In this document: piece after piece, positions 1 through 64,000 of the stretch
Numbering within the stretch: the first letter of the stretch is position 1
Layout of the letters: every line of letters begins with the position of its first letter
Source of the DNA: a bacterium
GTDB lineage: Bacteria; JAJVIF01
Length of the DNA: 64,000 bases
Reading direction: 5' to 3'
Assembly (NCBI GenBank): GCA_022072165.1
Contig: JAJVIF010000002.1
Coordinates: 619,854 to 683,853, forward strand
The notes under the pieces: model-generated
Told to the model about the DNA's origin: nothing
Databases searched by the model: none
The model's input: the letters and a program-made list of their open reading frames with translations, nothing else
Translations under genes and position numbers: made by a program

Positions 1-78
1 ACCGGCGGGATCCTCAACCAGGTGCTCCCCCGGATTCCGGGACTCGACCATACGGTGTCTCTGAAGGTGGAGGAGTAG
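1..78 (+). CDS. C-terminal fragment of an unidentified protein
   Basis: An open frame runs in from the left edge and stops at TAG, leaving 25 codons that end in a short basic/acidic tail (SLKVEE). The piece is too short to assign to a family. It lies two bases upstream of a zinc-ribbon gene and then feoA, so it is probably part of the same transcript and may belong to iron transport, but that is only context. Confidence 0.5.
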   Translation, partial: TGGILNQVLPRIPGLDHTVSLKVEE

Positions 79-80
79 CG

Positions 81-323
81 ATGGCCCGTACCACGCCCCA
101 GAGCGAGTATCGCCACACCTGCGGATACTGCGCCCACGAGTACACCCTCGCGGAATCGGCAACCGTCTGCGGCAAGTGCGGCACCCATCAGGGATGCCGC
201 AAGATCGTCTGTCCGCGATGCTCATACGAGGAGGCAGAGCCTCCTGGCTGGCTTATCAGCATGACCACGTTCTTGAGCAATCTGCGACCGGTTCGGGAAC
301 TCGCCAGGGGAGAACAGGAATGA
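81..323 (+). CDS. small zinc-ribbon protein linked to FeoA
   Basis: This 80-residue protein carries paired cysteines at about 14/17, 30/33 and 44/47 plus a single Cys39. The pattern CxxC...CxxC...GC...CPRC is what one expects of a double zinc ribbon or rubredoxin-like knuckle. Small proteins with a similar GC..I.CP.C ending are known beside feoA in several anaerobic and deep-branching bacteria. The stop overlaps the feoA start in an ATGA arrangement, so the two are translationally coupled. A role in metal sensing or FeoA/FeoB function is inferred from position only. Confidence 0.7.
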   Translation: MARTTPQSEYRHTCGYCAHEYTLAESATVCGKCGTHQGCRKIVCPRCSYEEAEPPGWLISMTTFLSNLRPVRELARGEQE

Positions 324-547
324 GCATCGTGCCGTTGCAGTCGTTGCAGGAAAAGGAGCGCGGGATCATCACGGGCTTTCTGACCCAGCCCTCAGAAACC
401 GCGAAGCTCGCTGCGCTGGGGCTGCTCCCCGGACTCACCATCACGCTCCTGCAGCGCTATCCCTCGTATGTGGTTGCCGTAGGGGAAACCCAGTACGCGG
501 TCGATACGGCCCTCGCCAGTCAGATTCAGGTGGAACGTCTCGACTAG
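320..547 (+). CDS. feoA: FeoA-type SH3-like ferrous iron transport protein
   Basis: This is a 75-residue protein of normal FeoA length. It shows the family hallmarks: an N-terminal stretch (PLQSLQEKERGIITGF), a central KLAALGLLPG turn and a C-terminal strand with VGETQYAVDTALASQI. FeoA is a cytosolic SH3-like partner of the FeoB ferrous iron permease. I chose the internal ATG at the ATGA overlap over a longer upstream start because it gives the canonical FeoA N-terminus. No feoB is visible; it could lie left of the window. The 3' end overlaps the convergent oxidase gene by four bases. Confidence 0.85.
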   Translation: MSIVPLQSLQEKERGIITGFLTQPSETAKLAALGLLPGLTITLLQRYPSYVVAVGETQYAVDTALASQIQVERLD

Positions 548-1551
548 TCCAGTGCTTTGGCTGCCATCCGTACGGCTTCTCCCGCACACCCCCAGGAGAG
601 GCTGACCCCTCCACCGCCGTGGCCATAGTTGTGCACCACCGGGACCCGCAGTTGGTCGTTCCCCAGTGCCACCCGGACGCCCCCCTCCCGGACCGGGCGG
701 AGCCCGACCGTGTACGCATACGTCGCAGCGCCGAGGTCGACCCCAAACATCTGTCGCAGTAAATGGGCGTTCCAGGCAAAGAGGTATTCGTACGAGTCGA
801 GGGCATCGCAGTCCGGTGGGGAGTCGCCATCGACCTGGAGCTGCAGTTGCGAACCGCCGAGAATCAGCCGCTCCTGACGCGGGTACGCATAAAGCGTGCG
901 ATTGGTCCCTAATGGATGGCAGTGGTAGGAGTGTCCCAGGATAAGGCTACCCGGGACGACGGCGTCGTACTTCACCCGCAGCAGCTGACCGGCCACCGGC
1001 TGCAGGGCTGGGTCACTTGCCAGATGACGAGCAGCGAGTCCAGCGCAATTGAAGAGGAGATCATCCCCGGGAGCGAGGGCCCCATTGAGACTCTTGACGG
1101 AGCCCTCCACGATGGCGACGTTGTTCTGCTGCAGTTGCGCCATCAGCCAGTGCAGATAGTGCGGGAGATCGGCAAGCAACCCCTGCTCTGCACGTCCGTA
1201 CAGGGGAGCCCCGTCCGGGGTTGTCCAGGGAGTGGTGGTCAGGGTGTCGCTGAATGCGGGGTCTTCATAGAGTTCCCAGTGCGTGGTCGCCAGAATCCCG
1301 GCGTCCTGGGACTGCAACTGCTGAAAGCGACTCCAGGATTCTGCCCACCACCGGGGATCGAAGTCGCAGAGCAACGGCTTGAGAAAGGCGGCCGGATGGA
1401 GCGAGGGAAAGGTCGGGTCGTAGTCATGATCCAGTCGTCCCGCCAGCTGCTTCGCGGCCAGGACCCGGACCTGCCATCCGGCCTCGGCGGCGACGAGTGC
1501 GGTCGTCAGGCCGGAGATGCCGGCACCCAGTACGGTGGCTTGTCGGGACAT
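544..1551 (-). CDS. D-amino-acid-oxidase-family FAD oxidoreductase
   Basis: This 335-residue flavoprotein begins with an FAD-binding Rossmann motif (VLGAGISGLTTALVAAEAG). It ends with the D-amino-acid oxidase signature: GLRPVR carries the substrate-carboxylate arginine, followed by HNYGHGGGGVSLSWGCA. Known members oxidatively deaminate D-amino acids, or glycine in ThiO, giving imino acid and H2O2. It is the last gene of a minus-strand operon that includes thiE, so it could supply dehydroglycine for the thiazole of thiamine. The C-terminal motif, however, is the D-amino-acid oxidase type rather than classic ThiO. No signal peptide is seen, so it is probably cytosolic. Confidence 0.85.
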   Translation of the reverse strand: MSRQATVLGAGISGLTTALVAAEAGWQVRVLAAKQLAGRLDHDYDPTFPSLHPAAFLKPLLCDFDPRWWAESWSRFQQLQSQDAGILATTHWELYEDPAFSDTLTTTPWTTPDGAPLYGRAEQGLLADLPHYLHWLMAQLQQNNVAIVEGSVKSLNGALAPGDDLLFNCAGLAARHLASDPALQPVAGQLLRVKYDAVVPGSLILGHSYHCHPLGTNRTLYAYPRQERLILGGSQLQLQVDGDSPPDCDALDSYEYLFAWNAHLLRQMFGVDLGAATYAYTVGLRPVREGGVRVALGNDQLRVPVVHNYGHGGGGVSLSWGCAGEAVRMAAKALD

Positions 1552-1599
1552 ACACTCCAGCTCCTGACGGTCCGCGTGTGGCTGCGCAATCAGGGCAGG

Positions 1600-2439
1600 T
1601 CAGATGGGTTCCATGGTGACCGTGGCTTTCGCGCCTTCGATTTCAACATGGGTGACATGATGCTTCAGCACGCCGAAGCCCCACTTTTTATAGAGCCAGC
1701 TCCCGGCACCGGCGGTGATGACTCCGCTGGTCGGACCGAGCTGCATGGTGTCAAACAGATGGTTGTGCCCACAGAAGAGATGCTCCACCGTATGCTTCTT
1801 GAGCAGCGCGAGAAACTCGGTGGTGCCGGTGTAGAGTGCGTGGACTTTCCAGCGGTCGATCGAGGGGGGATAGTGTGTGAAGACCATGGTCGGCATGTTG
1901 TCATCGAGAACCTGATCGAGCCACTCCTGCTGCTTTTTGGTTACATGCCCCAGGGCGGTGTCGATGGCCACAAAGTGCCAGCCGCCGACCGTGAAGTCCC
2001 ATTCCCGGGGGCCGAACTCCAGTTCCCACAACCGGATGTCGAAGCCCTTGGGACCTGCCAGATAGCGGTCGTGGTTGCCGGGAGTCGCGATCATTGGGGC
2101 GGCGAAGGCCTGGAGACTCGGGGAGACCAGTTCCCACTGCTTCACGGTGCCGTCATCCACGATGTCGCCCAGGTGGATGGTGAAGGCGGGTCGCAGACCA
2201 TTGGTGCGGGCCGCGATCTGGTCGAAGATTTTGGTATTGGGGCGGTTATCGCCCATGACACAGAAACTGAAACGGCTGGGGACCTGCGGCTGGACGCGAA
2301 TCCAGTCCAGAAAGGCTGTACCCCTCGGGACCGCCGGTGGCGCCGCCAGGAGTTCGGCAGCTCCGGCAAAGCCCAGTCCGAGACCAGCTCCGGTGAGTCC
2401 GAGTCCCCGCAGGATCTCCCGTCGACTCCAGTGGATCAT
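1600..2439 (-). CDS. Tat-exported calcineurin-like metallophosphoesterase
   Basis: The 279-residue product starts with a twin-arginine leader (WSRREILRGLG followed by a hydrophobic GAGLGLGFAGAA stretch and an Ala-rich cleavage site), so it should be folded in the cytoplasm and exported. The metallophosphoesterase metal-site motifs appear in order: GDNR near residue 63, HLGDIVDDG, GNHD, FTHYPP and GHNH. Substrate is unknown; relatives hydrolyse phosphomono- or diesters, including nucleotides. The start codon overlaps the thiE stop by four bases, so the two are co-translated. Confidence 0.88.
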   Translation of the reverse strand: MIHWSRREILRGLGLTGAGLGLGFAGAAELLAAPPAVPRGTAFLDWIRVQPQVPSRFSFCVMGDNRPNTKIFDQIAARTNGLRPAFTIHLGDIVDDGTVKQWELVSPSLQAFAAPMIATPGNHDRYLAGPKGFDIRLWELEFGPREWDFTVGGWHFVAIDTALGHVTKKQQEWLDQVLDDNMPTMVFTHYPPSIDRWKVHALYTGTTEFLALLKKHTVEHLFCGHNHLFDTMQLGPTSGVITAGAGSWLYKKWGFGVLKHHVTHVEIEGAKATVTMEPI

Positions 2440-3212
2440 TCGTTTTCGTCCTCCCGGGCGCGACGCCCCTCACTCAGGCCCACATCCCAGTCTTCGGTGT
2501 CGGCTGGATCAAAAGTGTACCGGGCTTCGCCGGTGAATGGGACCGCCGGGTCCCATTCCGGGTGGAGCGCCCGGAGTGTTGCCTCAGTCGCGGCGCTGAT
2601 ATCCGGGGCCTCCGACAGGAGCGCGGTCACGGCCAGGTGCACCGGGTGTCGGGCATCACCGGCAGTGATGAGGTCCGGCAGATGCGACTCCCGGACTCCG
2701 CCCAGGGCATAGACCGGCAGCGTGACATGCCGCAGCGCCTCGGCGTAACCCGCGATGCCCCAGGGTTCATCGGGACTCGCTTTGTGCGTCAGGGGGAACA
2801 GAGGCGAAAAGGTGACATAGTCCGCCCCCTCCTGCCCAGCCCGCCGCAGTTCCTTCAGGGCGTGGGCGCTGTACCCCAGCAGCTTGTCCGGTCCCAGCAA
2901 GGGACGCGCCACACGCAATGGCAGATCATTCGCCCCGAGGTGGACCCCCTGCGCGCCGACCGCATGGCAGATATCGATGCGGTCGTTGATGATCGCCAGT
3001 GCACCGAAACTGTTCGCGATGTGGGTCAGCTGACGCGCCAGCAGATAAAACTCCCGGTCCGGGAGCCTGGGGGCCCGGACCTGCACCATCCGGCATCCGC
3101 CACGGCAGACCCGCTCCACCACCTTGGCCAGCGGCCGTCCCCCGGTCCGCTCCGGATCCGTAATGAAGCAGAGGCGGGGGAGCGGGCCAGTCAGGTCAGT
3201 TGTCAGGGACAT
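2436..3212 (-). CDS. thiE: thiamine phosphate synthase (ThiE/TenI family)
   Basis: This TIM-barrel protein of 258 residues carries ThiE motifs: MVQVRAP (phosphate/HMP side), INDRID, GVHLGANDLP, LGYSAHALKELRRA, DYVTFSPLFPLTHK and YALGGV. ThiE joins HMP pyrophosphate to thiazole phosphate to make thiamine phosphate. The usual STHS/T motif reads SAHA here and the usual Gly-Gln after VHLG is Ala-Asn, so a TenI-like (non-ThiE) function cannot be excluded. About 50 extra C-terminal residues are acidic and not part of the barrel. It lies mid-operon, 8 bases after an unrelated secreted protein gene. Confidence 0.75.
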   Translation of the reverse strand: MSLTTDLTGPLPRLCFITDPERTGGRPLAKVVERVCRGGCRMVQVRAPRLPDREFYLLARQLTHIANSFGALAIINDRIDICHAVGAQGVHLGANDLPLRVARPLLGPDKLLGYSAHALKELRRAGQEGADYVTFSPLFPLTHKASPDEPWGIAGYAEALRHVTLPVYALGGVRESHLPDLITAGDARHPVHLAVTALLSEAPDISAATEATLRALHPEWDPAVPFTGEARYTFDPADTEDWDVGLSEGRRAREDENE

Positions 3213-3220
3213 CCCGCCAC

Positions 3221-3814
3221 CTACTCCGCCGCTTCAGGGAGTCGGTATGCCCGGAGATCTGGCGAGTCGACCAGGGGGAGGAGGAGCCCTGCGCCAACCA
3301 CCCCGAGCACGCTCGAGCCCAGCATCAGTGCCTGCCTGGTCTCCCCCCGGACAAAGCCGAAGTAGCCATCCTCCGCATCTTCGTTGGCAGCGATGCGGAC
3401 CGTCGCAACATAGGATTCAACCGTGCTGTAGTCGCCATCTTCGTCCAGTGATCCTTCCACCACCACCAGGTATCCCGCATCCAGCAGTTGCTCCTCGTAG
3501 ACCTGCCGCTCCACCACATAGGAGGTCGCGCTCAGGTGCTCGAACGCCGCCGTGACAGCATCGCCGGGGAAATAGAACCAGGGGAACTGATAGTTGCCGG
3601 AGAACAGGACCACCCGGGGACTGCCCGGATTTGCGGCGGCATCCTGTGGTTCGAGGATCGCCATCATGTCATCGACAGTCACGTTCCATCCGTGGGGACA
3701 CATCAACTGTTGCCCCTCGAAGGTAAAGAGCGTGGTATCTGCCACCGCAGGACTGCAGAGCAGGGTTCCCAACAGTGCGGCGGACCCGAAGGTTGTCAAA
3801 CGGGCGAGGCTCAT
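3221..3814 (-). CDS. secreted protein of unknown function (paralogue of next gene upstream)
   Basis: This 197-residue protein has a signal peptide (MSLARLTTFGSAALLGTLL, cleavage after SPAVA) and no recognisable domain. The mature part contains HGWNVTVDDMMAILEPQ, which resembles PDGWSMLDAMDGHEFWP in the neighbouring 3811-4416 protein, so the two look like an old tandem duplication. A C-terminal hydrophobic patch (SSVLGVVGAGLLLPLV) could be a membrane anchor. The ATGA overlap with the upstream gene indicates translational coupling. Confidence 0.75.
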   Translation of the reverse strand: MSLARLTTFGSAALLGTLLCSPAVADTTLFTFEGQQLMCPHGWNVTVDDMMAILEPQDAAANPGSPRVVLFSGNYQFPWFYFPGDAVTAAFEHLSATSYVVERQVYEEQLLDAGYLVVVEGSLDEDGDYSTVESYVATVRIAANEDAEDGYFGFVRGETRQALMLGSSVLGVVGAGLLLPLVDSPDLRAYRLPEAAE

Positions 3815-4416
3815 GAGTCGCCTCCCATCTCGGCGTCATGGGTAAAGCGGTAAGTCGTGAGGTCAATGTGGCGCTTCTCTTCGGGGGACATCCGCATACT
3901 CTGATAGAGCATTCCCACCAGGAACAGCAGGTCTTCCAGTTCGGTGTCGTCGCCTGCTTCCAGGAAGAAGACTTGCTCCGGAAGGTCCGGCGAGGTGATG
4001 AGGATCGCCAGGGTCGGGATTGACTTGTTTTCGTCGGCAATCTCACGCTTGCCCTGGGCGATGTAGTAGGTGTCCTGCGGCGCAGAAGGGGGCACAAAGC
4101 TCTCGACCGGCAACCGGTGTGTCAGGGGATAGCCAGCGGTGAGATAGCCCAGCACTACCGCCACTTGTCCGAGGGGATCACCGAGGGGGGGATTAAAGAG
4201 TGGGTTCGCCCGGAGCAAGTAAGCCCACTGGGAGTATCCCAGCGACTCGTCGGGCCAGAACTCATGACCATCCATCGCGTCGAGCATGCTCCAGCCATCC
4301 GGCACGACCACCGAGTGTGTTTCATCGATGTCCGCGATGGTGGCATCGGCCCAGGCAAGCCCCGGCAGCAGGCCCGCCAGCAGGATCGATATGAGTAGCA
4401 GGGGGGCGAGGCGCAT
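3811..4416 (-). CDS. secreted protein of unknown function, first gene of thiE operon
   Basis: A 201-residue protein with a clear signal peptide (MRLAPLLLISILLAGLL, then GLAWA). I use the ATG in front of the signal sequence, with GGGAG about 9 nt upstream, rather than an earlier ATG that would put 30 basic residues in front. Mature sequence contains VVVPDGWSMLDAM, LGQVAVVLGYLTAGYP and AILITSPDLPEQVFFLEAGDD; no family was recognised. It is divergent from dxr with an 83-base shared promoter region and heads the five-gene operon that runs to the D-amino-acid-oxidase-like gene. Confidence 0.7.
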   Translation of the reverse strand: MRLAPLLLISILLAGLLPGLAWADATIADIDETHSVVVPDGWSMLDAMDGHEFWPDESLGYSQWAYLLRANPLFNPPLGDPLGQVAVVLGYLTAGYPLTHRLPVESFVPPSAPQDTYYIAQGKREIADENKSIPTLAILITSPDLPEQVFFLEAGDDTELEDLLFLVGMLYQSMRMSPEEKRHIDLTTYRFTHDAEMGGDS

Positions 4417-4487
4417 ACCGGTGGCTCCCGGAGGCTGGACGTGCGAAGGATGGTACACCTTCGCCGAAAGGGAGCAGGGTCTCCCGG

Positions 4488-4493
4488 TAGAAT
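4488..4493 (+). promoter_or_regulatory. -10 box of a predicted leaderless dxr promoter
   Basis: TAGAAT lies 6 nt before the dxr ATG. Transcription would then begin at or next to the start codon. No Shine-Dalgarno sequence precedes the ATG and no convincing -35 hexamer is visible. Confidence 0.6.
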
Positions 4494-4499
4494 GCTCCC

Positions 4500-5654
4500 A
4501 TGACACCTCGCCCTGTTAGCGTGCTGGGGCTCACAGGTTCCATCGGAACCACCGCTGCCGGGATTCTCCGGCGGTACCCCGACCGCTTTCGTGTGGTGGC
4601 CGCCTCCTGCGGCCAGCGGATCGAGGCCTTTGCTCCTCTGGTCCGGGAGTTCCAGCCGGAGTTGGTCGCGGTGGAAGATGACCAGGGAGCCTTACGTCTG
4701 GCGTCCCTCCTCAGCGATTTGCCACATCCGCCCCGGATCGAGATCGGAATGCCCGGCCAGGTCGCCTGCGCCACGCACCCCGATGCCGCCATTGTCCTCA
4801 ACGCCCTGGTGGGGGGGCGGGGACTCTATGCCACCGCTGCTGCCCTGCGGTCCGGCAAGCAGGTCGCGCTGGCGAATAAGGAAAGCCTGGTGGTGGGGGG
4901 AACGGTTCTCCTGCGGGAGGGGTCGGCCGGTGGCGGCCATCTGATCCCCGTGGACTCGGAACATTCCGCCATCTTCCAGTGCCTGCAGGGACCGGAGGCG
5001 GGACGGCAAATTCAGCGCCTTATCCTGACAGCTTCGGGCGGACCGATGCGGACCTGGTCCGCGGACCGGATTCAGCAGGCGACCATCGCCGAGGCCCTGA
5101 ATCACCCCACCTGGCAGATGGGGCCCAAGATCACCATCGACTCCGCAACCCTGATGAACAAAGGGCTGGAAGTGATCGAAGCGACCCTCCTCTTCGGGGT
5201 CCCGGTAGATCAGGTCGAGGTGGTGATTCACCCCCAGAGCATCATCCATTCGCTGGTGGAGTTCACCGATGGCTCGGTCCTCGCGCAGCTGGGCTATCCG
5301 AGCATGGAACTGCCGATTCAATATGCCCTGACCTGGCCGGAGCGACTTCCTTCGACCCTCCGTCCCCTGGACCTGGCTGATCTGGCGCAACTGACGTTCG
5401 AGGCTCCTGACGAGGAGCGGTTCCCCTGCCTGCGCCTCGCCCGGGAAGCGGCAGCCCGGGGCGGATTCGCTCCTGCGGTCCTCAATGGCGCGAACGAAGC
5501 GGCCGTGGCGCAGTTCCTGGCCGGGGAGATTCCGTTTGGTCAGATCGCAGTCCGGATCGAGGCAGCGCTCCGCGACGCCCCGACTGCTGAACCAGGGTCC
5601 GTGGAAGCGCTCATCGCGGCCCACGAAGCGGCCATGGGACTGCCCGTGAGCTAG
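4500..5654 (+). CDS. dxr: 1-deoxy-D-xylulose 5-phosphate reductoisomerase
   Basis: This 384-residue enzyme makes 2-C-methyl-D-erythritol 4-phosphate from DXP with NADPH, the committing step of the MEP isoprenoid pathway in the cytosol. Diagnostic motifs are all present: the nucleotide-binding GLTGSIGTTA (first Ser of the usual GSTGSIG is Leu), ALANKESLV, the metal site DSEHSAIFQCL, LTASGGPMR, NHPTWQMGPKITIDSATLMNKG, IHPQSIIHS and MELPIQYAL. Length is normal. The dxr-rseP gene order seen here is common in bacteria. It is probably translated from a leaderless mRNA. Confidence 0.97.
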   Translation: MTPRPVSVLGLTGSIGTTAAGILRRYPDRFRVVAASCGQRIEAFAPLVREFQPELVAVEDDQGALRLASLLSDLPHPPRIEIGMPGQVACATHPDAAIVLNALVGGRGLYATAAALRSGKQVALANKESLVVGGTVLLREGSAGGGHLIPVDSEHSAIFQCLQGPEAGRQIQRLILTASGGPMRTWSADRIQQATIAEALNHPTWQMGPKITIDSATLMNKGLEVIEATLLFGVPVDQVEVVIHPQSIIHSLVEFTDGSVLAQLGYPSMELPIQYALTWPERLPSTLRPLDLADLAQLTFEAPDEERFPCLRLAREAAARGGFAPAVLNGANEAAVAQFLAGEIPFGQIAVRIEAALRDAPTAEPGSVEALIAAHEAAMGLPVS

Positions 5655-5657
5655 CGC

Positions 5658-5680
5658 AATCGACACGACAGCTGTCGATT
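5658..5680. terminator. hairpin downstream of dxr
   Basis: An 8-bp perfect stem (AATCGACA / TGTCGATT) with a 7-nt loop follows the dxr stop by a few bases. No T-run follows, so it may be a Rho-type or processing hairpin rather than an intrinsic terminator. Confidence 0.4.
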
Positions 5681-5744
5681 CAACCGCATTCAAAAGGGCT
5701 GCATCCTACAAAGACCAGTAGGTCTTGCCGGCCGGTCCGGTGGG

Positions 5745-5750
5745 TATACT
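5745..5750 (+). promoter_or_regulatory. -10 box in the rseP leader
   Basis: TATACT, a near-consensus -10, with TCTTGC 16 bp upstream as a weak -35. Transcription would start about 107 nt before rseP, right at a short GTG-initiated reading frame. Confidence 0.5.
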
Positions 5751-5756
5751 AGGTTT

Positions 5757-5777
5757 GTGCAGCCGGACCCGCTGTGA
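5757..5777 (+). other. possible 6-codon leader ORF upstream of rseP
   Basis: A GTG sits exactly 6 nt after the TATACT box, the spacing seen at other predicted leaderless genes in this window, and opens a frame of six sense codons ending in TGA. It could be a regulatory upstream ORF, or simply chance. Confidence 0.25.
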
Positions 5778-5863
5778 CGCCACTTCTGATGGGGTGGTGC
5801 CTGGGGGCTGGCATTCCCCGCGTCCGCTGGTTCTGCAGCGGCTGACGGGCCAAGGATGGCGGC

Positions 5864-7483
5864 ATGGAGCTTCTTCTCTCGCTCCTTTCCAACGCGGGGT
5901 ACTGGATGCAGGTCATCCTCTCCTTCGCTTTGCTGGTGGTGGCCCACGAGTTCGGCCACTTTATCGTCGCCAAATGGACCGGCTGCCGGGTCGATGAGTT
6001 TGCGGTCGGTTTCGGTCCGGCCATCTGGCAGCACCAGCCGAAGAACTCCGAGACGCTTTACGCGATCCGCTGGATTCCCTTGGGGGGATACAACCGCATT
6101 TGGGGGTATGAGGATGTCTCCAGCCCTGATTTCTTCGAGGGGATCAGCGAAGCGGAGCAGAAGCGGGCCTTCGTGAATCGCCCAATCTGGGCGCGGGCGC
6201 TGGTGCTGGTGGCTGGTTCCACCTTCAACTTCATGCTCGCGATCCTGCTTGTCGCCTGCTGGGGCCTCTTTGTCGGCTTCCCCTACACGGAAATCGGAGC
6301 GCTGGAGCCTAATTCGCCCGCCGCTGCTTCCGGAATGCAGCCCGGAGATGCTGTCCGGAACGTCGGCTTCTTCTCGAAACCCGGCGACATCAGCGTCATG
6401 ATCACCCGGCAGTTGCAGGGTGCGGCCACCCGCGAGGCCGCCGAGGCCCAGGAAATCACGCTCGAAGTCACCACGCCGGGGCAGCCGCCGCGCAAAGTGA
6501 CCATGAATCCGCAATGGAACGAGGCCGAAGGCCGCGCCATGATCGGCATCCACATGCAGGAAGCCCTGAGTGCGCGCCTTGCGACTGTGTGGGAGGACTC
6601 CCCCTATGCCAGGGCCGGGCTCAAAAAAGGCGACCTGATCACTAAAGTGAATGGGCAGCCGGTGACGTCCGGGTTCCAGCTCGTGAAAGCGCTGGAGGAG
6701 AGCCCGGGCGAGTCGGCGATCCTGGAGTTTCGCCGAGGGCGTGAGTTAGAGACCACCACACTGACCGATTTCCGCATCTGGAACCTCGGCGTGGAGTTGT
6801 ATCCCCAGATGGTGACCAAGGAACTCTTGGTCGCCGGGGTGGGTCGGGGTTCCGCTGCCGCCGCCGCCGGCCTGCGTCGGGATGACATCATCACCGCCAT
6901 TAATGGCAAACCAGTCACCCGCAAGACTTCCGACTGGGAAAAGCTCGTTAAGAGCCCCAGCCTGCCGGAACTCCGGCTGTCGGTGGTCCGAAAGGGCGAC
7001 GAGGGTCGTCGGGAGTTGCTGATCACTCCTTCCATGGTCGACCGGATGGTGGAGCCCCTGGTCTTTCATGCGAAGTACCAGCGGGTGGACCCGCTGACCG
7101 CCTTGCGGGAAGGGGCGATCCAGACCGGGTACTACACGCTCTTCATCGCGCAGTCGCTGCAGTCCCTCTTTGCGGGAGAGCACGAAGTCAGCGACCTGTC
7201 CGGCCCCATCGGGATTTTCAGTACCAGCTTCCAGGCCGCCAAGAATGGCGCGTTCGACCTGATGATCCTGATGGTCCTGCTCTCGATCAACCTGGGCATC
7301 TTCAATTTGCTCCCCTTCCCGGCACTTGATGGCGGACGGCTCATCTTCCTGGGACTGGAAGCGCTGTTCCGTCGGCCGGTGGTGAACATCCAGGTCGAGA
7401 ACATGATCCATGTCGGCGGGTTCCTGCTGCTGATCGGGCTGATGCTCTACGTCAGCTTCTTCGACGTCGTCCGGATGGCGTAA
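5864..7483 (+). CDS. rseP: site-2 membrane metalloprotease, RseP type
   Basis: This inner-membrane intramembrane protease cuts anti-sigma factors and remnant signal peptides. At 539 residues it is longer than E. coli RseP (450). The zinc motif HEFGH sits in the first membrane helix (about residue 28), followed by the conserved GFGP stretch. Two PDZ domains follow: one near IGALEPNSPAAASGMQPGD and YARAGLKKGDLI, another near AAAAGLRRDDII. The third metal ligand lies in NLLPFPALDGG near residue 490, then the last helix. The start has AAGGA 7 nt upstream. It follows dxr, a common arrangement. The extra length appears to come from an added PDZ-like segment. Confidence 0.95.
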   Translation: MELLLSLLSNAGYWMQVILSFALLVVAHEFGHFIVAKWTGCRVDEFAVGFGPAIWQHQPKNSETLYAIRWIPLGGYNRIWGYEDVSSPDFFEGISEAEQKRAFVNRPIWARALVLVAGSTFNFMLAILLVACWGLFVGFPYTEIGALEPNSPAAASGMQPGDAVRNVGFFSKPGDISVMITRQLQGAATREAAEAQEITLEVTTPGQPPRKVTMNPQWNEAEGRAMIGIHMQEALSARLATVWEDSPYARAGLKKGDLITKVNGQPVTSGFQLVKALEESPGESAILEFRRGRELETTTLTDFRIWNLGVELYPQMVTKELLVAGVGRGSAAAAAGLRRDDIITAINGKPVTRKTSDWEKLVKSPSLPELRLSVVRKGDEGRRELLITPSMVDRMVEPLVFHAKYQRVDPLTALREGAIQTGYYTLFIAQSLQSLFAGEHEVSDLSGPIGIFSTSFQAAKNGAFDLMILMVLLSINLGIFNLLPFPALDGGRLIFLGLEALFRRPVVNIQVENMIHVGGFLLLIGLMLYVSFFDVVRMA

Positions 7484-7573
7484 CCCGGCCTGCCAGCTTC
7501 GTTTGATCAGCGTATGGCAGCGTTGCCGGAGGGGGCTCCTTGCGGCAAGGTGTTGTTCGGGTTGTGATGCTTC

Positions 7574-7579
7574 TACAAT
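7574..7579 (+). promoter_or_regulatory. -10 box of a predicted leaderless larA promoter
   Basis: TACAAT is followed by 6 nt and then the ATG. There is no Shine-Dalgarno sequence, and only TTGTTC with a short 15-bp spacer as a possible -35. Confidence 0.6.
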
Positions 7580-7585
7580 GCGGGC

Positions 7586-8905
7586 ATGGAAGTCCGTCTC
7601 CCCTATGGCCGCAGCGATGTGCTGGTCACGGGACTCCCTGAGACCGCCCAGCTGGTGCTCCCACCGGTGATGTCGGTCCCGGCCATTGCGCCGGAGCAGC
7701 TGCCGCAAGTCCTGGCTGAGAAGCTGGGGCATCCCATTGGTACTCCTAAACTCGCCTCGCTCCTGTCGGAGCACGATCAGATCACTATCGTGCTCCCAGA
7801 CAAGACCCGCAAGGCGGGACAGGCCGCGTATCTCCCCGCACTGCTAGGGTGGCTGGCGGACCGCGGTGTGCTTCCGGAGCGCATCCGGCTCCTCATTGGC
7901 CTGGGAACCCATCCTCCTCATGCTCCAGAAGAGCTGGAACGCCTCCTCACACCTCCCATTTATCGGGAGTGGCAGGCGGGAGCACGGCTTGCGGAAAGCT
8001 CCGGGGAAAGGAGCGACGACTTTGTCCTGATTGGCCAGACTGGGAGAAGGACTGATGTGGCACTGCATCGCTGGCTGGTCGAGCCAGGACTCGTGATAGT
8101 CACCGGGAGCATCACCTATCACTACTATGCGGGGTATTCCGGGGGTCGGAAGGGAATCCTGCCCGGTTGCGCGGCGTCCGGGAGCATCAAACAGAGTCAT
8201 CAGTTGGCATTCAGGAGCACGGAGCATGGAGCGGTCATCCGGGAACCGCTAGCGGTAGCGGGAAAGCTCGAGGGGAATCCGATTGTTGAGGACCAGATCG
8301 AGGCGGCGCGGATGCTCCAGATTCCTGTTTTCCTTTTGAACACCATCACGAACCCTCACGATGAGATTATCGACCTGGTGGCAGGGGATCTGGTGGCTGC
8401 ACACGCTTACGGGAGCACGCTGGTGGATCAGTATTACCATGCAGAGATTCCGGAGCACGCTGACCTGGTGATCGCCAGCGCCGGAGGCTTCCCCAGCGAT
8501 ATCAATCTCATCCAGAGCCACAAAGCGCTTGACAACGCGGTGCGAGCCGCGCGTCGTGGAGCACGAGTCCTGCTCCTCGCTGAGTGCTCCCAGGGGACTG
8601 GCAACGACGCTTCCTTAGCCTGGGCAGCCCTGGGAAGCGCAGATGCCGTGCTCCAGCATCTGGGAGCAGCCTACGAGATCGTTGGAGGCACGGTAGAGGG
8701 GCTGCTCAGAAAGGCAGAAGACTGGGATGTGCAGCTGCTGACCACTCTTCCACCTGATGCAGTGAGTCAGTTTGGAATGAACTATTTGGCTCATCAGGCT
8801 GGAGCACCGATCGATGTCTCTGCCTGGGTATCGGAGCACGACAGGGTGGTGCTCCTGCCAGCAGCCGGGATTACGATGCCTTTTGTCCTCCCTTCGGGAG
8901 CATAG
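7586..8905 (+). CDS. larA: LarA-family nickel-pincer lactate/2-hydroxyacid racemase
   Basis: A 439-residue protein with LarA landmarks: DKTRKA at 72, GLGTHPPH with His109, and TGSITYHYYAGYSGGRKGI with His179 and Lys189, then His205. These match the histidines and cofactor-bearing lysine of Lactiplantibacillus LarA (108, 174, 184, 200). LarA interconverts 2-hydroxyacid enantiomers using a nickel-pincer nucleotide made by LarB, LarC and LarE. None of those is in the window, so the substrate and even cofactor loading are open. The DNA is peculiar: the word GGAGCAC/T occurs 19 times on both strands and in all frames, which suggests a different origin from its neighbours. Confidence 0.88.
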   Translation: MEVRLPYGRSDVLVTGLPETAQLVLPPVMSVPAIAPEQLPQVLAEKLGHPIGTPKLASLLSEHDQITIVLPDKTRKAGQAAYLPALLGWLADRGVLPERIRLLIGLGTHPPHAPEELERLLTPPIYREWQAGARLAESSGERSDDFVLIGQTGRRTDVALHRWLVEPGLVIVTGSITYHYYAGYSGGRKGILPGCAASGSIKQSHQLAFRSTEHGAVIREPLAVAGKLEGNPIVEDQIEAARMLQIPVFLLNTITNPHDEIIDLVAGDLVAAHAYGSTLVDQYYHAEIPEHADLVIASAGGFPSDINLIQSHKALDNAVRAARRGARVLLLAECSQGTGNDASLAWAALGSADAVLQHLGAAYEIVGGTVEGLLRKAEDWDVQLLTTLPPDAVSQFGMNYLAHQAGAPIDVSAWVSEHDRVVLLPAAGITMPFVLPSGA

Positions 8906-8977
8906 GGCCGATTTTGGCACCGGGAGTGTCCCTTCCACTGACAGTCACGTCATGCTCTGTCAGAAAGGGACCCACCC

Positions 8978-9580
8978 ATGAAAGTCCTCCTCACAACCTC
9001 GATGCTCGCCCTCCTCACCTTCGGCATGCTCTCGCCCTCCCAGGCGGCGGCCTACATCAAATTCGACGGTGTCGATGGTGAGTGCAGCGCGACCGCCGAT
9101 GCCATGCTGGACCTCCGCGAGAAGCAGCCTGAACCGGTCGGGTTGCTGTTGCCCGCGGTCCAGAAAGTCCGGGAAGCCGCCGCCCGCATGACTGAAGCAT
9201 GTGGTCAGCGCGATGGGTCCATCGATGCTGACTGTGCCGCCAAGACCCTGGCCGCCGCCATCGGCGAGTCGAAGATGGGTCGGGACAAGAGCCCCGGACT
9301 CACGAATCTGGTAGCCAAAGCGACCGGGGGCCAGATCAAGGAAGTGCCCGGCCTGTTGCGAAGCTGGAGCCAGATGGGAGCGACCGGGACCGAACAGCAG
9401 ATCATCGCCATCCTGATTGGCCTGCTGCAGGAAACCCGCAGTCAGGGGATCACCGAACCCGACGTCCTCGATCCGCTGGTGGCTGCCATTGTAAAGGCCG
9501 AGGAGATTGACCCGGAGACCCAGAGTGCGAAGATTCCCAAAGGGCCCGGGTACGACATCAAGCTGGCGAAGAAGGTCTAA
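8978..9580 (+). CDS. secreted protein with Hcp-like start and planctomycete-type LLLPAVQ motif
   Basis: A 200-residue protein with a signal peptide (MKVLLTTSMLALLTFGM, then SQAAA). Two fragments are recognisable. Directly after cleavage comes AYIKFDGVDGEC, like the first strand of Hcp tube proteins. Near residue 58, LLLPAVQKVREAAARM matches the helix that follows the pseudopilin-like leader in planctomycete DUF1559 proteins. The rest is helical and unassigned. It has RBS AAAGGGA and a strong terminator after it, so it is monocistronic. The function is unknown. Confidence 0.65.
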   Translation: MKVLLTTSMLALLTFGMLSPSQAAAYIKFDGVDGECSATADAMLDLREKQPEPVGLLLPAVQKVREAAARMTEACGQRDGSIDADCAAKTLAAAIGESKMGRDKSPGLTNLVAKATGGQIKEVPGLLRSWSQMGATGTEQQIIAILIGLLQETRSQGITEPDVLDPLVAAIVKAEEIDPETQSAKIPKGPGYDIKLAKKV

Positions 9581-9614
9581 CGCCCTCGCACCACGGGTGC
9601 TCCTGTGAACTGAG

Positions 9615-9654
9615 CCGTACGCACCTGGCATCGCCGGGTGCGTATGGTTTATTT
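9615..9654 (+). terminator. intrinsic terminator of the 8978-9580 gene
   Basis: An 11-bp stem (CCGTACGCACC / GGTGCGTATGG, one G-U pair) is followed directly by TTTATTT. Confidence 0.85.
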
Positions 9655-9711
9655 GCCGGGAGCCGCTTAGGGATAATGAGTGGTACTGCTCATGATTACC
9701 GGAGGACTCCC

Positions 9712-10068
9712 ATGACCACCACCCATACCAGTCTCTGCACCTATCGTGTGAAGGCAGGCCAGGAGGCGGCCTTCGAAGCCCTCCTGGCGAAGCACTGGCC
9801 CACCCTGCAGCGGCTCGGACTGGCCACCGACACGCCATCGCTGGTGTACAAAGGACACGAGGTGATGGATCGCGAGCACAAAGTGCAGGGGCCGGTGTTT
9901 TACACCGAGGTCTTCACCTGGACCTCCCCGGAAGGGCCGATGAAGGCACACGAAGTCCCGGAAGTGATGGGGATCTGGGGGCCGATGGCGGAGCTGTGCG
10001 AAGACCGTGGTCCCGGCCGTCCCGCGATGGATTTCCCCGGTGTCACGCCCCTCAGCCTCTTCGGATAA
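9712..10068 (+). CDS. small ABM/dimeric alpha-beta barrel-like protein
   Basis: This 118-residue protein has the look of the antibiotic biosynthesis monooxygenase (dimeric ferredoxin-like) fold: SLCTYRVKAGQEAAFEALL gives the first strand and helix, and PVFYTEVFTWTSPEG the third strand. Such proteins form small dimers, often oxygenases or heme/quinone-related, but no catalytic assignment is possible. I chose the ATG preceded by GGAGG 6 nt upstream; the frame extends 12 codons further up without a ribosome site. It stands alone between a terminator and a convergent lipoprotein gene. Confidence 0.65.
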   Translation: MTTTHTSLCTYRVKAGQEAAFEALLAKHWPTLQRLGLATDTPSLVYKGHEVMDREHKVQGPVFYTEVFTWTSPEGPMKAHEVPEVMGIWGPMAELCEDRGPGRPAMDFPGVTPLSLFG

Positions 10069-10091
10069 CCGGCGCCGGGATCCCGGACGCG

Positions 10092-12989
10092 CTACTGCCA
10101 GTTGTCCGGTGGAATCCAGACTTCGAGCCAGGACTCGCACCAGTCATCGGTGCTGAGTGATTCGGTGGTGACGGTGAGATTCTCAGCGTAGAGGAAGCTG
10201 GTGCGTCCTGCCCCATCTTCTCCGATGGCGACGGTGCTCTTTTGCATCCGGGCGGTGAGCGTCATGATGAGTCCATCATCGTTGTTCAGCACTTCCCGGT
10301 AGCCGTTGTCGCCAGTAATCACAATCTGGGCATCCTGGGGTCCGGCGAGCAGACTCATGTTGGGGCCGTAGTTGTCGATCACGATGTCCCCCCGGTCGAC
10401 CGTTTCGCCAGGGAAGAGATTCATCGCGGGATTCGGATTCCCCTGAATCGACGACTGATAGGTCCCATCGCACTCGAAGCGCCAGGCGTTGTACTGGCCG
10501 CCGGCTCCCCGGACCAGGACAAAGAAAGCCTCGTTGTAGAAGTTGATGTCGAAGTCCTCCACGACCGCGCCGGCAATGACGCCGCCCGAGGCGGTCCCCA
10601 GGCTGAAGGTGGCAGAGGTGTCTTCAGTGTAGGTGGTGCCCCCGGCGGGTCCGGAGTACTTTCGCATGGTGTTGGTGCTGTCCAGCGCCCAGAGGTTGTT
10701 GTAGCGGTCGATAGCCATCGCCACCACCCGCTGCCCGACATTGATATTCCCCCGGTCGGCAGTGGCCGGCGCACCGGTGGTATCGAAGAAGTGAATCACC
10801 TGCCCGGCGTTGGCGTAGATCTCGGTCGTTTCCAGCCCGGGATTGGTCTCACTTTGAGTGATATTGGAGGCGACCCAGAAGACCCGGCCGTTGCCATCGA
10901 CCTCCATGTGGTGCGCCCGATTGGCGAAGCCGGGACCGGGATAGGATGTGGTGGTGAGGGCGATCGCCTCATCGGTGAAGTAGTTCCAGCGCCAGAACTG
11001 CTGATTGACATTCCCCTGGACCAGCAGATCACCGCTGGTGTCCCGGAAGCCCGCCAGATCGTTCTGGCCGATGCCAGACGCGGTATCCATGTCCTCGTCG
11101 AGTGCGAAGGCAATCGAGACGAAGTCCGGATTGAAACCATCTTCATAGATAAAGGGGCCCAGGCTTGGGGCAGTGCTGGTCACGGTCGGGCATTCTCCGG
11201 GGATCCCGACAATGAAAGGATAGGGTCCGCAGTCGACCTGGTTCACGCCATCGCTGAGCTGGACCGTGAGCTGATAGGTCCCCAGTATCGTGGGAGCGGT
11301 CAGCTTCTGGGTGAGGCGGCTGTCGGTGAAGGGATTGAACGCGGTCTCGCTGCCGATGCCGCTGTAGGGAATGATCACCTCACTGGTCTGAGAGCTTGAT
11401 GGTCCGGAGTAGTTCATCCGGACCCGCAAATTCGCAGAATCATCGACGATCTGTGACAGATTCACGGTGAAGGTGCCCCCGGGCTCGATGAAGCCAGTCG
11501 AGGGGACCACGCCATCGCAGGTCGGCGGCAGGTTGGGTCCACTGGACACCACCAGCACCGTGCTCATGTAGGAGACCGGCGCGACCTGCAGCCCCGGGTC
11601 GGTGATCGGCACCAGCCCCGGTCCCAGGTCGGTGGTGTAGTCCCGACGGGTCGGACTCGCTCCTTCAGGATCGGTGACTCGTACCAGCGCTGGATAGAGA
11701 CCATCCTGGGGAGCGCTGGTGGACGTGACAGTCAGGGTGTACTCGATTTCATCCCCCGGCAGGCCAGTCTTCGCGCCGGGATTCAGTTCGGTCCCGACCG
11801 GCACGATGGCACTGACCCGGGGGGTCGAGATTTCGACCACCGGCGCACCGGGTTCGCCCTGCGCGACGGTATTGACCTGCGGGTCGAGACTCAGGTCGGA
11901 CTCGAGGGTCACCGCCGCCCGGGCATCCCAGTCGCGGACCTGGACCGTCAGATCGGTAGTGCCTGTGGGGTCTTCTCCAGGCAGGGCATCGCCAGCGACA
12001 ACCGTCACCTGCTCCACATCGAGGGCACCATGCGGCATCCGGTAGGCGAAAGTGAAGGGGTCCGGGTTGAGGGCGGGCAGACGCTTCGCCCGCGGATTCG
12101 GCAGCCCCCGGGGGTCCTGGTACTTTGCGATCACCGCGAGCTCGACTGCCACCGGGCCAGCGCTCATCGCATTCCGACTCAGCACGAAAGTGCCCCGGGT
12201 GGCCTGTCCCTGATGCAGGACCCCATAGCCGGTCCAGCTTGCCCGGTCAAAGCCAGCGTTGCTCCGCTGCCAGCCGCCGATCCCGTTGTCGAAGTTGCCG
12301 GTCGGTTGATTCCCCGGATTCGGTTTGCCGATGCGCGTGCCAGCGCCGCCGTTGGCGCCGTCATCCACCACGAGCTGATACGGGAAGCAGTTCGTTTCTG
12401 TTGCGAGTGGGGGCAGGAGTCCCTTGGGCTGCGTATATCCCGCCGGATTCAGCAGCAGGCTGGTGTTGGCGACCACATCGCCGAAGAAGGTCTGATTAGG
12501 CCGCTCGGTGACGGGGATGTCGGCGAGGAGGAGCAATTGCGCGGCGATCCCCAGGTCCGCACGATTGCTCGCACTGGGGGGGGCAAGGAAGTCGACCGGC
12601 GCGCTAAAAGGATGGGTGAAGCGCCAGTCGAGTTCGAGGGTTGAGCCGGTCCGCCGAATGCCTGTGATGCGGAGGTTGTCCGGCTTCAGGAAAGCATCGA
12701 TGCCCAGGAAGTAGAGGTCGTCATTGGCGAGAGCCGTGCGCCAGGGGGTGAGGGTCGCGGTGGCCTGGGCGGCATCCAAGGTCAGGGTGTACCCCCCCAG
12801 GGTCCCCTGTGAGAGGTCCGCCTGTCGTGCCCAGGGCGGCAGTGCGCCCTGCGTCGGCTGATGCGGAATGTCCGGGGTCTGAACAGGAGTTGTCAAGGAT
12901 TGTCGCTGGGCGCATCCCGCCAGCGTCAAAATGCTGGCTGCCAGAGGCAAAGCGCAGGCAACGACTGCTAAGCGCGTCATTGGACGCAT
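10092..12989 (-). CDS. large lipoprotein of the HPF/GYGVLHQGQ family
   Basis: A 965-residue lipoprotein with lipobox TLAGC. Residues 100-340 share a chain of motifs with the 19319-20782 and, more weakly, the 34139-36859 proteins: FTHPFSAP, NRADLG, LLLNPAGY, GYGVLHQGQ and YRMPHGALDVEQVT. This defines a local exported family. After it come beta-sandwich-like segments (PGDEIEYTLTVTS, GTYQLTVQLSDG) and a C-terminal part reminiscent of a beta-propeller (YNNLWALDSTNTMRKYSG). It is probably anchored at the outer membrane and exposed. RBS GAGGGAGA precedes the start. The function is unknown. Confidence 0.8.
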   Translation of the reverse strand: MRPMTRLAVVACALPLAASILTLAGCAQRQSLTTPVQTPDIPHQPTQGALPPWARQADLSQGTLGGYTLTLDAAQATATLTPWRTALANDDLYFLGIDAFLKPDNLRITGIRRTGSTLELDWRFTHPFSAPVDFLAPPSASNRADLGIAAQLLLLADIPVTERPNQTFFGDVVANTSLLLNPAGYTQPKGLLPPLATETNCFPYQLVVDDGANGGAGTRIGKPNPGNQPTGNFDNGIGGWQRSNAGFDRASWTGYGVLHQGQATRGTFVLSRNAMSAGPVAVELAVIAKYQDPRGLPNPRAKRLPALNPDPFTFAYRMPHGALDVEQVTVVAGDALPGEDPTGTTDLTVQVRDWDARAAVTLESDLSLDPQVNTVAQGEPGAPVVEISTPRVSAIVPVGTELNPGAKTGLPGDEIEYTLTVTSTSAPQDGLYPALVRVTDPEGASPTRRDYTTDLGPGLVPITDPGLQVAPVSYMSTVLVVSSGPNLPPTCDGVVPSTGFIEPGGTFTVNLSQIVDDSANLRVRMNYSGPSSSQTSEVIIPYSGIGSETAFNPFTDSRLTQKLTAPTILGTYQLTVQLSDGVNQVDCGPYPFIVGIPGECPTVTSTAPSLGPFIYEDGFNPDFVSIAFALDEDMDTASGIGQNDLAGFRDTSGDLLVQGNVNQQFWRWNYFTDEAIALTTTSYPGPGFANRAHHMEVDGNGRVFWVASNITQSETNPGLETTEIYANAGQVIHFFDTTGAPATADRGNINVGQRVVAMAIDRYNNLWALDSTNTMRKYSGPAGGTTYTEDTSATFSLGTASGGVIAGAVVEDFDINFYNEAFFVLVRGAGGQYNAWRFECDGTYQSSIQGNPNPAMNLFPGETVDRGDIVIDNYGPNMSLLAGPQDAQIVITGDNGYREVLNNDDGLIMTLTARMQKSTVAIGEDGAGRTSFLYAENLTVTTESLSTDDWCESWLEVWIPPDNWQ

Positions 12990-13188
12990 AAGAGTCTCCC
13001 TCTGGCAGACGCCCTGCGCACGCAGGCGTCTACCAGTACCGTGAGATGTCAGACCGCACCGTGGAATACCAAGTATACGTCGCGGTCGGGGAGTCTACGG
13101 CGGGGAGTCTGTAGAATGGCGACGTACAAAGTTCAACGCGACTCGTCCGTCACGCACGATTCGACGCAGGAAAAAAGGAAGGGACTCC

Positions 13189-14145
13189 ATGCTCCATCGA
13201 TTGCACCAGCTTGGGCTGGTCCTGGCCCTGGTCTTCGCGGCTGTGGGCTGCGGAGGCGGCTCCAGTCTCCTCACCAACTTCACTTTTGACTACAAACCCG
13301 AGTTCTCGTCGTACACCGGCGGCGTGGGGGTCACCAGCCCGCTGGCAGGTGTCTGGAAGATCAACTTCTCCCGGGCGGTCGGCGCAGGGGGCGTCGGGGA
13401 AATTCGGCAGGCGACGAACTACGAGTTTGTCGCGCAGGCGACTGGCGCGGGCAAAGCGCTCGGCTTCACGCTGCATCCGGAGAACCGGGCGGCGACCTAC
13501 TTCGTGCTCTTCCTCACTGGCAGCGCGATCGATGTCCGGGTGTATGAGTACAACCCCCGGGATGACCGGGTCACCCGGATCATCGCGAAGGGGACCTTCG
13601 ACCTCGGATTGCGGGAAGTCAGCACCACCAGCTACTCGGTCGAAATCTTCGATTCCGGTGGCAAGCGGGATGGAACGGGGACCTGGACTGGCTTCGGGGT
13701 GAACGCTTCGGCTCCGGGCTTCAATCCGCTGGCTGATGGCGCTCTCAACGGCGTCAAGTTTGTCCTCACCGACGAAGAAGGTCAGGGCGATCTGGAAGCT
13801 CATGGCTCTATGAACCTCACCATTGCCGGGACGACCCTGACGGGCACCGCCACGGTCGAAATCGTGAACAACGAAGGAGTCTCCATCACCGATGGCACGC
13901 TCCAGGTCTCGGGTTCACGGGTCGGCGGAGCATCGGGAGGCGTCTTCAACCTCGCGATCAGCGGCTCCGTGGGAGGAGTGCCCTTCGCCGGGAGCGGCGT
14001 CCTGACCGGCATCGAGCGGGATGAAGAAACCCGGTTTGGCCCGGATGTCCTCTGCGGGAAAGTGCAGCTGCAATCCGAAAACGTGGGGGGCTCCATCATC
14101 CGGGCCCGGAAGTACTCCGGCCCGCTGGGACGCTCCAGCTACTAG
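13189..14145 (+). CDS. lipoprotein of unknown function
   Basis: A 318-residue protein with a short leader ending in AAVGC, so lipid-anchored, followed by a Gly/Ser tether and a beta-rich body with many aromatic strands (FTFDYKPEFSSY, TSYSVEIFDSGG). Ribosome site GGAAGG lies 7 nt upstream. A TAGAAT box at about 13112 could be its promoter, giving a leader of about 70 nt. No family was recognised. It is divergent from the 965-residue lipoprotein and ends in a strong terminator. Confidence 0.75.
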   Translation: MLHRLHQLGLVLALVFAAVGCGGGSSLLTNFTFDYKPEFSSYTGGVGVTSPLAGVWKINFSRAVGAGGVGEIRQATNYEFVAQATGAGKALGFTLHPENRAATYFVLFLTGSAIDVRVYEYNPRDDRVTRIIAKGTFDLGLREVSTTSYSVEIFDSGGKRDGTGTWTGFGVNASAPGFNPLADGALNGVKFVLTDEEGQGDLEAHGSMNLTIAGTTLTGTATVEIVNNEGVSITDGTLQVSGSRVGGASGGVFNLAISGSVGGVPFAGSGVLTGIERDEETRFGPDVLCGKVQLQSENVGGSIIRARKYSGPLGRSSY

Positions 14146-14174
14146 TCAGCACAGGCGATCCTGATCAACACCCA

Positions 14175-14210
14175 CACGGCTCCTCTGACGGGGAGCCGTG
14201 ATTGCTTTTT
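14175..14210 (+). terminator. intrinsic terminator after the 13189-14145 lipoprotein
   Basis: A 9-bp perfect stem (CACGGCTCC / GGAGCCGTG) is followed by ATTGCTTTTT. Confidence 0.88.
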
Positions 14211-14259
14211 GTCAGACCCGCGATCACCTCAGCATAGGCACTCAGGGCAGGAGGCGTGG

Positions 14260-14265
14260 TGTAAT
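14260..14265 (+). promoter_or_regulatory. -10 box of a predicted leaderless promoter
   Basis: TGTAAT lies 7 nt before the ATG of the 14273-15199 gene, which has no Shine-Dalgarno sequence. Confidence 0.45.
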
Positions 14266-14272
14266 CGCCGTT

Positions 14273-15199
14273 ATGGCCCTGCCCGACCTCACCTCGCTCC
14301 TGATGCTCTGCGCGGAAGAGGAGCGCTGTCGCGGACTCATCGCCTTTGGCCCGGCCCTGCGGGACCACGCACCGCCAGCAGCCGAACTCGGGCTGCTACT
14401 CATTGCTGATGATGCCGAGCTGAACGCGTCAGAGCTCCCCCTGCAGGATCAGATCGCGAGTCCGGATCCCGATCAGCCGCCGATTCGGCTGATCAGCTGT
14501 GGGCTGGCGCAGTTCGCGTCGGCCGCCCAGGACCCGGCCGAAACCGCCTGGTTCCTGCACCTGAGTGAAGGAGTGGTGCTGTTCGATGCCGACTCCAGCA
14601 TCACGCCCCTCTGGGAGGCTGCCAGGGCCTGGACCCCGGCGCGTCTGGCGCGTGCCCGGTTGCTGCGGACTGGGGAACTGACCCGCTTTCTGGATGCGGC
14701 GGATCGGGCCATGGAAGAGCAGGACTGGGAGACCGCCCTCCGGGCACTGGCCGATGGGCTGATCACACAACGTCGGCTGGAGTTCCTGCGGGCCCAGGCC
14801 CATCCGGGGTCGAGCTTTTGGGGCATGGAACTGCCGGAAGGGATCGCGGCGGGGCACTTTCATGCGCTGGGTACTGATGTCACGACTCCGGAAGCGCTGG
14901 AGGGGCTGGCAGAAGTCCTCGCACTGGCGCTGGATGTCGCGCTGGAGGAGAGCTTCCCGACTTTCGCCCGACTCCTGGCACCCCATCCCATGGGGGTCGC
15001 TGTCGATACGCTTCATTTTGATCCGCTGCTGGAAGACTTGCCGCACTGGGACCTGGTGCTCTGGCGACATCATCGACGGGGGGCGGTGGAGATCCGGGCG
15101 GAGCGTCGGGAACTCCCCGATCTGCCGGGTCACTGGACGACCAGCCTGATGGTGCAGCTTGCGGACGCTACTTCGCCGGGTGATTCCGAATCCAGCTAA
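14273..15199 (+). CDS. protein with a decayed nucleotidyltransferase-like N-terminus
   Basis: A 308-residue cytosolic protein. Near residue 24 it reads RGLIAFGPALRDHAPPAAELGLLLI, which follows the layout of the minimal nucleotidyltransferase motif (FGSxxRG...SDLDLLV), but the motif Ser is Pro and both metal-binding Asp positions are replaced (Glu, Gly). The remainder (ETALRALADGLITQRRLEFLRAQ, ALALDVALEESFPTFARLLA) is helical, perhaps a HEPN-like or substrate-binding part. It probably lacks transferase activity. The 3' end overlaps the convergent Ser/Thr kinase gene by 32 bases. The start was placed at the ATG after a -10 box rather than an ORF start 25 codons upstream. Confidence 0.6.
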   Translation: MALPDLTSLLMLCAEEERCRGLIAFGPALRDHAPPAAELGLLLIADDAELNASELPLQDQIASPDPDQPPIRLISCGLAQFASAAQDPAETAWFLHLSEGVVLFDADSSITPLWEAARAWTPARLARARLLRTGELTRFLDAADRAMEEQDWETALRALADGLITQRRLEFLRAQAHPGSSFWGMELPEGIAAGHFHALGTDVTTPEALEGLAEVLALALDVALEESFPTFARLLAPHPMGVAVDTLHFDPLLEDLPHWDLVLWRHHRRGAVEIRAERRELPDLPGHWTTSLMVQLADATSPGDSESS

Positions 15200-17312
15200 C
15201 CCACTCAGTCCCCCTGAACTGACCATGATTGCGGAATAGATGGATGTACCAGCGCCGCTCCAGGTCCATACAGAGGCGTGTGATTTCGAGTCCGGTGGGG
15301 GCTTCGCGATATTGCCGGGGGGTCGGAGCGCGGAAGAACTCCCCCTGCTCCGCCATGATGGTAAGGGTGCGCTGCTGCAACGGCGAGAGGAAGGCCCAGC
15401 GAGCCGCCTGCAGCTGATCCACAGACCCCTGGAGGAGGGGATCCCGCATGGCGGTGAGGTCTCCGGGAGTCAGGGACGCCCGGCCATGCTGTTGCTTGCG
15501 ATGGTGCAGCGCCTCCATCCAGTAAGCAGTCCAGGTGAAAAACTCGCGGTAGCTGGCGAACTGATGCGACCGGGAAGTTTGAATCAGATGCTTCAGAACG
15601 GCGGGGTCGCCGATGAAGTAGCCGAGCAGCCGCTGTAACTGCGCGGTTTCCAGCGGAGCCGGGGTGAATGGCTCGTAGCGCTGCGACTGTCGCTCCAGGC
15701 TCCGGACCAGGGCAGCCCAGGCGGGGTAGGCCGCCGCGACCCCGGCGATCCCGACCGGCAGTCCGGCGCAGATGTTGAGCACCGGCGCTGCTTCCAGCTT
15801 CGGCAGGACCTTCATGAGCAGGCTAATGCAGCGCTGCTGAAAATCTTCGCAGTGGTCCCAAAGGAGTACCAGGGGCAGGTCTTCGGCGAGCTTACTGAGC
15901 ACCAGGACCACTTCGTTCGCCAGGCGCAGATCCCGCTCCGGTCCGAAGTGCGACTCATACCCTGCCGGGTCTTTGAGAAGGATGCGGAGTGTGGCATAGG
16001 CGTCCGGCGGTTCTTTGGTGAGATGCCGGAATTGCTCCTCCCATGCAAATTTGGGGTGCTGATGATGCGGGAAGAGTGCGTGGAAGACGCTGACCAGCGG
16101 TGTCAGCGCTGGTTCCCCCGGGAGGGGTGTCCAGGTCCGGACCAGCTGCAGCTCTTTGTTACCAACAAACGCCTCGTAGACCGCCCGACTGGTCCCCTGC
16201 CCCCGTCGCGCAAGAACCGGCACCTGACAGCCTTTGCCCATCCGGAAATGCCGGGTCTGCTCCCGCAGATGGAGGGCCAGGGGAGGTAGCGGATCCGCAG
16301 GACACCGGGGCGCGGGGAATCGCGGGAAGATCATGTTGGACCAGAACGCCGGACTGTCAGAGCGTCGGTGCGATTCCGGGAAAAGGCTGTAGTAGAAGTT
16401 CGACTGCTCCCGGGATTGCAGGAGCATGGCGATGTCCTGGAGCTGGGCGAAGCGTTCAGCTTTCCGCTTGCTCATCAGGCGATTGCAGAGGGCTGATGCG
16501 AAGCTCGTCACCTGGGGATTGCGACGCCGGGCAGGGAGCGGCTGATCATGCTGATGCGCCGATGACTGCGCTTCCAGTGAATGCGCTTCGGGGAATGGAG
16601 GCACTCCTGTCAGCATGTAGTAGAGCAGACAGCCCAGGGAGTACTGATCCGCCTTGCTGTCGACCTGTGAAGAATCGATGAACTGCTCAGGGGCGGCAAA
16701 GGGGGCGGTCCCGACAAAAGACCCATGACGGGTCAGATTGTCAAACTCCAGCAGCGTCGAGTGTCCGAAGTCCATGACTTTGACGCGGCCATCATTGGTC
16801 AGATAGACATTGGAGGGCTTGAGGTCGCCATGGACGATGCGGTGGGCTTCCACCGCCAGGAGGGCCTGTACGACCTGGCTGGCGATCCAGAGGGCCTGCC
16901 CCTCGGGCAGTCGCCCTCGCTCGGTGACCTCCTGCTCAAGGGTTTTGCCTTCCAGGAGTTCCAATGCCAGATAGAAGATGGAAGTCCCCAGCACCTCGGC
17001 CCGCCCGGTGCCGAAGAGCTGCACAACATTCGGATGGGTCACGCGCATCAGCGCTATCCCCTCGCGCTGGAAGCGTTCCAGCCGCTTGGGGTTGACTGCA
17101 TTCGGCTTCAGGATTTTGAGTGCCGCGACATCACCGCTTTTGAAGTGGGATGCGCGATGCACGACGCCAAAGGCGCCTTCGTCGATGTACTCCCCGACTT
17201 GCCATTCATCCAGCCGCTTCCCTTCGAGCTTGAGGGCTAACCCTTCAGGCTCGCGGGTCGCAGGCCGGGCTTGGGGAGGGGCTGGACCTCCTTCCCACCG
17301 ATTGACGACCAT
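15168..17312 (-). CDS. Ser/Thr protein kinase fused to a degenerate STAND/AAA-type ATPase
   Basis: A 714-residue protein. Residues 40-300 form an intact Hanks-type kinase: Gly-rich loop EGAFGVVHR (45-53), Lys66 in AALKILK, catalytic loop HGDLKPSN with Asp163, DFG at 181, and APE at 207. The middle resembles the AAA_16/STAND ATPases often fused to such kinases, but the P-loop (about 363-376, VPVLARRGQGTSR) has Thr where Lys is needed; the Walker B-like LVLLWDHCED is at 481. So the kinase should be active while nucleotide hydrolysis by the second half is doubtful. No membrane segment is present. The C-terminus is unassigned. Confidence 0.85.
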   Translation of the reverse strand: MVVNRWEGGPAPPQARPATREPEGLALKLEGKRLDEWQVGEYIDEGAFGVVHRASHFKSGDVAALKILKPNAVNPKRLERFQREGIALMRVTHPNVVQLFGTGRAEVLGTSIFYLALELLEGKTLEQEVTERGRLPEGQALWIASQVVQALLAVEAHRIVHGDLKPSNVYLTNDGRVKVMDFGHSTLLEFDNLTRHGSFVGTAPFAAPEQFIDSSQVDSKADQYSLGCLLYYMLTGVPPFPEAHSLEAQSSAHQHDQPLPARRRNPQVTSFASALCNRLMSKRKAERFAQLQDIAMLLQSREQSNFYYSLFPESHRRSDSPAFWSNMIFPRFPAPRCPADPLPPLALHLREQTRHFRMGKGCQVPVLARRGQGTSRAVYEAFVGNKELQLVRTWTPLPGEPALTPLVSVFHALFPHHQHPKFAWEEQFRHLTKEPPDAYATLRILLKDPAGYESHFGPERDLRLANEVVLVLSKLAEDLPLVLLWDHCEDFQQRCISLLMKVLPKLEAAPVLNICAGLPVGIAGVAAAYPAWAALVRSLERQSQRYEPFTPAPLETAQLQRLLGYFIGDPAVLKHLIQTSRSHQFASYREFFTWTAYWMEALHHRKQQHGRASLTPGDLTAMRDPLLQGSVDQLQAARWAFLSPLQQRTLTIMAEQGEFFRAPTPRQYREAPTGLEITRLCMDLERRWYIHLFRNHGQFRGTEWVSWIRNHPAK

Positions 17313-17584
17313 ACGAATCCATCACGACTGCCTGGTCGGGCCAGGCGTACGTCGCCAGGGAGTGCCGGCAATTCGCCGGGAAGTGTGCGCTGCGTCTGCA
17401 GGCGGTGGGAGGCGGCATCCGCACCCACAACAACAGTGCTCCGCTGGCTGGCCACACCTGTGCCCTGTCGCCTGCCCCGAAGACTGAACGTTCCGCCCTG
17501 TGGCAAGTAGATACTGCTATCCTACTGTCTGCGCGAGGATTCGACAAGTTGCCCTGTCATCCTGCTTGCATCATATAGCTGATT

Positions 17585-18445
17585 TCACTTGCGCGGCAAA
17601 CTACGCAAATTTCCGTGATACAGATCAAGTGGGGCGTAAGGTGGAAACAGCCCACTCCCTGCGGGGTAGTACAGGATGTCCAGTGGTAATCCGGGAGGGG
17701 CCTGGGTCGCGATGACACCCCAGCCATCGAGGGGGATGTGAAAGTGGAGCGCCTCACCTGCTGCCAGGGAAGCCGGTACGGGCCGCTCGCCGGTGAGCTC
17801 GGGAGTCGCGACGATATCGAAACGGACCTGTGCCCGTCCCAGTAAGTACGGACCGCTCGGGGACTCAATGACCAGGGTCCCCAGACGCTGCTCCTCATGA
17901 ATGGCGATTTCGAAATCCATCGGATTAAACAGCCGCAGATGCAGGAGTCCCTGCTGCTCGGTCGGGAGGAGTTCGACCCCAAAAGCGGAGAGATCGGGTC
18001 GCAGGTAGGCCGCAGGGCTGTTGATCAGGACTTCGGCGAGAGCCTTGGGTCCCAGCAGGCCGAAGTAGAACCAGGCGTGCGTGAACCAGAGGACCCAGAG
18101 GACCCAGAACCCGCGGCGACGTCGCTCCTCCCGCGCCGGGCCGTACCAGCGGGGACGAGTCACAGGCGGCAACCGGTCGCGCCAGCGGGTGTACAGGACC
18201 AGGCTCACCAGCAGAAAAGTGGCATTGAAGACGATGCCGAGGAACAGGGATCGCCGAAACAGACCGGCCGCCGGAGGTGCGGGGGTGAAGCCCGCCGAGA
18301 GGAGCCAGTGCGGCAGGACCAGCATCACAATGGCGGCAAACCACCAGGTCTGCCCCAACTGTGAGTAGTCCCAACCGTAGCGTGACGCTGCCGGTGCTGG
18401 GGCAGCATCGACAGCTGGCTCAGGAGGCGGGACGACCGTGTCCAT
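17585..18445 (-). CDS. integral membrane protein of unknown function
   Basis: A 286-residue protein with a Pro/Ala-rich cytosolic N-terminus and three predicted membrane helices in residues 35-130 (WWFAAIVMLVLPHWLLS, LFLGIVFNATFLLVSLVL, FWVLWVLWFTHAWFYFG), then a beta-rich soluble C-terminal half of about 150 residues. The start is the ATG after a TACACT box; a longer frame upstream lacks support and overlaps the divergent gene. The 272 bases between this gene and the kinase gene hold no other gene that I can support. Confidence 0.7.
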   Translation of the reverse strand: MDTVVPPPEPAVDAAPAPAASRYGWDYSQLGQTWWFAAIVMLVLPHWLLSAGFTPAPPAAGLFRRSLFLGIVFNATFLLVSLVLYTRWRDRLPPVTRPRWYGPAREERRRRGFWVLWVLWFTHAWFYFGLLGPKALAEVLINSPAAYLRPDLSAFGVELLPTEQQGLLHLRLFNPMDFEIAIHEEQRLGTLVIESPSGPYLLGRAQVRFDIVATPELTGERPVPASLAAGEALHFHIPLDGWGVIATQAPPGLPLDILYYPAGSGLFPPYAPLDLYHGNLRSLPRK

Positions 18446-18452
18446 AGGGGGG

Positions 18453-18458
18453 AGTGTA
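18453..18458 (-). promoter_or_regulatory. -10 box of a predicted leaderless promoter for the 17585-18445 gene
   Basis: On the minus strand TACACT is followed by 7 nt (six C and one T) and the ATG; no ribosome site is present. Confidence 0.5.
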
Positions 18459-18491
18459 CCGGGCCTTGCATCAGGTACGATGCCAAGGTCT

Positions 18492-19211
18492 ATGAGTCGT
18501 ACGTCGCGGTGCCTGTCCTGGTGCGGTCTCCTCCTTTGCCTCCTGCTCGTGGTGGGATGCGATGCGCCATTGCAGCACGATGCCCTCATCCACCGGCTGG
18601 GGACGGGAGGCTACGCCAGCTTCCAGGTGACGTACTACCGTTTCAGCCCCGCGCAAATGCAGCAGTTTGTCGCAGGTGTCAGTCCCGAGCAGTACCTCTT
18701 CGATGCCATCGTCGAATCAGGTCCCATCGAGCGCTTGCAATTTGTCTATACCCCCCGGTCGCACCGGGTGACGGTGATGCGGACCGGCAACGAGATCGAT
18801 GTCTCGTATCAGCTGACGAGTCAGCGGAAGAGCGGCGGACGGGGTCCGGTGGAGCAGGTGATCCGGGCGCTGAAAGAGGATCCTGGCCGTGCGAAGTCCT
18901 GGTTCGAGCGGGATATGTACAAAGCAGTGCCAGCGTCAGATCCCGACTACTTCATGGGCTTTGACCGGATTTTGCGACAACGACTGTCGCGTCAGAGTGG
19001 CACCACTTCCGACTGGCAGTTTGTCGAGCTTGCCCTGACCTATCCCCTCCCGCAGGCAGGGGCGCCGGTCTACACGGCGGAGGCGGCGCTGATCCCGCTC
19101 ACGTCGGCGGGGAGCGATGGCGCCCTGGTGAGTGCGTTGTTGTCGTTGGCAGATCGGGAGTTCGCCGCGCTGCCGGATCCCCTCCTCGAGCGTCAGGCTG
19201 TCGGCTACTAG
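18492..19211 (+). CDS. lipoprotein of unknown function
   Basis: A 239-residue protein with an N-terminal hydrophobic leader and lipobox LLVVGC near residue 26, hence membrane-anchored in the periplasm. The mature sequence resembles small lipoproteins with a mixed alpha/beta body (GGYASFQVTYYRFSP, SHRVTVMRTGNEIDVSYQL); no family was recognised. I chose the ATG preceded by AAGG; an ATG four codons upstream is equally possible. It is divergent from the membrane protein gene. Confidence 0.7.
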   Translation: MSRTSRCLSWCGLLLCLLLVVGCDAPLQHDALIHRLGTGGYASFQVTYYRFSPAQMQQFVAGVSPEQYLFDAIVESGPIERLQFVYTPRSHRVTVMRTGNEIDVSYQLTSQRKSGGRGPVEQVIRALKEDPGRAKSWFERDMYKAVPASDPDYFMGFDRILRQRLSRQSGTTSDWQFVELALTYPLPQAGAPVYTAEAALIPLTSAGSDGALVSALLSLADREFAALPDPLLERQAVGY

Positions 19212-19318
19212 GCTGATGTTGTGTGCGGCAGGATGGCCAGGGACCCGGTCCCTTACAATGTAGTGAAGCCTTCCCGTACACACTCTGACTCCCGCTGTAC
19301 CCACGAAAGGGGCTCCCC

Positions 19319-20782
19319 ATGCGACTGGCCCTCTCTGGTCTCTGCCTGACAACTGCGGCGCTACTGATCAGTTGCTCCGGTGCTTCTGCTCCGCTGCTCA
19401 CACCGGACAACGATACGCTGGCTTCCACGTCTGCGCTGCCGATGCCCTGGGAAACCGTGAACGGAGTTCACACTTTCAATCCAGGCATTCAGACGCTTAG
19501 CATCGATGCCGATGCGCTCACCGCGGCCATCACGCCCAAGACTCGGTACGCTGCCTTCAACGGCGACCTCTTCTACCTCAACATCAACCAGTTCGCCGGC
19601 GGATTCCCGGCGCAGGTGGTGGGGATTCTCATCAACGGTGATGGCGACCTGGAACTGACCTGGGAAGTGAAGCACCCTTTCCCGGCACCGACACAGCTGA
19701 CGACTGCCTCGGCGGGCAACCGGGCGGACCTCGGCGTTTCCGGACGGGTCGTGTTCCTGCTGGGGGTCGACACCACGACCCTGAGCGTGTCGAATGCAGA
19801 CCCGGATTATGTCGGGAACTACGCCTTCAGCTTCGACACTCAAAACGTGCGGATGCAGACCGGGTTGCTGCTGAATCCGGCAGGGTTCTATGACCCGGCC
19901 GGGATGGTGCCGCTGGCGGATCGTCCTGCAGGCAACGCGACTCACTACCCGTTCCAGCAACTGGTGGATGAGATGGCCACCGATGGCGTGAATGTCGTGG
20001 GGAGCCGGGTGGGCATCTCCAACGGGGGCCTGAGCACCGGGAACTACGACTCCAACAACGGGGGCTGGCAGAACGGCAATATGGGTCCGTCGTTTAACGG
20101 CTGGACCGGCTACGGGGTCCTGCACCAGGGACAGCGCTCCCGGGGCGTGGCGATCTTTGACCTCGATGCCCTGAGCGGCACCCTTGACCTCGACATCGCC
20201 GTCATTGCCACCTATGTCGATCCCCGCGATGGGGGCGGTCCTGCGGTCCTGCGATCGAACCGGATCCCGAAGAATGATCCTTCCAAGTTCGCCTATCGGA
20301 TGCCACACGGCGCGGTGGACATCGAGCGCGTGACCCAGGTAACACCTTCCCCATTCACCCCCTCCACGACTGGTGCGCTGGTCTATGCCCAGATCATCGA
20401 CCAGGACAATCAGGCGCTGATTGATCCGGAGTTTCCGGGACAGGGGGGCATCCGCCTTGATGAGATCCCCACCGCTTCCGGGATCGAAGCCGCCTTCGCC
20501 AGTAGCGATGAGTTCGGCTTTAATAACGTCGCGGGCCTCAATCAGCTTGGTGCCGGGAGTGGCGAAGCCCCCGTGGACTTCCTCTTCTCCTTCGACAACA
20601 TCAATGGGACTGACGGGGGCTACGATGCCGCCGCCTATGTCTGCTACAAGGTCGTGGATGTCCAGCGGCAGGCCGATGAGGGTTTTACGCTGAACAACAA
20701 CAATCCGCCGACCCCGGTCGCCAGCGGCCAGGAACAGACGCCCATCGTGTTCCAGGTGGCGAAGATCGACATCACGCCGTAA
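19319..20782 (+). CDS. lipoprotein of the HPF/GYGVLHQGQ family
   Basis: A 487-residue lipoprotein (lipobox LLISC) and the shorter relative of the 10092-12989 protein. Shared blocks appear in the same order: VKHPFPAP, AGNRADLG, GLLLNPAGF, GWTGYGVLHQGQ, and AYRMPHGAVDIERVT. It stops soon after this region, so it represents the minimal family unit, without the extra beta-sandwich and propeller-like parts. AAAGGGG provides the ribosome site, and TACAAT near 19253 may be the -10. A strong terminator follows. Function is unknown; a surface-exposed carbohydrate- or substrate-binding role is only a guess. Confidence 0.8.
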   Translation: MRLALSGLCLTTAALLISCSGASAPLLTPDNDTLASTSALPMPWETVNGVHTFNPGIQTLSIDADALTAAITPKTRYAAFNGDLFYLNINQFAGGFPAQVVGILINGDGDLELTWEVKHPFPAPTQLTTASAGNRADLGVSGRVVFLLGVDTTTLSVSNADPDYVGNYAFSFDTQNVRMQTGLLLNPAGFYDPAGMVPLADRPAGNATHYPFQQLVDEMATDGVNVVGSRVGISNGGLSTGNYDSNNGGWQNGNMGPSFNGWTGYGVLHQGQRSRGVAIFDLDALSGTLDLDIAVIATYVDPRDGGGPAVLRSNRIPKNDPSKFAYRMPHGAVDIERVTQVTPSPFTPSTTGALVYAQIIDQDNQALIDPEFPGQGGIRLDEIPTASGIEAAFASSDEFGFNNVAGLNQLGAGSGEAPVDFLFSFDNINGTDGGYDAAAYVCYKVVDVQRQADEGFTLNNNNPPTPVASGQEQTPIVFQVAKIDITP

Positions 20783-20824
20783 GGGCAACCGCTGCTTCAT
20801 GCGGCTATCGCGAAGTCTTGCCAT

Positions 20825-20857
20825 GCGACCCGGGGGTTCCCCCGGGTCGCTCCGTTT
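20825..20857 (+). terminator. intrinsic terminator after the 19319-20782 lipoprotein
   Basis: Twelve-base self-complementary arms (GCGACCCGGGGG / CCCCCGGGTCGC) around a very short loop, followed by TCCGTTT. Confidence 0.85.
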
Positions 20858-20882
20858 GCAGAGCATCGGGACTCGCCCGTAT

Positions 20883-20911
20883 TTGACTAATCTTTTTGTC
20901 CATTGTACGGT
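20883..20911 (+). promoter_or_regulatory. promoter of the arsR-type gene, predicted leaderless
   Basis: TTGACT and TACGGT are separated by exactly 17 bp, and the ATG follows 6 nt later. This is the clearest complete promoter of the leaderless set, with an A/T-rich spacer. Confidence 0.7.
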
Positions 20912-20917
20912 AGCGTC

Positions 20918-21574
20918 ATGCCGACGGAGACACCGCCTGTGGAAGTCGTACGGGAGTCCGGACGCGCCACCACTCTCCTTCAGCATCCCCTCCGGCTGCG
21001 GATGCTCCGGGCGCTGAAGGATCCCGACTCGGCAACGGGGCTCGCGCGTCGGCTGGGTCAGCGACGGCAGGTGGTGAATTACCACTTGCGGGAACTGGAA
21101 GCCGCGGGGTTCGTGACGCTGCAGGAGGTCCGGCAGCGACGGGGAGTCCAGGAGCGGATCATGCGTCCATCGGCCAGCAGTCTGGTGATTTCGCCAGAAG
21201 CGCTGGACGAGATGGGGACCGATCCCGGTGGGATGCAGGATCGCTTTTCCTGGGCGTATCTCGTGGCGAGCGCTGCCCGGGTGATCCGGGACCTGGGGAT
21301 CCTGCGGGAGCGGGCCGATGCGGTCGGGAGGCGTTTGCCCACCCTTACGATCGAAGCGGAGATCAGCTTCGCGACGGCTACAACGCGGCAGGCCTTTACG
21401 GCAGAGCTACAGGCTGAGGTACAGCGCCTGGTGCGGCGGTACCACTATCCGCAGGCAGCAGGGGCGCGACACTTTCGCCTGGTCGTGGGGGCGTATCCGA
21501 AGATCACGAAAACCGACGAGGATGCCGACGCCGAGGCGGCAGCCGCGTCGGAGAGCATCCGCGAACTGTCTTAA
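20918..21574 (+). CDS. ArsR-type winged-helix transcription regulator
   Basis: A 218-residue protein. The N-terminal third is a winged helix-turn-helix (HPLRLRMLRALKDPDSATGLA, then QRRQVVNYHLRELEAAGFV). No metal-binding cysteines are present, so it is not a metal sensor. The C-terminal half is long for the family and ends in an acidic tail. ArsR regulators of this type are regularly paired with AHSA1/SRPBCC genes such as the one 57 bases downstream, and usually repress the pair. The start is placed at the ATG immediately after the promoter; a TTG five codons upstream overlaps the -10 box. Confidence 0.85.
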   Translation: MPTETPPVEVVRESGRATTLLQHPLRLRMLRALKDPDSATGLARRLGQRRQVVNYHLRELEAAGFVTLQEVRQRRGVQERIMRPSASSLVISPEALDEMGTDPGGMQDRFSWAYLVASAARVIRDLGILRERADAVGRRLPTLTIEAEISFATATTRQAFTAELQAEVQRLVRRYHYPQAAGARHFRLVVGAYPKITKTDEDADAEAAAASESIRELS

Positions 21575-21631
21575 ACGGCCGTCAGGCCGAACGTTCTGTG
21601 CCTGAGGCTGCTCAGGGACTGGAGTCAGACG

Positions 21632-22513
21632 ATGAGTCAGGAAGAGGGGCGTCCGCAGGGACGGAGTTATGAAAAGACCTTCGTGGTGCGCGCACCACTG
21701 GAGGCTGTCTGGCGGGCGATTACCGAGGGGGAAGAACTGGCGAAGTGGTTCTGCCAGAATGCGGAGTGCACCCCCGGAGTTGGCGGCTATCAGACGGTCG
21801 ACTGGGGTGGCGGGATGGTCGGCACCCAGGACATCACGGCCTGGGATGCCCCGCATTACTTCCGGGCCGAGGCGCGTCGAGAAGAACAGGCGGCCCGGGG
21901 GATGGAGCTGCCGGAAGGAGTGGCCTACGCGACCGAGTGGTACCTCGAGTCGGATGGTGACATCACCCGGGTCCGGATGGTGCAGTCCGGCTTCGGTGAA
22001 GGCCCCGCCTGGGATGGCGAGTATGACGGGACCTACAAGGGCTGGGATCTCTTTCATCAGAACCTGGTGTTCTATCTGGAAAACTACGCGGGGCAGTCTG
22101 CCCGGAGCATCGTGCTGATGGGGAGTTCACCGGATGGCGCGGAAGCCGCCTGGAGTACGTTCTTCGGTCCGCAGGGACTCTGCGCGAGTGGCAGTGTGGC
22201 CGGGCTCAGCGCTGGCGATCTGCTCGACATCACCGCCAGCACGGGCGACCGTCTGGTGGGAAAGGTCCGGATTGCCGATCCGGCGCATCGCTCGTTCCAT
22301 GCGGTCATCGACTCGCATTCGGGAGTATTCAACGTGGAGTTCCCGGAGTGGAATGGTGCAGCGTTCGTCTGGGCTTCGCTCCTCTGCTTCGGGCAGGACG
22401 AGGCGGCCATGATTGCCCTGGAAGGCCGGTTGCAGGAGATGATGGCGGGCCTCTTCCCGATGCCGGTTGATCCGGCGGCCATACCATGTGGACCGGAGGA
22501 GGCGTCCGGCTAG
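21632..22513 (+). CDS. AHSA1/SRPBCC-domain protein
   Basis: A 293-residue protein. Residues 10-155 form an activator-of-Hsp90-homologue type START-like domain: YEKTFVVRAPLEAVWRAIT, EELAKWFCQ, GTYKGWDLFHQNLVFYLENY. These bind hydrophobic ligands in a central cavity. Residues 160-290 are a second region, possibly another degenerate helix-grip copy, since RSIVLMGSSPDGAEAAWSTF resembles the domain start. It forms a pair with the ArsR gene; RBS GGAG lies 8-9 nt upstream. Confidence 0.82.
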   Translation: MSQEEGRPQGRSYEKTFVVRAPLEAVWRAITEGEELAKWFCQNAECTPGVGGYQTVDWGGGMVGTQDITAWDAPHYFRAEARREEQAARGMELPEGVAYATEWYLESDGDITRVRMVQSGFGEGPAWDGEYDGTYKGWDLFHQNLVFYLENYAGQSARSIVLMGSSPDGAEAAWSTFFGPQGLCASGSVAGLSAGDLLDITASTGDRLVGKVRIADPAHRSFHAVIDSHSGVFNVEFPEWNGAAFVWASLLCFGQDEAAMIALEGRLQEMMAGLFPMPVDPAAIPCGPEEASG

Positions 22514-22579
22514 CCGTGGCATCATTCGCACGCCTGGTACTTTCACCGTCATCTTTCTCAAGTCGCAAGGTCTCACCTC

Positions 22580-23776
22580 ATGGCCCGGAAGTCTGCCCCT
22601 CCCGCATATCCCTCCATCGGAGGGGTCCACTCCGACAGCACCCTGCTGGCGCGAGCGCTGGCCGCGAAGGGGCTCATTAATCCCCTCACGAGGCAGCCCT
22701 TCAGTGAAGCCCTGATCTTCGGCATCGCCGGCGGTCTGGGCGGGATGTACTTTGTGTGGGAAATGTGCGGCATGGTGATCCTGACTGTCGGCGGTCGGTG
22801 GTGGTGCCATGACAACGTGAAGTTTCTGCAGGGGGGCGCAGACCGGCTGGGGGTGGGGCTGCACCTGTCGCAGCCGGGAGGTCGCAAAGCGGCCCAGGCG
22901 GCTCTGGATCAGGGGCTCGCTACAGGTGGACCGGTCTTCTGCTGGACCGATCAGGCCTCGTTGCCGTATCACCACCTCCCGGAGACCTATCGCAAGTTCC
23001 TCATTCACACGATCGCCGTCACAGACCAGGATTCCGACGGGTCGTATCTGGTGGATGACCGGGGCGAGGGGCTGTACCGCATCAGCGCGGATGACCTGGC
23101 CGCAGCGCGTCAGACGCAGCCGTACATGAAGGCCCGCCTCGGTACGCTGAGCCTGCCGGACCAGCCGGTGGACGTGCGGGACGCGGTGTACGCGGGGATG
23201 CGGGCGATGGCGAAGGAGGGGCTGCATCCGGAGATTCGGAACTTCGGTGTCCCCGCCTTTGAAAAGTGGGCCGAGCTCATCATTCATCCCAAGGACAAAA
23301 AGGGTTGGCCGACGGTAATGGCCACGGACATCGCCCTCTGGAGCGCGCTCTGCTGGACCTACGCCAGCATCGCGACCGACACCGGCGGCGGGCTGATGCG
23401 TCCGCTCTACGCCACGTTCCTCACAGAAGCGGGGAAACAACTCAAGGACAAAGCGCTGGTGTCGTGCGCCGACGAAGCGCTGGCGCTGGGGGCACGCTGG
23501 GATCGCATCGCAGATCTTGCATTGCCGGCGGGGAAAGCCCCGTTTAAGCAGGCCCGGTCGCTCCTCGACAAGCGGGAAGCGGCGCGCCACCAGGGGCCTG
23601 CAGGAGAGAAAGCGCTGGCGAAGGCCGAAGCCGATCTCACGACTTTGCAGCAGCAGGCTCCGTCGTTTCCTGCGGGCTACCGGGAGACTCTGTTCCCCGC
23701 GATGCACGCAGAACTCGCCGTCGTGGCGGCAGCGGAACGGGCATTCATGGAACGGATGGCGGATCTGGCAGGCTAA
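22580..23776 (+). CDS. BtrH N-terminal/DUF4872-like protein
   Basis: A 398-residue cytosolic protein. Residues 12-60 (GGVHSDSTLLARALAA, then FSEALIFGIAGGLGG) follow the BtrH_N layout, in which a His-Cys pair and a GLGGGLGF loop sit in a papain-like acyltransferase. BtrH transfers an acyl side chain in butirosin biosynthesis. Here the nucleophilic Cys position after the His is Ser. The C-terminal 150 residues are helical with a Lys/Ala/Glu coiled-coil region near 330-370, as in DUF4872. No biosynthetic cluster surrounds it, so the role is unknown. Confidence 0.65.
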   Translation: MARKSAPPAYPSIGGVHSDSTLLARALAAKGLINPLTRQPFSEALIFGIAGGLGGMYFVWEMCGMVILTVGGRWWCHDNVKFLQGGADRLGVGLHLSQPGGRKAAQAALDQGLATGGPVFCWTDQASLPYHHLPETYRKFLIHTIAVTDQDSDGSYLVDDRGEGLYRISADDLAAARQTQPYMKARLGTLSLPDQPVDVRDAVYAGMRAMAKEGLHPEIRNFGVPAFEKWAELIIHPKDKKGWPTVMATDIALWSALCWTYASIATDTGGGLMRPLYATFLTEAGKQLKDKALVSCADEALALGARWDRIADLALPAGKAPFKQARSLLDKREAARHQGPAGEKALAKAEADLTTLQQQAPSFPAGYRETLFPAMHAELAVVAAAERAFMERMADLAG

Positions 23777-23797
23777 CGCGGATGCTCGAGGACGGGA

Positions 23798-25033
23798 TTA
23801 CTGGTACTTCGTCAGAATCACGTCGGCGTAGATCGTATGCCCTTTCAGATGGGCGGCTCGCTCGTGGGGCTGCAGGATGGCGCAGTAGAAGCCCAGCACC
23901 TTGGGGACATACGCCTGCGTCTCCGCGTATGGAGGAATGCCATTGTGCTTTTTGACAGCCCCTGGGCCGGCGTTGTACGAGGCGAGCACCCGGTCCAGGA
24001 CATCGGGATAGCCCGCCCAGCGCTCAAACTCCCGCTTGAGATACGCGTAGGTGCCACGAATGTTCTGATTGATGTCGAAGGGGTCAGCAACATTGAGCCC
24101 CTCAGCGGTATAGGGCATCAGCTGCCCGAGTCCCTGCGCTCCAGCACGGGAGACCGCTGACGGATTGAAACTTGATTCTGCTGCCACCAGGGCCATGACG
24201 AGGCGGGCATCCACGATGCCCTCGTACTCCCGGGCGTACTGGGCGACGCTGATGTAGATATCCCGGGCGGTCTGCTCGCTGATCCGCTTGTTGAAGTAGC
24301 GCATAACGGCGATGTAGGCCTGCTCGGCTTCCGCCTCAGTGGCATTGCCTGTGCGATAGCTCTGGGAGACGGCATCGGTGTAGGAGTTGGCCTGCAGCGC
24401 TGGCCGGGAGACGCCACCACGATGAGGCAGCGCGCCCCGTGGTGTGTCGGCGGCGGGTCCTTTGCCCGCGCTCCCCTTCGCTTCTTCTTTGATCGGACCC
24501 TGATAGGTCGCCACCATCGCCCAGACGTTGCTCAGGAGCTCTTTAACTTCAACCGGGTAATTCCCCTTCCATTCATCGACCTGGGTGGGACCGACGAAGT
24601 AGGCGGCGATGACGGCGTTGTGATCGCTCCCGAAGCGATCTTTTTGCAGTCGCAGGCCATAGGCGCAGGTGTCAAGATCAAAGAACGGCGCAGGGAGCGT
24701 GGCCGATCCGGTGAAGTTCTGCATGTTGTTTTTGAGGTTATAGGCGAACTCATGCCCCTTGGCCGCATAGGGCCATTGGGTCTCCCGCTCGCAGATGGCG
24801 GCCAGCAGAAACGGATCGATATCGTACTTCTTGGCGACAAAGCGGAGATCTCTGACAGTCGCGCTCAGGCGACTGTTCGGCACCAGATTGAGCTGATGCA
24901 GCATGGAAACCAGCTGATTGGTGGTTTTGTCGTTGCCGCTGGCAACAGTCTCGGCCCAGGTCGGCACCGGGGCAAAAGCGCCCCAGGTGAGAAGGAGACA
25001 GGCGAGGAGGCTGGCGAATCGGGTCCGGATCAT
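23798..25033 (-). CDS. exported lytic transglycosylase with two SLT-like domains
   Basis: A 411-residue protein with a signal peptide (MIRTRFASLLACLLLTWGAFA). The C-terminal 150 residues are a complete SLT domain: catalytic Glu in LVAAESSFNP, then GAQGLGQLMPYTA and VLASYNAGPGAVKK. The N-terminal half has the same plan in weaker form: DPFLLAAICERETQW, CAYGLRLQKDRFG and VIAAYFVGPTQVDEW, suggesting an internal duplication. Lytic transglycosylases cleave peptidoglycan glycan strands to 1,6-anhydro ends in the periplasm. A longer frame upstream lacks a signal sequence, so I start at the ATG before it. Confidence 0.85.
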   Translation of the reverse strand: MIRTRFASLLACLLLTWGAFAPVPTWAETVASGNDKTTNQLVSMLHQLNLVPNSRLSATVRDLRFVAKKYDIDPFLLAAICERETQWPYAAKGHEFAYNLKNNMQNFTGSATLPAPFFDLDTCAYGLRLQKDRFGSDHNAVIAAYFVGPTQVDEWKGNYPVEVKELLSNVWAMVATYQGPIKEEAKGSAGKGPAADTPRGALPHRGGVSRPALQANSYTDAVSQSYRTGNATEAEAEQAYIAVMRYFNKRISEQTARDIYISVAQYAREYEGIVDARLVMALVAAESSFNPSAVSRAGAQGLGQLMPYTAEGLNVADPFDINQNIRGTYAYLKREFERWAGYPDVLDRVLASYNAGPGAVKKHNGIPPYAETQAYVPKVLGFYCAILQPHERAAHLKGHTIYADVILTKYQ

Positions 25034-25131
25034 GATGGGCGGCAATGCTCCCTTGGCGCAGGATCCCCGGTCAGCGTGGAGGCCGGACGTATTAAGAATC
25101 CTTAAGAGACGTCCGACTGTGACCTCCGGCA

Positions 25132-25560
25132 TTACGCCGGCTCCCCGTCAGCAAGCAAGCGGGAGGCCAGATCACTGTAGAGCCGGGCCGCTGACTTGAA
25201 ATGTGGTCGCAATTCCAGGAGGGCTTCGGTGGCCCCGGAGGCTTTGATGCGCTGGCTGATGAAGGCCATGATGACGTCGAGGTCATCTTTCCAGAAATCG
25301 TGGGCGGTTTCCCAGGCCATTTCGATCTGGATGTCGCTGGCCGCCGCCGGAGTCCCGGTGGTATCGATGTAGGCAGGGGAGTCCCCACGCAGATCGAGCA
25401 GAAAAACGATCTCCGGGTCGCTGTACCGCATTTCCACGACCTTGTTGACACCCGCAAACCCCTGACGCAGGGCCGGGTCCGCGAACAATTCCGCGAAAAA
25501 GGACGCGAAGAGCGCACGTATGCGTTCCGGATCACGAGTCAGGGTCATAAGAGCGGTCAT
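25132..25560 (-). CDS. SCP2-like sterol/lipid carrier domain protein
   Basis: A 142-residue single-domain protein that reads like the SCP-2 fold: VVEMRYSDPEIVFLLDLRGDSP forms the first strands, DIQIEMAWETAHDFWK the central helix, and LDVIMAFISQRIKASGATEALLEL the helix that closes the lipid pocket. Bacterial members bind hydrophobic ligands; the partner is unknown. The longer frame upstream runs into the tRNA gene, so the ATG at the second Met, with AGG 7 nt upstream, is preferred. It lies 98 bases upstream of the transglycosylase gene. Confidence 0.7.
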   Translation of the reverse strand: MTALMTLTRDPERIRALFASFFAELFADPALRQGFAGVNKVVEMRYSDPEIVFLLDLRGDSPAYIDTTGTPAAASDIQIEMAWETAHDFWKDDLDVIMAFISQRIKASGATEALLELRPHFKSAARLYSDLASRLLADGEPA

Positions 25561-25611
25561 GGATACCTCGGGTTCCCTGCACCCTTCCGGCAGGAACATA
25601 AGACAGGGAGG

Positions 25612-25687
25612 TGGTGGAGCGTATCGGACTCGAACCGACAACCACCGGCTTGCAAAGCCGGTGCTCTACCAATTGAGCTAACGCCCC
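25612..25687 (-). tRNA. tRNA-Ala (anticodon UGC), CCA encoded
   Basis: The cloverleaf folds fully. The acceptor stem is GGGGCGT/ACGCTCC and includes the G3:U70 pair that identifies alanine tRNAs. The D arm is GCTC..GAGC, the anticodon stem CCGGC/GCCGG has loop TTTGCAA, and the T arm has loop TTCGAGT. The anticodon bases lie at 25652-25654. The 3' CCA is encoded. Confidence 0.97.
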
Positions 25688-25766
25688 CTACCCTGCCGGA
25701 TGGGCACCCGCCGATTGTACCGAAGGTGACCGGCCTGCTGGGACCGGTGTCCTATTTTGACACAGC

Positions 25767-27521
25767 CTAGTTGGTCCGGATGCTCAACAGGCGGCTGTTC
25801 CGGTTCAGATCGACTCCCAGTTCCTGCCAGATTCCATAGGTTCCGGCGGACGTGGCGATGAGCACTCCCACTCCGTTATCCAGGGTCGGCAAGAACGAGG
25901 CCGGCACGGGCTCAGTCAGCGTCGATGCCAGCGTGTTATCCAGTTCGAGATACCGCTGCTGCCCGATGAGGCTGTCGAAAATGCTCCCCTCGGTGTCGAG
26001 GGCCAGGACCCCAACGCCGCCATCAGCGCGTGGAGCCAGCGACAGGTAGAAGATGCTGTTCCCCTCGACCGGCGGGAGGGTGACAGTCGTGCCGGGCGGG
26101 CCAAAGAGGTTGGCCCGGCGGATGGTCCCGACTCCTTTATCGACATACCCCACCAGGGCGGTCTCTTCAGATTCCAGCAGCAGACTCGGCGGGAGGCTTT
26201 GCTCGATATTAGAAGCCAGAGTGCGGCTGGTGGTGAGACTGCTGCCAGTGACCACGCTGAAGGTCACATTGATGCCCGGATCAAATGGTCCCCCGTTTTC
26301 GAGCGCGGCCACCACGAGTCGGCCATCGGCGGTCCGACGGGCATCATGGCCGACGATCCGCGAGCCATCGCTGGAGGAGCGGGTGATGTCGACGCCGGAG
26401 CGGACCGGCGACGACCCGCCGACCTGCCAGAGGATCAGACTCTCCAGCGACACTACGGAGCCGCTGGTGATGACCAGCGTTGCCTGGCCAGGGGTCTCCT
26501 GATGGGCGACCGGCATGACGCGGTAGCTGATGTTGGTTTCCAGTTCCTGACGGGGTCCCCAGTTGAGGGTGACTGCGGTGGGTGACACCGCCAGCGTCCC
26601 CTGGCGATAGACCAGCGCTTTGGCAGCGTCCTGATAAGCCCAATGCAGCGTGCGTCCGGCAGCCGACACTCCATACAACTGGAGCAGCGTGCCGCTGGTG
26701 TCCTGGAGCTTTTCCGAGGAGCCAATCGCAGCGGTCACAACATCACCAGCGTCGGTACTGATGAGCTGCGGCGGGGTCCAGAGGTCCGTGGCGGGATGTC
26801 CGAGGGACTGATACCAACCGGTTGTGACGCGGTCATCTTCATCGGGTTGGGCTTGTCCCCGGTAGAGAACCACCAGGTATTCCCCATCCGGTCCGGCGGA
26901 GACAGTGGCACCGGCAGTACCGAGCATCACCCCTCGCATGACATTGGCCTGAGACAGTCCGGGGTAGCCCGTGACTTCGGTGGCCTGCGGACGAAGTGCT
27001 GTGGTGCGGGTGGTCGCATCCGCGACCTGGAAGCTTTGCTGACGGAGGATGGGGTCGTAGTCCGGACCCCGATCAACGCCGGTGAGGGTGTAGTTCCCCG
27101 GCAGAGTGAGGCGAAAGCGCGGCGCACGCAGGGTCCCGGGGTCGATGGCCTGGGCGGGCCAGATGTCGCCTGCTTCGCCAAAGGGGATCGCAGGGGGCAG
27201 GAGATCGAGGAGACTCGCCTCGGGAGTGAGGGTGAGAGTGACGGCATCAGCGGCTCCCAGGGGGTCGCCGCTCAGCAGGACCTCGAGCATGGTACCGACC
27301 GGCAGCGGATCAGTCGCGGGCTGCCGCTCCAGTTGTCGCGCTGGTGGCACGGGGTCCGGGTCAGGGTCGGGGTCGGGGTCGGGATCAGGGCCCGGGTCGG
27401 GATCAGGGCCCGGGTCGGTCGGCTGATGGCGGGAACTATTGAACTGCTCACAGCCGGTGAGTGACCCGGTCGTGGCGACAAGTCCGGCCAGCAAGAGGAG
27501 GATCAGCACCTGGTAGCGCAT
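25767..27521 (-). CDS. lipoprotein with Asp-Pro repeat linker (tandem paralogue 2)
   Basis: A 584-residue lipoprotein (lipobox SLTGC) that continues CEQFN and then a rigid linker of alternating Asp-Pro with some Gly, ending near residue 58. The body has Ig-like and repeated beta-strand character (LPGNYTLTG, DRGPDYDPILRQQ). It ends in NRNSRLLSIRT. The upstream gene at 27531 has the same length and order of motifs, so this is a tandem duplication. The linker probably holds the domain away from the membrane through peptidoglycan. No function is assigned. Confidence 0.8.
   Translation of the reverse strand: MRYQVLILLLLAGLVATTGSLTGCEQFNSSRHQPTDPGPDPDPGPDPDPDPDPDPDPVPPARQLERQPATDPLPVGTMLEVLLSGDPLGAADAVTLTLTPEASLLDLLPPAIPFGEAGDIWPAQAIDPGTLRAPRFRLTLPGNYTLTGVDRGPDYDPILRQQSFQVADATTRTTALRPQATEVTGYPGLSQANVMRGVMLGTAGATVSAGPDGEYLVVLYRGQAQPDEDDRVTTGWYQSLGHPATDLWTPPQLISTDAGDVVTAAIGSSEKLQDTSGTLLQLYGVSAAGRTLHWAYQDAAKALVYRQGTLAVSPTAVTLNWGPRQELETNISYRVMPVAHQETPGQATLVITSGSVVSLESLILWQVGGSSPVRSGVDITRSSSDGSRIVGHDARRTADGRLVVAALENGGPFDPGINVTFSVVTGSSLTTSRTLASNIEQSLPPSLLLESEETALVGYVDKGVGTIRRANLFGPPGTTVTLPPVEGNSIFYLSLAPRADGGVGVLALDTEGSIFDSLIGQQRYLELDNTLASTLTEPVPASFLPTLDNGVGVLIATSAGTYGIWQELGVDLNRNSRLLSIRTN
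27356..27421. repeat. short tandem repeat encoding the Asp-Pro linker
   Basis: Units of about 6 and 12 bases (GGGTCGGGGTCG-like, some GGGTCA/GGGCCC variants) repeat and encode Asp-Pro/Gly-Pro on the minus strand. Slippage here would change linker length without shifting the frame when whole 6-base units are lost or gained. Confidence 0.85.
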
Positions 27522-27530
27522 GGGTGCCCC

Positions 27531-29285
27531 CTAGCCCGACCGGGCTTCCAGGAGTCGGGTGTTCCGGTTGAGGCCGGGACCATTCTCCTGCCAGAGGATG
27601 TGAAATCCGGCGGTGGATCCGACGAGGCATCCGGGACCGTTGTCGGTGGTGGGCATCAACCCCTGGGAGAGGGGGAAGCCGGTGGTGTCGAATGCGCCAT
27701 CGGCAGCGAGGGATGCCCGATGGAGAATGAGGGTTCCCTGCAAATTCTCGAGGATGCTGCCGGTCCCGTATTGCGTCAGGACCAGCACACCATCCGCCGC
27801 GCCGGGATCAGCGGCGATACGGATCAGTCGGGCATTGCCTTCGGCCCGGACCGGAAGTTCTATGAACTCATAGTTGCCGGGTGAACGCCGTCGCGCGTAC
27901 TGCGCTTTCGTGTCGCTGGCCGCCGCGATGTGAATGACATCCCCGGTGCCGACAAAAATCGATGGCGCTTCCACGACTTTGTCATCGATGCCCAGGGACT
28001 CGAATGTCGCTGCACCAGTCAGCGTATTCGGCAACTGGACATAGTTCAGACGAGCGGTGACTGATGACGAAGAATTACGCAGGAAAGTCGCCAGCGCGAG
28101 GGTCCCATCGCTCCGGAAGGCGGCATCGTGGGCCACGAGCCGGGCCGTGTCTTCGGTGGAGTTGATGATGTCGGCCTGTCGGAGTTCGACAGTTCCAGCG
28201 GCACGATTAGCGATGAAACTCTGGAGACTCTGTTCCTGGATGGGGGTCCCGGACGTGCAGGTCAGTACGGGAGTGCTGGCAGGATTGAGTGTGGGGACGA
28301 GTCGCAGGCCGGTTTGCGCGGTCACCTGCCGACGGGGGCTCAGGGTCAGGTCGAGAGCGCCTCCGGTAGCTTTTAGAGTCGCGGTGACCCAGGCGATTTT
28401 TCCGGTGTTGTCGGTCCAGAAACAATCGATCAACCTTCCAGAAGTTACCTGCCCGAAGCTCTGTTGCGTGGAGACACCGTACTCACGCAGCGGGAAGTTG
28501 GGCAACGCGACCGGGCGGTCCTCCGCCAGCGTCGAGAGGGTGATCGGCGCGGACCACATACCCGACTCAACATCTCCCAGATAGAGCGCAAACTCATGGC
28601 GGACTTCATCGCTGACGGAATCCCGGCGTGTCTGCCGGACCATGAGGGTCAGGACTTCCCCCAGGCCATCGCTTCCATTGGAACTGAGTCCAAGGGACTC
28701 CTGAGCGACCAGTACACCTTCAATGATGGGGTCCGACCCTGGCAGGGTGATGCCGGTCACCTCGGTCGCTTCCGGGCGGAGGCTGGCGAGGGGCGCGGCA
28801 CTGGCGGAGAGCGTGAAGGGGCGAACGATAGGGGTGTAGCCGACTCCGCGTTCTGTTACCTGGACGGTGTAACTGCCGGGCGTCGTGAGGGTCCAGCGGG
28901 CTGGGATGGCACTCACGGAGTCGGTGGTGATGGTCGCGCCCAGCTGGGCGATGGCCGGGAAGACCACCGGTCCCGCGCCTTTGGCGAACGCGGCGGCAGT
29001 CGCAGCTTCAGGCGTCAGTTTCCACTCGATGACATCCCCATCCGCCCAGGGGTCGCCGGTGAAGCTCCCCTCCCAGGTCGTTCCGGCCGTGCCGGCGAGA
29101 CCTGGCGAGAAGACGATGCTCCGCACGGGTCCCACCGGGTCAGGATCCGGATCGGGGTCGGGGTCGGGATCAGGGTCCGGCCTCGGTCCGGGACCGGGGG
29201 CAGGGGCCGGGATGTGTCCGTTGAACTGCTCGCAGGCAAGGCCTGAGAGGAGCAGCAGAGGGAGGAGCCACAGCAGAGTCCGCAT
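27531..29285 (-). CDS. lipoprotein with Asp-Pro repeat linker (tandem paralogue 1)
   Basis: A 584-residue lipoprotein. The leader ends at SGLAC, followed by EQFN and a Gly-Pro/Asp-Pro linker to about residue 50. Shared features with the downstream paralogue: CEQFN, GDPWADGDVIEWKLTPEA, PGSYTVQVTERG, PEATEVTG and the C-terminal RNTRLLEARS. I start at the ATG before the signal sequence; the longer frame would prepend 21 basic residues. A TATACT box lies 8 nt before this ATG. It ends 9 bases before its paralogue, so the two are one transcript. Confidence 0.8.
   Translation of the reverse strand: MRTLLWLLPLLLLSGLACEQFNGHIPAPAPGPGPRPDPDPDPDPDPDPDPVGPVRSIVFSPGLAGTAGTTWEGSFTGDPWADGDVIEWKLTPEAATAAAFAKGAGPVVFPAIAQLGATITTDSVSAIPARWTLTTPGSYTVQVTERGVGYTPIVRPFTLSASAAPLASLRPEATEVTGITLPGSDPIIEGVLVAQESLGLSSNGSDGLGEVLTLMVRQTRRDSVSDEVRHEFALYLGDVESGMWSAPITLSTLAEDRPVALPNFPLREYGVSTQQSFGQVTSGRLIDCFWTDNTGKIAWVTATLKATGGALDLTLSPRRQVTAQTGLRLVPTLNPASTPVLTCTSGTPIQEQSLQSFIANRAAGTVELRQADIINSTEDTARLVAHDAAFRSDGTLALATFLRNSSSSVTARLNYVQLPNTLTGAATFESLGIDDKVVEAPSIFVGTGDVIHIAAASDTKAQYARRRSPGNYEFIELPVRAEGNARLIRIAADPGAADGVLVLTQYGTGSILENLQGTLILHRASLAADGAFDTTGFPLSQGLMPTTDNGPGCLVGSTAGFHILWQENGPGLNRNTRLLEARSG
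29138..29194. repeat. short tandem repeat encoding the second Asp-Pro linker
   Basis: GGGTC(A/G/C)GGATC/GGGGTC units repeat in the linker-coding part of the 27531-29285 gene, the same design as at 27356. Confidence 0.8.
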
Positions 29286-29293
29286 AAAGAGCG

Positions 29294-29299
29294 AGTATA
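29294..29299 (-). promoter_or_regulatory. -10 box before the first Asp-Pro lipoprotein gene
   Basis: On the minus strand TATACT is followed by 8 nt and the ATG, giving a leaderless or near-leaderless mRNA. A GGAGG lies upstream of the box, too far to serve as ribosome site. Confidence 0.45.
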
Positions 29300-29310
29300 G
29301 CCTCCAGCCC

Positions 29311-32049
29311 TTACTCGAGGGGCCGGGCCGCCTCATAGAGCGGACCACTCACCGCCAGCCAGTGCTGGTCGAGTTGCAGATACTTCGCCGCCGCCTCCTG
29401 AACCGCTTCCAGGGTCACCAGCCGCACCGCCTCCAGCTGACGCCACTGGAAGTCCACCGGGAGCCCCTTCGCAAGATTGGACGCCGCGAAGTTGGCCAGG
29501 GCCGCATGGCCCTGATGCGCCTGGGCGGTCTGACTCGCCAGATAGTTGATGGCGTCCTCAACCTCTTCCGGGGTCGGTCCCTCGGTGGCGAGGAGGCGGA
29601 ACTCGCGACGCAAGCCGGTCACTGCCTGCTCGTACATGGCAGGACGGGTCGCGATGTGGGCCATGAGACTGCCGGTGCCCTGTCCCGCGAATAGGGCAGT
29701 GTTCGTGGTGTACGCGAGTCCCTCCTGGCCCCGGAGTCGACGGTGCAGGCGGGCCTGCCCCGAAGATCCCAGGATGGTGTGGAGGACCTGCATCTGTGCG
29801 AAATCGGGATCGGTCACCCCCACGCCGGGAACTCCCAGGACGATGACTGACTGCGCCTTGTCTTTGAGCGTCAGGAGCCGTTTGGTCCCCTCAGGCAGGG
29901 TGGGAGCGGCCAGCTGCTGCCAGTTCTCCGGCAACTTGCGCGACTGCGGCGCTGCGGTGAGGGTGCCGAAGGTCGCTTCCAGTTCCTGCTTCATCTGTGC
30001 AGGGTCAAACAGTCCGACCACTGACAGCACCAGGTGCCCCGGCTGCATTAGCGTCGCATGGAAGCGCGCGCAGTCGGCATGGGTGAGGTTGCGGACCACC
30101 GACTCGCGCCCGAGGTCGGGGCGTCCATAGGGGGAGTCCGGACCGAACATCGCAAAGCGGACCTGGTCCATGGTAGAGCGGAGCATGTCATCCCGGCTGG
30201 CGGCGATGGCCTGTAACTGGCGGGCCTGACTCTGCCGGACTTCTTCATCGGGGAAGGTCGGGCTGGTGGCCACTTCATGGAGGAATCGGAGGCCTGTCTG
30301 CCAGTCGCTGGCGAGGAGGGTCGTCCGGATGCCGAGATCATCGCGCCCCGCGCTCGTGGAAAAGCGCCCTCCCAGCAGATCGAGTTCCTTCGCGAGCTGC
30401 GCCTTGGAACGCCGGGCAGTCCCGTCGGTAAGCGTATCGAGGGTAAGCGTCGCCAGGCCGTTGGTGTTCCAGTCTTCCCAGAGGAGGCCGCCCCGGACAC
30501 CGAGACTCAGCGCTACCGTGGCATTGGCGGTCGACGGGCGCAGGTGGATCGTCATGCCATTGGCGAGGTGATAGGTCTCTGCCGCAGCCGACGCATTCAG
30601 CGAATGGGCCAGTTGCTGCAGCTGCGAGAGGGGCGACTGCCCGCGACGTCCCAGGTCCCGGGGCGCCACCAGGGGCGTGACTGGCACATCGAGGAGCGCC
30701 CAGTTAGGAGACGGAGCAGCGGTGCCGGTCGGTCCGATGATGCCGAGGGTCGCTTTGCTGCTGGTGAAGAATTGCTGGGCGACCCACTGGACATCCTGCA
30801 CGGTAGCCCCGTAGATCCGGTCCAGATACGTTTCGTAGCCCTCGATGCCCAGCGCAAGGACTGTACTCCCCACACTCCGGGCAGCGGTCAGGAGATTTTC
30901 GCCTTCCATGACGCGGTCGACGGCGATCTGCTTTTTCGCGATCTGCAGTTCCTCGGCGGTGGGACCTTCCATCCGGAAGCGGGCCAGGACTTCGAGCACC
31001 GCATCAGCAGCGGCCGACGCCTGCGCCGGGTCCAGGAGCTGCCAGGTGACATACCAGGTGGATCCATCGATCTTGCTGTAGTTGCTCGCGCTAATGCTCG
31101 CGACCAGCCCCAGTTCATCGCGCAGTCGCCGGGTCAGGCGGCTCGACTCCCCCTGGCCGAGGATGGTCATGGCGAGGTCCGCTGCATAGGTCTCGTCGGC
31201 GGCAAAAGGCGGAGCCTTAAAAGTCAGCATCTGGGTGGTGGTCTCGAAGGCACCATCGAGGACCACCTGGCGTGGCGCGGTTTGCGGGTCTTTACCTACC
31301 GGAGGGACCAGTGGCAGGGTGCGACGGGGCCAGTCGGCGAAAGCCCGCATCAGATCCTCCAGCACGGCATTGGCATCGAAGTCACCGATCGCGACCGTGA
31401 TGGCGTTGTTGGGGCCGTAGTACTTCGCGAAGTAGTCCCGCATCTGCTGATTGGACTGACCGTTGAGAGACTCCATGGTGCCGAGCACCTGATGGTCGTA
31501 GTTGGCATGGGACCAGGTCGCGTTGAGCATCTGCCTAAAGAGCCAGGAGGAGGGATTGTCCTGGGCACGTCGCAGTTCCTCTTTCACCACTTCCCGCTCG
31601 CGAGTGAACTGCTCATCGAGTAGAGAGGGACCTTTGAGCATCTCGGCATGGATGGCGATCATGGCCGCCAGCCGGTCGGCGGGACCCTGCAGGTAGTAGT
31701 TCGTCCAGTCGTAACTGGTGGAAGCGTTGCGCTGGAGGGCATTTTTGAAGATGTAGGTATCGAACTCGTCCTTGGAGCGGACGGTGGTGCCATCGAAGAG
31801 CATGTGCTCCAGGAAATGACTGATCCCCTCATCGGCGGGGAGTTCGTTGCGCGCCCCGACCTGAAACCAGGTGTTGACGATCGCCAGGGGGGCGGCCCGG
31901 TTTTCCTTCACGAGGAAAATCTGCCCATTCGGAGCAGTGGCCATGAGAAAGCCCCCGGGAGTGCGGGAGGTCACCGGCGCACTCTGAGCACGCGTGGGAG
32001 TGATCGCCAGGAGCGAGAGAGTGAAAATGAGCATGAGCCAGGAGCGCAC
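29311..32049 (-). CDS. exported M16 zinc metallopeptidase with two domains
   Basis: A 912-residue inverzincin with a signal peptide (LIFTLSLLAITPTRAQ). The N-terminal domain has the inverted zinc motif HFLEH near residue 80 and the third ligand in REVVKEELRRAQ about 75 residues later. The C-terminal half repeats the fold (YHLANGMTIHLRPSTANAT) but has no HxxEH, as usual for the inactive M16_C partner. The two halves form a clam shell around short peptides. The start is GTG, 6 nt after GGAGG on the minus strand; it falls five codons before the ATG in the leader. It heads the operon with the Asp-Pro lipoproteins. Confidence 0.9.
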   Translation of the reverse strand: MRSWLMLIFTLSLLAITPTRAQSAPVTSRTPGGFLMATAPNGQIFLVKENRAAPLAIVNTWFQVGARNELPADEGISHFLEHMLFDGTTVRSKDEFDTYIFKNALQRNASTSYDWTNYYLQGPADRLAAMIAIHAEMLKGPSLLDEQFTREREVVKEELRRAQDNPSSWLFRQMLNATWSHANYDHQVLGTMESLNGQSNQQMRDYFAKYYGPNNAITVAIGDFDANAVLEDLMRAFADWPRRTLPLVPPVGKDPQTAPRQVVLDGAFETTTQMLTFKAPPFAADETYAADLAMTILGQGESSRLTRRLRDELGLVASISASNYSKIDGSTWYVTWQLLDPAQASAAADAVLEVLARFRMEGPTAEELQIAKKQIAVDRVMEGENLLTAARSVGSTVLALGIEGYETYLDRIYGATVQDVQWVAQQFFTSSKATLGIIGPTGTAAPSPNWALLDVPVTPLVAPRDLGRRGQSPLSQLQQLAHSLNASAAAETYHLANGMTIHLRPSTANATVALSLGVRGGLLWEDWNTNGLATLTLDTLTDGTARRSKAQLAKELDLLGGRFSTSAGRDDLGIRTTLLASDWQTGLRFLHEVATSPTFPDEEVRQSQARQLQAIAASRDDMLRSTMDQVRFAMFGPDSPYGRPDLGRESVVRNLTHADCARFHATLMQPGHLVLSVVGLFDPAQMKQELEATFGTLTAAPQSRKLPENWQQLAAPTLPEGTKRLLTLKDKAQSVIVLGVPGVGVTDPDFAQMQVLHTILGSSGQARLHRRLRGQEGLAYTTNTALFAGQGTGSLMAHIATRPAMYEQAVTGLRREFRLLATEGPTPEEVEDAINYLASQTAQAHQGHAALANFAASNLAKGLPVDFQWRQLEAVRLVTLEAVQEAAAKYLQLDQHWLAVSGPLYEAARPLE

Positions 32050-32191
32050 CGCGCACCTCCAGGGATCGTGGGGAACTGGAACACCGGTCAGGTGACGCCT
32101 CTTCGGGGAGTATAGAAGCACTCACCGGACCGGCAGGTGGGGTACGCTTGCTCCCAGTGCCGAGCCCCCTTCGTTGCAGGAGTGCCGCTTC

Positions 32192-32689
32192 ATGACTCAG
32201 CGCCTTTCGTTTCGCGACCTGCTGCTGGCGATCTGCTGTGTCGCTATCACCATCATTGGCTGCACCCTGGGCGGGAGCGCACCGGCCCCGGACCCGCTGG
32301 CCGGGGAGCTGCAGGCGATCAACGCGCTGATTGACACATTCCAGACGTCGTACTCCCAGAAGAACTACGCCGCCCTGCGGGGGACCTTCCATCCCAAGGC
32401 AAACGTTGGCATTGACTACGCCGGCTCGACTGTCCAGAGCACCTACCGCATCGATGAATGGATCACGGCCACCGAGCAACTCCTGAAAGACAAGCGGAGC
32501 GTCTCAGACATCCTCTCGAACCGGGAGATCACGGTTTACCGAAACCTCGCGACCGTCGTGGCCGATTACAACTACCGCGCGGATGGCGAGCATCAGGCGG
32601 GGCAGGACATCATGATTCTCGTAAAAATGGGGGGTCAGTGGAAGATCTTCAGCCTGGTCTTCTACGGGGATCCTGTACGCAAGTCGTAG
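32192..32689 (+). CDS. NTF2-like domain lipoprotein
   Basis: A 165-residue lipoprotein with leader LLLAICCVAITIIGC and an NTF2/SnoaL-like body of about 125 residues: helix ELQAINALIDTFQTSYSQKNYAALRGTF, then strands ending in VKMGGQWKIFSLVFYGDPV. This cone-shaped fold binds small ligands or only mediates contacts; no catalytic residues stand out. The ATG has GGAG 9 nt upstream; an in-frame TTG six codons earlier overlaps that site. It is divergent from the M16 gene. Confidence 0.75.
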   Translation: MTQRLSFRDLLLAICCVAITIIGCTLGGSAPAPDPLAGELQAINALIDTFQTSYSQKNYAALRGTFHPKANVGIDYAGSTVQSTYRIDEWITATEQLLKDKRSVSDILSNREITVYRNLATVVADYNYRADGEHQAGQDIMILVKMGGQWKIFSLVFYGDPVRKS

Positions 32690-32702
32690 CGGTCACTTTC
32701 AG

Positions 32703-33980
32703 CTACTTCGGCCAGGGCTCATAGCGATAGAGGAGCGGCACCAGCTGCTGATAGCGCTGGACTTCTTCGGGAGGCAGGACCAGATCGTCACCGGGGAGCG
32801 GCGTGTACTTCCAGGGGTCCACCACGGTCCAGAGCGCGCCGGCATCATCGACCGTCAACGACTCCAGCGATGGCGTGAAATAGGGTTCGCCCGATGGCCC
32901 CGGCAGCGAGAGTTGCGCTGTATCCACCGCGCTGAAGGTGCCATCGGCAGCGAGGCGAACACGGTGAATCCGTTGCAGATTGCGATCGAGCACAAACAGC
33001 GCTGAGCCATCGGGGAGCAGATACAGGCCGCACAGACTCATAGGCGTACAGGCGGGTGGCAGGAACTGGACCCGCAGGGTCGGCTCCGCTGCGCCTTCCA
33101 GCTGCACCCGATGAAAGATCGGCAGACGTCCCTGCCAGGCTGATGGCACCAGCGGACTCGCGGGCCAGGGCTCCTCGGGACCAAACCAGAGCTCCGCCTG
33201 AATTGCAGGCTGTCCCTGACGCGCCCTCGCCCCGCCAATAGCCACACCCTCGAATCCCCGATTCGGCTTCATCCCCGCGAGGGGGATCGCTGGTCGCGCA
33301 GCATGACCCTCCCAGGGGGACTCCCATCCTGCATCCCAGACGGGCTGGACCATTGTCCGCAGGAAGGGCTCCACTGAGGTGAGTCGGGTGGCGGTGGCGA
33401 AGGGGGCATCGAACTCGACCCACACCAGTTCGTTGCGGACCTCGTGCGCCCGGGGGTCCTTGGCCAGTTCCGCTGCGGACGCATTGCCTTCCACAGAGAG
33501 GAGCGCAGTCGGCATGCCACCCGGTGTTGCGGGAGCAGCCCAGGCAGTTTCCTCGAGGTCGAGCTTGGCTGTGCCGACGCCAAAGCGGTCGCGCAACGTG
33601 TCGGGAATCGCGATGGGCGCGAGAGTGATCCAGCCATCGCCGGTCGTGCCGGTGTCGGGACGCTGCGACTCGCGGATTTCGATCCGGTGGAGCGCCCCGA
33701 TGTCATCACAACTAAAGAAAAGAAGGGCGTCATCGGCGGATCGTTCGACGAAGGTGAAGCCCGAGGTCTGCTCGGTCCGACGGCCATCCGCCAGGAGCCA
33801 GACCGGGTACCGGGGCGACAGCGGGAGGGTGACCTGACGCACCGGGATCGCGGTCGACTCCCCCGGGGGGGCTGCCGGGAGAGTCCGGACGGGCGCGGCC
33901 TGGGCGGCAGGCGGACGCGCACAGCCGGCCAGCAGCAGGCTGGCGACGCATCCGGTTCCGATCAGGAGGAGTCCGCGCAT
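32703..33980 (-). CDS. lipoprotein with a phytase/esterase-like propeller appearance
   Basis: A 425-residue lipoprotein (lipobox LLLAGC). NRGFEGVAIGG near the middle, and the strand/turn pattern DGSALFVLDRNLQRIHRVRL and SLESLTVDDAGALWTVVDP, are reminiscent of the esterase-like-activity-of-phytase (PF13449) beta-propeller family. That is a similarity of motifs, not proof. I take the ATG before the signal sequence; a frame 97 codons longer runs antisense into the next gene. It is convergent with the NTF2-like gene, 13 bases away. Confidence 0.65.
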   Translation of the reverse strand: MRGLLLIGTGCVASLLLAGCARPPAAQAAPVRTLPAAPPGESTAIPVRQVTLPLSPRYPVWLLADGRRTEQTSGFTFVERSADDALLFFSCDDIGALHRIEIRESQRPDTGTTGDGWITLAPIAIPDTLRDRFGVGTAKLDLEETAWAAPATPGGMPTALLSVEGNASAAELAKDPRAHEVRNELVWVEFDAPFATATRLTSVEPFLRTMVQPVWDAGWESPWEGHAARPAIPLAGMKPNRGFEGVAIGGARARQGQPAIQAELWFGPEEPWPASPLVPSAWQGRLPIFHRVQLEGAAEPTLRVQFLPPACTPMSLCGLYLLPDGSALFVLDRNLQRIHRVRLAADGTFSAVDTAQLSLPGPSGEPYFTPSLESLTVDDAGALWTVVDPWKYTPLPGDDLVLPPEEVQRYQQLVPLLYRYEPWPK

Positions 33981-33987
33981 GGGACTA

Positions 33988-33993
33988 AGGGTA
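33988..33993 (-). promoter_or_regulatory. -10 box of a predicted leaderless promoter for the 32703-33980 gene
   Basis: On the minus strand TACCCT is followed by 7 nt and the ATG; no Shine-Dalgarno sequence is present. Confidence 0.4.
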
Positions 33994-34138
33994 CGTCGAA
34001 CAGCGCTTCCGCGGGAATCACCGGTGGGTAAAGGGGGATTGCGAATGATGTAGGGGCACTTTCCGACGGTATAGCGGTTCACCCTACCCGGCCCTGGCGC
34101 CGGGCGGGAGCGTGTCGCACAGCGGTGGAGGTGCCCCC

Positions 34139-36859
34139 ATGACCAACAACCGACCCTACGGGTGGTATCAGGCAGGATGCGTCCTGCTGCTGCTCGGGCT
34201 CCTGGGGCTGGCAGCGAGTTGTCAGGGGGCAGGACCATCGACCCCGACCCATCCCGGGCAGGGGCCAGCACCGTCGGAGATCCCGGCAGGTCTGGTGGTG
34301 GACTATGCCGATGCCACTGGCAATGTCGCGGGGCAGGGGGTCCTGGGACTCTTCCGCTTCACTCTGGATCCGGCGAGCCTGAGCGCGACTCTCGAGCCGG
34401 TCCAGCGCTCCACCGCCGCACTGGGTGACCCTTACACCGCCGACATCACCGGGTACCTGGCGGGGAGTCCCTGCTCCGACTGCTTCAAAGTGAGTGGGGT
34501 CGGGCTGACTCCTGAAAAGTATGTCTATGCCGACTACACCCTGCGACATCCCTTTCCGCTGCCGGCTTCCAATCCGCCGCAGTTTGGGGATCGCCTCGAT
34601 TTGCATGTGTATGACGTCCGGGGCATTTTCCTGAAGCCCGACCCGAAGGATCCCCGGGGGATGCACAGCTTTGTCGACCTCGCCTCCGCCGGCGGCACCC
34701 CCGAAACGTTGCTGATCGACAACTCCGGTTTCCTGGCGGGCATCACCATCGATGGCATCACCACGGCGTTCGATGCCTACACCGACACGTTCTACCCGAC
34801 GGAAGCGACCGCGCATCCCTACGTCATGATGCGGGCCGATACCCGGCAGACGAATTTCGATCCGGGTCATCAGAACGGCTGGAGCGACCTGCGGAACCCC
34901 ATTGGGTACAACGTCTTCCCGCAGGGGGGTGGCCCCTACACCCAGCGGGTGATCTTTACCGCCGAACCGGGAGAGTCGGTGGAGTACCTGGTGGTCCTGG
35001 CCGCGAACTTCGCCGCCGCGTCCCAGGGACCAGGCCTGGCGCTGGGCAAGCGGGGCAATCCGGTCTACTACCTGCCCTGGGCCAACATGAAATCCCCCTG
35101 GCGGGTGAAAGTGGAAGAGACATCCAACACCCTGGAGGCGGGCAACAGCGCGACCGATGTCCGCCTGCAGGTGACGGTGTACGACTGGCAGCATCACCTG
35201 GGGGTCATGACGCTGGTCGATGAATTCCGGACCGAGAATCAGTCCCGGAGCTCCCTGCGCCGCCCCAGCCAGGTGCTGGATGTCGAGGGCTCGATTCCGG
35301 GGGTGACCCCAATGTCCGAAGTCAATTCCGGCTTCCTCGCCGGTGTCGGCACCCCGCAGGATCCCCTGATCTACGAAGTGATCTTCCCCAACACACTGGG
35401 GGCAGACGAGGGGACCTATCTTGGCGCGCTTGCGATCCGCGACAACTACGAAGCGAGCAGCAAGCCCGAAGGGGTCGGGCGCGGATTCACGCCCTTCACC
35501 ATCGATGACTACTCCACCTACTTCACCTTCGCTGTGCAGGTCGCGCCGGAAGCGAGTGGTGGCACGACCTTTGGCGACACTGCTACGGTGTACAACAACA
35601 ACTCGACTCCGCCTTCGACGCTGGAGAGTGTGACGGTGGATCCGGGGACCAGCGGCAACCTGGGCATCTTCTCCAAGGTCGGGCTCCCCAACGAGTACCT
35701 CTTTGCGGTGAGCGAAGTCTCAGGCTTCCTGGATCAGGAGAAGACCACGCAGGTGGCCGTCTCAGCCTCCACCAATGGTGGGCTGAACTGGGGCCAGGCG
35801 CAGTTTGCTCCCGCGCTGAGCGGCAATGGTCCACAGATGCAGCCGGAGCTGATGGTCATCGAAGACTCCACCACCCCGGGGTTCGCCTGGGTCCACATGG
35901 TGGCAGCGGCAGAGGTGAACGGCGACTACAACGTCTATTACTCCAGGAGTGGCAACCTGGGGACCACCTGGTCGCCGCCGATACAGGTCCATAGCTCCGC
36001 TAACGGACAGCAGACCCAGCCGCAACTCGCGGTGAATCCGCTCAACTCCAAGGAAGTCCTGGTGAGCATGGAAGAGATTCGCGGCAACTCCCGCATCCGG
36101 GTCTGTCGCGACGAGAACGGCGATGGCATCTTTGAAGCCGAGTCGACCTTCGACCCCGCCTCCCTGCTCGATGCAACCAAGCGACGCCGCACTCCCTTTG
36201 TCGCCTTCCCGCCCGCCAGCGCCGGCGAGCCGAACCGGGTCGCCCTGATCTGGGTCCGCTCGAATCATCTGGGGCCGGATGTCATGGCCTCGATCTCCAC
36301 CACCGGCTTCGCCGGACTCGGTGGGGCGATGCAGGCCGTGAGTGCCGAGGGACTGACCGATGTCGCTGTGATGCCGACCGCAGTCTGGGTGAACTCGGGG
36401 CTGGGCCTCGATCTGCTGGTGGCCTACAACCAGCAGGAGCTCCTCTCTGTCAACGGCACGGGCGGGACCACCATCCAGATCAACGCCAGCAAGGTGATGG
36501 TGGCGCGACGTCGCGAAGGCCAGCCGATGTTTGATCAGCCGGTCCAGGTCTCCGATGTCACCGATGTCACCCAGGCGAGTATGCCGGTCCTGGCCCGGGT
36601 CCATGACGGCACCAACCCGCCGGTGGGGCTGGTCTGGCACGACAACCGGAATCGGTTCACGTCGGGGAACGACATCTTCTATACCGTCAGCACCGACCGG
36701 GGGGCGACCTGGGCTCCGGATCGCCTGGTGGTCGGGGCCACCGGACATCAGCGCTACCCCTCTCTGGCCTACAACCATCAGGGGCGGTTCCGGATCATGT
36801 ATCGCGACGAGAATCGTGAACCGCGCAATATGATCCGCCTGCTGCGGGAGAGCAACTAA
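34139..36859 (+). CDS. large lipoprotein with sialidase-like Asp-box repeats
   Basis: A 906-residue lipoprotein (lipobox LAASC). The N-terminal half (TLRHPFPLP, DRLDLHVYDVRG) is a distant member of the HPF family at 10092 and 19319. The C-terminal 400 residues contain at least three Asp-box-like repeats: STNGGLNWG, SRSGNLGTTWS and STDRGATWA. Together with YPSLAYN and QPQLAVN repeats these indicate a sialidase/exo-alpha-sialidase-like beta-propeller. No catalytic Arg triad or Tyr/Glu pair can be claimed, so it may bind rather than hydrolyse glycans. GGAGG lies 8 nt before the ATG. It ends 9 bases before the convergent nth stop. Confidence 0.78.
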   Translation: MTNNRPYGWYQAGCVLLLLGLLGLAASCQGAGPSTPTHPGQGPAPSEIPAGLVVDYADATGNVAGQGVLGLFRFTLDPASLSATLEPVQRSTAALGDPYTADITGYLAGSPCSDCFKVSGVGLTPEKYVYADYTLRHPFPLPASNPPQFGDRLDLHVYDVRGIFLKPDPKDPRGMHSFVDLASAGGTPETLLIDNSGFLAGITIDGITTAFDAYTDTFYPTEATAHPYVMMRADTRQTNFDPGHQNGWSDLRNPIGYNVFPQGGGPYTQRVIFTAEPGESVEYLVVLAANFAAASQGPGLALGKRGNPVYYLPWANMKSPWRVKVEETSNTLEAGNSATDVRLQVTVYDWQHHLGVMTLVDEFRTENQSRSSLRRPSQVLDVEGSIPGVTPMSEVNSGFLAGVGTPQDPLIYEVIFPNTLGADEGTYLGALAIRDNYEASSKPEGVGRGFTPFTIDDYSTYFTFAVQVAPEASGGTTFGDTATVYNNNSTPPSTLESVTVDPGTSGNLGIFSKVGLPNEYLFAVSEVSGFLDQEKTTQVAVSASTNGGLNWGQAQFAPALSGNGPQMQPELMVIEDSTTPGFAWVHMVAAAEVNGDYNVYYSRSGNLGTTWSPPIQVHSSANGQQTQPQLAVNPLNSKEVLVSMEEIRGNSRIRVCRDENGDGIFEAESTFDPASLLDATKRRRTPFVAFPPASAGEPNRVALIWVRSNHLGPDVMASISTTGFAGLGGAMQAVSAEGLTDVAVMPTAVWVNSGLGLDLLVAYNQQELLSVNGTGGTTIQINASKVMVARRREGQPMFDQPVQVSDVTDVTQASMPVLARVHDGTNPPVGLVWHDNRNRFTSGNDIFYTVSTDRGATWAPDRLVVGATGHQRYPSLAYNHQGRFRIMYRDENREPRNMIRLLRESN

Positions 36860-36868
36860 GCCCGCCAA

Positions 36869-37774
36869 CTAATCCGACGAAGTCTGGCGCTTTGTCCGAC
36901 GCCGTCCCGGCTCCCGGGGCGGCGTCGCTTTTGCTGACGCCTTGTGCGGGACTGCGCCCGACGCAATCTGGTCGCGGTAAAAGATGCACGACCGGGTCAG
37001 GGCGCAGGCGTGGCAGTCGGGACGCTGGGCGTGGCAGACCTCGCGTCCGAACTGGATGATCCGGACATGAAGGGCGTAGCGCTCCACCGGCTGCGTCAGC
37101 TCGTACATCCTGTGATGCGCCTTCTCGGCAGAGATCCGCTCCGGCAGCACCCCGACCCGTCGCAACACCCGATGAATGTGGGTATCCACCGGGAAGCCCT
37201 CGCGATGGAAAGCGAAGGCCAGCACGCAGGCGGCGGTTTTCTCCCCGACCCCCGGCAGCGCCGTGAGAAAGCGCCGGGCTTCGTCGAGGGGATAGTCCCC
37301 CAGAAAGCGCAAGTCGAGGGTATGCCGGGGCAGCAGGATCGTGTATTCCGTCGGATCAAATTCCGGTGTCACGAAGGCCCGTGGCGGCGGAATGTGGCCT
37401 GTGGCATCCGGCCAGCGGAACTCCGCCCGGACCTGCGTCTCCAGTTGCTGCAGCACCCGCTGGATCCGCTCCGACTTGATCTTCCCCAGCCCACCGACCG
37501 CAATGGCGGCCTCGATCTCCCGGACATCGGCGGTGAGAAGCTCCCGGAAGTCTCGAAAGGCGCGGCAGAGGTTGGCGAAGGCGGCCAGGGAGTTCCGGTC
37601 GCTGGTGGCCTGTGACAGGATGGTGAGAATGAGCTCATCCAGCGGGTCGCGTTTGGGCTTGAATTCGATGACGGGATAGCGGTCGAGGAGGGCAGCCTCC
37701 AGCTGCCCCAGGGCGCGTCGCGCCTGGGACGCAGACGGAACATAACCAGCGAAGGGAACAGAACGGGTCGCCAC
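36869..37774 (-). CDS. nth: endonuclease III
   Basis: A base-excision-repair glycosylase/AP lyase for oxidised pyrimidines. At about 301 residues it is longer than E. coli Nth (211), with added N- and C-terminal tails. The HhH-GPD core is intact: LPGVGEKTA carries the catalytic Lys, FPVDTHIHRV the Asp, and the [4Fe-4S] cysteines have the exact C-X6-C-X2-C-X5-C spacing near the end. I start at GTG because a TAGGGT box lies 7 nt upstream; the longer frame begins with a TTG only two codons earlier. Confidence 0.93.
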   Translation of the reverse strand: MATRSVPFAGYVPSASQARRALGQLEAALLDRYPVIEFKPKRDPLDELILTILSQATSDRNSLAAFANLCRAFRDFRELLTADVREIEAAIAVGGLGKIKSERIQRVLQQLETQVRAEFRWPDATGHIPPPRAFVTPEFDPTEYTILLPRHTLDLRFLGDYPLDEARRFLTALPGVGEKTAACVLAFAFHREGFPVDTHIHRVLRRVGVLPERISAEKAHHRMYELTQPVERYALHVRIIQFGREVCHAQRPDCHACALTRSCIFYRDQIASGAVPHKASAKATPPREPGRRRTKRQTSSD

Positions 37775-37781
37775 GCGCAAA

Positions 37782-37787
37782 ACCCTA
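37782..37787 (-). promoter_or_regulatory. -10 box of a predicted leaderless nth promoter
   Basis: TAGGGT on the minus strand, then 7 nt and the GTG. The upstream promoter region overlaps the hairpin at 37795. Confidence 0.45.
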
Positions 37788-37794
37788 GCAAATG

Positions 37795-37823
37795 ACGCGG
37801 CCCCTCTGAGGGAGGGGCCGCGT
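37795..37823. terminator. hairpin between the small membrane protein gene and nth
   Basis: An 11-bp perfect stem (ACGCGGCCCCT / AGGGGCCGCGT) with a 7-nt loop, about 35 bases after the 37858-38148 stop on the minus strand. The following run is weak in T (CATTTGC), so termination is plausible but not certain. Confidence 0.6.
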
Positions 37824-37857
37824 TAGGTACTCTGCTGTTGGGGGACATGAGCGCCCG

Positions 37858-38148
37858 CTAGTAGAGGAAGTCCTCGTCGCTGGCATCATTCCGGTCGCCG
37901 AAGTCGCGACTGTACTTGTCCTTCACGACTTCAAACCCGCCGCCTGGTTCATACGCAACTGTCTGGCGGAACGTGGAGAGTTCACTGGAGAGATTGCCGG
38001 TCATGGCATCGACAATTTTGCCGCTGGAGCCCCAGATAATGGCGGTGATGACCGGCGAAAAGAACCACGACGGGTCGCCGGTCGCCGCCCAGATCGTGAT
38101 CCCGATGGTGAGGACCACGAAGATCATGAAGTTCATGAAGCCGGCCAT
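37858..38148 (-). CDS. small membrane protein
   Basis: A 96-residue protein with two closely spaced membrane segments (FMNFMIFVVLTIGITIWAA, SWFFSPVITAIIWGSSG) and a charged C-terminal tail ending EDFLY. It has a textbook ribosome site (TAAGGAG, 6 nt from the ATG). The shape recalls small 2TM-domain membrane proteins. No family-level function is assigned. The leader region to the likely promoter is about 100 nt. Confidence 0.8.
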   Translation of the reverse strand: MAGFMNFMIFVVLTIGITIWAATGDPSWFFSPVITAIIWGSSGKIVDAMTGNLSSELSTFRQTVAYEPGGGFEVVKDKYSRDFGDRNDASDEDFLY

Positions 38149-38252
38149 AACTACTCCTTAGTGCCTGCTTCAGAGCCCTACAGAAGCCCTGCGAGTGATC
38201 CGGAAAGTGGTGGGCCCCCGCGACACCCCCGCATGTGGGGCATCCTGCGCTT

Positions 38253-38281
38253 ATTGTGCCCTGTCCCGACAGGTCCCGCAA
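38253..38281 (-). promoter_or_regulatory. promoter of the small membrane protein gene
   Basis: On the minus strand TTGCGG and CACAAT are separated by exactly 17 bp. The start would lie about 100 nt before the ATG. Confidence 0.5.
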
Positions 38282-38382
38282 TGGGCAGCCCATCGGTGCA
38301 ATCGGGGGGACTAGCACAGAGAGCACCAAAACTGTGCGACCAGTCGGATTAGCGGGTATGCCCGCCGGATAGTGGGGGGTGC

Positions 38383-40161
38383 TTAATACTCGTCGTTTGC
38401 GACGGCGATACCGATCTGGCCTTCGCTGGTCAGGCTATAGGCCACCGCCAGGCGACCGTCCAGATCGGTCAGGGCGGTCAGCCCAGTCCAGCGATCAGTT
38501 TGTCCGCCGTCGATGGTGACGATTTCCCAGTCGGCGGTTGCCATGTTGTTCACGCCAATCTGGCGGCCCAGAAGGGTGGTGCCAGCCTTCCGGTCCTGGA
38601 AGACCACCGCCAGCCGTCCTAAGGAGCGCGCCAGACTGACCGGTCCGATGTTGTCAGCGGTCTGACCGGTGAGTTGCAACACTTGCCAGTCTTCAGCATG
38701 ACCGCGCTCCCTCGGTTCGGGCACGGTCGGCCGCAAAAGAAGCATGTTTCGGGGGAACGGAGTCAGCGCACTGCGGGGGAAGGCCAGGAACGGAACGCCG
38801 CCATCATCGATCAGGTCAAACCCCCGGGAGACTTGGGAGCCATCGGCCGAGGCGGACACGATGCGCCAGTCCTCAGGCCCCGCCGGGTCCAGACTGGAGG
38901 CCTGGAGCAGCGGCACGATTCCGCCTCCCACTTCGGTAGGGCGCTTGAACAAGGCCTGTACCGTATCCCCGATTTGCGCCACTTTTAAGGTTTCGATAAT
39001 CCCGTTAAAGTCATCCGTGGCAATTGTCTCACTCCAGTCGGAGGCCGAGGTCGGAAGCTCAACCGTGGCGGTCTGACATATGATCGTCATCGCGATGAGA
39101 GGATCCAGAAGGACATTTCTGCAATGAAAAACGCGCAACCGCTCTCCGACTGTAATCATTGCATAAGGTACTCTGGCTTCGGATTCGGTCAGCTTGTACC
39201 GGATCCAATCGTCGCTGCTGGTCGGCTCTTCAGTAGTGGCGATGGCCACCCAGAGATACGCAGCTCCACTCTCGGGTGCCGTCCCATAGAGCAGCGCCAG
39301 CCGCCCATTGATGGAGACGAGCGATTGAGAAGAGAGGATTCCGCCGACTGGAACCACGGGATACTGTTCCCAGTCACAGCAGCCGGAGGGGACCGTTGTC
39401 TTGGCCCGAGCCATCATTAATCCACCCGTTGGGGGGTTGTAAACCATGGCTAACCGCCCCCAATGGTTCACCATGCTGATTACAGGTGATCGACCCGGCG
39501 CACCCGATGATGCCGGGCCGACGCGGGTCAGGCTGAAGGTCGGGGCGGTGGCGACCTCCACCTCGTACTCAAAGGGGACCGCCTGGATCGCCGCGCCGTT
39601 GGCAAAGACGGTCAGGCTCCCGGTGTAGGTCCCCGGAGCCTGGATCGCAACTTCCGGGGTCGCGTCGGTGCTGCTGTTGGGCAGGGCACCGCCGCCGAAA
39701 TCCCAGGCATAGGCCGCGACATAGCCGGTGGTGTCGGCCGCGAAGGTCACCCGCTGCAGGGGGCGTCCGACCGGGCCGTCGGGGGTGATCCCCTGGATAG
39801 TCGGCAGGGGCTGGACCTCAAAGACAAACGGCGCCATCGTGCTTTCGGAGAGGGCGTCGGTGACCGTCAGGGTGCCGGTGTAGGTCCCGACCTCCCCCAG
39901 ATCGACCGTGGGACTCTCGGCTGTACTGGTGGCGGGGTCGGTGCCGCCGCCAAAGGTCCAGGCGTAGGTGAAGGGCCCCGCACCGGTCACCTGGGCGGAA
40001 AAAGTCACCGGCTGGTCCGGGACCCCGAGAACTCCAGTGGGGGCGATGGATGTAATCACCGGCGGCATCGGGGTGCGTCCTTTCTGGCAGCCCCCGGTCA
40101 GGAGCGCCAGAAGCATTAGTGAGAGCAGAGTCAACCAGCTCAGCCAGGTAGTGGAGCGCAT
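38383..40161 (-). CDS. lipoprotein with two PKD domains
   Basis: A 592-residue lipoprotein (lipobox LLTGGC). Two PKD-type Ig-like repeats follow near residues 35-115 and 120-200, with the signatures FTYAWTFGGG, YAWDFGGG and the closing GTYTGTLTVTD / GTYTGSLTVFA. The remaining 390 residues form repeated short blocks (GRLALLYGTAP, GRLAMVYNPPT, GRLAVVFQDRKAG, GRLAVAYSLTSEGQ), which suggest a beta-propeller of about six blades. Likely a surface adhesion or binding protein. The ATG has AAAGGA upstream and a TATACT box about 40 nt away. Confidence 0.85.
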   Translation of the reverse strand: MRSTTWLSWLTLLSLMLLALLTGGCQKGRTPMPPVITSIAPTGVLGVPDQPVTFSAQVTGAGPFTYAWTFGGGTDPATSTAESPTVDLGEVGTYTGTLTVTDALSESTMAPFVFEVQPLPTIQGITPDGPVGRPLQRVTFAADTTGYVAAYAWDFGGGALPNSSTDATPEVAIQAPGTYTGSLTVFANGAAIQAVPFEYEVEVATAPTFSLTRVGPASSGAPGRSPVISMVNHWGRLAMVYNPPTGGLMMARAKTTVPSGCCDWEQYPVVPVGGILSSQSLVSINGRLALLYGTAPESGAAYLWVAIATTEEPTSSDDWIRYKLTESEARVPYAMITVGERLRVFHCRNVLLDPLIAMTIICQTATVELPTSASDWSETIATDDFNGIIETLKVAQIGDTVQALFKRPTEVGGGIVPLLQASSLDPAGPEDWRIVSASADGSQVSRGFDLIDDGGVPFLAFPRSALTPFPRNMLLLRPTVPEPRERGHAEDWQVLQLTGQTADNIGPVSLARSLGRLAVVFQDRKAGTTLLGRQIGVNNMATADWEIVTIDGGQTDRWTGLTALTDLDGRLAVAYSLTSEGQIGIAVANDEY

Positions 40162-40255
40162 GGGTTGGCGTCCTTTCGCTGCGTTCAGATGAGTATAAAG
40201 AGGGTACCGAAAAAAACTAAACAAATGTTTTTTCTGGGCGATTCCGGGGGGACTC

Positions 40256-40283
40256 TTGACGACAGGCGGGGGGGATGTAGGAT
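40256..40283 (+). promoter_or_regulatory. promoter of the MarR-RND operon
   Basis: TTGACG and TAGGAT with a 16-bp spacer. The GTG start of the regulator lies 7 nt after the -10 box, so the mRNA should be leaderless. Confidence 0.6.
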
Positions 40284-40313
40284 TCGTTTCGTGGCAAACG
40301 ATTCGCATGCGAA
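40284..40313. promoter_or_regulatory. two palindromes, candidate MarR operator
   Basis: TCGTTT-N6-AAACGA (40284-40301) sits over the expected transcription start and is followed at once by TTCGCATGCGAA, a perfect 12-bp palindrome (40302-40313). MarR dimers bind such sites to autorepress; here they would cover the start codon. Confidence 0.5.
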
Positions 40314-40872
40314 CAAACTCCGCTGCAGAGCCGACCTCATGCAGCATCCCGGCTTCCTGCTGGCCAAAGGCTGGCAGCTGGCCTGGAACATCGTCTCCGA
40401 CCATTACCAGGACATCGACCTCACCCCCCAGCAGATCGCGCTCCTGCATTGCCTCGGCTGCGCCGGGGAAATCTCGCAGCGGGACCTGGCGGAAGCCATG
40501 GTGATCGATGCCGCCACCATGACCGGGCTGGTGACACGTCTGGAAAAGATGGCGCTGATCTGCAGGACCCGGGACGCCGCGGACCGTCGGCTGGTCAAGC
40601 TGACGCTCACGGGGTCGGGGGAGGAGCTGCTCCAGATTTTCCAGGAGCGGGGACCGCTGGTGGAAGCCCGCTTCCAGGAGCGTCTGGGGGATACGGGGGT
40701 CGCGGAGCTTTGCCGCCTCCTGCGGGAGTTTCTGGGGTGGACGCTGGCGGAAGACGAGCCGTCGCCCCGGATGACCCTGCCCGACACCATCAGGCCGCCA
40801 GCCGCAGAGACCGCGAGTCCTGCTGGCGAGGTCGTGCCATCAACAATAGTCACAGGGGGGCGCAAGGGGTGA
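40291..40872 (+). CDS. MarR-family transcription regulator of an efflux operon
   Basis: A 193-residue winged-helix protein. The helix-turn-helix is in LTPQQIALLHCLGCAGEISQRDLAEAM and VIDAATMTGLVTRLEKMALI; the wing is RDAADRRLVKLTLTGSG. These are standard MarR features. It precedes the adaptor and RND pump genes, so it is probably their ligand-relieved repressor. The start is uncertain: GTG at this position fits the leaderless promoter, while an ATG 16 codons later has no ribosome site. The Pro/Ala-rich C-terminal tail is longer than usual. Confidence 0.85.
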   Translation: MANDSHANKLRCRADLMQHPGFLLAKGWQLAWNIVSDHYQDIDLTPQQIALLHCLGCAGEISQRDLAEAMVIDAATMTGLVTRLEKMALICRTRDAADRRLVKLTLTGSGEELLQIFQERGPLVEARFQERLGDTGVAELCRLLREFLGWTLAEDEPSPRMTLPDTIRPPAAETASPAGEVVPSTIVTGGRKG

Positions 40873-40910
40873 GGCCATCAGCGCGGTTGGGGGAAGGTAC
40901 TGACAGCAGA

Positions 40911-42194
40911 ATGCGGCTGGTCCTGCTGGTCGGGGTCGGCCTGCTGACGATCGGTCTGGCGGGCTGCGGCGGCCAGAGCGATGCCGCACCCGCCGAGAAA
41001 GGTCCAGCGGCGGCGGAGTCGCTGCAGGTCCGGACCGTCGCGGTGGCGCGACAGGACCTGGCGCAGCGGATTGCGGTCACCGGGAGTCTGCAGGGGCAGA
41101 GCGATGTGCTGCTGCCGGCGCAGGGGACCGGGGTCATCGCCGCACGGCTGGTGCCCGAGGGGACGATGGTGCAGGCGGGGGACCTGCTCCTGCGTCAGGA
41201 CAGCGCGCTGCTGGGGCGTCAGCTCGCGGCGGCCCAGGCGGACCTGCGGTCGGCGGAGGCGCAGCTGGCGAAGGTCCGGAACGGCGCACGGTCGGAAGAG
41301 CGTCAGCTTTCCGCACAGGAAGTCGCGCGGGCTGAGGCGCAGTATGAAAAGGCGCGAGCCGATGCCGACCGGGCGCGGGGACTGTATGCGGAGGGCGTGA
41401 TCTCACAGAGCGAGCTGGAGAGCTGGCTCACGGCGGAGCGGGTGGCGCAGGCAGCGCTCCAGGCGGCCCAGGCGAGCCGTCAGCTGGTGGATACGGGAGC
41501 CCGGGCGGAGGACCTCGCGCTGGCCCAGGCGCAGCGCGACAGCGCAGCCGCCAGGGTGGGGCTCTATCAGACCCAGGTGGCGCAGTGCCAGGTCACGGCC
41601 CCCATCGCTGGCTGGCTGGTGGAATACCTGATTGATGTCGGGGAGATGGCGCATCCGGGGACGCCGGTGGCGCGTCTGACTGCGCTGGGGGACCTGGAGC
41701 TGCGGCTGTCGCTCCCCGACTCCCAGATCCTGGGACTGCATCAGGGCCTGACGGTGCCGGTGCAGCTGGCCGCGACGCCGGATGCTCCGCCGGTCACCGG
41801 GACCATCACGTATCTCGCCCCGGCGGCTGATGGCGCAACACGTCTGTTTGAACTCCGCCTGCGGATCCCGAATGCGGATCAGCGGCTGAAGGCGGGGCAG
41901 GTCGCGACCGCTTCGCTGCCGCTGGCCGAGTCGCCGAATGCGCTGGTGATCCCGGGCGCGGCGCTCCTGTCGCCGGGGTCCGACCCGCATGTGTATGTGG
42001 TCGCCCAGGGCGTGGCGAGTCGGCGGTCGGTGACTGTGGGGCTGATGACCGAGGGACTGGTGGAAATCCGCGCGGGGCTGCAGGCCGGTGAGCGGGTCAT
42101 TGTGGAGGGTCAGCTGATGGTGCGCGATGGCGCGCCGGTGCGTGATGACACGTCCTCCTCCACGACGCCGGATGCGGCGTCGGTTGCCGAGTAA
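40911..42194 (+). CDS. RND efflux periplasmic adaptor (membrane fusion protein)
   Basis: A 427-residue lipoprotein (lipobox IGLAGC). The order is that of HlyD/AcrA adaptors: lipoyl half GSLQGQSDVLLPAQGTGVIAA, a long coiled-coil hairpin (SEERQLSAQEVARAEAQYEKA...DRARGLYAEGVISQSELES), the second lipoyl half CQVTAPIAGWLV, then the beta-barrel and membrane-proximal parts. It links the RND pump to an outer-membrane channel. The start is the ATG in front of the lipobox; an in-frame GTG overlapping the MarR stop is an alternative. No TolC-like gene is in the window. Confidence 0.92.
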   Translation: MRLVLLVGVGLLTIGLAGCGGQSDAAPAEKGPAAAESLQVRTVAVARQDLAQRIAVTGSLQGQSDVLLPAQGTGVIAARLVPEGTMVQAGDLLLRQDSALLGRQLAAAQADLRSAEAQLAKVRNGARSEERQLSAQEVARAEAQYEKARADADRARGLYAEGVISQSELESWLTAERVAQAALQAAQASRQLVDTGARAEDLALAQAQRDSAAARVGLYQTQVAQCQVTAPIAGWLVEYLIDVGEMAHPGTPVARLTALGDLELRLSLPDSQILGLHQGLTVPVQLAATPDAPPVTGTITYLAPAADGATRLFELRLRIPNADQRLKAGQVATASLPLAESPNALVIPGAALLSPGSDPHVYVVAQGVASRRSVTVGLMTEGLVEIRAGLQAGERVIVEGQLMVRDGAPVRDDTSSSTTPDAASVAE

Positions 42195-42224
42195 CACTCT
42201 CTTCGTCGGTGGGTCAACGCGCTC

Positions 42225-45200
42225 ATGTTCCTCTCGAACATTTCTGTCAACCGGCCGGTCTTCGCGGCCATGCTCATGCTGATGCTGGTGGTGCTCGGGC
42301 TCTTTTCCGCCCGGTCGGTGCCGGTGGATCAGTTCCCGAACGTGGAATGGGGGGTCGTGAGTGTTTCGACGGTCTACCCGGGAGCCTCGCCGGAAACGGT
42401 GGAGCGCCAGGTGAGCCGTCCGGTGGAGGAGGCCCTGAACGCGATTCAGGGGGTGCGGACACTGACCTCCACCTCGTCGCCTGGCTTCTCGCAGGTGATC
42501 ACACAGTTCGAGCTGGAAGAGGATGCCGCGGCCCGGACCCAGGATGTCCGGGACAAGATTTCGCAACTGCGGGGGGCGCTCCCCCGGGACATCGAAGAGC
42601 CGGTGATCCAGTCCTTTGGGGAAGCAGATGAGCCGATTTTGTCGGTGGCGCTGTCGAGTACGAGCCTCGACTTCGTGCAGCTGACGGCGTTCGCGGAGGA
42701 AGTCCTGAAGCGCCGCCTGGAGTCGGCACCGGGGGTTGGGAATGTCCGGGTGCTGGGGGGCCAGGAGCGGGTGGTCCGGATCACCCTCGACCCGGCACGA
42801 CTGGCGGCGTATGGCCTCGGGGCGGACCAGGTGGCGTTCGCGATCCGGTCGTCGAATCTCGAGATTGGTGCCGGGATCGCGGACAACAGCGCGCTGGAGC
42901 GGGACCTGACGATCACGGGACGTCTGCGGACACCGGAGGACTTCGGCCAGATCATCGTGGGGCGTCCGGAGGGACAGCCGGTATTCCTGCAACAGGTCGC
43001 CACGATCGAGGAGGGGGGGAAGCGGCAGCGGAGTGCAGCGTTCCTCTCAGGGGTGCCGACGGTCTCGCTGGACATCCAGAAGGTCACCGGCGCAAACACG
43101 GTGGAGGTGGCAGAGGAGAGTCTGGCGCGCATCGAGAAACTGCGTCCGATGCTCCCGGCGGGGACCACGATTGAGGTGGTCCGGAACAATTCAGAAATCA
43201 TCCGCGATTCACTGCACGAGCTGCAGGAAGCCCTGTTGCTGGCGGCGTTGCTGACCATTTTCGTGGTCTATCTCTTCCTCGGGTCCTGGCGCTCGACCAT
43301 CATTACGGGTCTCACCCTCCCCATCGCGATTGTGTCGACGTTCATCATTTTCGATGTCCTGAACTTTACCTTCAATGTCATCTCCACCATGGGGCTGGTG
43401 ATTTCCATCGGGCTGCTGATCGACGATGCCATTGTGGTGCGGGAAAACATCGTGCGTCACCTGGCGATGGGGAAGAGTCCGATGGCGGCAGCGAAGGATG
43501 GGACAGCAGAAATCGGCCTGGCGGTGCTGGCGGCGACCCTGACGCTGGTGTCGGTGTTCGTGCCGGTGGCGTTCATGGGGGGGATTGTCGGGAAGTACTT
43601 CTACGAGTTCGGCCTCGTGGTGGCATTTGCGGTCCTGGTGTCGCTGCTGGTGTCGTTCACCCTCGACCCGATGCTCTCGAGCATCTGGCATGACCCGGCG
43701 ATTGAGCGGGAGGTCAAGCTGCTGCGTGGCGAACGGGTGGCGCGTCGTACGGGCTTTGGGGTGATCCTCGACTGGCTGCATCTGGCGGTGGATGCGCTCT
43801 CGCAGCGATACGAGAAGGCCATCGCGTGGTCCCTGCGCCATCCCTGGATCGTGGTGGGGATCGCGGTGCTGTCGCTGTTCGGCGCGTTCAGTCTGGTCCG
43901 CTTTGTGGGGGTGAGTTTTGTCCCGGAGATCGATGGCGGCGAGTTCATCGTGGATGTGGAAGCGCCGGAGTCCTCGAGTCTGGCGTACACGACCTCCAAG
44001 GTGATGGAGGTCGATGCCCTGCTGGCATCGATCCCCGAGGTGACCTATCGCTACGCCACCATCGGCGGGAGTTCAGTGGAGGGTCCATCGAAGGCGACGG
44101 TGTTCGTGAAGATGGTGCCGCTGTCCGAACGCAAGCGGGGTCATCGGGAAGTCATGACCGAGGTCCGGCCGCTGTTGTCGGAGGTCGCCGGAGTCCGGAC
44201 CGGTGTCCGGGTCCTCAGCGGCGGCGGACCGGGCGCGGACATCCAGGTGTCGATTGTCGGACCCAACAGCACCGATCTGGAAGCGGCATCGCAGCAAATC
44301 CAGGAAGTCCTGGCGACTGTCCCTGGCGCGGTAGATATCAGGACAAGCTACAAGGTCGCGCGGCGTTCGCTGGACATTGATATCGATCGTCAGCGGGCGG
44401 CGTGGTACAGCCTGGACATCGCGCAGACCGGCGGGCTGCTCCGGACCTTTCTCGGCGAGGACGCCATCACGCAGTGGGAGGATCCGAACGGCGAGGCCCA
44501 CGATGTCATCCTGACGCTGCCGGAATCGTGGCGGCAGTCGCCGGCACAACTGGCGCAATTGCCGCTGACCGGCGATGTCAATGGCCGGACCATCCTGATT
44601 CCGCTGGCCCAGGTGGCGACTGTCCAGGAGAGTCTGGGCGCGAGCCGGATCGAGCATCGCAATCTGCAGCGGGTGATCGCGGTAAGCGCGAATGTGGAGG
44701 GTCGGGACACCGGCGGGGCGAACCGGGAGTTCCAGCAAAAGATGGCGTCGTTGCGGCTGCCGGATTCGGTTTCGACCGAGGATTCCGGGGAGGGGCAGCA
44801 GATCGCGGAGACCGGGATGTATGCCATCCAGGCGCTGCTCCTGGCGATCATTTTCATCTACCTGATTCTGGCGAGCCAGTTCAACAGTGTGCTGCAACCC
44901 TTCGCGATCATGGCGTCGTTGCCGCTGTCGCTGATCGGGCTGATTCTGGGGCTCCTGCTGTTTGGGTCGACCCTCAACATCATGTCGATGATCGGGCTGA
45001 TCATGCTGATGGGGCTGGTGACGAAGAACGCGATTCTGCTGGTGGAGTTCGCGAATCAGGCCCGGGCGCGGGGGGTCGACCGGATGCGAGCGCTGGAGCT
45101 GGCGGGTCGCACGCGGTTGCGTCCGATCCTGATGACGACCTTCTCGACGCTGGCGGGGATGGCGCCCCTGGCATTCGTCCTGGGCTCCGCCTCGGAGTTC

Positions 45201-45407
45201 CGCGCCCCGATGGCGCAGGCCATCATGGGCGGGGTCGCGACTTCCACGCTCCTGACGCTGTTTGTGGTGCCGGTGGCCTACATCTTCTGGGACAACGCCG
45301 GGGCGTTTTTCCGGCGGCTCTTTAGGGTCCCTACGGCGGAGGACATTGCGGTGGAGGGGCAATACGGTGTCGGTCGCGGCACCCTGCTGGAGACGCCGGC
45401 GGAGTAG
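42225..45407 (+). CDS. RND multidrug efflux transporter (AcrB/HAE1 type)
   Basis: A 1,060-residue inner-membrane pump of typical size with twelve membrane helices and two large periplasmic loops. The N-terminus SNISVNRPVFAAMLMLMLVV is standard. TM4 carries the paired Asp of the proton relay (GLLIDDAIVVREN) and TM10 the conserved Lys (GLVTKNAILLVEFANQ). It follows its adaptor by 30 bases. The Asp-Asp plus Lys triad places it with the hydrophobe/drug exporters rather than with heavy-metal CzcA pumps. Drug specificity cannot be read from sequence. Confidence 0.95.
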   Translation: MFLSNISVNRPVFAAMLMLMLVVLGLFSARSVPVDQFPNVEWGVVSVSTVYPGASPETVERQVSRPVEEALNAIQGVRTLTSTSSPGFSQVITQFELEEDAAARTQDVRDKISQLRGALPRDIEEPVIQSFGEADEPILSVALSSTSLDFVQLTAFAEEVLKRRLESAPGVGNVRVLGGQERVVRITLDPARLAAYGLGADQVAFAIRSSNLEIGAGIADNSALERDLTITGRLRTPEDFGQIIVGRPEGQPVFLQQVATIEEGGKRQRSAAFLSGVPTVSLDIQKVTGANTVEVAEESLARIEKLRPMLPAGTTIEVVRNNSEIIRDSLHELQEALLLAALLTIFVVYLFLGSWRSTIITGLTLPIAIVSTFIIFDVLNFTFNVISTMGLVISIGLLIDDAIVVRENIVRHLAMGKSPMAAAKDGTAEIGLAVLAATLTLVSVFVPVAFMGGIVGKYFYEFGLVVAFAVLVSLLVSFTLDPMLSSIWHDPAIEREVKLLRGERVARRTGFGVILDWLHLAVDALSQRYEKAIAWSLRHPWIVVGIAVLSLFGAFSLVRFVGVSFVPEIDGGEFIVDVEAPESSSLAYTTSKVMEVDALLASIPEVTYRYATIGGSSVEGPSKATVFVKMVPLSERKRGHREVMTEVRPLLSEVAGVRTGVRVLSGGGPGADIQVSIVGPNSTDLEAASQQIQEVLATVPGAVDIRTSYKVARRSLDIDIDRQRAAWYSLDIAQTGGLLRTFLGEDAITQWEDPNGEAHDVILTLPESWRQSPAQLAQLPLTGDVNGRTILIPLAQVATVQESLGASRIEHRNLQRVIAVSANVEGRDTGGANREFQQKMASLRLPDSVSTEDSGEGQQIAETGMYAIQALLLAIIFIYLILASQFNSVLQPFAIMASLPLSLIGLILGLLLFGSTLNIMSMIGLIMLMGLVTKNAILLVEFANQARARGVDRMRALELAGRTRLRPILMTTFSTLAGMAPLAFVLGSASEFRAPMAQAIMGGVATSTLLTLFVVPVAYIFWDNAGAFFRRLFRVPTAEDIAVEGQYGVGRGTLLETPAE

Positions 45408-45619
45408 TCGGTCCGGGATGTCTGCTTAAGGCTGGAACTTCCCTGCGGGGCAGGGCGTCTAAGAGACCAACGCGCTGCCGGAATCTCGGGTGCGCGTCGT
45501 CGCAGTATTCCACCCGCCCCGTACAATGCACCCGGGGATTCGCCCATTGTCGGCGTGTCTGTCAGCGGTTCCCGGCAGACCCCGACCCATCCTCAGTCTG
45601 GCTTCAGAGGAGCAACACC

Positions 45620-48600
45620 ATGGGGTTTGAACCACGCGAGCGGATGCGGTCGTCGCAGGCCGCACTGATTTACAAAGGCATCGATGAGATGCAGGGTGGC
45701 GAAGCGACCCTCAAGATTTTCAAGGACCCCTATGGCAGCGACAAGGCGTTCGCCCATGCCATTGATCAGATTGCGACGCCCCTGAAGTACATCCATAACG
45801 AGCACATTGTCCGGGTGCTGGAGATCGGGATGAAGTCGGACCGTCTGGCGGTCGCGACCGAGATCATGCCCCTGAGTCTGGGGGATGTCCTCCATGCCAA
45901 GGAGCCGCTGGAGCTGCAGCGAGCGCTGGGGGTCATGCTGAAAGTGCTCGATGGCCTGGAGGCTGGCTATGCCGAAGGGCTGCCGCAGCATCTGGACCTG
46001 AAGCCCAACAACATTCTGGTGGACCAGACCCTTGAGCAGGTGAAAGTCGGCGACTGGTATCTCGCATCCGGGATGGCAGCGGTGAGCGGCGATCTGAGGA
46101 AGAGCTGGGAGGATCCGCGGTATCTTGCGCCGGAGCAGATTCACGGCATCGGGGAGGTCTCGGAAGCGACCGACCTCTACCAGTGCGGCCTGTTGCTCTA
46201 TCACGTCCTGACCGGTTTCCCGCTGTTCCAGCATTCTGATGAAGAACAGATTCGCTATCAGCAGGTCTACACCGACCCGCAAAAGCTGATCGACTACTAC
46301 ACCCAGATTCCGCAGGTCGTGCGGGAGATTCTGCTCACCGCCCTCGCGAAGGATCCCGGGAAGCGCTTTCAGTCGGTGACACAGATGCGGGAAGCACTGG
46401 CCTATGCACTGGCGGCGTCATCGTTCAAGAAGGTCCTGCCGGCCGACTCACTGGTGGGGCAGATCATTGGAGATCGCTGGCAGCTGGTGGAAGAGCTGGG
46501 ACCCGGTCCCTTCGCCCGGACCTACAAAGGCCTGGAAGTCGGTCGGGACACGCCAGTCACAGTCAAAGTCTGGGACAAGGGGATCTCGGCGGAGGAAGGC
46601 TTTGTCCGGGCGATCAACAAGGACCTCTATTCCCAGACCACCCTGCAGCATCCTCACATCCCGGGGCTCAATGGGTCGGGCTGGCATCAGAGTCAGTTTT
46701 ATACGGTGAAACCATTTTTGCCCCTGAGCCTGCGCGAGGTTCTGACCCAGGAAGGACGGCTGGCACCGGAGCAGGCCCTCCGGGTGGTCCGGAAGGTCCT
46801 GGGCATCCTCGAGTACCTGGTCCGCAAGGGGGGCTTCACGGCGCATCAGCAACTCGCGCCGGAGCATATTCTGGTCCATGCCTCGGGGGATGATTTCTGG
46901 CTGACCGACTTCCGGCTGGAAGAGACCTCCCGCTTTATCCGGGAGCGCTACGGCTTGCCACTGTCGACCTGGCGGTCGATGGCACCGGAGCTCTGGCAGG
47001 ACGAAGTGTCGGCGATTGGGCCGGCGACGGACATCTATAGCCTCGGGTGTCTGCTGTTCGAACTGACGACTGGTGAGCCGCTATTCCCTGGCGAGGATGT
47101 GAAAGCGGTCGAGCAGTTGCATCTGACGGGAGATCCGCGACAGGCCATCGATGGCCATCAGGAAATCCCCCTCGTCTTCCACGACCTGCTGACCAAAATG
47201 CTGGCGCGGGACCCCCGGGAGCGCTACCAGACCTACCAGGAGTTGCTGGATCACATCGTGAGCCTGGTGGGCGAGAGCGAACGTGGCACCGGCCTGCAGC
47301 TCATCGATGCCGGCTCGACCGTCAAGGGCAAGTTCCTCCTCGAAGAGCGGCTCCCGCTCTACGATGACCCCCGGGGTGCTACGACCTATACCGGGGTCCA
47401 CAATCAGACCGAGACGCCGGTCATGCTCTGGTTTTACAAGCGCACCCGGACCACCGAACTGGAAAAGCGCTTTCAGAAGGTGATGGAAGAGGCGCAGACC
47501 TGCGACCACCCCAGCATCCTGCGGGTGCTCGACTTCGGCCACGACAAGGGGGCGTTCTTCTATGTCTCCGAGTTGCGCGCCACGACCCTTGCCACGCATC
47601 TCGAAGCGCACGGTCCTTTCTTCGTGGACCTCGCCTGCGAGCTCGCGAAACAGATCGCCGCGGCCTGCCAGGTCCTGGAGCAGCGCGGACGGGACTGCCA
47701 CGGTTCCCTGTCGCCCCGCTTTTTGATGCTCCAGGAAAAGCCCGAGTTGCGGGTGAAGCTGGCGGGTCTCGAATGGCGGACCCTGAGCACCGGCGGGACC
47801 GACCAGAACGAAGCCGCCTATCTCGCGCCGGAACAGATTACGGGTCTGGGGAAAATCGGCCCCGCGGTGGATCAGTACGCTCTCGGCCATCTCCTGGTGA
47901 CCCTCTGCACCGGGACGCCGCTCCTGAGTGGCGAGGCGGCGACCATTCATCAGCAACATGTGTTCGGCGATCTCGCGGGTCAACTGGCGACCCGGGAAGA
48001 GATCCCGGCGGGCCTGCGGCGCATTATCAGCAAGCTCATCGAACGTGATGCCACGGCCCGGTACTCCGACTGGCCCGAGTTCCTCGATGATCTTGATGAC
48101 TTCCTCGCGGCATACACGGGCGCTGACACGCCGGCTGAAGCGCTGAACTTCCTGGTCGGATCGGAGACCTATCAGACTCTCATTGGACGGGAAGAGGACC
48201 GGGCGACCTATGTCATGCGGATGCCCAACTCCTCCACCGGAATCCGGGGCATCTTCGCACTGGCGCAGGGAGTCGGCGATCCGGCGGATGCACTGGTGGC
48301 GCAGAACAAGGTCGTGGAAGAGCTGGAACGGACCTTCAGCCCATCGCGACTGCAGCAGCTCGACTTCATCGATAACCCCATGACCCTTATCGAGGAGGGA
48401 ATCACCCGCTGCAACGGCGTGGTGAATCAGGAAGCGTTCCGGCTGAACCGCATCGGCAAGCTGGGCGCGGAACTGCTGCTGGGGATGGTGACCCGGGACC
48501 GGCTCTATCTCGGACGGGTCGGGGGGGCGTTTGCCTATGTCTTCCGGGCGCAGTCGATCCGGTCGTTCCTGCGGAAGCCTGTGGAGCAGAAAATCCTCGG

Positions 48601-49447
48601 ACGGGAGATGAGCATCAAGTTCGATTCCACCGAGCGGCACCTGCGTCCGGGCGACACCCTGGTCCTGGGGACCGGCAATCTCTCCCGGATGCTGGCGGAC
48701 ATCGAGATGCGGAACATCGCGGTCTCGACGGTGGATTCGCAGGAAGCGGCGGAGCGGATTGTCAGCCTCGCCTCTTCCCGGGCCAAGGGCCAGCCGCAGT
48801 ATCAGGTGGGTATCGCAGTGCTGGTCGCGCAGTTCGGCGATGTCACCGCCGAGCATGTCTTCCGGGCACGACGGGGATTCCAGTCGGGTCCGGTGATTCA
48901 TGTCTACAGCAACCGGGCGCAGTCGTTCCTGCAGGAAGGGAATCTGGAAGCGGCGGAGGCGGAGTTGCGGAAGGCGGCGGAAATCGCGCCGGAAAACTTC
49001 ACGGTCAACTTCAAGCTCGCCCAGATTCTGCTCCGCAAGGGGCAGGCGGATCAGGCCTGGGACTTCTGCCAGCGCGCCCTACAGCTGATGCCGAACTTCG
49101 TGGAAGGCCACATCCTCCTGGGAGACATCCACTACTTCCGGCATCGACGTCGCGAGGCCCTGGACGAGTACATGTATGCGGTCCATCAGGGCGGGACCAA
49201 TCCCCATTCCTGGATGGCGCTGGGGCGGTACTACTACCAGGAAGCGCTGTATGGCGATGCCGCCGGGGCGTTCGCCAAGGCGGTGAGCCTGGAGCCGGGC
49301 AACGACGAGGCGAAGGCGCAGCTGGACCTGGCCGAAAAGCGCAAACGGAGTCTGGGCGGGATGCTCTCAGAGCAGGGAGCGAAGACCCGACAACAGCTGT
49401 TGCAGCCGTTTAATCGTCCTGCGCCGAAGAAGAAGCCCCGACGTTAG
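45620..49447 (+). CDS. three kinase-fold domains + PP2C-like domain + TPRs (novel architecture)
   Basis: A 1,275-residue soluble protein. Kinase fold 1 (about 1-275) keeps Lys in ATLKIF, HLDLKPNN (Asp near 125) and GDWY (Asp 144), but lacks a Gly-rich loop. Fold 2 (286-560) keeps the Lys in VTVKVW and TDFR (Asp430) but has HQQLAPEH (409) in place of the catalytic loop. Fold 3 (571-835) has Trp for the Lys, CHGSLSPRF (693) for the catalytic loop and LAGLEW for DFG, so it is dead. Residues 855-1090 look like PP2C/SpoIIE phosphatases, with every expected metal Asp replaced. Four TPRs (about 1097-1240) and a basic tail end it. Ribosome site GAGGAG; TACAAT near 45519. The 3' end overlaps a convergent gene. 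Confidence 0.88.
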   Translation: MGFEPRERMRSSQAALIYKGIDEMQGGEATLKIFKDPYGSDKAFAHAIDQIATPLKYIHNEHIVRVLEIGMKSDRLAVATEIMPLSLGDVLHAKEPLELQRALGVMLKVLDGLEAGYAEGLPQHLDLKPNNILVDQTLEQVKVGDWYLASGMAAVSGDLRKSWEDPRYLAPEQIHGIGEVSEATDLYQCGLLLYHVLTGFPLFQHSDEEQIRYQQVYTDPQKLIDYYTQIPQVVREILLTALAKDPGKRFQSVTQMREALAYALAASSFKKVLPADSLVGQIIGDRWQLVEELGPGPFARTYKGLEVGRDTPVTVKVWDKGISAEEGFVRAINKDLYSQTTLQHPHIPGLNGSGWHQSQFYTVKPFLPLSLREVLTQEGRLAPEQALRVVRKVLGILEYLVRKGGFTAHQQLAPEHILVHASGDDFWLTDFRLEETSRFIRERYGLPLSTWRSMAPELWQDEVSAIGPATDIYSLGCLLFELTTGEPLFPGEDVKAVEQLHLTGDPRQAIDGHQEIPLVFHDLLTKMLARDPRERYQTYQELLDHIVSLVGESERGTGLQLIDAGSTVKGKFLLEERLPLYDDPRGATTYTGVHNQTETPVMLWFYKRTRTTELEKRFQKVMEEAQTCDHPSILRVLDFGHDKGAFFYVSELRATTLATHLEAHGPFFVDLACELAKQIAAACQVLEQRGRDCHGSLSPRFLMLQEKPELRVKLAGLEWRTLSTGGTDQNEAAYLAPEQITGLGKIGPAVDQYALGHLLVTLCTGTPLLSGEAATIHQQHVFGDLAGQLATREEIPAGLRRIISKLIERDATARYSDWPEFLDDLDDFLAAYTGADTPAEALNFLVGSETYQTLIGREEDRATYVMRMPNSSTGIRGIFALAQGVGDPADALVAQNKVVEELERTFSPSRLQQLDFIDNPMTLIEEGITRCNGVVNQEAFRLNRIGKLGAELLLGMVTRDRLYLGRVGGAFAYVFRAQSIRSFLRKPVEQKILGREMSIKFDSTERHLRPGDTLVLGTGNLSRMLADIEMRNIAVSTVDSQEAAERIVSLASSRAKGQPQYQVGIAVLVAQFGDVTAEHVFRARRGFQSGPVIHVYSNRAQSFLQEGNLEAAEAELRKAAEIAPENFTVNFKLAQILLRKGQADQAWDFCQRALQLMPNFVEGHILLGDIHYFRHRRREALDEYMYAVHQGGTNPHSWMALGRYYYQEALYGDAAGAFAKAVSLEPGNDEAKAQLDLAEKRKRSLGGMLSEQGAKTRQQLLQPFNRPAPKKKPRR

Positions 49448-50186
49448 GAATGGTCGCCGCGACAGGCTGGTGCGACCCCAGATGCGGCAGGTCATGCAGG
49501 ATCCGCCCGGGATCACGCGGGGCGATGTCGAGCCCCAGCAGCCGGGCGAGGGTGGGGCGTGTCCCCTCGGTCCGGATGTAGCAACGTGCCGAGACCAGCA
49601 ACAGCATCACGAAAGCGGCGAGAGCGACCAGTCGCTCCGCGCCTGGAGTCCAGTCCGGGATCACCATCGGTCGCTGGTCCGGTGCCGCTGAGTACCCCCA
49701 GGCATCGATGATGACCGCCACCAGCGCGCCATAGCCGAAGCGTCCGCCAGCGGTCCAGATCAGGTAGAGCCAGGGGGCGAGGGCCAGGGTCCAGCCGAGC
49801 CAGAGTTGTCCCACCGGACGTCCTGCGTCATGTTCTGCTGGTGTTGCAGCGGCGCGAGGCAGGAGGCGGTACCCGACCGCGCTGATGACCACCAGCAACA
49901 CCAGAAATCGGATGACAAACTGCCGCGCCCAGGGGGAGGTCAGCAGGGATGCGTTTAGTGCTCCCCCCCCCCAGGTGGATTCCCGCAAGACCATGCTGTG
50001 CAAGCCGGGGCCGTAGGCTAAATCGAACATGCCCATGTGCTGGGATGCGAGGAAGGTCCCGTCGGAAGATGGTGGCGATCCGGCAGTGAGTTGCACCAGC
50101 GACGGGAAGCCGAACCAGAGCCCCAGGCAGACCAGCAGGACCCGCCACCAGACCAGGGTATGCACCGGGGGATCGACACGCGTCAC
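49410..50186 (-). CDS. integral membrane protein of unknown function
   Basis: A 258-residue protein with four predicted membrane helices (WWRVLLVCLGLWFGF, IRFLVLLVVISAVGY, LWLGWTLALAPWLYLIWTA, RLVALAAFVMLLLVS). A long loop containing the motif STWGGG lies between the first two, probably on the outside. No family was recognised. It starts with GTG 7 nt after a TATCCT box. The 3' end overlaps the last 38 bases of the triple-kinase-fold gene. Confidence 0.7.
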   Translation of the reverse strand: MTRVDPPVHTLVWWRVLLVCLGLWFGFPSLVQLTAGSPPSSDGTFLASQHMGMFDLAYGPGLHSMVLRESTWGGGALNASLLTSPWARQFVIRFLVLLVVISAVGYRLLPRAAATPAEHDAGRPVGQLWLGWTLALAPWLYLIWTAGGRFGYGALVAVIIDAWGYSAAPDQRPMVIPDWTPGAERLVALAAFVMLLLVSARCYIRTEGTRPTLARLLGLDIAPRDPGRILHDLPHLGSHQPVAATIPNVGASSSAQDD

Positions 50187-50193
50187 GCTCCAC

Positions 50194-50199
50194 AGGATA
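50194..50199 (-). promoter_or_regulatory. -10 box of a predicted leaderless promoter for the 49410-50186 gene
   Basis: On the minus strand TATCCT is followed by 7 nt and GTG. Confidence 0.45.
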
Positions 50200-50215
50200 C
50201 CCGGCTTCCGTTCCC

Positions 50216-50221
50216 TATAAT
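50216..50221 (+). promoter_or_regulatory. -10 box of the ABC-lpxB operon promoter
   Basis: A perfect TATAAT about 37 nt before the GTG start of the ABC ATPase gene. No obvious -35 hexamer is seen. Confidence 0.6.
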
Positions 50222-50257
50222 CGACAGCAGCCGGCAGCAGTCCGGCGGGAGGAACCG

Positions 50258-51211
50258 GTGCCCGGAGCTGCTCTGGTCCTGTCAGGCCTCACCAAGCGCT
50301 ATGGTCCGCCGGGGTCGGTGCCCGCAGTCGCCGATCTCTCCCTCACCATCGAATCCGGTGAGATTTTTGCGTTCCTCGGACCCAACGGCGCCGGCAAGAC
50401 CACCACACTCAAGATGGTACTCGGACTCATTCGTCCCACCGCCGGGAGCGCCACGCTGCTTGACGGGCGCATTACAGACCCCCGCATCCGTGGTCGCCTC
50501 GGGTACCTCCCCGAAGAGCCGGTCCTCCATACATTTCTCACGGTGTCGGATCTCCTCCGGTTCTATGCCGGACTCTTCGGCTTTAGCGGGGCTGAAGCGC
50601 AGCGACGGATCGACCGGACGCTGGAGACAGTCGGCATGAGCGATCGGAAGACGCAGCGGCTGCAGGAGCTCTCCAAGGGGCTGCGACAGCGGGTCCTGCT
50701 GGGACAAGCGCTGATCAACGACCCCGACCTCATCCTGCTCGATGAGCCGCAGTCCGGCCTCGATCCGGTCGGGATCACCGACCTGCGTCGGTTGCTCCAT
50801 GAGCTGAAGAGCGCGGGCAAAACCATCTTCCTCAACAGCCATCAGCTCACCGAGGTGGAGCAGGTGGCGGATCGCATCGGCATCATCCGCCAGGGGCACC
50901 TCATCCGGACTGAGTCGACCAGCGCTATGTTGGGCGGCACTCAGGAATGGGTAGTGACCTTCGCCGGACTTACGCTGACCCAGGCGGATCAGGTCCTGCA
51001 GCTGGTTGCTGAGCGCACGCAGTCGCGCATTACGCTGCAGGGCGACCCCGGATCGCCCCAGCTGTTCCGCTGCCCATCGGAGGCCATCGCGCAGGAAGTC
51101 ATTGCGGCGGGACAGGCAGCCGGTGGTCGCCTGACCGGCCTGCAGGAAGAACAGACCAGCCTGGAGCAGGTCTTCCTGCAGCTCATGGCGGAGGTGCCGG
51201 CCCATGGGTGA
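50258..51211 (+). CDS. ABC-2 type exporter ATPase subunit
   Basis: A 317-residue ATPase: Walker A GPNGAGKTTTLK, a degenerate signature LSKGLRQRV, Walker B LILLDEPQSGLDP and the switch His in FLNSHQLTE. The GTG start has GGAGG 6 nt upstream. The C-terminal 90 residues are an unassigned regulatory part. It overlaps the following permease gene by eight bases and so is translationally coupled. The substrate is unknown; the downstream lpxB hints at envelope work but proves nothing. Confidence 0.92.
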   Translation: MPGAALVLSGLTKRYGPPGSVPAVADLSLTIESGEIFAFLGPNGAGKTTTLKMVLGLIRPTAGSATLLDGRITDPRIRGRLGYLPEEPVLHTFLTVSDLLRFYAGLFGFSGAEAQRRIDRTLETVGMSDRKTQRLQELSKGLRQRVLLGQALINDPDLILLDEPQSGLDPVGITDLRRLLHELKSAGKTIFLNSHQLTEVEQVADRIGIIRQGHLIRTESTSAMLGGTQEWVVTFAGLTLTQADQVLQLVAERTQSRITLQGDPGSPQLFRCPSEAIAQEVIAAGQAAGGRLTGLQEEQTSLEQVFLQLMAEVPAHG

Positions 51212-52187
51212 CATGAGCCCGGAGCAGATCCTCGGTCCGTTGGGCTGGGTCGGGAGCATGGCGGCGGCCGGGACGCTGATCTGGCTCCTGCTGAATTCTC
51301 GGATTCGGGCGCTCGCCTGGCTCACGACCCTGGAGAGCATCCGGCGGATGGAGTTCCAGGCGATTCTGCTACTGGCGCTGACTCTCTTTGCGGGTATCGG
51401 CTATCTCCTCTTTGCACCAGGCATCAAGGAGTCCCCGTTGTGGGGCGTGGTCATCAGCCAGATCGGCAGCGATGGCCTGGGAGCGCCGGGGGTCAACACC
51501 GACCCGAAGCAGATTTTCTTCCTGCAGTTCGACTACTACATGCAGTCGGCGATGTCCTTCTTTGCGGAGCTCTTCGCCCTCTTCATGTTGCTGGCGCTGG
51601 GGCTCTTCCTGATCAGTAACGACATCCAGCAGGGGTTCCTGCTGACGCTCTTGCCGAAGCCACTTTCACGGGGGGAGTATCTCTGGGGACGGGGACTGGG
51701 ACTCGCCATCACCGTCGGTGCTGCCTGGATCATCATGGGCCTCCAGATCTTCCTCCTCTTTCTTATCAAGAATCCCGCCGTACTGACCCAGCCCACCGCT
51801 CCGGAGTGGAAGATCCTCTTCTGCACCGGTGTGCTGCTGATGAAGTGGGCGAGTCTGGCGGCAATCCTCTTTTTCCTGACCCTGCGGATGCCACCAGTCG
51901 CGGGGGGACTCGTGGTGCTGCTCCTCTTTGTGGCAGGTCATATCTCGTCCAACGTTCACGACCTGGCGACCAATGTCGCACTCGACTGGCCCCTGCGTCT
52001 CCTCTTCTGGAGCGGCTATGTGGTGATGCCGCATTACGACCGCGCCTGGAGCGCCATCATCCTCGACCCCACCGCAAATCTCTTTCAGACCCATACCGAT
52101 GTCGCCGGTTTTGTCGGCTGGGCCTTCACCTATGCCATGGTGATGGGCCTGGGGTCCTGGCTCTGCTTCCGGCACCGCGACCTGTGA
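51204..52187 (+). CDS. ABC-2 type exporter permease subunit
   Basis: A 327-residue inner-membrane protein with about six helices, including ILLALTLFAGIGYLLFAP and SFFAELFALFMLLALGLFLI. LPKPLSRGEYLWGRGLGL is the typical cytoplasmic KP-(L/I)-SR loop of NosY/GldF-like permeases. An ATG three codons in is an alternative start. Paired with the ATPase just upstream. It is distantly related to the 59149-60198 permease. Confidence 0.88.
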   Translation: MGDMSPEQILGPLGWVGSMAAAGTLIWLLLNSRIRALAWLTTLESIRRMEFQAILLLALTLFAGIGYLLFAPGIKESPLWGVVISQIGSDGLGAPGVNTDPKQIFFLQFDYYMQSAMSFFAELFALFMLLALGLFLISNDIQQGFLLTLLPKPLSRGEYLWGRGLGLAITVGAAWIIMGLQIFLLFLIKNPAVLTQPTAPEWKILFCTGVLLMKWASLAAILFFLTLRMPPVAGGLVVLLLFVAGHISSNVHDLATNVALDWPLRLLFWSGYVVMPHYDRAWSAIILDPTANLFQTHTDVAGFVGWAFTYAMVMGLGSWLCFRHRDL

Positions 52188-52207
52188 GTCCTGCACCTCC
52201 CCCTGCT

Positions 52208-53500
52208 ATGGGTCCCGTCCGTATCTTCCTCTCGACCGGCGAACTCTCCGGCGACTATCACGCCATGCACCTGGTGAAAGCTCTCCGGGCAGCCGCCGTG
52301 ACGCAGGGGCTCACCCCTCAGATCGCTGCCAGCGGTTCGCATCATTTGCGGGAAGTGGTCGATGACCTCTGGGAGGAGACGGCGGACTGGGCGGGCATCG
52401 GGATCCTCGACTCCCTGCGGGTCGGCCCGACAGTCGCGCTGGGATGCCGTCGGATCATGCAGCGGATGCAGCGCTGGCAGCCCCACCTGGTGATCGGCGT
52501 GGATTACAGGGTCGCGAATCTCCGGCTGCTGCAGGCGGCACACAAGCAGGGCGCGCGAACGGCGTATTACTTCCCACCAGTCCACTGGGGAAGCACGAGC
52601 AGCAAGGCGCGGAAAGCGCTGGTGCAGGTGTATGAAGGAAAGGGCGGGGAGCGACGCAAACCCGATCGCTTTGACCGGATCGCGGCCTGTACGGACCTGG
52701 TGCTCCTCACCTATCCCATCAGCGAGGGGGAGTATCGCCGGGCGGGCGCGAACGTTCATTACATCGGGCATCCTCTCTGGAACGCGATCCAGTCCGAGCT
52801 GTCGATACCTGCTGATGAGGTCCGGGCCGGGTTCGGACTGCCGCCTGCCAGTGATGACCCCGCCGCGCCTTTACTCGTGGGCCTCTTTCCGGGGAGCCGT
52901 ACCCAGGAATTGCGCGACATCTGGCCGGTGATGCGGGACTGGTTGCGGCAGTACGGCCCCGACTGGCCACAGGTCACCTGGCTGGTGTCGGTGGCGCATC
53001 CCCGGTACCGGTCGCGACTGGTCGCTGACATCGACCGCTTTCCGCCAGCGCTGCGATCGCAGGTCCAGATCATTGAGGGGATGGCTCCGGATCAGCTTCG
53101 GGCGATGGACCTGGTGCTGATGAAGTCCGGGACCGCGGCGCAGACCGCGTTGTTGCTGGGGCTGCCGATGGTGGCGTGCTATCGCATCGGGATGCCGCCG
53201 GTGCTCGGTCCATTGATTCTGGCGCTGTCGCGTCAGCTCTTTCTCAATATGCCGTACTACACGTTCCCCAATTTGCTGGCCGAACGTGCCATCGTGCCGG
53301 AACTGATTCAGGAAACCTGCACAGTCGCGGGCTTGCAGGCCGCAGTCGCGCCGCTGTTATCGGACCCCGCTGCCCGGGACGCGCAACGTGCAGCCCTGCT
53401 GGAGTTGCATGACCGGCTGGTGCGTCCGGATGCCATCAGTCGGGCGGCGTCCATGCTGCTCGACCTGGTCGTGCCAGCTGTGGGTGGAGCCGACACATGA
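52208..53500 (+). CDS. lpxB: lipid-A-disaccharide synthase (LpxB)-like glycosyltransferase
   Basis: A 430-residue GT19-type protein. LpxB joins UDP-2,3-diacylglucosamine and lipid X on the inner face of the inner membrane. Motifs follow the family: STGELSGDYHAMHLVKAL (classically AGEASGD), GIGILDSLRVGP, VIGVDYRVANLRLL, FPGSRTQELRDIWPVM, and KSGTAAQTALLLGLPMVACYRIG. The middle is more divergent than in proteobacteria. An in-frame GTG overlapping the permease stop could add eight residues; I prefer the ATG since the family starts directly with this strand. LpxB presence supports an LPS outer membrane. Overlaps the next gene. Confidence 0.85.
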   Translation: MGPVRIFLSTGELSGDYHAMHLVKALRAAAVTQGLTPQIAASGSHHLREVVDDLWEETADWAGIGILDSLRVGPTVALGCRRIMQRMQRWQPHLVIGVDYRVANLRLLQAAHKQGARTAYYFPPVHWGSTSSKARKALVQVYEGKGGERRKPDRFDRIAACTDLVLLTYPISEGEYRRAGANVHYIGHPLWNAIQSELSIPADEVRAGFGLPPASDDPAAPLLVGLFPGSRTQELRDIWPVMRDWLRQYGPDWPQVTWLVSVAHPRYRSRLVADIDRFPPALRSQVQIIEGMAPDQLRAMDLVLMKSGTAAQTALLLGLPMVACYRIGMPPVLGPLILALSRQLFLNMPYYTFPNLLAERAIVPELIQETCTVAGLQAAVAPLLSDPAARDAQRAALLELHDRLVRPDAISRAASMLLDLVVPAVGGADT

Positions 53501-54348
53501 CTGATCGGGTCCTGGAATGGTGGCCGGCTGCCCCGGCACCCGCGTTTGGTCCGGCTCCGCAGCAACGCCTCCATGTGCTGCGGAATCTGGCCGCCGATGA
53601 GGCCGCATTGTTACGGCTGGCCAGCGCCGACCGGGCGCTGTTGCGGGCGTACTGCAATCCGCCATCGGTCATCCTGGGCTTGTCGCGTCGACGGCACCAG
53701 GATGTCCATGTTGCGGCGTGTGAGGCCCGGGGGATCCCGGTGCTGCGTCGTGCCAGCGGCGGGGGGACCGTCGTGCATGACCCGTTTGTCGTGAACTTCG
53801 CCTGGGTGCTCCCCTGGTCCTGGCTGCCGGGATGCCATCTGCGAAGTCTGGCCGACAACGCGACCGAGGAAATCCTGGCCTGTCTCATCGCGGCGCTGCG
53901 GTCGTATGGGCTGGGGGCGCAACAGACGCGCATCAGTGATGTCAGCATAGGACGTCCACCGCGTAAGGTGGCGGGGTCGGGGCAGATGCGGAAGGTCGAG
54001 GGACTGATGCACCACATCAGCCTGCTGGTCGACCTGAATCTCCCCCTGATGGAAGAAGTACTGCCGATTCCTCATGATCGTCCGGGCCTCCCGCATCGGC
54101 AGTTCGTGACCTCGCTGAAAGCGGCAGGCGTTGGACGTCAGTACGCCTGGGGACATAATGCGAGTAACGGGTTGGGATGGGTGAAGGTGCTACTGGACCT
54201 GGAGGAGCGGGTGTTATCCGCTACCTGTCGTCAATTTGGGTCGACTTTCCGCCCGTTGAGTGCATCGGATATCGCGCTGCTGGGGGAGACCGGGGAAGCG
54301 CTGATAGCGTCTAAATATGGCGAACAGAGCTGGATCGAACGGCTGTAG
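53497..54348 (+). CDS. lplA: lipoate-protein ligase/octanoyltransferase family protein
   Basis: A 283-residue member of the biotin/lipoate A/B ligase fold. RRASGGGTVVHD is the canonical RRxSGGGxVxHD motif, and DVSIGRPPRKVAGSGQ contains the conserved Lys of the D-x-x-x-x-x-K-(I/V)-x-G motif. Such enzymes attach lipoate or octanoate to E2 and glycine-cleavage H proteins. LplA, LipM and LipL cannot be separated by eye. The ATGA overlap ties it to lpxB translation, although the functional link is not obvious. Confidence 0.85.
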   Translation: MTDRVLEWWPAAPAPAFGPAPQQRLHVLRNLAADEAALLRLASADRALLRAYCNPPSVILGLSRRRHQDVHVAACEARGIPVLRRASGGGTVVHDPFVVNFAWVLPWSWLPGCHLRSLADNATEEILACLIAALRSYGLGAQQTRISDVSIGRPPRKVAGSGQMRKVEGLMHHISLLVDLNLPLMEEVLPIPHDRPGLPHRQFVTSLKAAGVGRQYAWGHNASNGLGWVKVLLDLEERVLSATCRQFGSTFRPLSASDIALLGETGEALIASKYGEQSWIERL

Positions 54349-54490
54349 CGACCGCTAACGGGTCACCATTAAGACGTCAAAGTTGCACCGATTGGGGGAG
54401 AAGTTCTGGAGAAGGGGGGAATAGCCGGTTTACCATATTGCTTGACACCGCGCAGAGTGCTATTGTGTCAACCTCAAAGGAGCCCGCAGT

Positions 54491-55360
54491 ATGGCAACCG
54501 CCCCGCTCTTGGTCCGTGCCGGTACCCTGCCCGGTCGGTTGGTGGTCATCCTCCAGGATGGAGCTGTCCTTGGCATCTGTCGGAGGGCGGTGGAGGATCC
54601 CTTCACAGGCCGGGTCCTGGGCTTCGCGTTTGAAGATGACGAGTGGTATGAAGGTCCGAAGTTCGTCCCGCAACGCGCCATTGCTGGCTATGGCGAGAAC
54701 GCCCTCCTGCTGGACGACCGCTCCCAGTTACTGCAACTGCATCAGGCGGCGGAGATCCGGCTGATTCTCAAGCAACGGGAAACCCTGCTCGAGAAGCATG
54801 TCATGACCGAAGGGGGTCGATACCTCGGGGAGATCTTCGATTACGACTTCGACCGCGATGGCACGACGGTCCATTACTACCTGCATCGCTATCTCGCCGG
54901 CGAGCCCGGGTGCGCCCTGGTCCCCGCCGAGCGGACCCGCCGGGTCGGCAAGAGCCTCGTACTGGTCGCCGAAGGGCAACTAATCCCCACCGAAGTCCAG
55001 CCTGGCGTCCGGGCCCCCTGGGAAGCGGTACGGGCTCCCCGGATTCCCCCGACCCTCAAGACCCTGGAGCAGCTCCGCCCACCCCGTCCGGCCGCCGAGA
55101 TCACGACCCCGGAACCAGCGGCAGCAGACTCCCTCACCGAGCGCTTCCAGCAGCGGCAGTACGCCTATCTGATCGGGCGTCGCTGCGAGCGGGACATCCG
55201 GGGGGATGATGGCACCCTGGTAATCAGCCAAGGTCAGTTCATCGATGAGCAGGTACTGGCGCTCGCCCAGGCGACAGGCAAATTCATGGAACTCGCAATT
55301 TCCAGCCGGTCCACGGGTGTCAATACGGCGCAGCCTGCCGAAAGCTCCCGGGTCGCGTAA
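54491..55360 (+). CDS. PRC-barrel domain protein
   Basis: A 289-residue cytosolic protein with PRC-barrel character: ILQDGAVLGICRRAVEDPFTGRVLGF and KFVPQRAIAGYGENALLLDD form one barrel, KHVMTEGGRYLGEIFDYDFD a second. The C-terminal 80 residues (YLIGRRCERDIRGDDGTLVISQGQFIDEQVL) recall the DNA-directed or flagellar PRC-like tails. PRC-barrels bind RNA, ribosomal proteins or each other. RBS AAAGGAG. It lies directly before the STAS-receiver group, with a strong terminator after it. Confidence 0.75.
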   Translation: MATAPLLVRAGTLPGRLVVILQDGAVLGICRRAVEDPFTGRVLGFAFEDDEWYEGPKFVPQRAIAGYGENALLLDDRSQLLQLHQAAEIRLILKQRETLLEKHVMTEGGRYLGEIFDYDFDRDGTTVHYYLHRYLAGEPGCALVPAERTRRVGKSLVLVAEGQLIPTEVQPGVRAPWEAVRAPRIPPTLKTLEQLRPPRPAAEITTPEPAAADSLTERFQQRQYAYLIGRRCERDIRGDDGTLVISQGQFIDEQVLALAQATGKFMELAISSRSTGVNTAQPAESSRVA

Positions 55361-55389
55361 CCCCCCAACGACATCAGGCTCGAGGTCCG

Positions 55390-55421
55390 CACCCCCGGAT
55401 GGCAGTCCGGGGGTGTTTATT
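55390..55421 (+). terminator. intrinsic terminator after the PRC-barrel gene
   Basis: A 10-bp perfect stem (CACCCCCGGA / TCCGGGGGTG), 6-nt loop, then TTTATT. Confidence 0.9.
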
Positions 55422-55439
55422 GAAGGTTCACATGTCGGC

Positions 55440-55476
55440 CAAGCAGCAAAGGAAGAAGAAAGAGGAAGAAGAAGAG
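55440..55476. repeat. 37-nt purine-rich tract
   Basis: A run of A and G with few C, between the terminator and the end of the 55480-56286 gene. On the minus strand, in the direction of that gene, it is pyrimidine-rich and could aid Rho-dependent termination. It also reads as MSAKQQRKKKEEEEE on the plus strand, which I do not regard as a gene. Confidence 0.5.
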
Positions 55477-55479
55477 CGC

Positions 55480-56286
55480 TTAGGCCGAACGGACGAGGTT
55501 ACTCTCGACCTGCTGGTGGGTGTCCAGGGCCTTGGCGGCCGAGATGATGGACCGCAGGCGGGTGGAGGTTTCATACGGGTTGAGGGGGAAGCGGAGCATC
55601 TCGTCGGCCCCGTAGCGGACCAGGTAGTCGGCATCGGGGAAGCGGGCTTCCGGCGCCACGACCAGAATGGGGAGGGTCTTGTTCTCCACGGAGGTGCGGC
55701 AGCCGAGGATCATGTGCTCCAGGACCGGCCGGGGAAGCGACACATCGAGCAGCATGACGTGGAAGCGCTTTGTCCGCAGCCAGGTGGAGGCTTCGGCATG
55801 ATCGTGCGCGGTGGTCAATTTGTAGTTGGGAGCATCGTGCAGTTTGTGGAGCGCTTCGCGGAGACTCTCGGCGATCTCCAGCGACTCCTCGATGATGAGG
55901 AGATTCTCCCGGGGCAGTGGCAGGGTGCCGCCATCGCTCCGTCCCTGGCCAACCCCAAAGAACTTCAGGGCCTGGGCTTCGGTGTCGAAGGTGGGAATGA
56001 AGATCTCGACCCGGGCCAGCTTGAAGACTTTCAGCACCGGGGGCTGCAGCTCGCAGAACGCCAGCGAGACACCCCGTCGATGGGCTTCCCGGAACGTCGC
56101 GATGATGGCGGAAAGTCCGGCGGAGTTGATGTAGTGGACCCCGCGCATATTGATGACAATGCCCCGGGGATTCCGCTCCACATAGCGAAAGATCTCGGGC
56201 ACCGGGCTGGTGAGGGCTTCGGTGGCGGTCCCGGCGAGATTCACAACGAGGACGTCCTGCTCGGGACGGAACGTGGCCTGCAACAT
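55480..56286 (-). CDS. STAS-receiver fusion protein, paralogue A
   Basis: A 268-residue protein. Residues 1-115 are a STAS domain like anti-sigma factor antagonists: YINSAGLSAIIATFREA carries the Ser normally phosphorylated (classically DSSGL). Residues 128-250 have a receiver layout: ENLLIIEESLEIAESL at the acidic end, LLDVSLP with the phospho-Asp. The invariant receiver Lys is Phe (EMLRFP). So the STAS part could be switched while the receiver may be unphosphorylated or atypical. Divergent from its two paralogues, sharing a 195-base region. Start is the ATG of MLQATF, matching paralogue B. Confidence 0.85.
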   Translation of the reverse strand: MLQATFRPEQDVLVVNLAGTATEALTSPVPEIFRYVERNPRGIVINMRGVHYINSAGLSAIIATFREAHRRGVSLAFCELQPPVLKVFKLARVEIFIPTFDTEAQALKFFGVGQGRSDGGTLPLPRENLLIIEESLEIAESLREALHKLHDAPNYKLTTAHDHAEASTWLRTKRFHVMLLDVSLPRPVLEHMILGCRTSVENKTLPILVVAPEARFPDADYLVRYGADEMLRFPLNPYETSTRLRSIISAAKALDTHQQVESNLVRSA

Positions 56287-56481
56287 GGGTACTGCTCCAA
56301 TCGAGGCCTGCGAGGATCCAGCGGGGCCAGCCGAACTGCCCCGGTACAGAAAATCATTATACTGAGAGTCCAGCTCCCGCCAGTGGCGCCGGCGTCAGTT
56401 TGAGCCGGGGGGCCAGATACCTTCGGGGTCTGCCCCCATCGCTGCCATGCGGGTGGAATGCACTCCGAGGGACACCGAATC

Positions 56482-57324
56482 ATGCTGCAGGCGACCTATC
56501 GTAAAGAGGGCGACATCACTGTCGTGGACCTGAACGGGACCGCGACCGAAGCGCTGCAGGGGCCAATCCCGGAGGTGATGGCGGTCCTGCGGCGCGGCGA
56601 CCGCAAGGTGGTCGTGAACATGGGCCAGGTGAGCTATGTGAACTCCGCCGGGCTCTCCTCTTTCATCGACACTTTTCGCCAGGCCCTCCGCCATGATGCC
56701 CAGATGGTCTTCTGCTGCCTGGTGCCGAATGTCCTGAAGGTCTTCAAGCTCGCCCGGGTGGAGATTTTCTTCGCGGTCTTCGAGACCGAACCCCAGGCGC
56801 TACAGCATTTCGGGGTCTCCGCCAAATCGACCACCCCTGGTCCGCCCCCCCGGGAAAACATCCTCGCCGTGGAAAAAGCGCTCCCGGTGGATGAGCAGCT
56901 GCGCAAGATATTCCAGGACAACAAGGAAAGCTCAAACTACAAGGTCACGCCGGTCTCCTCGACCGCCGAGGCCCTGAACTGGCTGCGGACCAAGCCGTTC
57001 CACCTGGTCCTGCTCGATGCCAGCTTCAGCTACGCGGAAGTCGAGGAGTTTCTCAAAGAGGTCCGGACCGACCCCTCACTGAACAAGATTCCGGTGCTGG
57101 TCGCTGCGGGGGAGACCAAGCTTGCCGATGCCGACTACTTCATCCGCAACGGGGCCGATGACATCCTGCGTCATCCCTTCAATCGCTACGAAGCGTCCGC
57201 CCGTATTCGCAACGCCATCACCCTGCTGTACGCCCTCCGCAAAGAAGATGCGCAGGTCGACCGGATGCGGACCCGTGCGGGAGTCACCAGCTCGACCGCG
57301 CCGAACTACACCAGTCTCCGGTAG
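56482..57324 (+). CDS. STAS-receiver fusion protein, paralogue B
   Basis: A 280-residue paralogue of A and C. STAS: MLQATYRKEGDITVVDLNGTA, then YVNSAGLSSFIDTFRQA. Receiver: ENILAVEKALPVDEQL (the usual acidic pair reduced to Glu-Lys), LLDASFS with the Asp, and DDILRHPF with His where Lys belongs. The stretch VLKVFKLARVEIFFAVF between the domains is nearly identical in all three. I use the ATG preceded by GAGGGAC at 9 nt; an in-frame ATG eight codons upstream is possible. Followed by paralogue C after 18 bases. Confidence 0.85.
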   Translation: MLQATYRKEGDITVVDLNGTATEALQGPIPEVMAVLRRGDRKVVVNMGQVSYVNSAGLSSFIDTFRQALRHDAQMVFCCLVPNVLKVFKLARVEIFFAVFETEPQALQHFGVSAKSTTPGPPPRENILAVEKALPVDEQLRKIFQDNKESSNYKVTPVSSTAEALNWLRTKPFHLVLLDASFSYAEVEEFLKEVRTDPSLNKIPVLVAAGETKLADADYFIRNGADDILRHPFNRYEASARIRNAITLLYALRKEDAQVDRMRTRAGVTSSTAPNYTSLR

Positions 57325-57342
57325 CCCACGGGGAGAGTTGCC

Positions 57343-58185
57343 ATGCTCCGTGCGACCCTGAAGCATGAGCAGGACATCGCCATCCTTCAGTACAGCGGCG
57401 ACCTGACGGAAGAAACCGGCGGGATGTTGCCCGGATTGCAGGATGCCCTGGCCCGGGGCGAACGGAAGATCATCCTGGACCTCGCGGAAGTCCGGTATGT
57501 GAACTCCGCGGGCCTCTCAACGTTCGTCGACAGCTATAAGGCCGGCCTGCGGGCCGACGCCAAAATGGCTTTATGCCAGTTACAGCCTGCGGTGCTGAAG
57601 GTCTTCAAGCTCGCCCGCGTGGAAATCTTCATCCCCATCTATGACACCCTCGGGCAGGCGTTCAAGCACTTTGGCGTGATGCAGGCCGCCGCCGCCGAGG
57701 GGCCGCCCCGGGAGCAGCTCCTGGTCATCGAACCGGGGCTCACCATCGGTGATGAAATCCAGCGCCTCCTCGCCGCCCAGAAGGAGCAACTCAACTACCG
57801 GCTATCGCGGGTCCCCAATGTGGTGGAGGCGGTGCGCTTTCTGGAAGTCCGGACCACTCACGTCATCCTGCTCGACATCGAGATTCCCCGGGCCGATGCT
57901 GAGCGCTTTATCGGCCAGGTGAAGTCGAATACGCAGCAGCGACATATCCCCATCATCATCGTGACCCGGGATCCCCAGATTCCCGATGCGGACTTCCTGG
58001 TCCGGAACGGTGCGGATGACATGCTCCGGGTGCCGCTGGTGGCCTATGAGGTCAGCGCCCGGCTGCGGGTCGCCCTCGCCCTGCACTATGCGATGCAGAA
58101 GGATGATTCCAACGTCTCCCGCCTGTTTGAAACACGGCTGACAGCGGGGAAGTACGAAGGCCCCAAGTACCCCACGCTGCGCTAA
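57343..58185 (+). CDS. STAS-receiver fusion protein, paralogue C
   Basis: A 280-residue paralogue. STAS: YVNSAGLSTFVDSYKAG keeps the Ser. Receiver: EQLLVIEPGLTIGDEI (acidic pair lost), LLDIEIP with the Asp, and DDMLRVPL with Val in place of Lys. Good ribosome site GGGGAGAG. The 3' end overlaps the convergent DUF2344 gene by four bases. The three proteins conserve the phosphorylatable Ser while varying receiver active-site residues, which suggests different inputs to one partner, for instance a shared anti-sigma factor or kinase not found in the window. Confidence 0.85.
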   Translation: MLRATLKHEQDIAILQYSGDLTEETGGMLPGLQDALARGERKIILDLAEVRYVNSAGLSTFVDSYKAGLRADAKMALCQLQPAVLKVFKLARVEIFIPIYDTLGQAFKHFGVMQAAAAEGPPREQLLVIEPGLTIGDEIQRLLAAQKEQLNYRLSRVPNVVEAVRFLEVRTTHVILLDIEIPRADAERFIGQVKSNTQQRHIPIIIVTRDPQIPDADFLVRNGADDMLRVPLVAYEVSARLRVALALHYAMQKDDSNVSRLFETRLTAGKYEGPKYPTLR

Positions 58186-59111
58186 ACGGGATAGACCGCG
58201 CAGCCGTCGCTATCCAGCAACTCTTCCTTGGTCATCAGTGGCGGTGCCGGCAGGCCGACTTCCTGCCAGAGGGTCAGACTCAGCCGCATGGGATGCAGGG
58301 TCATGCTGGGGGACATCGGACCAGTGATCCAGAGCGACTGGCTTCCCCCTGCCAGGAACGACTCCACGCCGGCCACCTGGTGGACCCGCCCCTGATGCTC
58401 GATGGGATTGATGAGGTCGCTGATCGATTGCGCCACGGACTGACTGGCGCGCTCCAGCTCCCGCGGATCCCCCGCTTCCTCAAAGAGTGCCCGGGCTGCC
58501 GGGACCACTGCGCCCCCTCCGCCCCCCCCCATGAGGTCTTCATCGCCGCCGAAGGTCGCACCACCCCGGGCTTTTCTGGCAGCACGACGCTGAGCCAGCG
58601 GCGGGAGCTTCACCGGCTCTGTCGCCATGCAGTGCTCCAGGTAGGCGAGGACCTCGCCGCGCATCGCGGGAGTGATGCCATCGCCTTCGAGGTCGGTTCG
58701 ATAGCGGGCCGCGATCACTGCTTTCCACGGATTCTTCGGCACTGGTGAGGCAAGGGGAAAGACTTTGAGCAGCACGAAGTCGGTCGCGAATTTGTCGTGC
58801 AGGGCGTCGAAGACCGCCTCAGCCGCGAGGGGCTCATGCAGCCAGAGCTGGACAAACTCGCACTCGCTGGCGACCCCAGTCGGCAGCGGGGGGGCGTACT
58901 TCGCCTTGAGCTTCTTGTTGTACCCCTCCGTAAGCACGACCGGGAGTCGCGAGCGGAATGCCGCCTGCTGCAGCAACACAATCCAGTCGAGGTGACTGAT
59001 GAACCGCGTGAGACCCCGACGGGCGATCCGGAGTAAGTAGGTCGGCGTGTCGATGCCGGAAACGGCATCGGGGTCACGGGGCGTGTTCGGTGGCAGACGG
59101 GTCGGATTCAC
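58182..59111 (-). CDS. DUF2344 protein (radical SAM-associated type)
   Basis: A 309-residue protein. YLLRIARRGLTRFISHLDWIV and LPVVLTEGYNKKLKAKY match the TIGR03936/DUF2344 start (KxGxxRFISHLD...LPxxxSEGFNPHPK). This domain usually follows a radical SAM enzyme or is fused to it; here it stands alone in an operon with an ABC exporter. The middle has a Gly-rich low-complexity piece (GGGGGGAVVPAA). Function is not known; relatives are linked to tRNA or ribosome modification by association only. Confidence 0.75.
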   Translation of the reverse strand: MNPTRLPPNTPRDPDAVSGIDTPTYLLRIARRGLTRFISHLDWIVLLQQAAFRSRLPVVLTEGYNKKLKAKYAPPLPTGVASECEFVQLWLHEPLAAEAVFDALHDKFATDFVLLKVFPLASPVPKNPWKAVIAARYRTDLEGDGITPAMRGEVLAYLEHCMATEPVKLPPLAQRRAARKARGGATFGGDEDLMGGGGGGAVVPAARALFEEAGDPRELERASQSVAQSISDLINPIEHQGRVHQVAGVESFLAGGSQSLWITGPMSPSMTLHPMRLSLTLWQEVGLPAPPLMTKEELLDSDGCAVYPV

Positions 59112-59148
59112 CGAAGGGCATCATCCCAGATTCCGGAGCATGGCCGAG

Positions 59149-60198
59149 CTAGTTGAATTCCTGCTTACGGAAGGTCAGGTACGCACAGAGCAGAATGACA
59201 CTGAGGTAGACCACCGGCAGCGCCAGAATCGCCGGGTCCGCGGTAATCGGAAATGCCCGACTCACAAAGAAGCGGGTGAGGGGATCCTCGATGAGGAAGT
59301 TCACGGAGTAGAGTCCCACCGGACGCTGGGGTGGGAGGAGGAGGAAGACCCAGTCCACCTCATCCCCCGGACGGCGCATGACACTGGTGAGGATGAATTT
59401 CAGCGTCCCGGTCCCGGCATTGTTCGAGGCGAACATCAGCACGATCGACAGAAAGCCAGCCACCAGCGCCCAGGTCCGGGTCGAGAGGAAGAGGGTGAGG
59501 GTCGCGAGAATCATCGGCACCAGTGCACCGACGAGGAACGCCGGCAGGATGTTGAGGCGGACTCCGAGTCCGAAGTAGGCCAGCAGCGCGGCATCGACTG
59601 CCCACACGACAAAGGCGTAGCAGGCCAGCGCGGCGTAGCAGCCCCCCAGCTTCCCGAAGAAGATCATCATGCGGTCGAGGGGCTTGCTGATGAGGGTGTA
59701 GATAGAGCGACGTTCCAGTTCATTGGCGAGGAGGCCCATGCCCGTGAAGATGGCGAGGAGGCTCCCAAAGAAGACAAAGAGCGCCTGGAGGAAAATCGAT
59801 GTCAGCAGCGTGACACCTTCCTTCAGGTCTCGGGCGGCGGCAGCGGCATCGCCGGGGGAGGGGACATTCTGGGGGGTGTCGCTGAAGAGATAGAGCCCCG
59901 CCACCAGCTCGACGCCACTCACTCCCTCCTGCTGCATATCCGGGTAGGCCTTGAGGAACATCAGCAGCACGGTCCCGATACTCCCCAGAATCGCGCAGAT
60001 CGTGATGATCCAGTAGAGCCGGGTCCGGAGGATGTCGAGGCAGGTATGCCGGGTGAGGTACCACCCGGCGCGACCATTACGCAGCAGGGTCGTGACCCAC
60101 AGGAGCAGGACGATCGTGCCGAGGATCAGGGCGATCCACTGCAGACGCTCGGTCCCGATGAGATAGGTGGGATCAACGGCGAAGTCCCGGGGTTTCAT
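59149..60198 (-). CDS. ABC-2 type exporter permease subunit
   Basis: A 349-residue inner-membrane protein with six or seven helices. The ISKPLDRMMIFFGKLGG loop is the family's cytoplasmic KP-L-x-R element, and SIFLQALFVFFGSLLAIFTG and AFLVGALVPMILATLTLF are helices. A periplasmic loop of about 60 residues between helices 2 and 3 (LFSDTPQNVPSPGDAAAAARD) is distinctive. It overlaps the ATPase gene by four bases. Confidence 0.9.
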   Translation of the reverse strand: MKPRDFAVDPTYLIGTERLQWIALILGTIVLLLWVTTLLRNGRAGWYLTRHTCLDILRTRLYWIITICAILGSIGTVLLMFLKAYPDMQQEGVSGVELVAGLYLFSDTPQNVPSPGDAAAAARDLKEGVTLLTSIFLQALFVFFGSLLAIFTGMGLLANELERRSIYTLISKPLDRMMIFFGKLGGCYAALACYAFVVWAVDAALLAYFGLGVRLNILPAFLVGALVPMILATLTLFLSTRTWALVAGFLSIVLMFASNNAGTGTLKFILTSVMRRPGDEVDWVFLLLPPQRPVGLYSVNFLIEDPLTRFFVSRAFPITADPAILALPVVYLSVILLCAYLTFRKQEFN

Positions 60199-61211
60199 GC
60201 CGCCACCTCCGGCGAGGTGAGGTCCTCGTTCAGGTCTTCCTTGCCCCGGAGCTGTTGCAGCAGCAGTTCAGGCGGAACACCGCCCGAAGCGGCGATCAGG
60301 GACATAAAGCGGTCTTCCAGACGGATGGTCTGGGGGTGGACGCTGTAGAGGTCCGCGCCGGCGACCACCAGGGTCCGGATCAGTTCAGGTGCTGTCAGTC
60401 CCGGGAGGAGTTCCAGGCGAACCCGGCCATCAGGCAGGGGCTCGATGGACTCCACCATGGGCGCGACCGCGTCGCTCACACTCTGGGACCAGTGTCCCAC
60501 CGCGACATCCAGTACCTGCTGCGGGGCCCGGGTGAGTTCTTCGACTGTTTCGAGCGCCAGGACGTTGCCCTTGTAGATCACGCCGACCCGATGACAGAGA
60601 TCTTCGATGTCTTCAAGAATGTGGGTGTTGAGGAACACCGTATGTCCCCGCTGGTGGTAAGCGCGGATGAGTTCCTTTATCTGCCGTCGCCCGACTGGGT
60701 CGAGCCCGGTGGAAGGCTCGTCGAGGATGATGAGTTCTGGCTCCGCCAGGATGGCCTGTCCGATGCCGACCCGTTGCAGCATCCCCTTGGAATAGGTCCG
60801 GAGGCGTCGGCGGGCAGCGGTCATCCCGAGCCCGACCTCTTCGATAACCACCGGGATCCGGCGCTGGATGTCGGCGTTTGACATCCCATACAGCCCCCCG
60901 TAGAACTCCAGCAGCTCCAGCGCATTGAAGCGATCGTAGAAGTAAGGCGCTTCTGGGAGGTACCCGATCTGCCGTCGCACGCCAAGGTCAGTGACCGGGC
61001 GATCGAGGATGGTGAGGTCGCCGCTGGTGGGAAAGATGATGTTCAGCAGACATTTGAGGAGGGTTGTTTTTCCGCTGCCATTGGGTCCCAGAAAGCCGAA
61101 GATTTCGCCACGCGGGATTTCGAGGGTCACCTGATTCAGCGCCACGACCGCCGGGCTCCGGAGACCGGTGCGATAGGTCTTGACCAGCGCATGCGTAGTG
61201 ACCGCCGACAT
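60195..61211 (-). CDS. ABC-2 type exporter ATPase subunit
   Basis: A 338-residue ATPase with Walker A GPNGSGKTTLLK, Q-loop in QIGYLPEAPYFYDRF, signature YSKGMLQRV, Walker B LIILDEPSTGLDP and switch His in FLNTHILED. The start is the ATG of MSAVTTHALVKTY; the longer frame runs into the upstream terminator. The C-terminal 90 residues after the core are variable. It and the permease likely form a dimeric exporter of unknown cargo. Confidence 0.92.
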   Translation of the reverse strand: MSAVTTHALVKTYRTGLRSPAVVALNQVTLEIPRGEIFGFLGPNGSGKTTLLKCLLNIIFPTSGDLTILDRPVTDLGVRRQIGYLPEAPYFYDRFNALELLEFYGGLYGMSNADIQRRIPVVIEEVGLGMTAARRRLRTYSKGMLQRVGIGQAILAEPELIILDEPSTGLDPVGRRQIKELIRAYHQRGHTVFLNTHILEDIEDLCHRVGVIYKGNVLALETVEELTRAPQQVLDVAVGHWSQSVSDAVAPMVESIEPLPDGRVRLELLPGLTAPELIRTLVVAGADLYSVHPQTIRLEDRFMSLIAASGGVPPELLLQQLRGKEDLNEDLTSPEVAA

Positions 61212-61265
61212 GTGGCGGGGGAGGATAGCGTACCTGTCAGCCCAACGGCGTAGCTCCCGCGCTCC

Positions 61266-61307
61266 ATAAAAGCACCGCACCCCTCCTGACAGTGCCAGGA
61301 GGGGTGC
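61266..61307 (-). terminator. intrinsic terminator of the HerA-like gene
   Basis: On the minus strand a 12-bp perfect stem (GCACCCCTCCTG / CAGGAGGGGTGC) with a 7-nt loop, then GGTGCTTTTATGG. It separates the HerA-like gene from the ABC operon. Confidence 0.8.
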
Positions 61308-61337
61308 AGGTAGTGCGCGCATAAGCGATGGTGAGCG

Positions 61338-63113
61338 CTAGAAGTCGATCTCGCGACCTTCGGACCGGGCGAAGGCGGTCTCGGCGCCCTTGCTGTCCTG
61401 ATCCCGGGTCCCTTCCAGGACTTCGTCTTCGCCGGGGATGTAGAGGTCGCCGGGGACACAGGCCGGGAGGGGGAATTTGAAGAAGAGGGGCTGGGTGAAC
61501 TTCGCGTGCTTCAGGAGGAGCTCACCACGAGGCACCGTACTGAGGCGCTGCTTCAGCTCATCGGAGAGCCAGCCGTAGATCTCGTCCTTGAGTTCCGCGA
61601 ACCCGGTGCGGCCATACATGAGGGTGGAGGAGTTGTCGACAATCTGCTTGTCGACTTCCGAGGCGAACTGCTCGATGCCGAAGAGGGTGACACCCAGTGA
61701 ACGACCGCGGGCCGCCAGGTGGATGAGGCCGGTCTTGATCTGATTGCCGGAGGTGTCGTGCCGGGGAGCGAACTTGTTGAGCTCATCGACGAACACGATG
61801 ATGTTGTCGATGTTGACTTCCCCGCGACGGGTGCTCAGCAGATGCTCCAGCTTGCGCAGCACCTTGGTGAAGACGAGGCGCTGCCCACGCTCATTGATGG
61901 ACTGGATGTCGATCACCCAGACATCGCCGTTCTTGAGATTTTGGATCGGGATGTCAATGGGCTTCGCGGTGCCGGTCGCGATGAGGCCATCGTAGAACCC
62001 CGGCAAACCGCTGAGGTTTTTGACGGCCTTGTGGAAGATGTGCTTGGCGTGGCCATGCCAGTTGGTGTGCCGGGAGTCGTGGGTAGCACGCCGCTCTTCA
62101 GCGAGCCAGGTCATCAGCCCGTCGTAGCTGTCGATCCCCTGCTTTTCGAGGACCGCCTGGATATCGACCCAGACCGCTTCCACCGCGTCATCCCAGGCGC
62201 TGCGGTCGAAGAGGACGTTGACATCGTCCTGGACATCGGTGATGGACCAGACGAAGGGCTCCACGGAGCCATCGAGGCGCAGGGACTTCGCACGGCTGGC
62301 GGCTTTGGAGTCGTAGGGCGCAAAGACCCGGACGCTGTGGAACGGCTCCGGGCTGATGCCCATGAGGTCGTACATCTTGCGGCTCTTGATCGCCAGCGGG
62401 GAGTCTTCCCAGAGCGCGGGATTCGGCTTGTCGAAGTAGAGGAGGTCCTTGCCCTTCACGTTGAAGACGATGACCGCGACCTTGCGTCCCCGCTGCTCGG
62501 AGCAGTAGTGGAAGATCGACTTGAGGATGAACTCCACCACGGAGGTTTTCGTCGCGAGACCGGAGATACCGGAGACGTTGAGGTGCGCCCCTTCCGGCCC
62601 CAGCAGGAAGGACTCGTCGATCAGCAACGGGGTCATTTCCCCATCGCCATTTTCGAACACCCCGATCGGAATCCCCCGGTCATCGCCGGCGTAGGAATCC
62701 ATGCCCAGGGCATGCTCGATGCCTGACGGGGAGGCGAAGTAGACCTCCGAGCGGGAAACGGGCTGGACACGTCCGGAGGTGTTATTGATCACCTGGCACT
62801 TCACCAGCGTGATTTCCTCGGGCTCTGTCGGCGGCTTGGCTTCGGGGATGCCGAAGTCGTGGGACAAAAAGTCGTTCACCACGTCGGGCACATTCAGAAT
62901 CGCCTGCATATTCACGACCACGCCGAAGGTGGTGATCCCCTTCTCATCGACGCAGGCCACCATATTCCCCAGCTGGCACTTTTCGCAGTGGCGCGAAAGC
63001 CAGAAATAAAAGTTGGCGGTGGTGTTGGGGTACTGCGAAGTGGAGACGGTCTGGCCAATAACCCCCTCAAGCAGGTTGAGATAGTTGGCGTTTCGTTCGT
63101 CGATAAGCACCAT
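61338..63113 (-). CDS. HerA/FtsK-superfamily ATPase
   Basis: A 591-residue DUF87-type hexameric motor. Walker A is GISGLATKTS (182-191, Lys189), with the Gly-x-Ser-Gly form typical of HerA. Walker B is NIIVFVDELNKF. The arginine-finger region may be LMYGRTGFAEL. The first 170 residues contain a HAS-barrel-like start and an unusual RHCEKCQ pair (Cys43, Cys46). HerA normally works with the nuclease NurA in DNA-end resection or in phage-defence pairs; no nuclease gene adjoins. A ribosome site AAGGAGT lies 14 nt upstream, rather far. Monocistronic by the flanking terminator. Confidence 0.88.
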   Translation of the reverse strand: MVLIDERNANYLNLLEGVIGQTVSTSQYPNTTANFYFWLSRHCEKCQLGNMVACVDEKGITTFGVVVNMQAILNVPDVVNDFLSHDFGIPEAKPPTEPEEITLVKCQVINNTSGRVQPVSRSEVYFASPSGIEHALGMDSYAGDDRGIPIGVFENGDGEMTPLLIDESFLLGPEGAHLNVSGISGLATKTSVVEFILKSIFHYCSEQRGRKVAVIVFNVKGKDLLYFDKPNPALWEDSPLAIKSRKMYDLMGISPEPFHSVRVFAPYDSKAASRAKSLRLDGSVEPFVWSITDVQDDVNVLFDRSAWDDAVEAVWVDIQAVLEKQGIDSYDGLMTWLAEERRATHDSRHTNWHGHAKHIFHKAVKNLSGLPGFYDGLIATGTAKPIDIPIQNLKNGDVWVIDIQSINERGQRLVFTKVLRKLEHLLSTRRGEVNIDNIIVFVDELNKFAPRHDTSGNQIKTGLIHLAARGRSLGVTLFGIEQFASEVDKQIVDNSSTLMYGRTGFAELKDEIYGWLSDELKQRLSTVPRGELLLKHAKFTQPLFFKFPLPACVPGDLYIPGEDEVLEGTRDQDSKGAETAFARSEGREIDF

Positions 63114-63296
63114 GAGTGCGGATCACTCCTTGGGGGGTGAGATGCCCTGGCAGTGGTGAGGATGAGGATACGCCAGGCTAAAGAACCCGGCAGCATCCCT
63201 GACAGGATAACCGAACCGCACCAGGTGACTGCTGAGCCTGAGGGAAAGTGCTCAGGAACTCAGCAGGAAATTGCCCGGTGAGAGCTGAAGCTGTCC

Positions 63297-63302
63297 TACA
63301 CT
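63297..63302 (+). promoter_or_regulatory. -10 box of a predicted leaderless small-protein gene
   Basis: TACACT is followed by 6 nt and ATG; TTGCCC 20 bp upstream is a weak -35. Confidence 0.45.
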
Positions 63303-63308
63303 GACTGG

Positions 63309-63497
63309 ATGCTCCCGCGCTGGCTGCTCCCCTGGCTCATGGTCCTCCTGGCGGCGGTCGGGTTTCTGGTAGCCGACCGGGTCTGGGACTTTCAGTTTGG
63401 GCTCCGGACCTATTGGCCAGTACTGGTGGTGCTGTATCTGGTGGCACGTCTGGCGATGGAATCTGGGGCGGTCGGCTCGCCCCCCTCGCCATCCTGA
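63309..63497 (+). CDS. 62-residue small membrane protein
   Basis: Two hydrophobic segments (LLPWLMVLLAAVGFLVA and RTYWPVLVVLYLVARLA) with a short polar link. The second resembles the YWP-(V/L)-L membrane motif of LiaI/LiaF-like transmembrane domains. The leaderless promoter supports that it is expressed. The rest of the stretch to the next gene holds a TATTCT box at 63564 and a leader of about 105 nt for the RRM gene. Confidence 0.55.
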   Translation: MLPRWLLPWLMVLLAAVGFLVADRVWDFQFGLRTYWPVLVVLYLVARLAMESGAVGSPPSPS

Positions 63498-63680
63498 TGC
63501 TGGCGTTTGGGGCACATTTTCTGGTTTCCGGCCCCGGTAGCCTTGCGGGGTACTGCTTTATGGTATTCTTTGGCCTTGTGTGATTCTGGCGCTGCGTGCA
63601 GCGGCAGCGGCACACGTTTAGTCCTACGGCCCTGCAGATTCCCTGATCGCTCGGCTAGGTTAGTCAAGGAGGCCAAAGTC

Positions 63681-64000
63681 TTGGCCACACGTTTGTATGT
63701 CGGCAACCTTCCGTTCCGCACCTCCGACCAGGAGCTGGTGGAACTCTTTTCTCAGGCGGGTGGGGTGCAGAGCGCCTCAATCGTCACCGATCGCGAGACG
63801 GGTCAGAGCCGGGGCTTTGCGTTCGTCGAGATGGACTCCGAGGATTCGGCCCAGGCCGCAGTCTCGAAGTTCAATGGCTACAGCTACATGGACCGCCAGC
63901 TGGTGGTCAATGAGGCTCGCGCCCGTGAGGATCGTCCCCGCGGCGGCGGTGGCGGCGGCTACGGCGGCGGCGGTGGCCGCGGCGGTGGTGGCGGCTACGG
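63681..64000 (+). CDS. RNA-binding protein with RRM and Gly-rich tail (3' end outside window)
   Basis: An open frame of at least 106 codons that starts with TTG 8 nt after a perfect AAGGAGG. It is easy to miss because of the TTG start and the window edge. The single RRM is complete: RNP-2 LYVGNL at residue 5, RNP-1 RGFAFVEM near 45, then YSYMDRQLVVNEARA. After about residue 83 it runs into a Gly/Arg/Tyr-rich tail (RPRGGGGGGYGGGG), like bacterial cold-induced RNA-binding proteins. Such proteins bind single-stranded RNA; cold or stress regulation through the long leader is inference. Confidence 0.92.
   Translation, partial: MATRLYVGNLPFRTSDQELVELFSQAGGVQSASIVTDRETGQSRGFAFVEMDSEDSAQAAVSKFNGYSYMDRQLVVNEARAREDRPRGGGGGGYGGGGGRGGGGGY

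Follow-up and report, generated by a model that had tools for sequence, protein, structure and literature searches.

The window, the 64,000-nucleotide stretch of bacterial DNA analysed here, carries a gene for a 1275-residue protein that is probably a soluble scaffold for signalling, for the most part non-catalytic; it consists of three degenerate kinase domains (K1, K2 and K3), a pseudophosphatase of the PP2C fold and an arm of TPRs. It is best read as a scaffold, or as an allosteric regulator, that acts on Ser/Thr phosphorylation in the cell and that two candidate phyla inherited from their common ancestor. The order and number of domains proposed in an earlier note on this DNA stand, and no family of this order is named in Pfam or NCBIfam. 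That note missed the degeneracy of the chain, in which K1 is damaged and catalytic residues are missing from K2, K3 and the PP2C domain.

The open reading frame and its coordinates (Table 1) are exact as read from the window. The gene is real, with an ATG preceded by an AGAGGAG site, 1275 residues and orthologues at 43–48% identity in the three other genomes of the home phylum, that is, the phylum of the window's genome (four genomes, G000–G003). These orthologues are full-length except in G003, where the gene is cut at its 5' end. The frame stays open for another 98 codons upstream, but a start there was rejected, as both the ATG with its ribosome-binding site and the start position common to the orthologues favour 45620. 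An antisense ORF at 47081–48901 (606 aa) was also discarded: its apparent homologues in G001 and G002 are likewise mere shadows on the strand opposite the same gene. Pfam recognizes three Pkinase stretches (4.6e-70 across the whole protein) and TPRs, with no match within residues 850–1095, and a hydropathy scan detected no transmembrane segment.

Table 1. Coordinates of the gene and its parts in the window
Feature	Position	Strand	Basis
Ribosome-binding site AGAGGAG, 7 nt before the ATG at 45620	45606..45612	+	Direct reading
Whole gene, 1275 aa	45620..49447	+	ORF, orthologues, hydropathy scan
K1 (residues 1–268), kinase fold	45620..46423	+	Pfam, orthologue alignment, model, residue table
K2 (residues 285–555), pseudokinase	46472..47284	+	Pfam, orthologue alignment, residue table
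K3 (residues 569–835), fully degenerate pseudokinase	47324..48124	+	Pfam, orthologue alignment, residue table
PP2C-fold pseudophosphatase (residues 849–1074)	48164..48841	+	PDB profile, NCBIfam, residue table, hhalign
Four TPRs and start of capping helix (residues 1093–1240)	48896..49339	+	Pfam, AlphaFold, Foldseek
C-terminal tail with basic end RPAPKKKPRR	49340..49444	+	Translation

The three consecutive Hanks-type kinase folds seen by the earlier note are indeed present: the bilobal protein kinase fold is found by model in K1 and by profile in K2 and K3, and the APE-like motifs YLAPEQ, SMAPELW and YLAPEQ are all in place. The AlphaFold model of K1 is an ordered fold that Foldseek pairs with PknB-like structures (E 9.8e-16, TM to target 0.82). 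The similarity to PknB_PASTA_kin (NF033483) amounts to 295 bits against a curated cut-off of 450, and the Pfam scan revealed no PASTA repeats. The four TPRs are recovered by Pfam and, together with a capping helix, by AlphaFold and Foldseek. When residues 560–1275 were modelled with four sequences, the prediction was confident for the TPRs only; the K3–PP2C portion is poor (pLDDT about 30–60), so the fold assignments of K3 and the PP2C domain rest on sequence profiles.

The K1-K2-K3-PP2C-TPR architecture occurs in all four home-phylum genomes, whose records include a lake-sediment MAG, the isolate AUK107 and one entry filed as Planctomycetota. In a sister phylum, 7 of 10 genomes harbour a homologue of about 1000–1100 residues (one truncated at a contig end) that comprises two degenerate kinases, KA and KB, a degenerate PP2C domain and TPRs. 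Two profiles of the pseudo-PP2C domain were run, the first against 385 genomes, mostly of different families, and the second, a richer one, against 384, largely the same; outside the two phyla, roughly 375 bacterial genomes representing about 250 families gave no homologue, and the next matches reach at most 84 bits and resemble canonical PP2Cs. The probable multi-pseudoenzyme scaffold was thus found by these searches in two small candidate phyla only. An RpoB tree places the two phyla as sisters among the sampled groups (support 95/92), and its very long branches for the outgroup rows G028 and G031, which arise because the longest ORF of the locus, probably not RpoB, was taken, have no effect on the groups of interest. 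The simplest reading has a single origin before the two phyla split and a loss in family f158. In the kinase tree each kinase position is monophyletic and separate from ordinary kinases; this holds for K1–K3 as for KA and KB, and the joining between groups is weak.

The kinase domains of the family were aligned with 15 ordinary control kinases, four of them from the window's genome. The full set of β3 Lys, αC Glu, HRD Asp, catalytic-loop Asn and DFG Asp is present in all 15 controls, which were picked by an HRD-like motif, so that their HRD Asp and Asn (not their Lys, Glu and DFG) are partly there by construction; the set is incomplete in K1, K2 and K3. The αC Glu is absent from 24 of 24 tabulated family domains and the HRD Asp from 22 of them, or from 23 of 25 when the untabulated K1 of the 5'-cut G003 gene (Ala) is added, whereas both residues are kept in 15/15 controls.

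K1 of the window and of G002 provides a counterpoint to the scaffold view. It retains the Lys-Asp-Asn-Asp set, in the window as Lys32, H124-x-D126, K128, Asn131 and Asp145, and because of these residues some residual activity may be possible in the window species and in G002. An unlikely alternative goes further and takes K1 in these two for a working atypical kinase, regulated in cis by K2, K3 and the pseudo-PP2C domain, whose activity was lost later in the two other orthologues. The kept residues and the ordered PknB-like prediction for K1 would agree with it. Against it, K1 has no glycine loop (R-S-A in the window and G002), no αC Glu in any orthologue in which the position is readable and DWY at DFG wherever readable; the glycine loop and Glu fall outside the readable part in G003. 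Moreover, the HRD Asp has become Ala in two of the four orthologues, G001 (HLAIKPNN) and G003 (HLAIKPTN), yet the whole protein is under strong purifying selection. Given these same losses, the earlier proposal that the first kinase acts finds no support as a conserved function; the signalling hub of which it formed part survives as a likely scaffold role.

The catalytic Asp is missing from K2 and K3 in all four orthologues. K2 retains nucleotide-binding features, namely a GxG loop, K316 and D430, and has lost the HRD Asp (Gln or Ala), the Asn (His416), the canonical DFG (DFR) and the αC Glu. In K3 the β3 Lys is an invariant Trp604, HRD reads HGS, DFG reads GLE and nearly all other catalytic residues are gone. 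The equivalents of K72 and the DFG Asp persist in K2 or KB of 11/11 members, and the Asn in all KB domains; consistently in both phyla, one domain has been emptied (K3, KA) and another has held on to its nucleotide-binding residues (K2, KB). That K2 and KB perform some other nucleotide chemistry instead of phosphorylation, such as the AMP transfer or glutamylation of SelO and SidJ, is quite improbable: these domains alone keep the side of the pocket that serves nucleotide and metal, consistently across two phyla, but the missing general base has no conserved substitute, and K2 and KB differ at the Asn position and in the loop.

The PP2C-like region reported by the earlier note is supported by several profile comparisons. 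NCBIfam Stp1_PP2C_phos matches two stretches, one of them residues 875–981, with 41 bits (E 1.3e-10) where the cut-off is 230. In the PDB, a five-row profile of the domain picks out tPphA, a cyanobacterial phosphatase (E about 1e-6), with the TAB1 structure 2irm at E 0.026 in the same search. When compared by hhalign with 20 canonical PP2Cs, the home-phylum rows reach a probability of 99.4% and the full set of 11 members one of 99.7%, as against less than 1% for kinase controls (0.2% in one). A SpoIIE identity was rejected, the match being weak (E 0.016) and the Stp1 model far better. None of the four metal-binding Asp of the RxxNED, DGMGG, SDG and DN motifs is kept in the window protein, where DGMGG has become QGVG, SDG TGN and DN VG. 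Across the 11 members only one of 44 metal-ligand positions is kept, in G391, and none in the home phylum; as the PP2C controls were selected by two of the four motifs, their residues in those two columns follow from the selection, which does not apply to the other two columns or to the PDB match. The flap region of the home-phylum domain is also shorter by about 24 residues. The PP2C fold is borne out by profile, but the domain is, by loss of its metal ligands, a pseudophosphatase.

No stops or frameshifts were found in the 11 members read. In the close pairs G001/G003 and G387/G388, pN/pS is about 0.08–0.22 in every domain, a ratio that is indicative only, as dS is saturated, and in the home phylum no other domain has as high a proportion of invariant columns as PP2C (35%). 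Judged from these sequence comparisons, every domain is under strong purifying selection and not in decay. The loss of catalytic residues from most enzymatic domains could suggest a decaying, functionless relic of an active kinase–phosphatase fusion, a notion strongly disfavoured by the intact frames, the low pN/pS of every domain and the retention of the gene in 11 of 14 genomes of two phyla. The chain combines retained folds, lost catalytic residues and purifying selection, as expected of pseudoenzymes, in K1 only in part.

As a mainly non-catalytic scaffold, the protein would form a cytosolic platform whose TPRs and pseudo domains bind clients, probably genuine kinases or phosphorylated substrates. 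The TPR arm may dock a client or an upstream protein, and the pseudo domains would hold or allosterically set the cell's genuine Hanks kinases or phosphorylated substrates, a role modelled on known pseudokinases and the PP2C-like TAB1, which act in this manner. K2, or KB in the sister phylum, could serve as an ATP-sensitive conformational switch through nucleotide binding. Genuine Hanks kinases are present in each home-phylum genome, with four clear ones in that of the window; genuine kinases of the latter genome lie at G000:C1:258105, 1003978 and 1170561 and at 15168–17312 of the window. Genomes G000–G003 gave no PP2C_2 match and, in a curated Stp1 search, no Stp1-type PP2C other than the protein described here; gene absence from MAGs of 82–99% completeness is suggestive but falls short of proof. 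Genomes of the sister phylum contain few kinase genes and, in most cases, a single PP2C gene. With no Stp1-type PP2C fold detected in the home phylum except the dead one, a tentative extension of the scaffold reading can be entertained: the regulator would consist wholly of pseudoenzymes, and the lineage's PP2C, joined to three dead kinases, would have become a reader or shield of phosphoproteins that controls genuine kinases and involves no enzymatic reversal.

The gene lies by itself: about 210 bases separate 45620 from the end of an RND pump gene upstream, and a convergent ORF overlaps the 3' end. No kinase, PP2C or prophage genes were recognized beside 45620–49447. A conserved operon was considered and rejected, since neighbours differ in nearly every genome compared; the gene neighbourhood not being conserved, no client can be read from context. 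A defence role was likewise set aside: the PADLOC matches to PD-T4-6 and Mad6 reflect generic kinase similarity and no defence neighbours were recognized.

Several other loci were recorded in passing. Downstream in the window, two tandem genes (56458–57324 and 57343–58185, +) each encode a STAS domain with a response-regulator receiver, an unusual partner-switching pair, and are directly preceded by genes for two adjoining proteins of 289 and 334 aa with no Pfam match (54491–55360 and 55399–56403, +). The minus-strand block 59149–63113 encodes an ABC-2 permease, an ABC ATPase and a protein of 591 aa that has no match in Pfam, in an order resembling Gld-type ABC loci; in G002 a homologous ATPase–permease pair (L038:10617-12517) adjoins the orthologue. 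At 22580–23776 (+) a BtrH_N and DUF4872 protein lies beside an AHSA1-domain gene, possibly a small natural-product or peptide-processing locus, and long ORFs without convincing Pfam match, including ones of 965, 584 and 605 aa, occupy 10092–12989, 25767–29348 and 32703–36868. In the window's genome, L034:4286-7177 (+), directly 3' of a genuine kinase gene, encodes a second possibly degenerate kinase, of 963 aa, with a weak, partial Pkinase match (25 bits) and WD40-like repeats. In one sister-phylum family (L065, L066 and L067) a conserved protein of 262–274 aa with a hydrophobic N-terminus is encoded downstream of the family gene, and in G305 and G387 genes for a membrane-fusion protein and MacB-like permeases lie upstream of it.

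Seven families of bacterial Ser/Thr pseudokinases are listed in a 2025 review: ActPs1–3 (with MviN, which acts as a scaffold), GLW, CP1, DYD and DLHK; GLW, DYD and ActPs3 are membrane-associated (PMC12599244). The text of that review makes no mention of tandem pseudokinases, PP2C or TPR. These families share with the present protein a Hanks-type fold with degraded VAIK, HRD or DFG, but differ in their motif sets and, in the membrane-associated families, in location. In GLW pseudokinases GLW replaces HRD and a transmembrane segment follows, whereas the corresponding motifs here are HLD in K1, HQQ in K2 and HGS in K3, with no such segment. DYD pseudokinases have Arg at the β3 Lys and DYD, whereas K1 and K2 keep the Lys, with DWY and DFR. 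CP1 pseudokinases are fused to a COG3899 ATPase, a domain that Pfam and NCBIfam scans did not find in the 1275-aa protein. ActPs1–3 are set apart by deletions and constraints specific to each family.

TAB1 and PHLPP2 are eukaryotic PP2C-type pseudophosphatases, and TAB1 regulates the kinase TAK1 through binding (PMC8622459, PMC12002173). They resemble the present domain in having a PP2C fold without a working metal site, but are separate proteins not fused to kinases, and 2irm indicates no close sequence kinship. TAB1 and MviN are, by analogy, functional precedents and not demonstrated relatives. The kinase-kinase-phosphatase module KKP also combines Hanks kinases with a PP2C in one functional unit, two kinases and a phosphatase (PMC11341870); PfkA, PfkB and PfpC are, however, separate, active proteins encoded by one operon in prophages, in contrast to a single, mostly dead polypeptide with no recognized prophage genes around it. 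A survey of bacterial PP2Cs reports fusions to kinase and TPR modules, as phosphatases with added domains; three kinase domains with a metal-less PP2C do not appear in the passages found on such fusions (PMC12088040). In the open-access literature no paper on a bacterial PP2C pseudophosphatase was found, and the pseudokinase papers found do not describe bacterial tandem pseudokinases with a PP2C fold.

Work on PP2C-type pseudophosphatases concerns eukaryotes, and the literature searched yielded no description of one in bacteria. The split between emptied K3/KA and K2/KB with their nucleotide-binding residues makes a direct test possible. How the home phylum, with a sole, dead Stp1-type PP2C detected, undoes the work of its kinases becomes a question in its own right; the answer may lie in SpoIIE-type phosphatases, of which each home-phylum genome has 6–8 (6 in that of the window). 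As the degenerate chain has been kept by selection in two sister phyla, the finding suggests that bacteria too build regulators from non-catalytic kinase and phosphatase surfaces.
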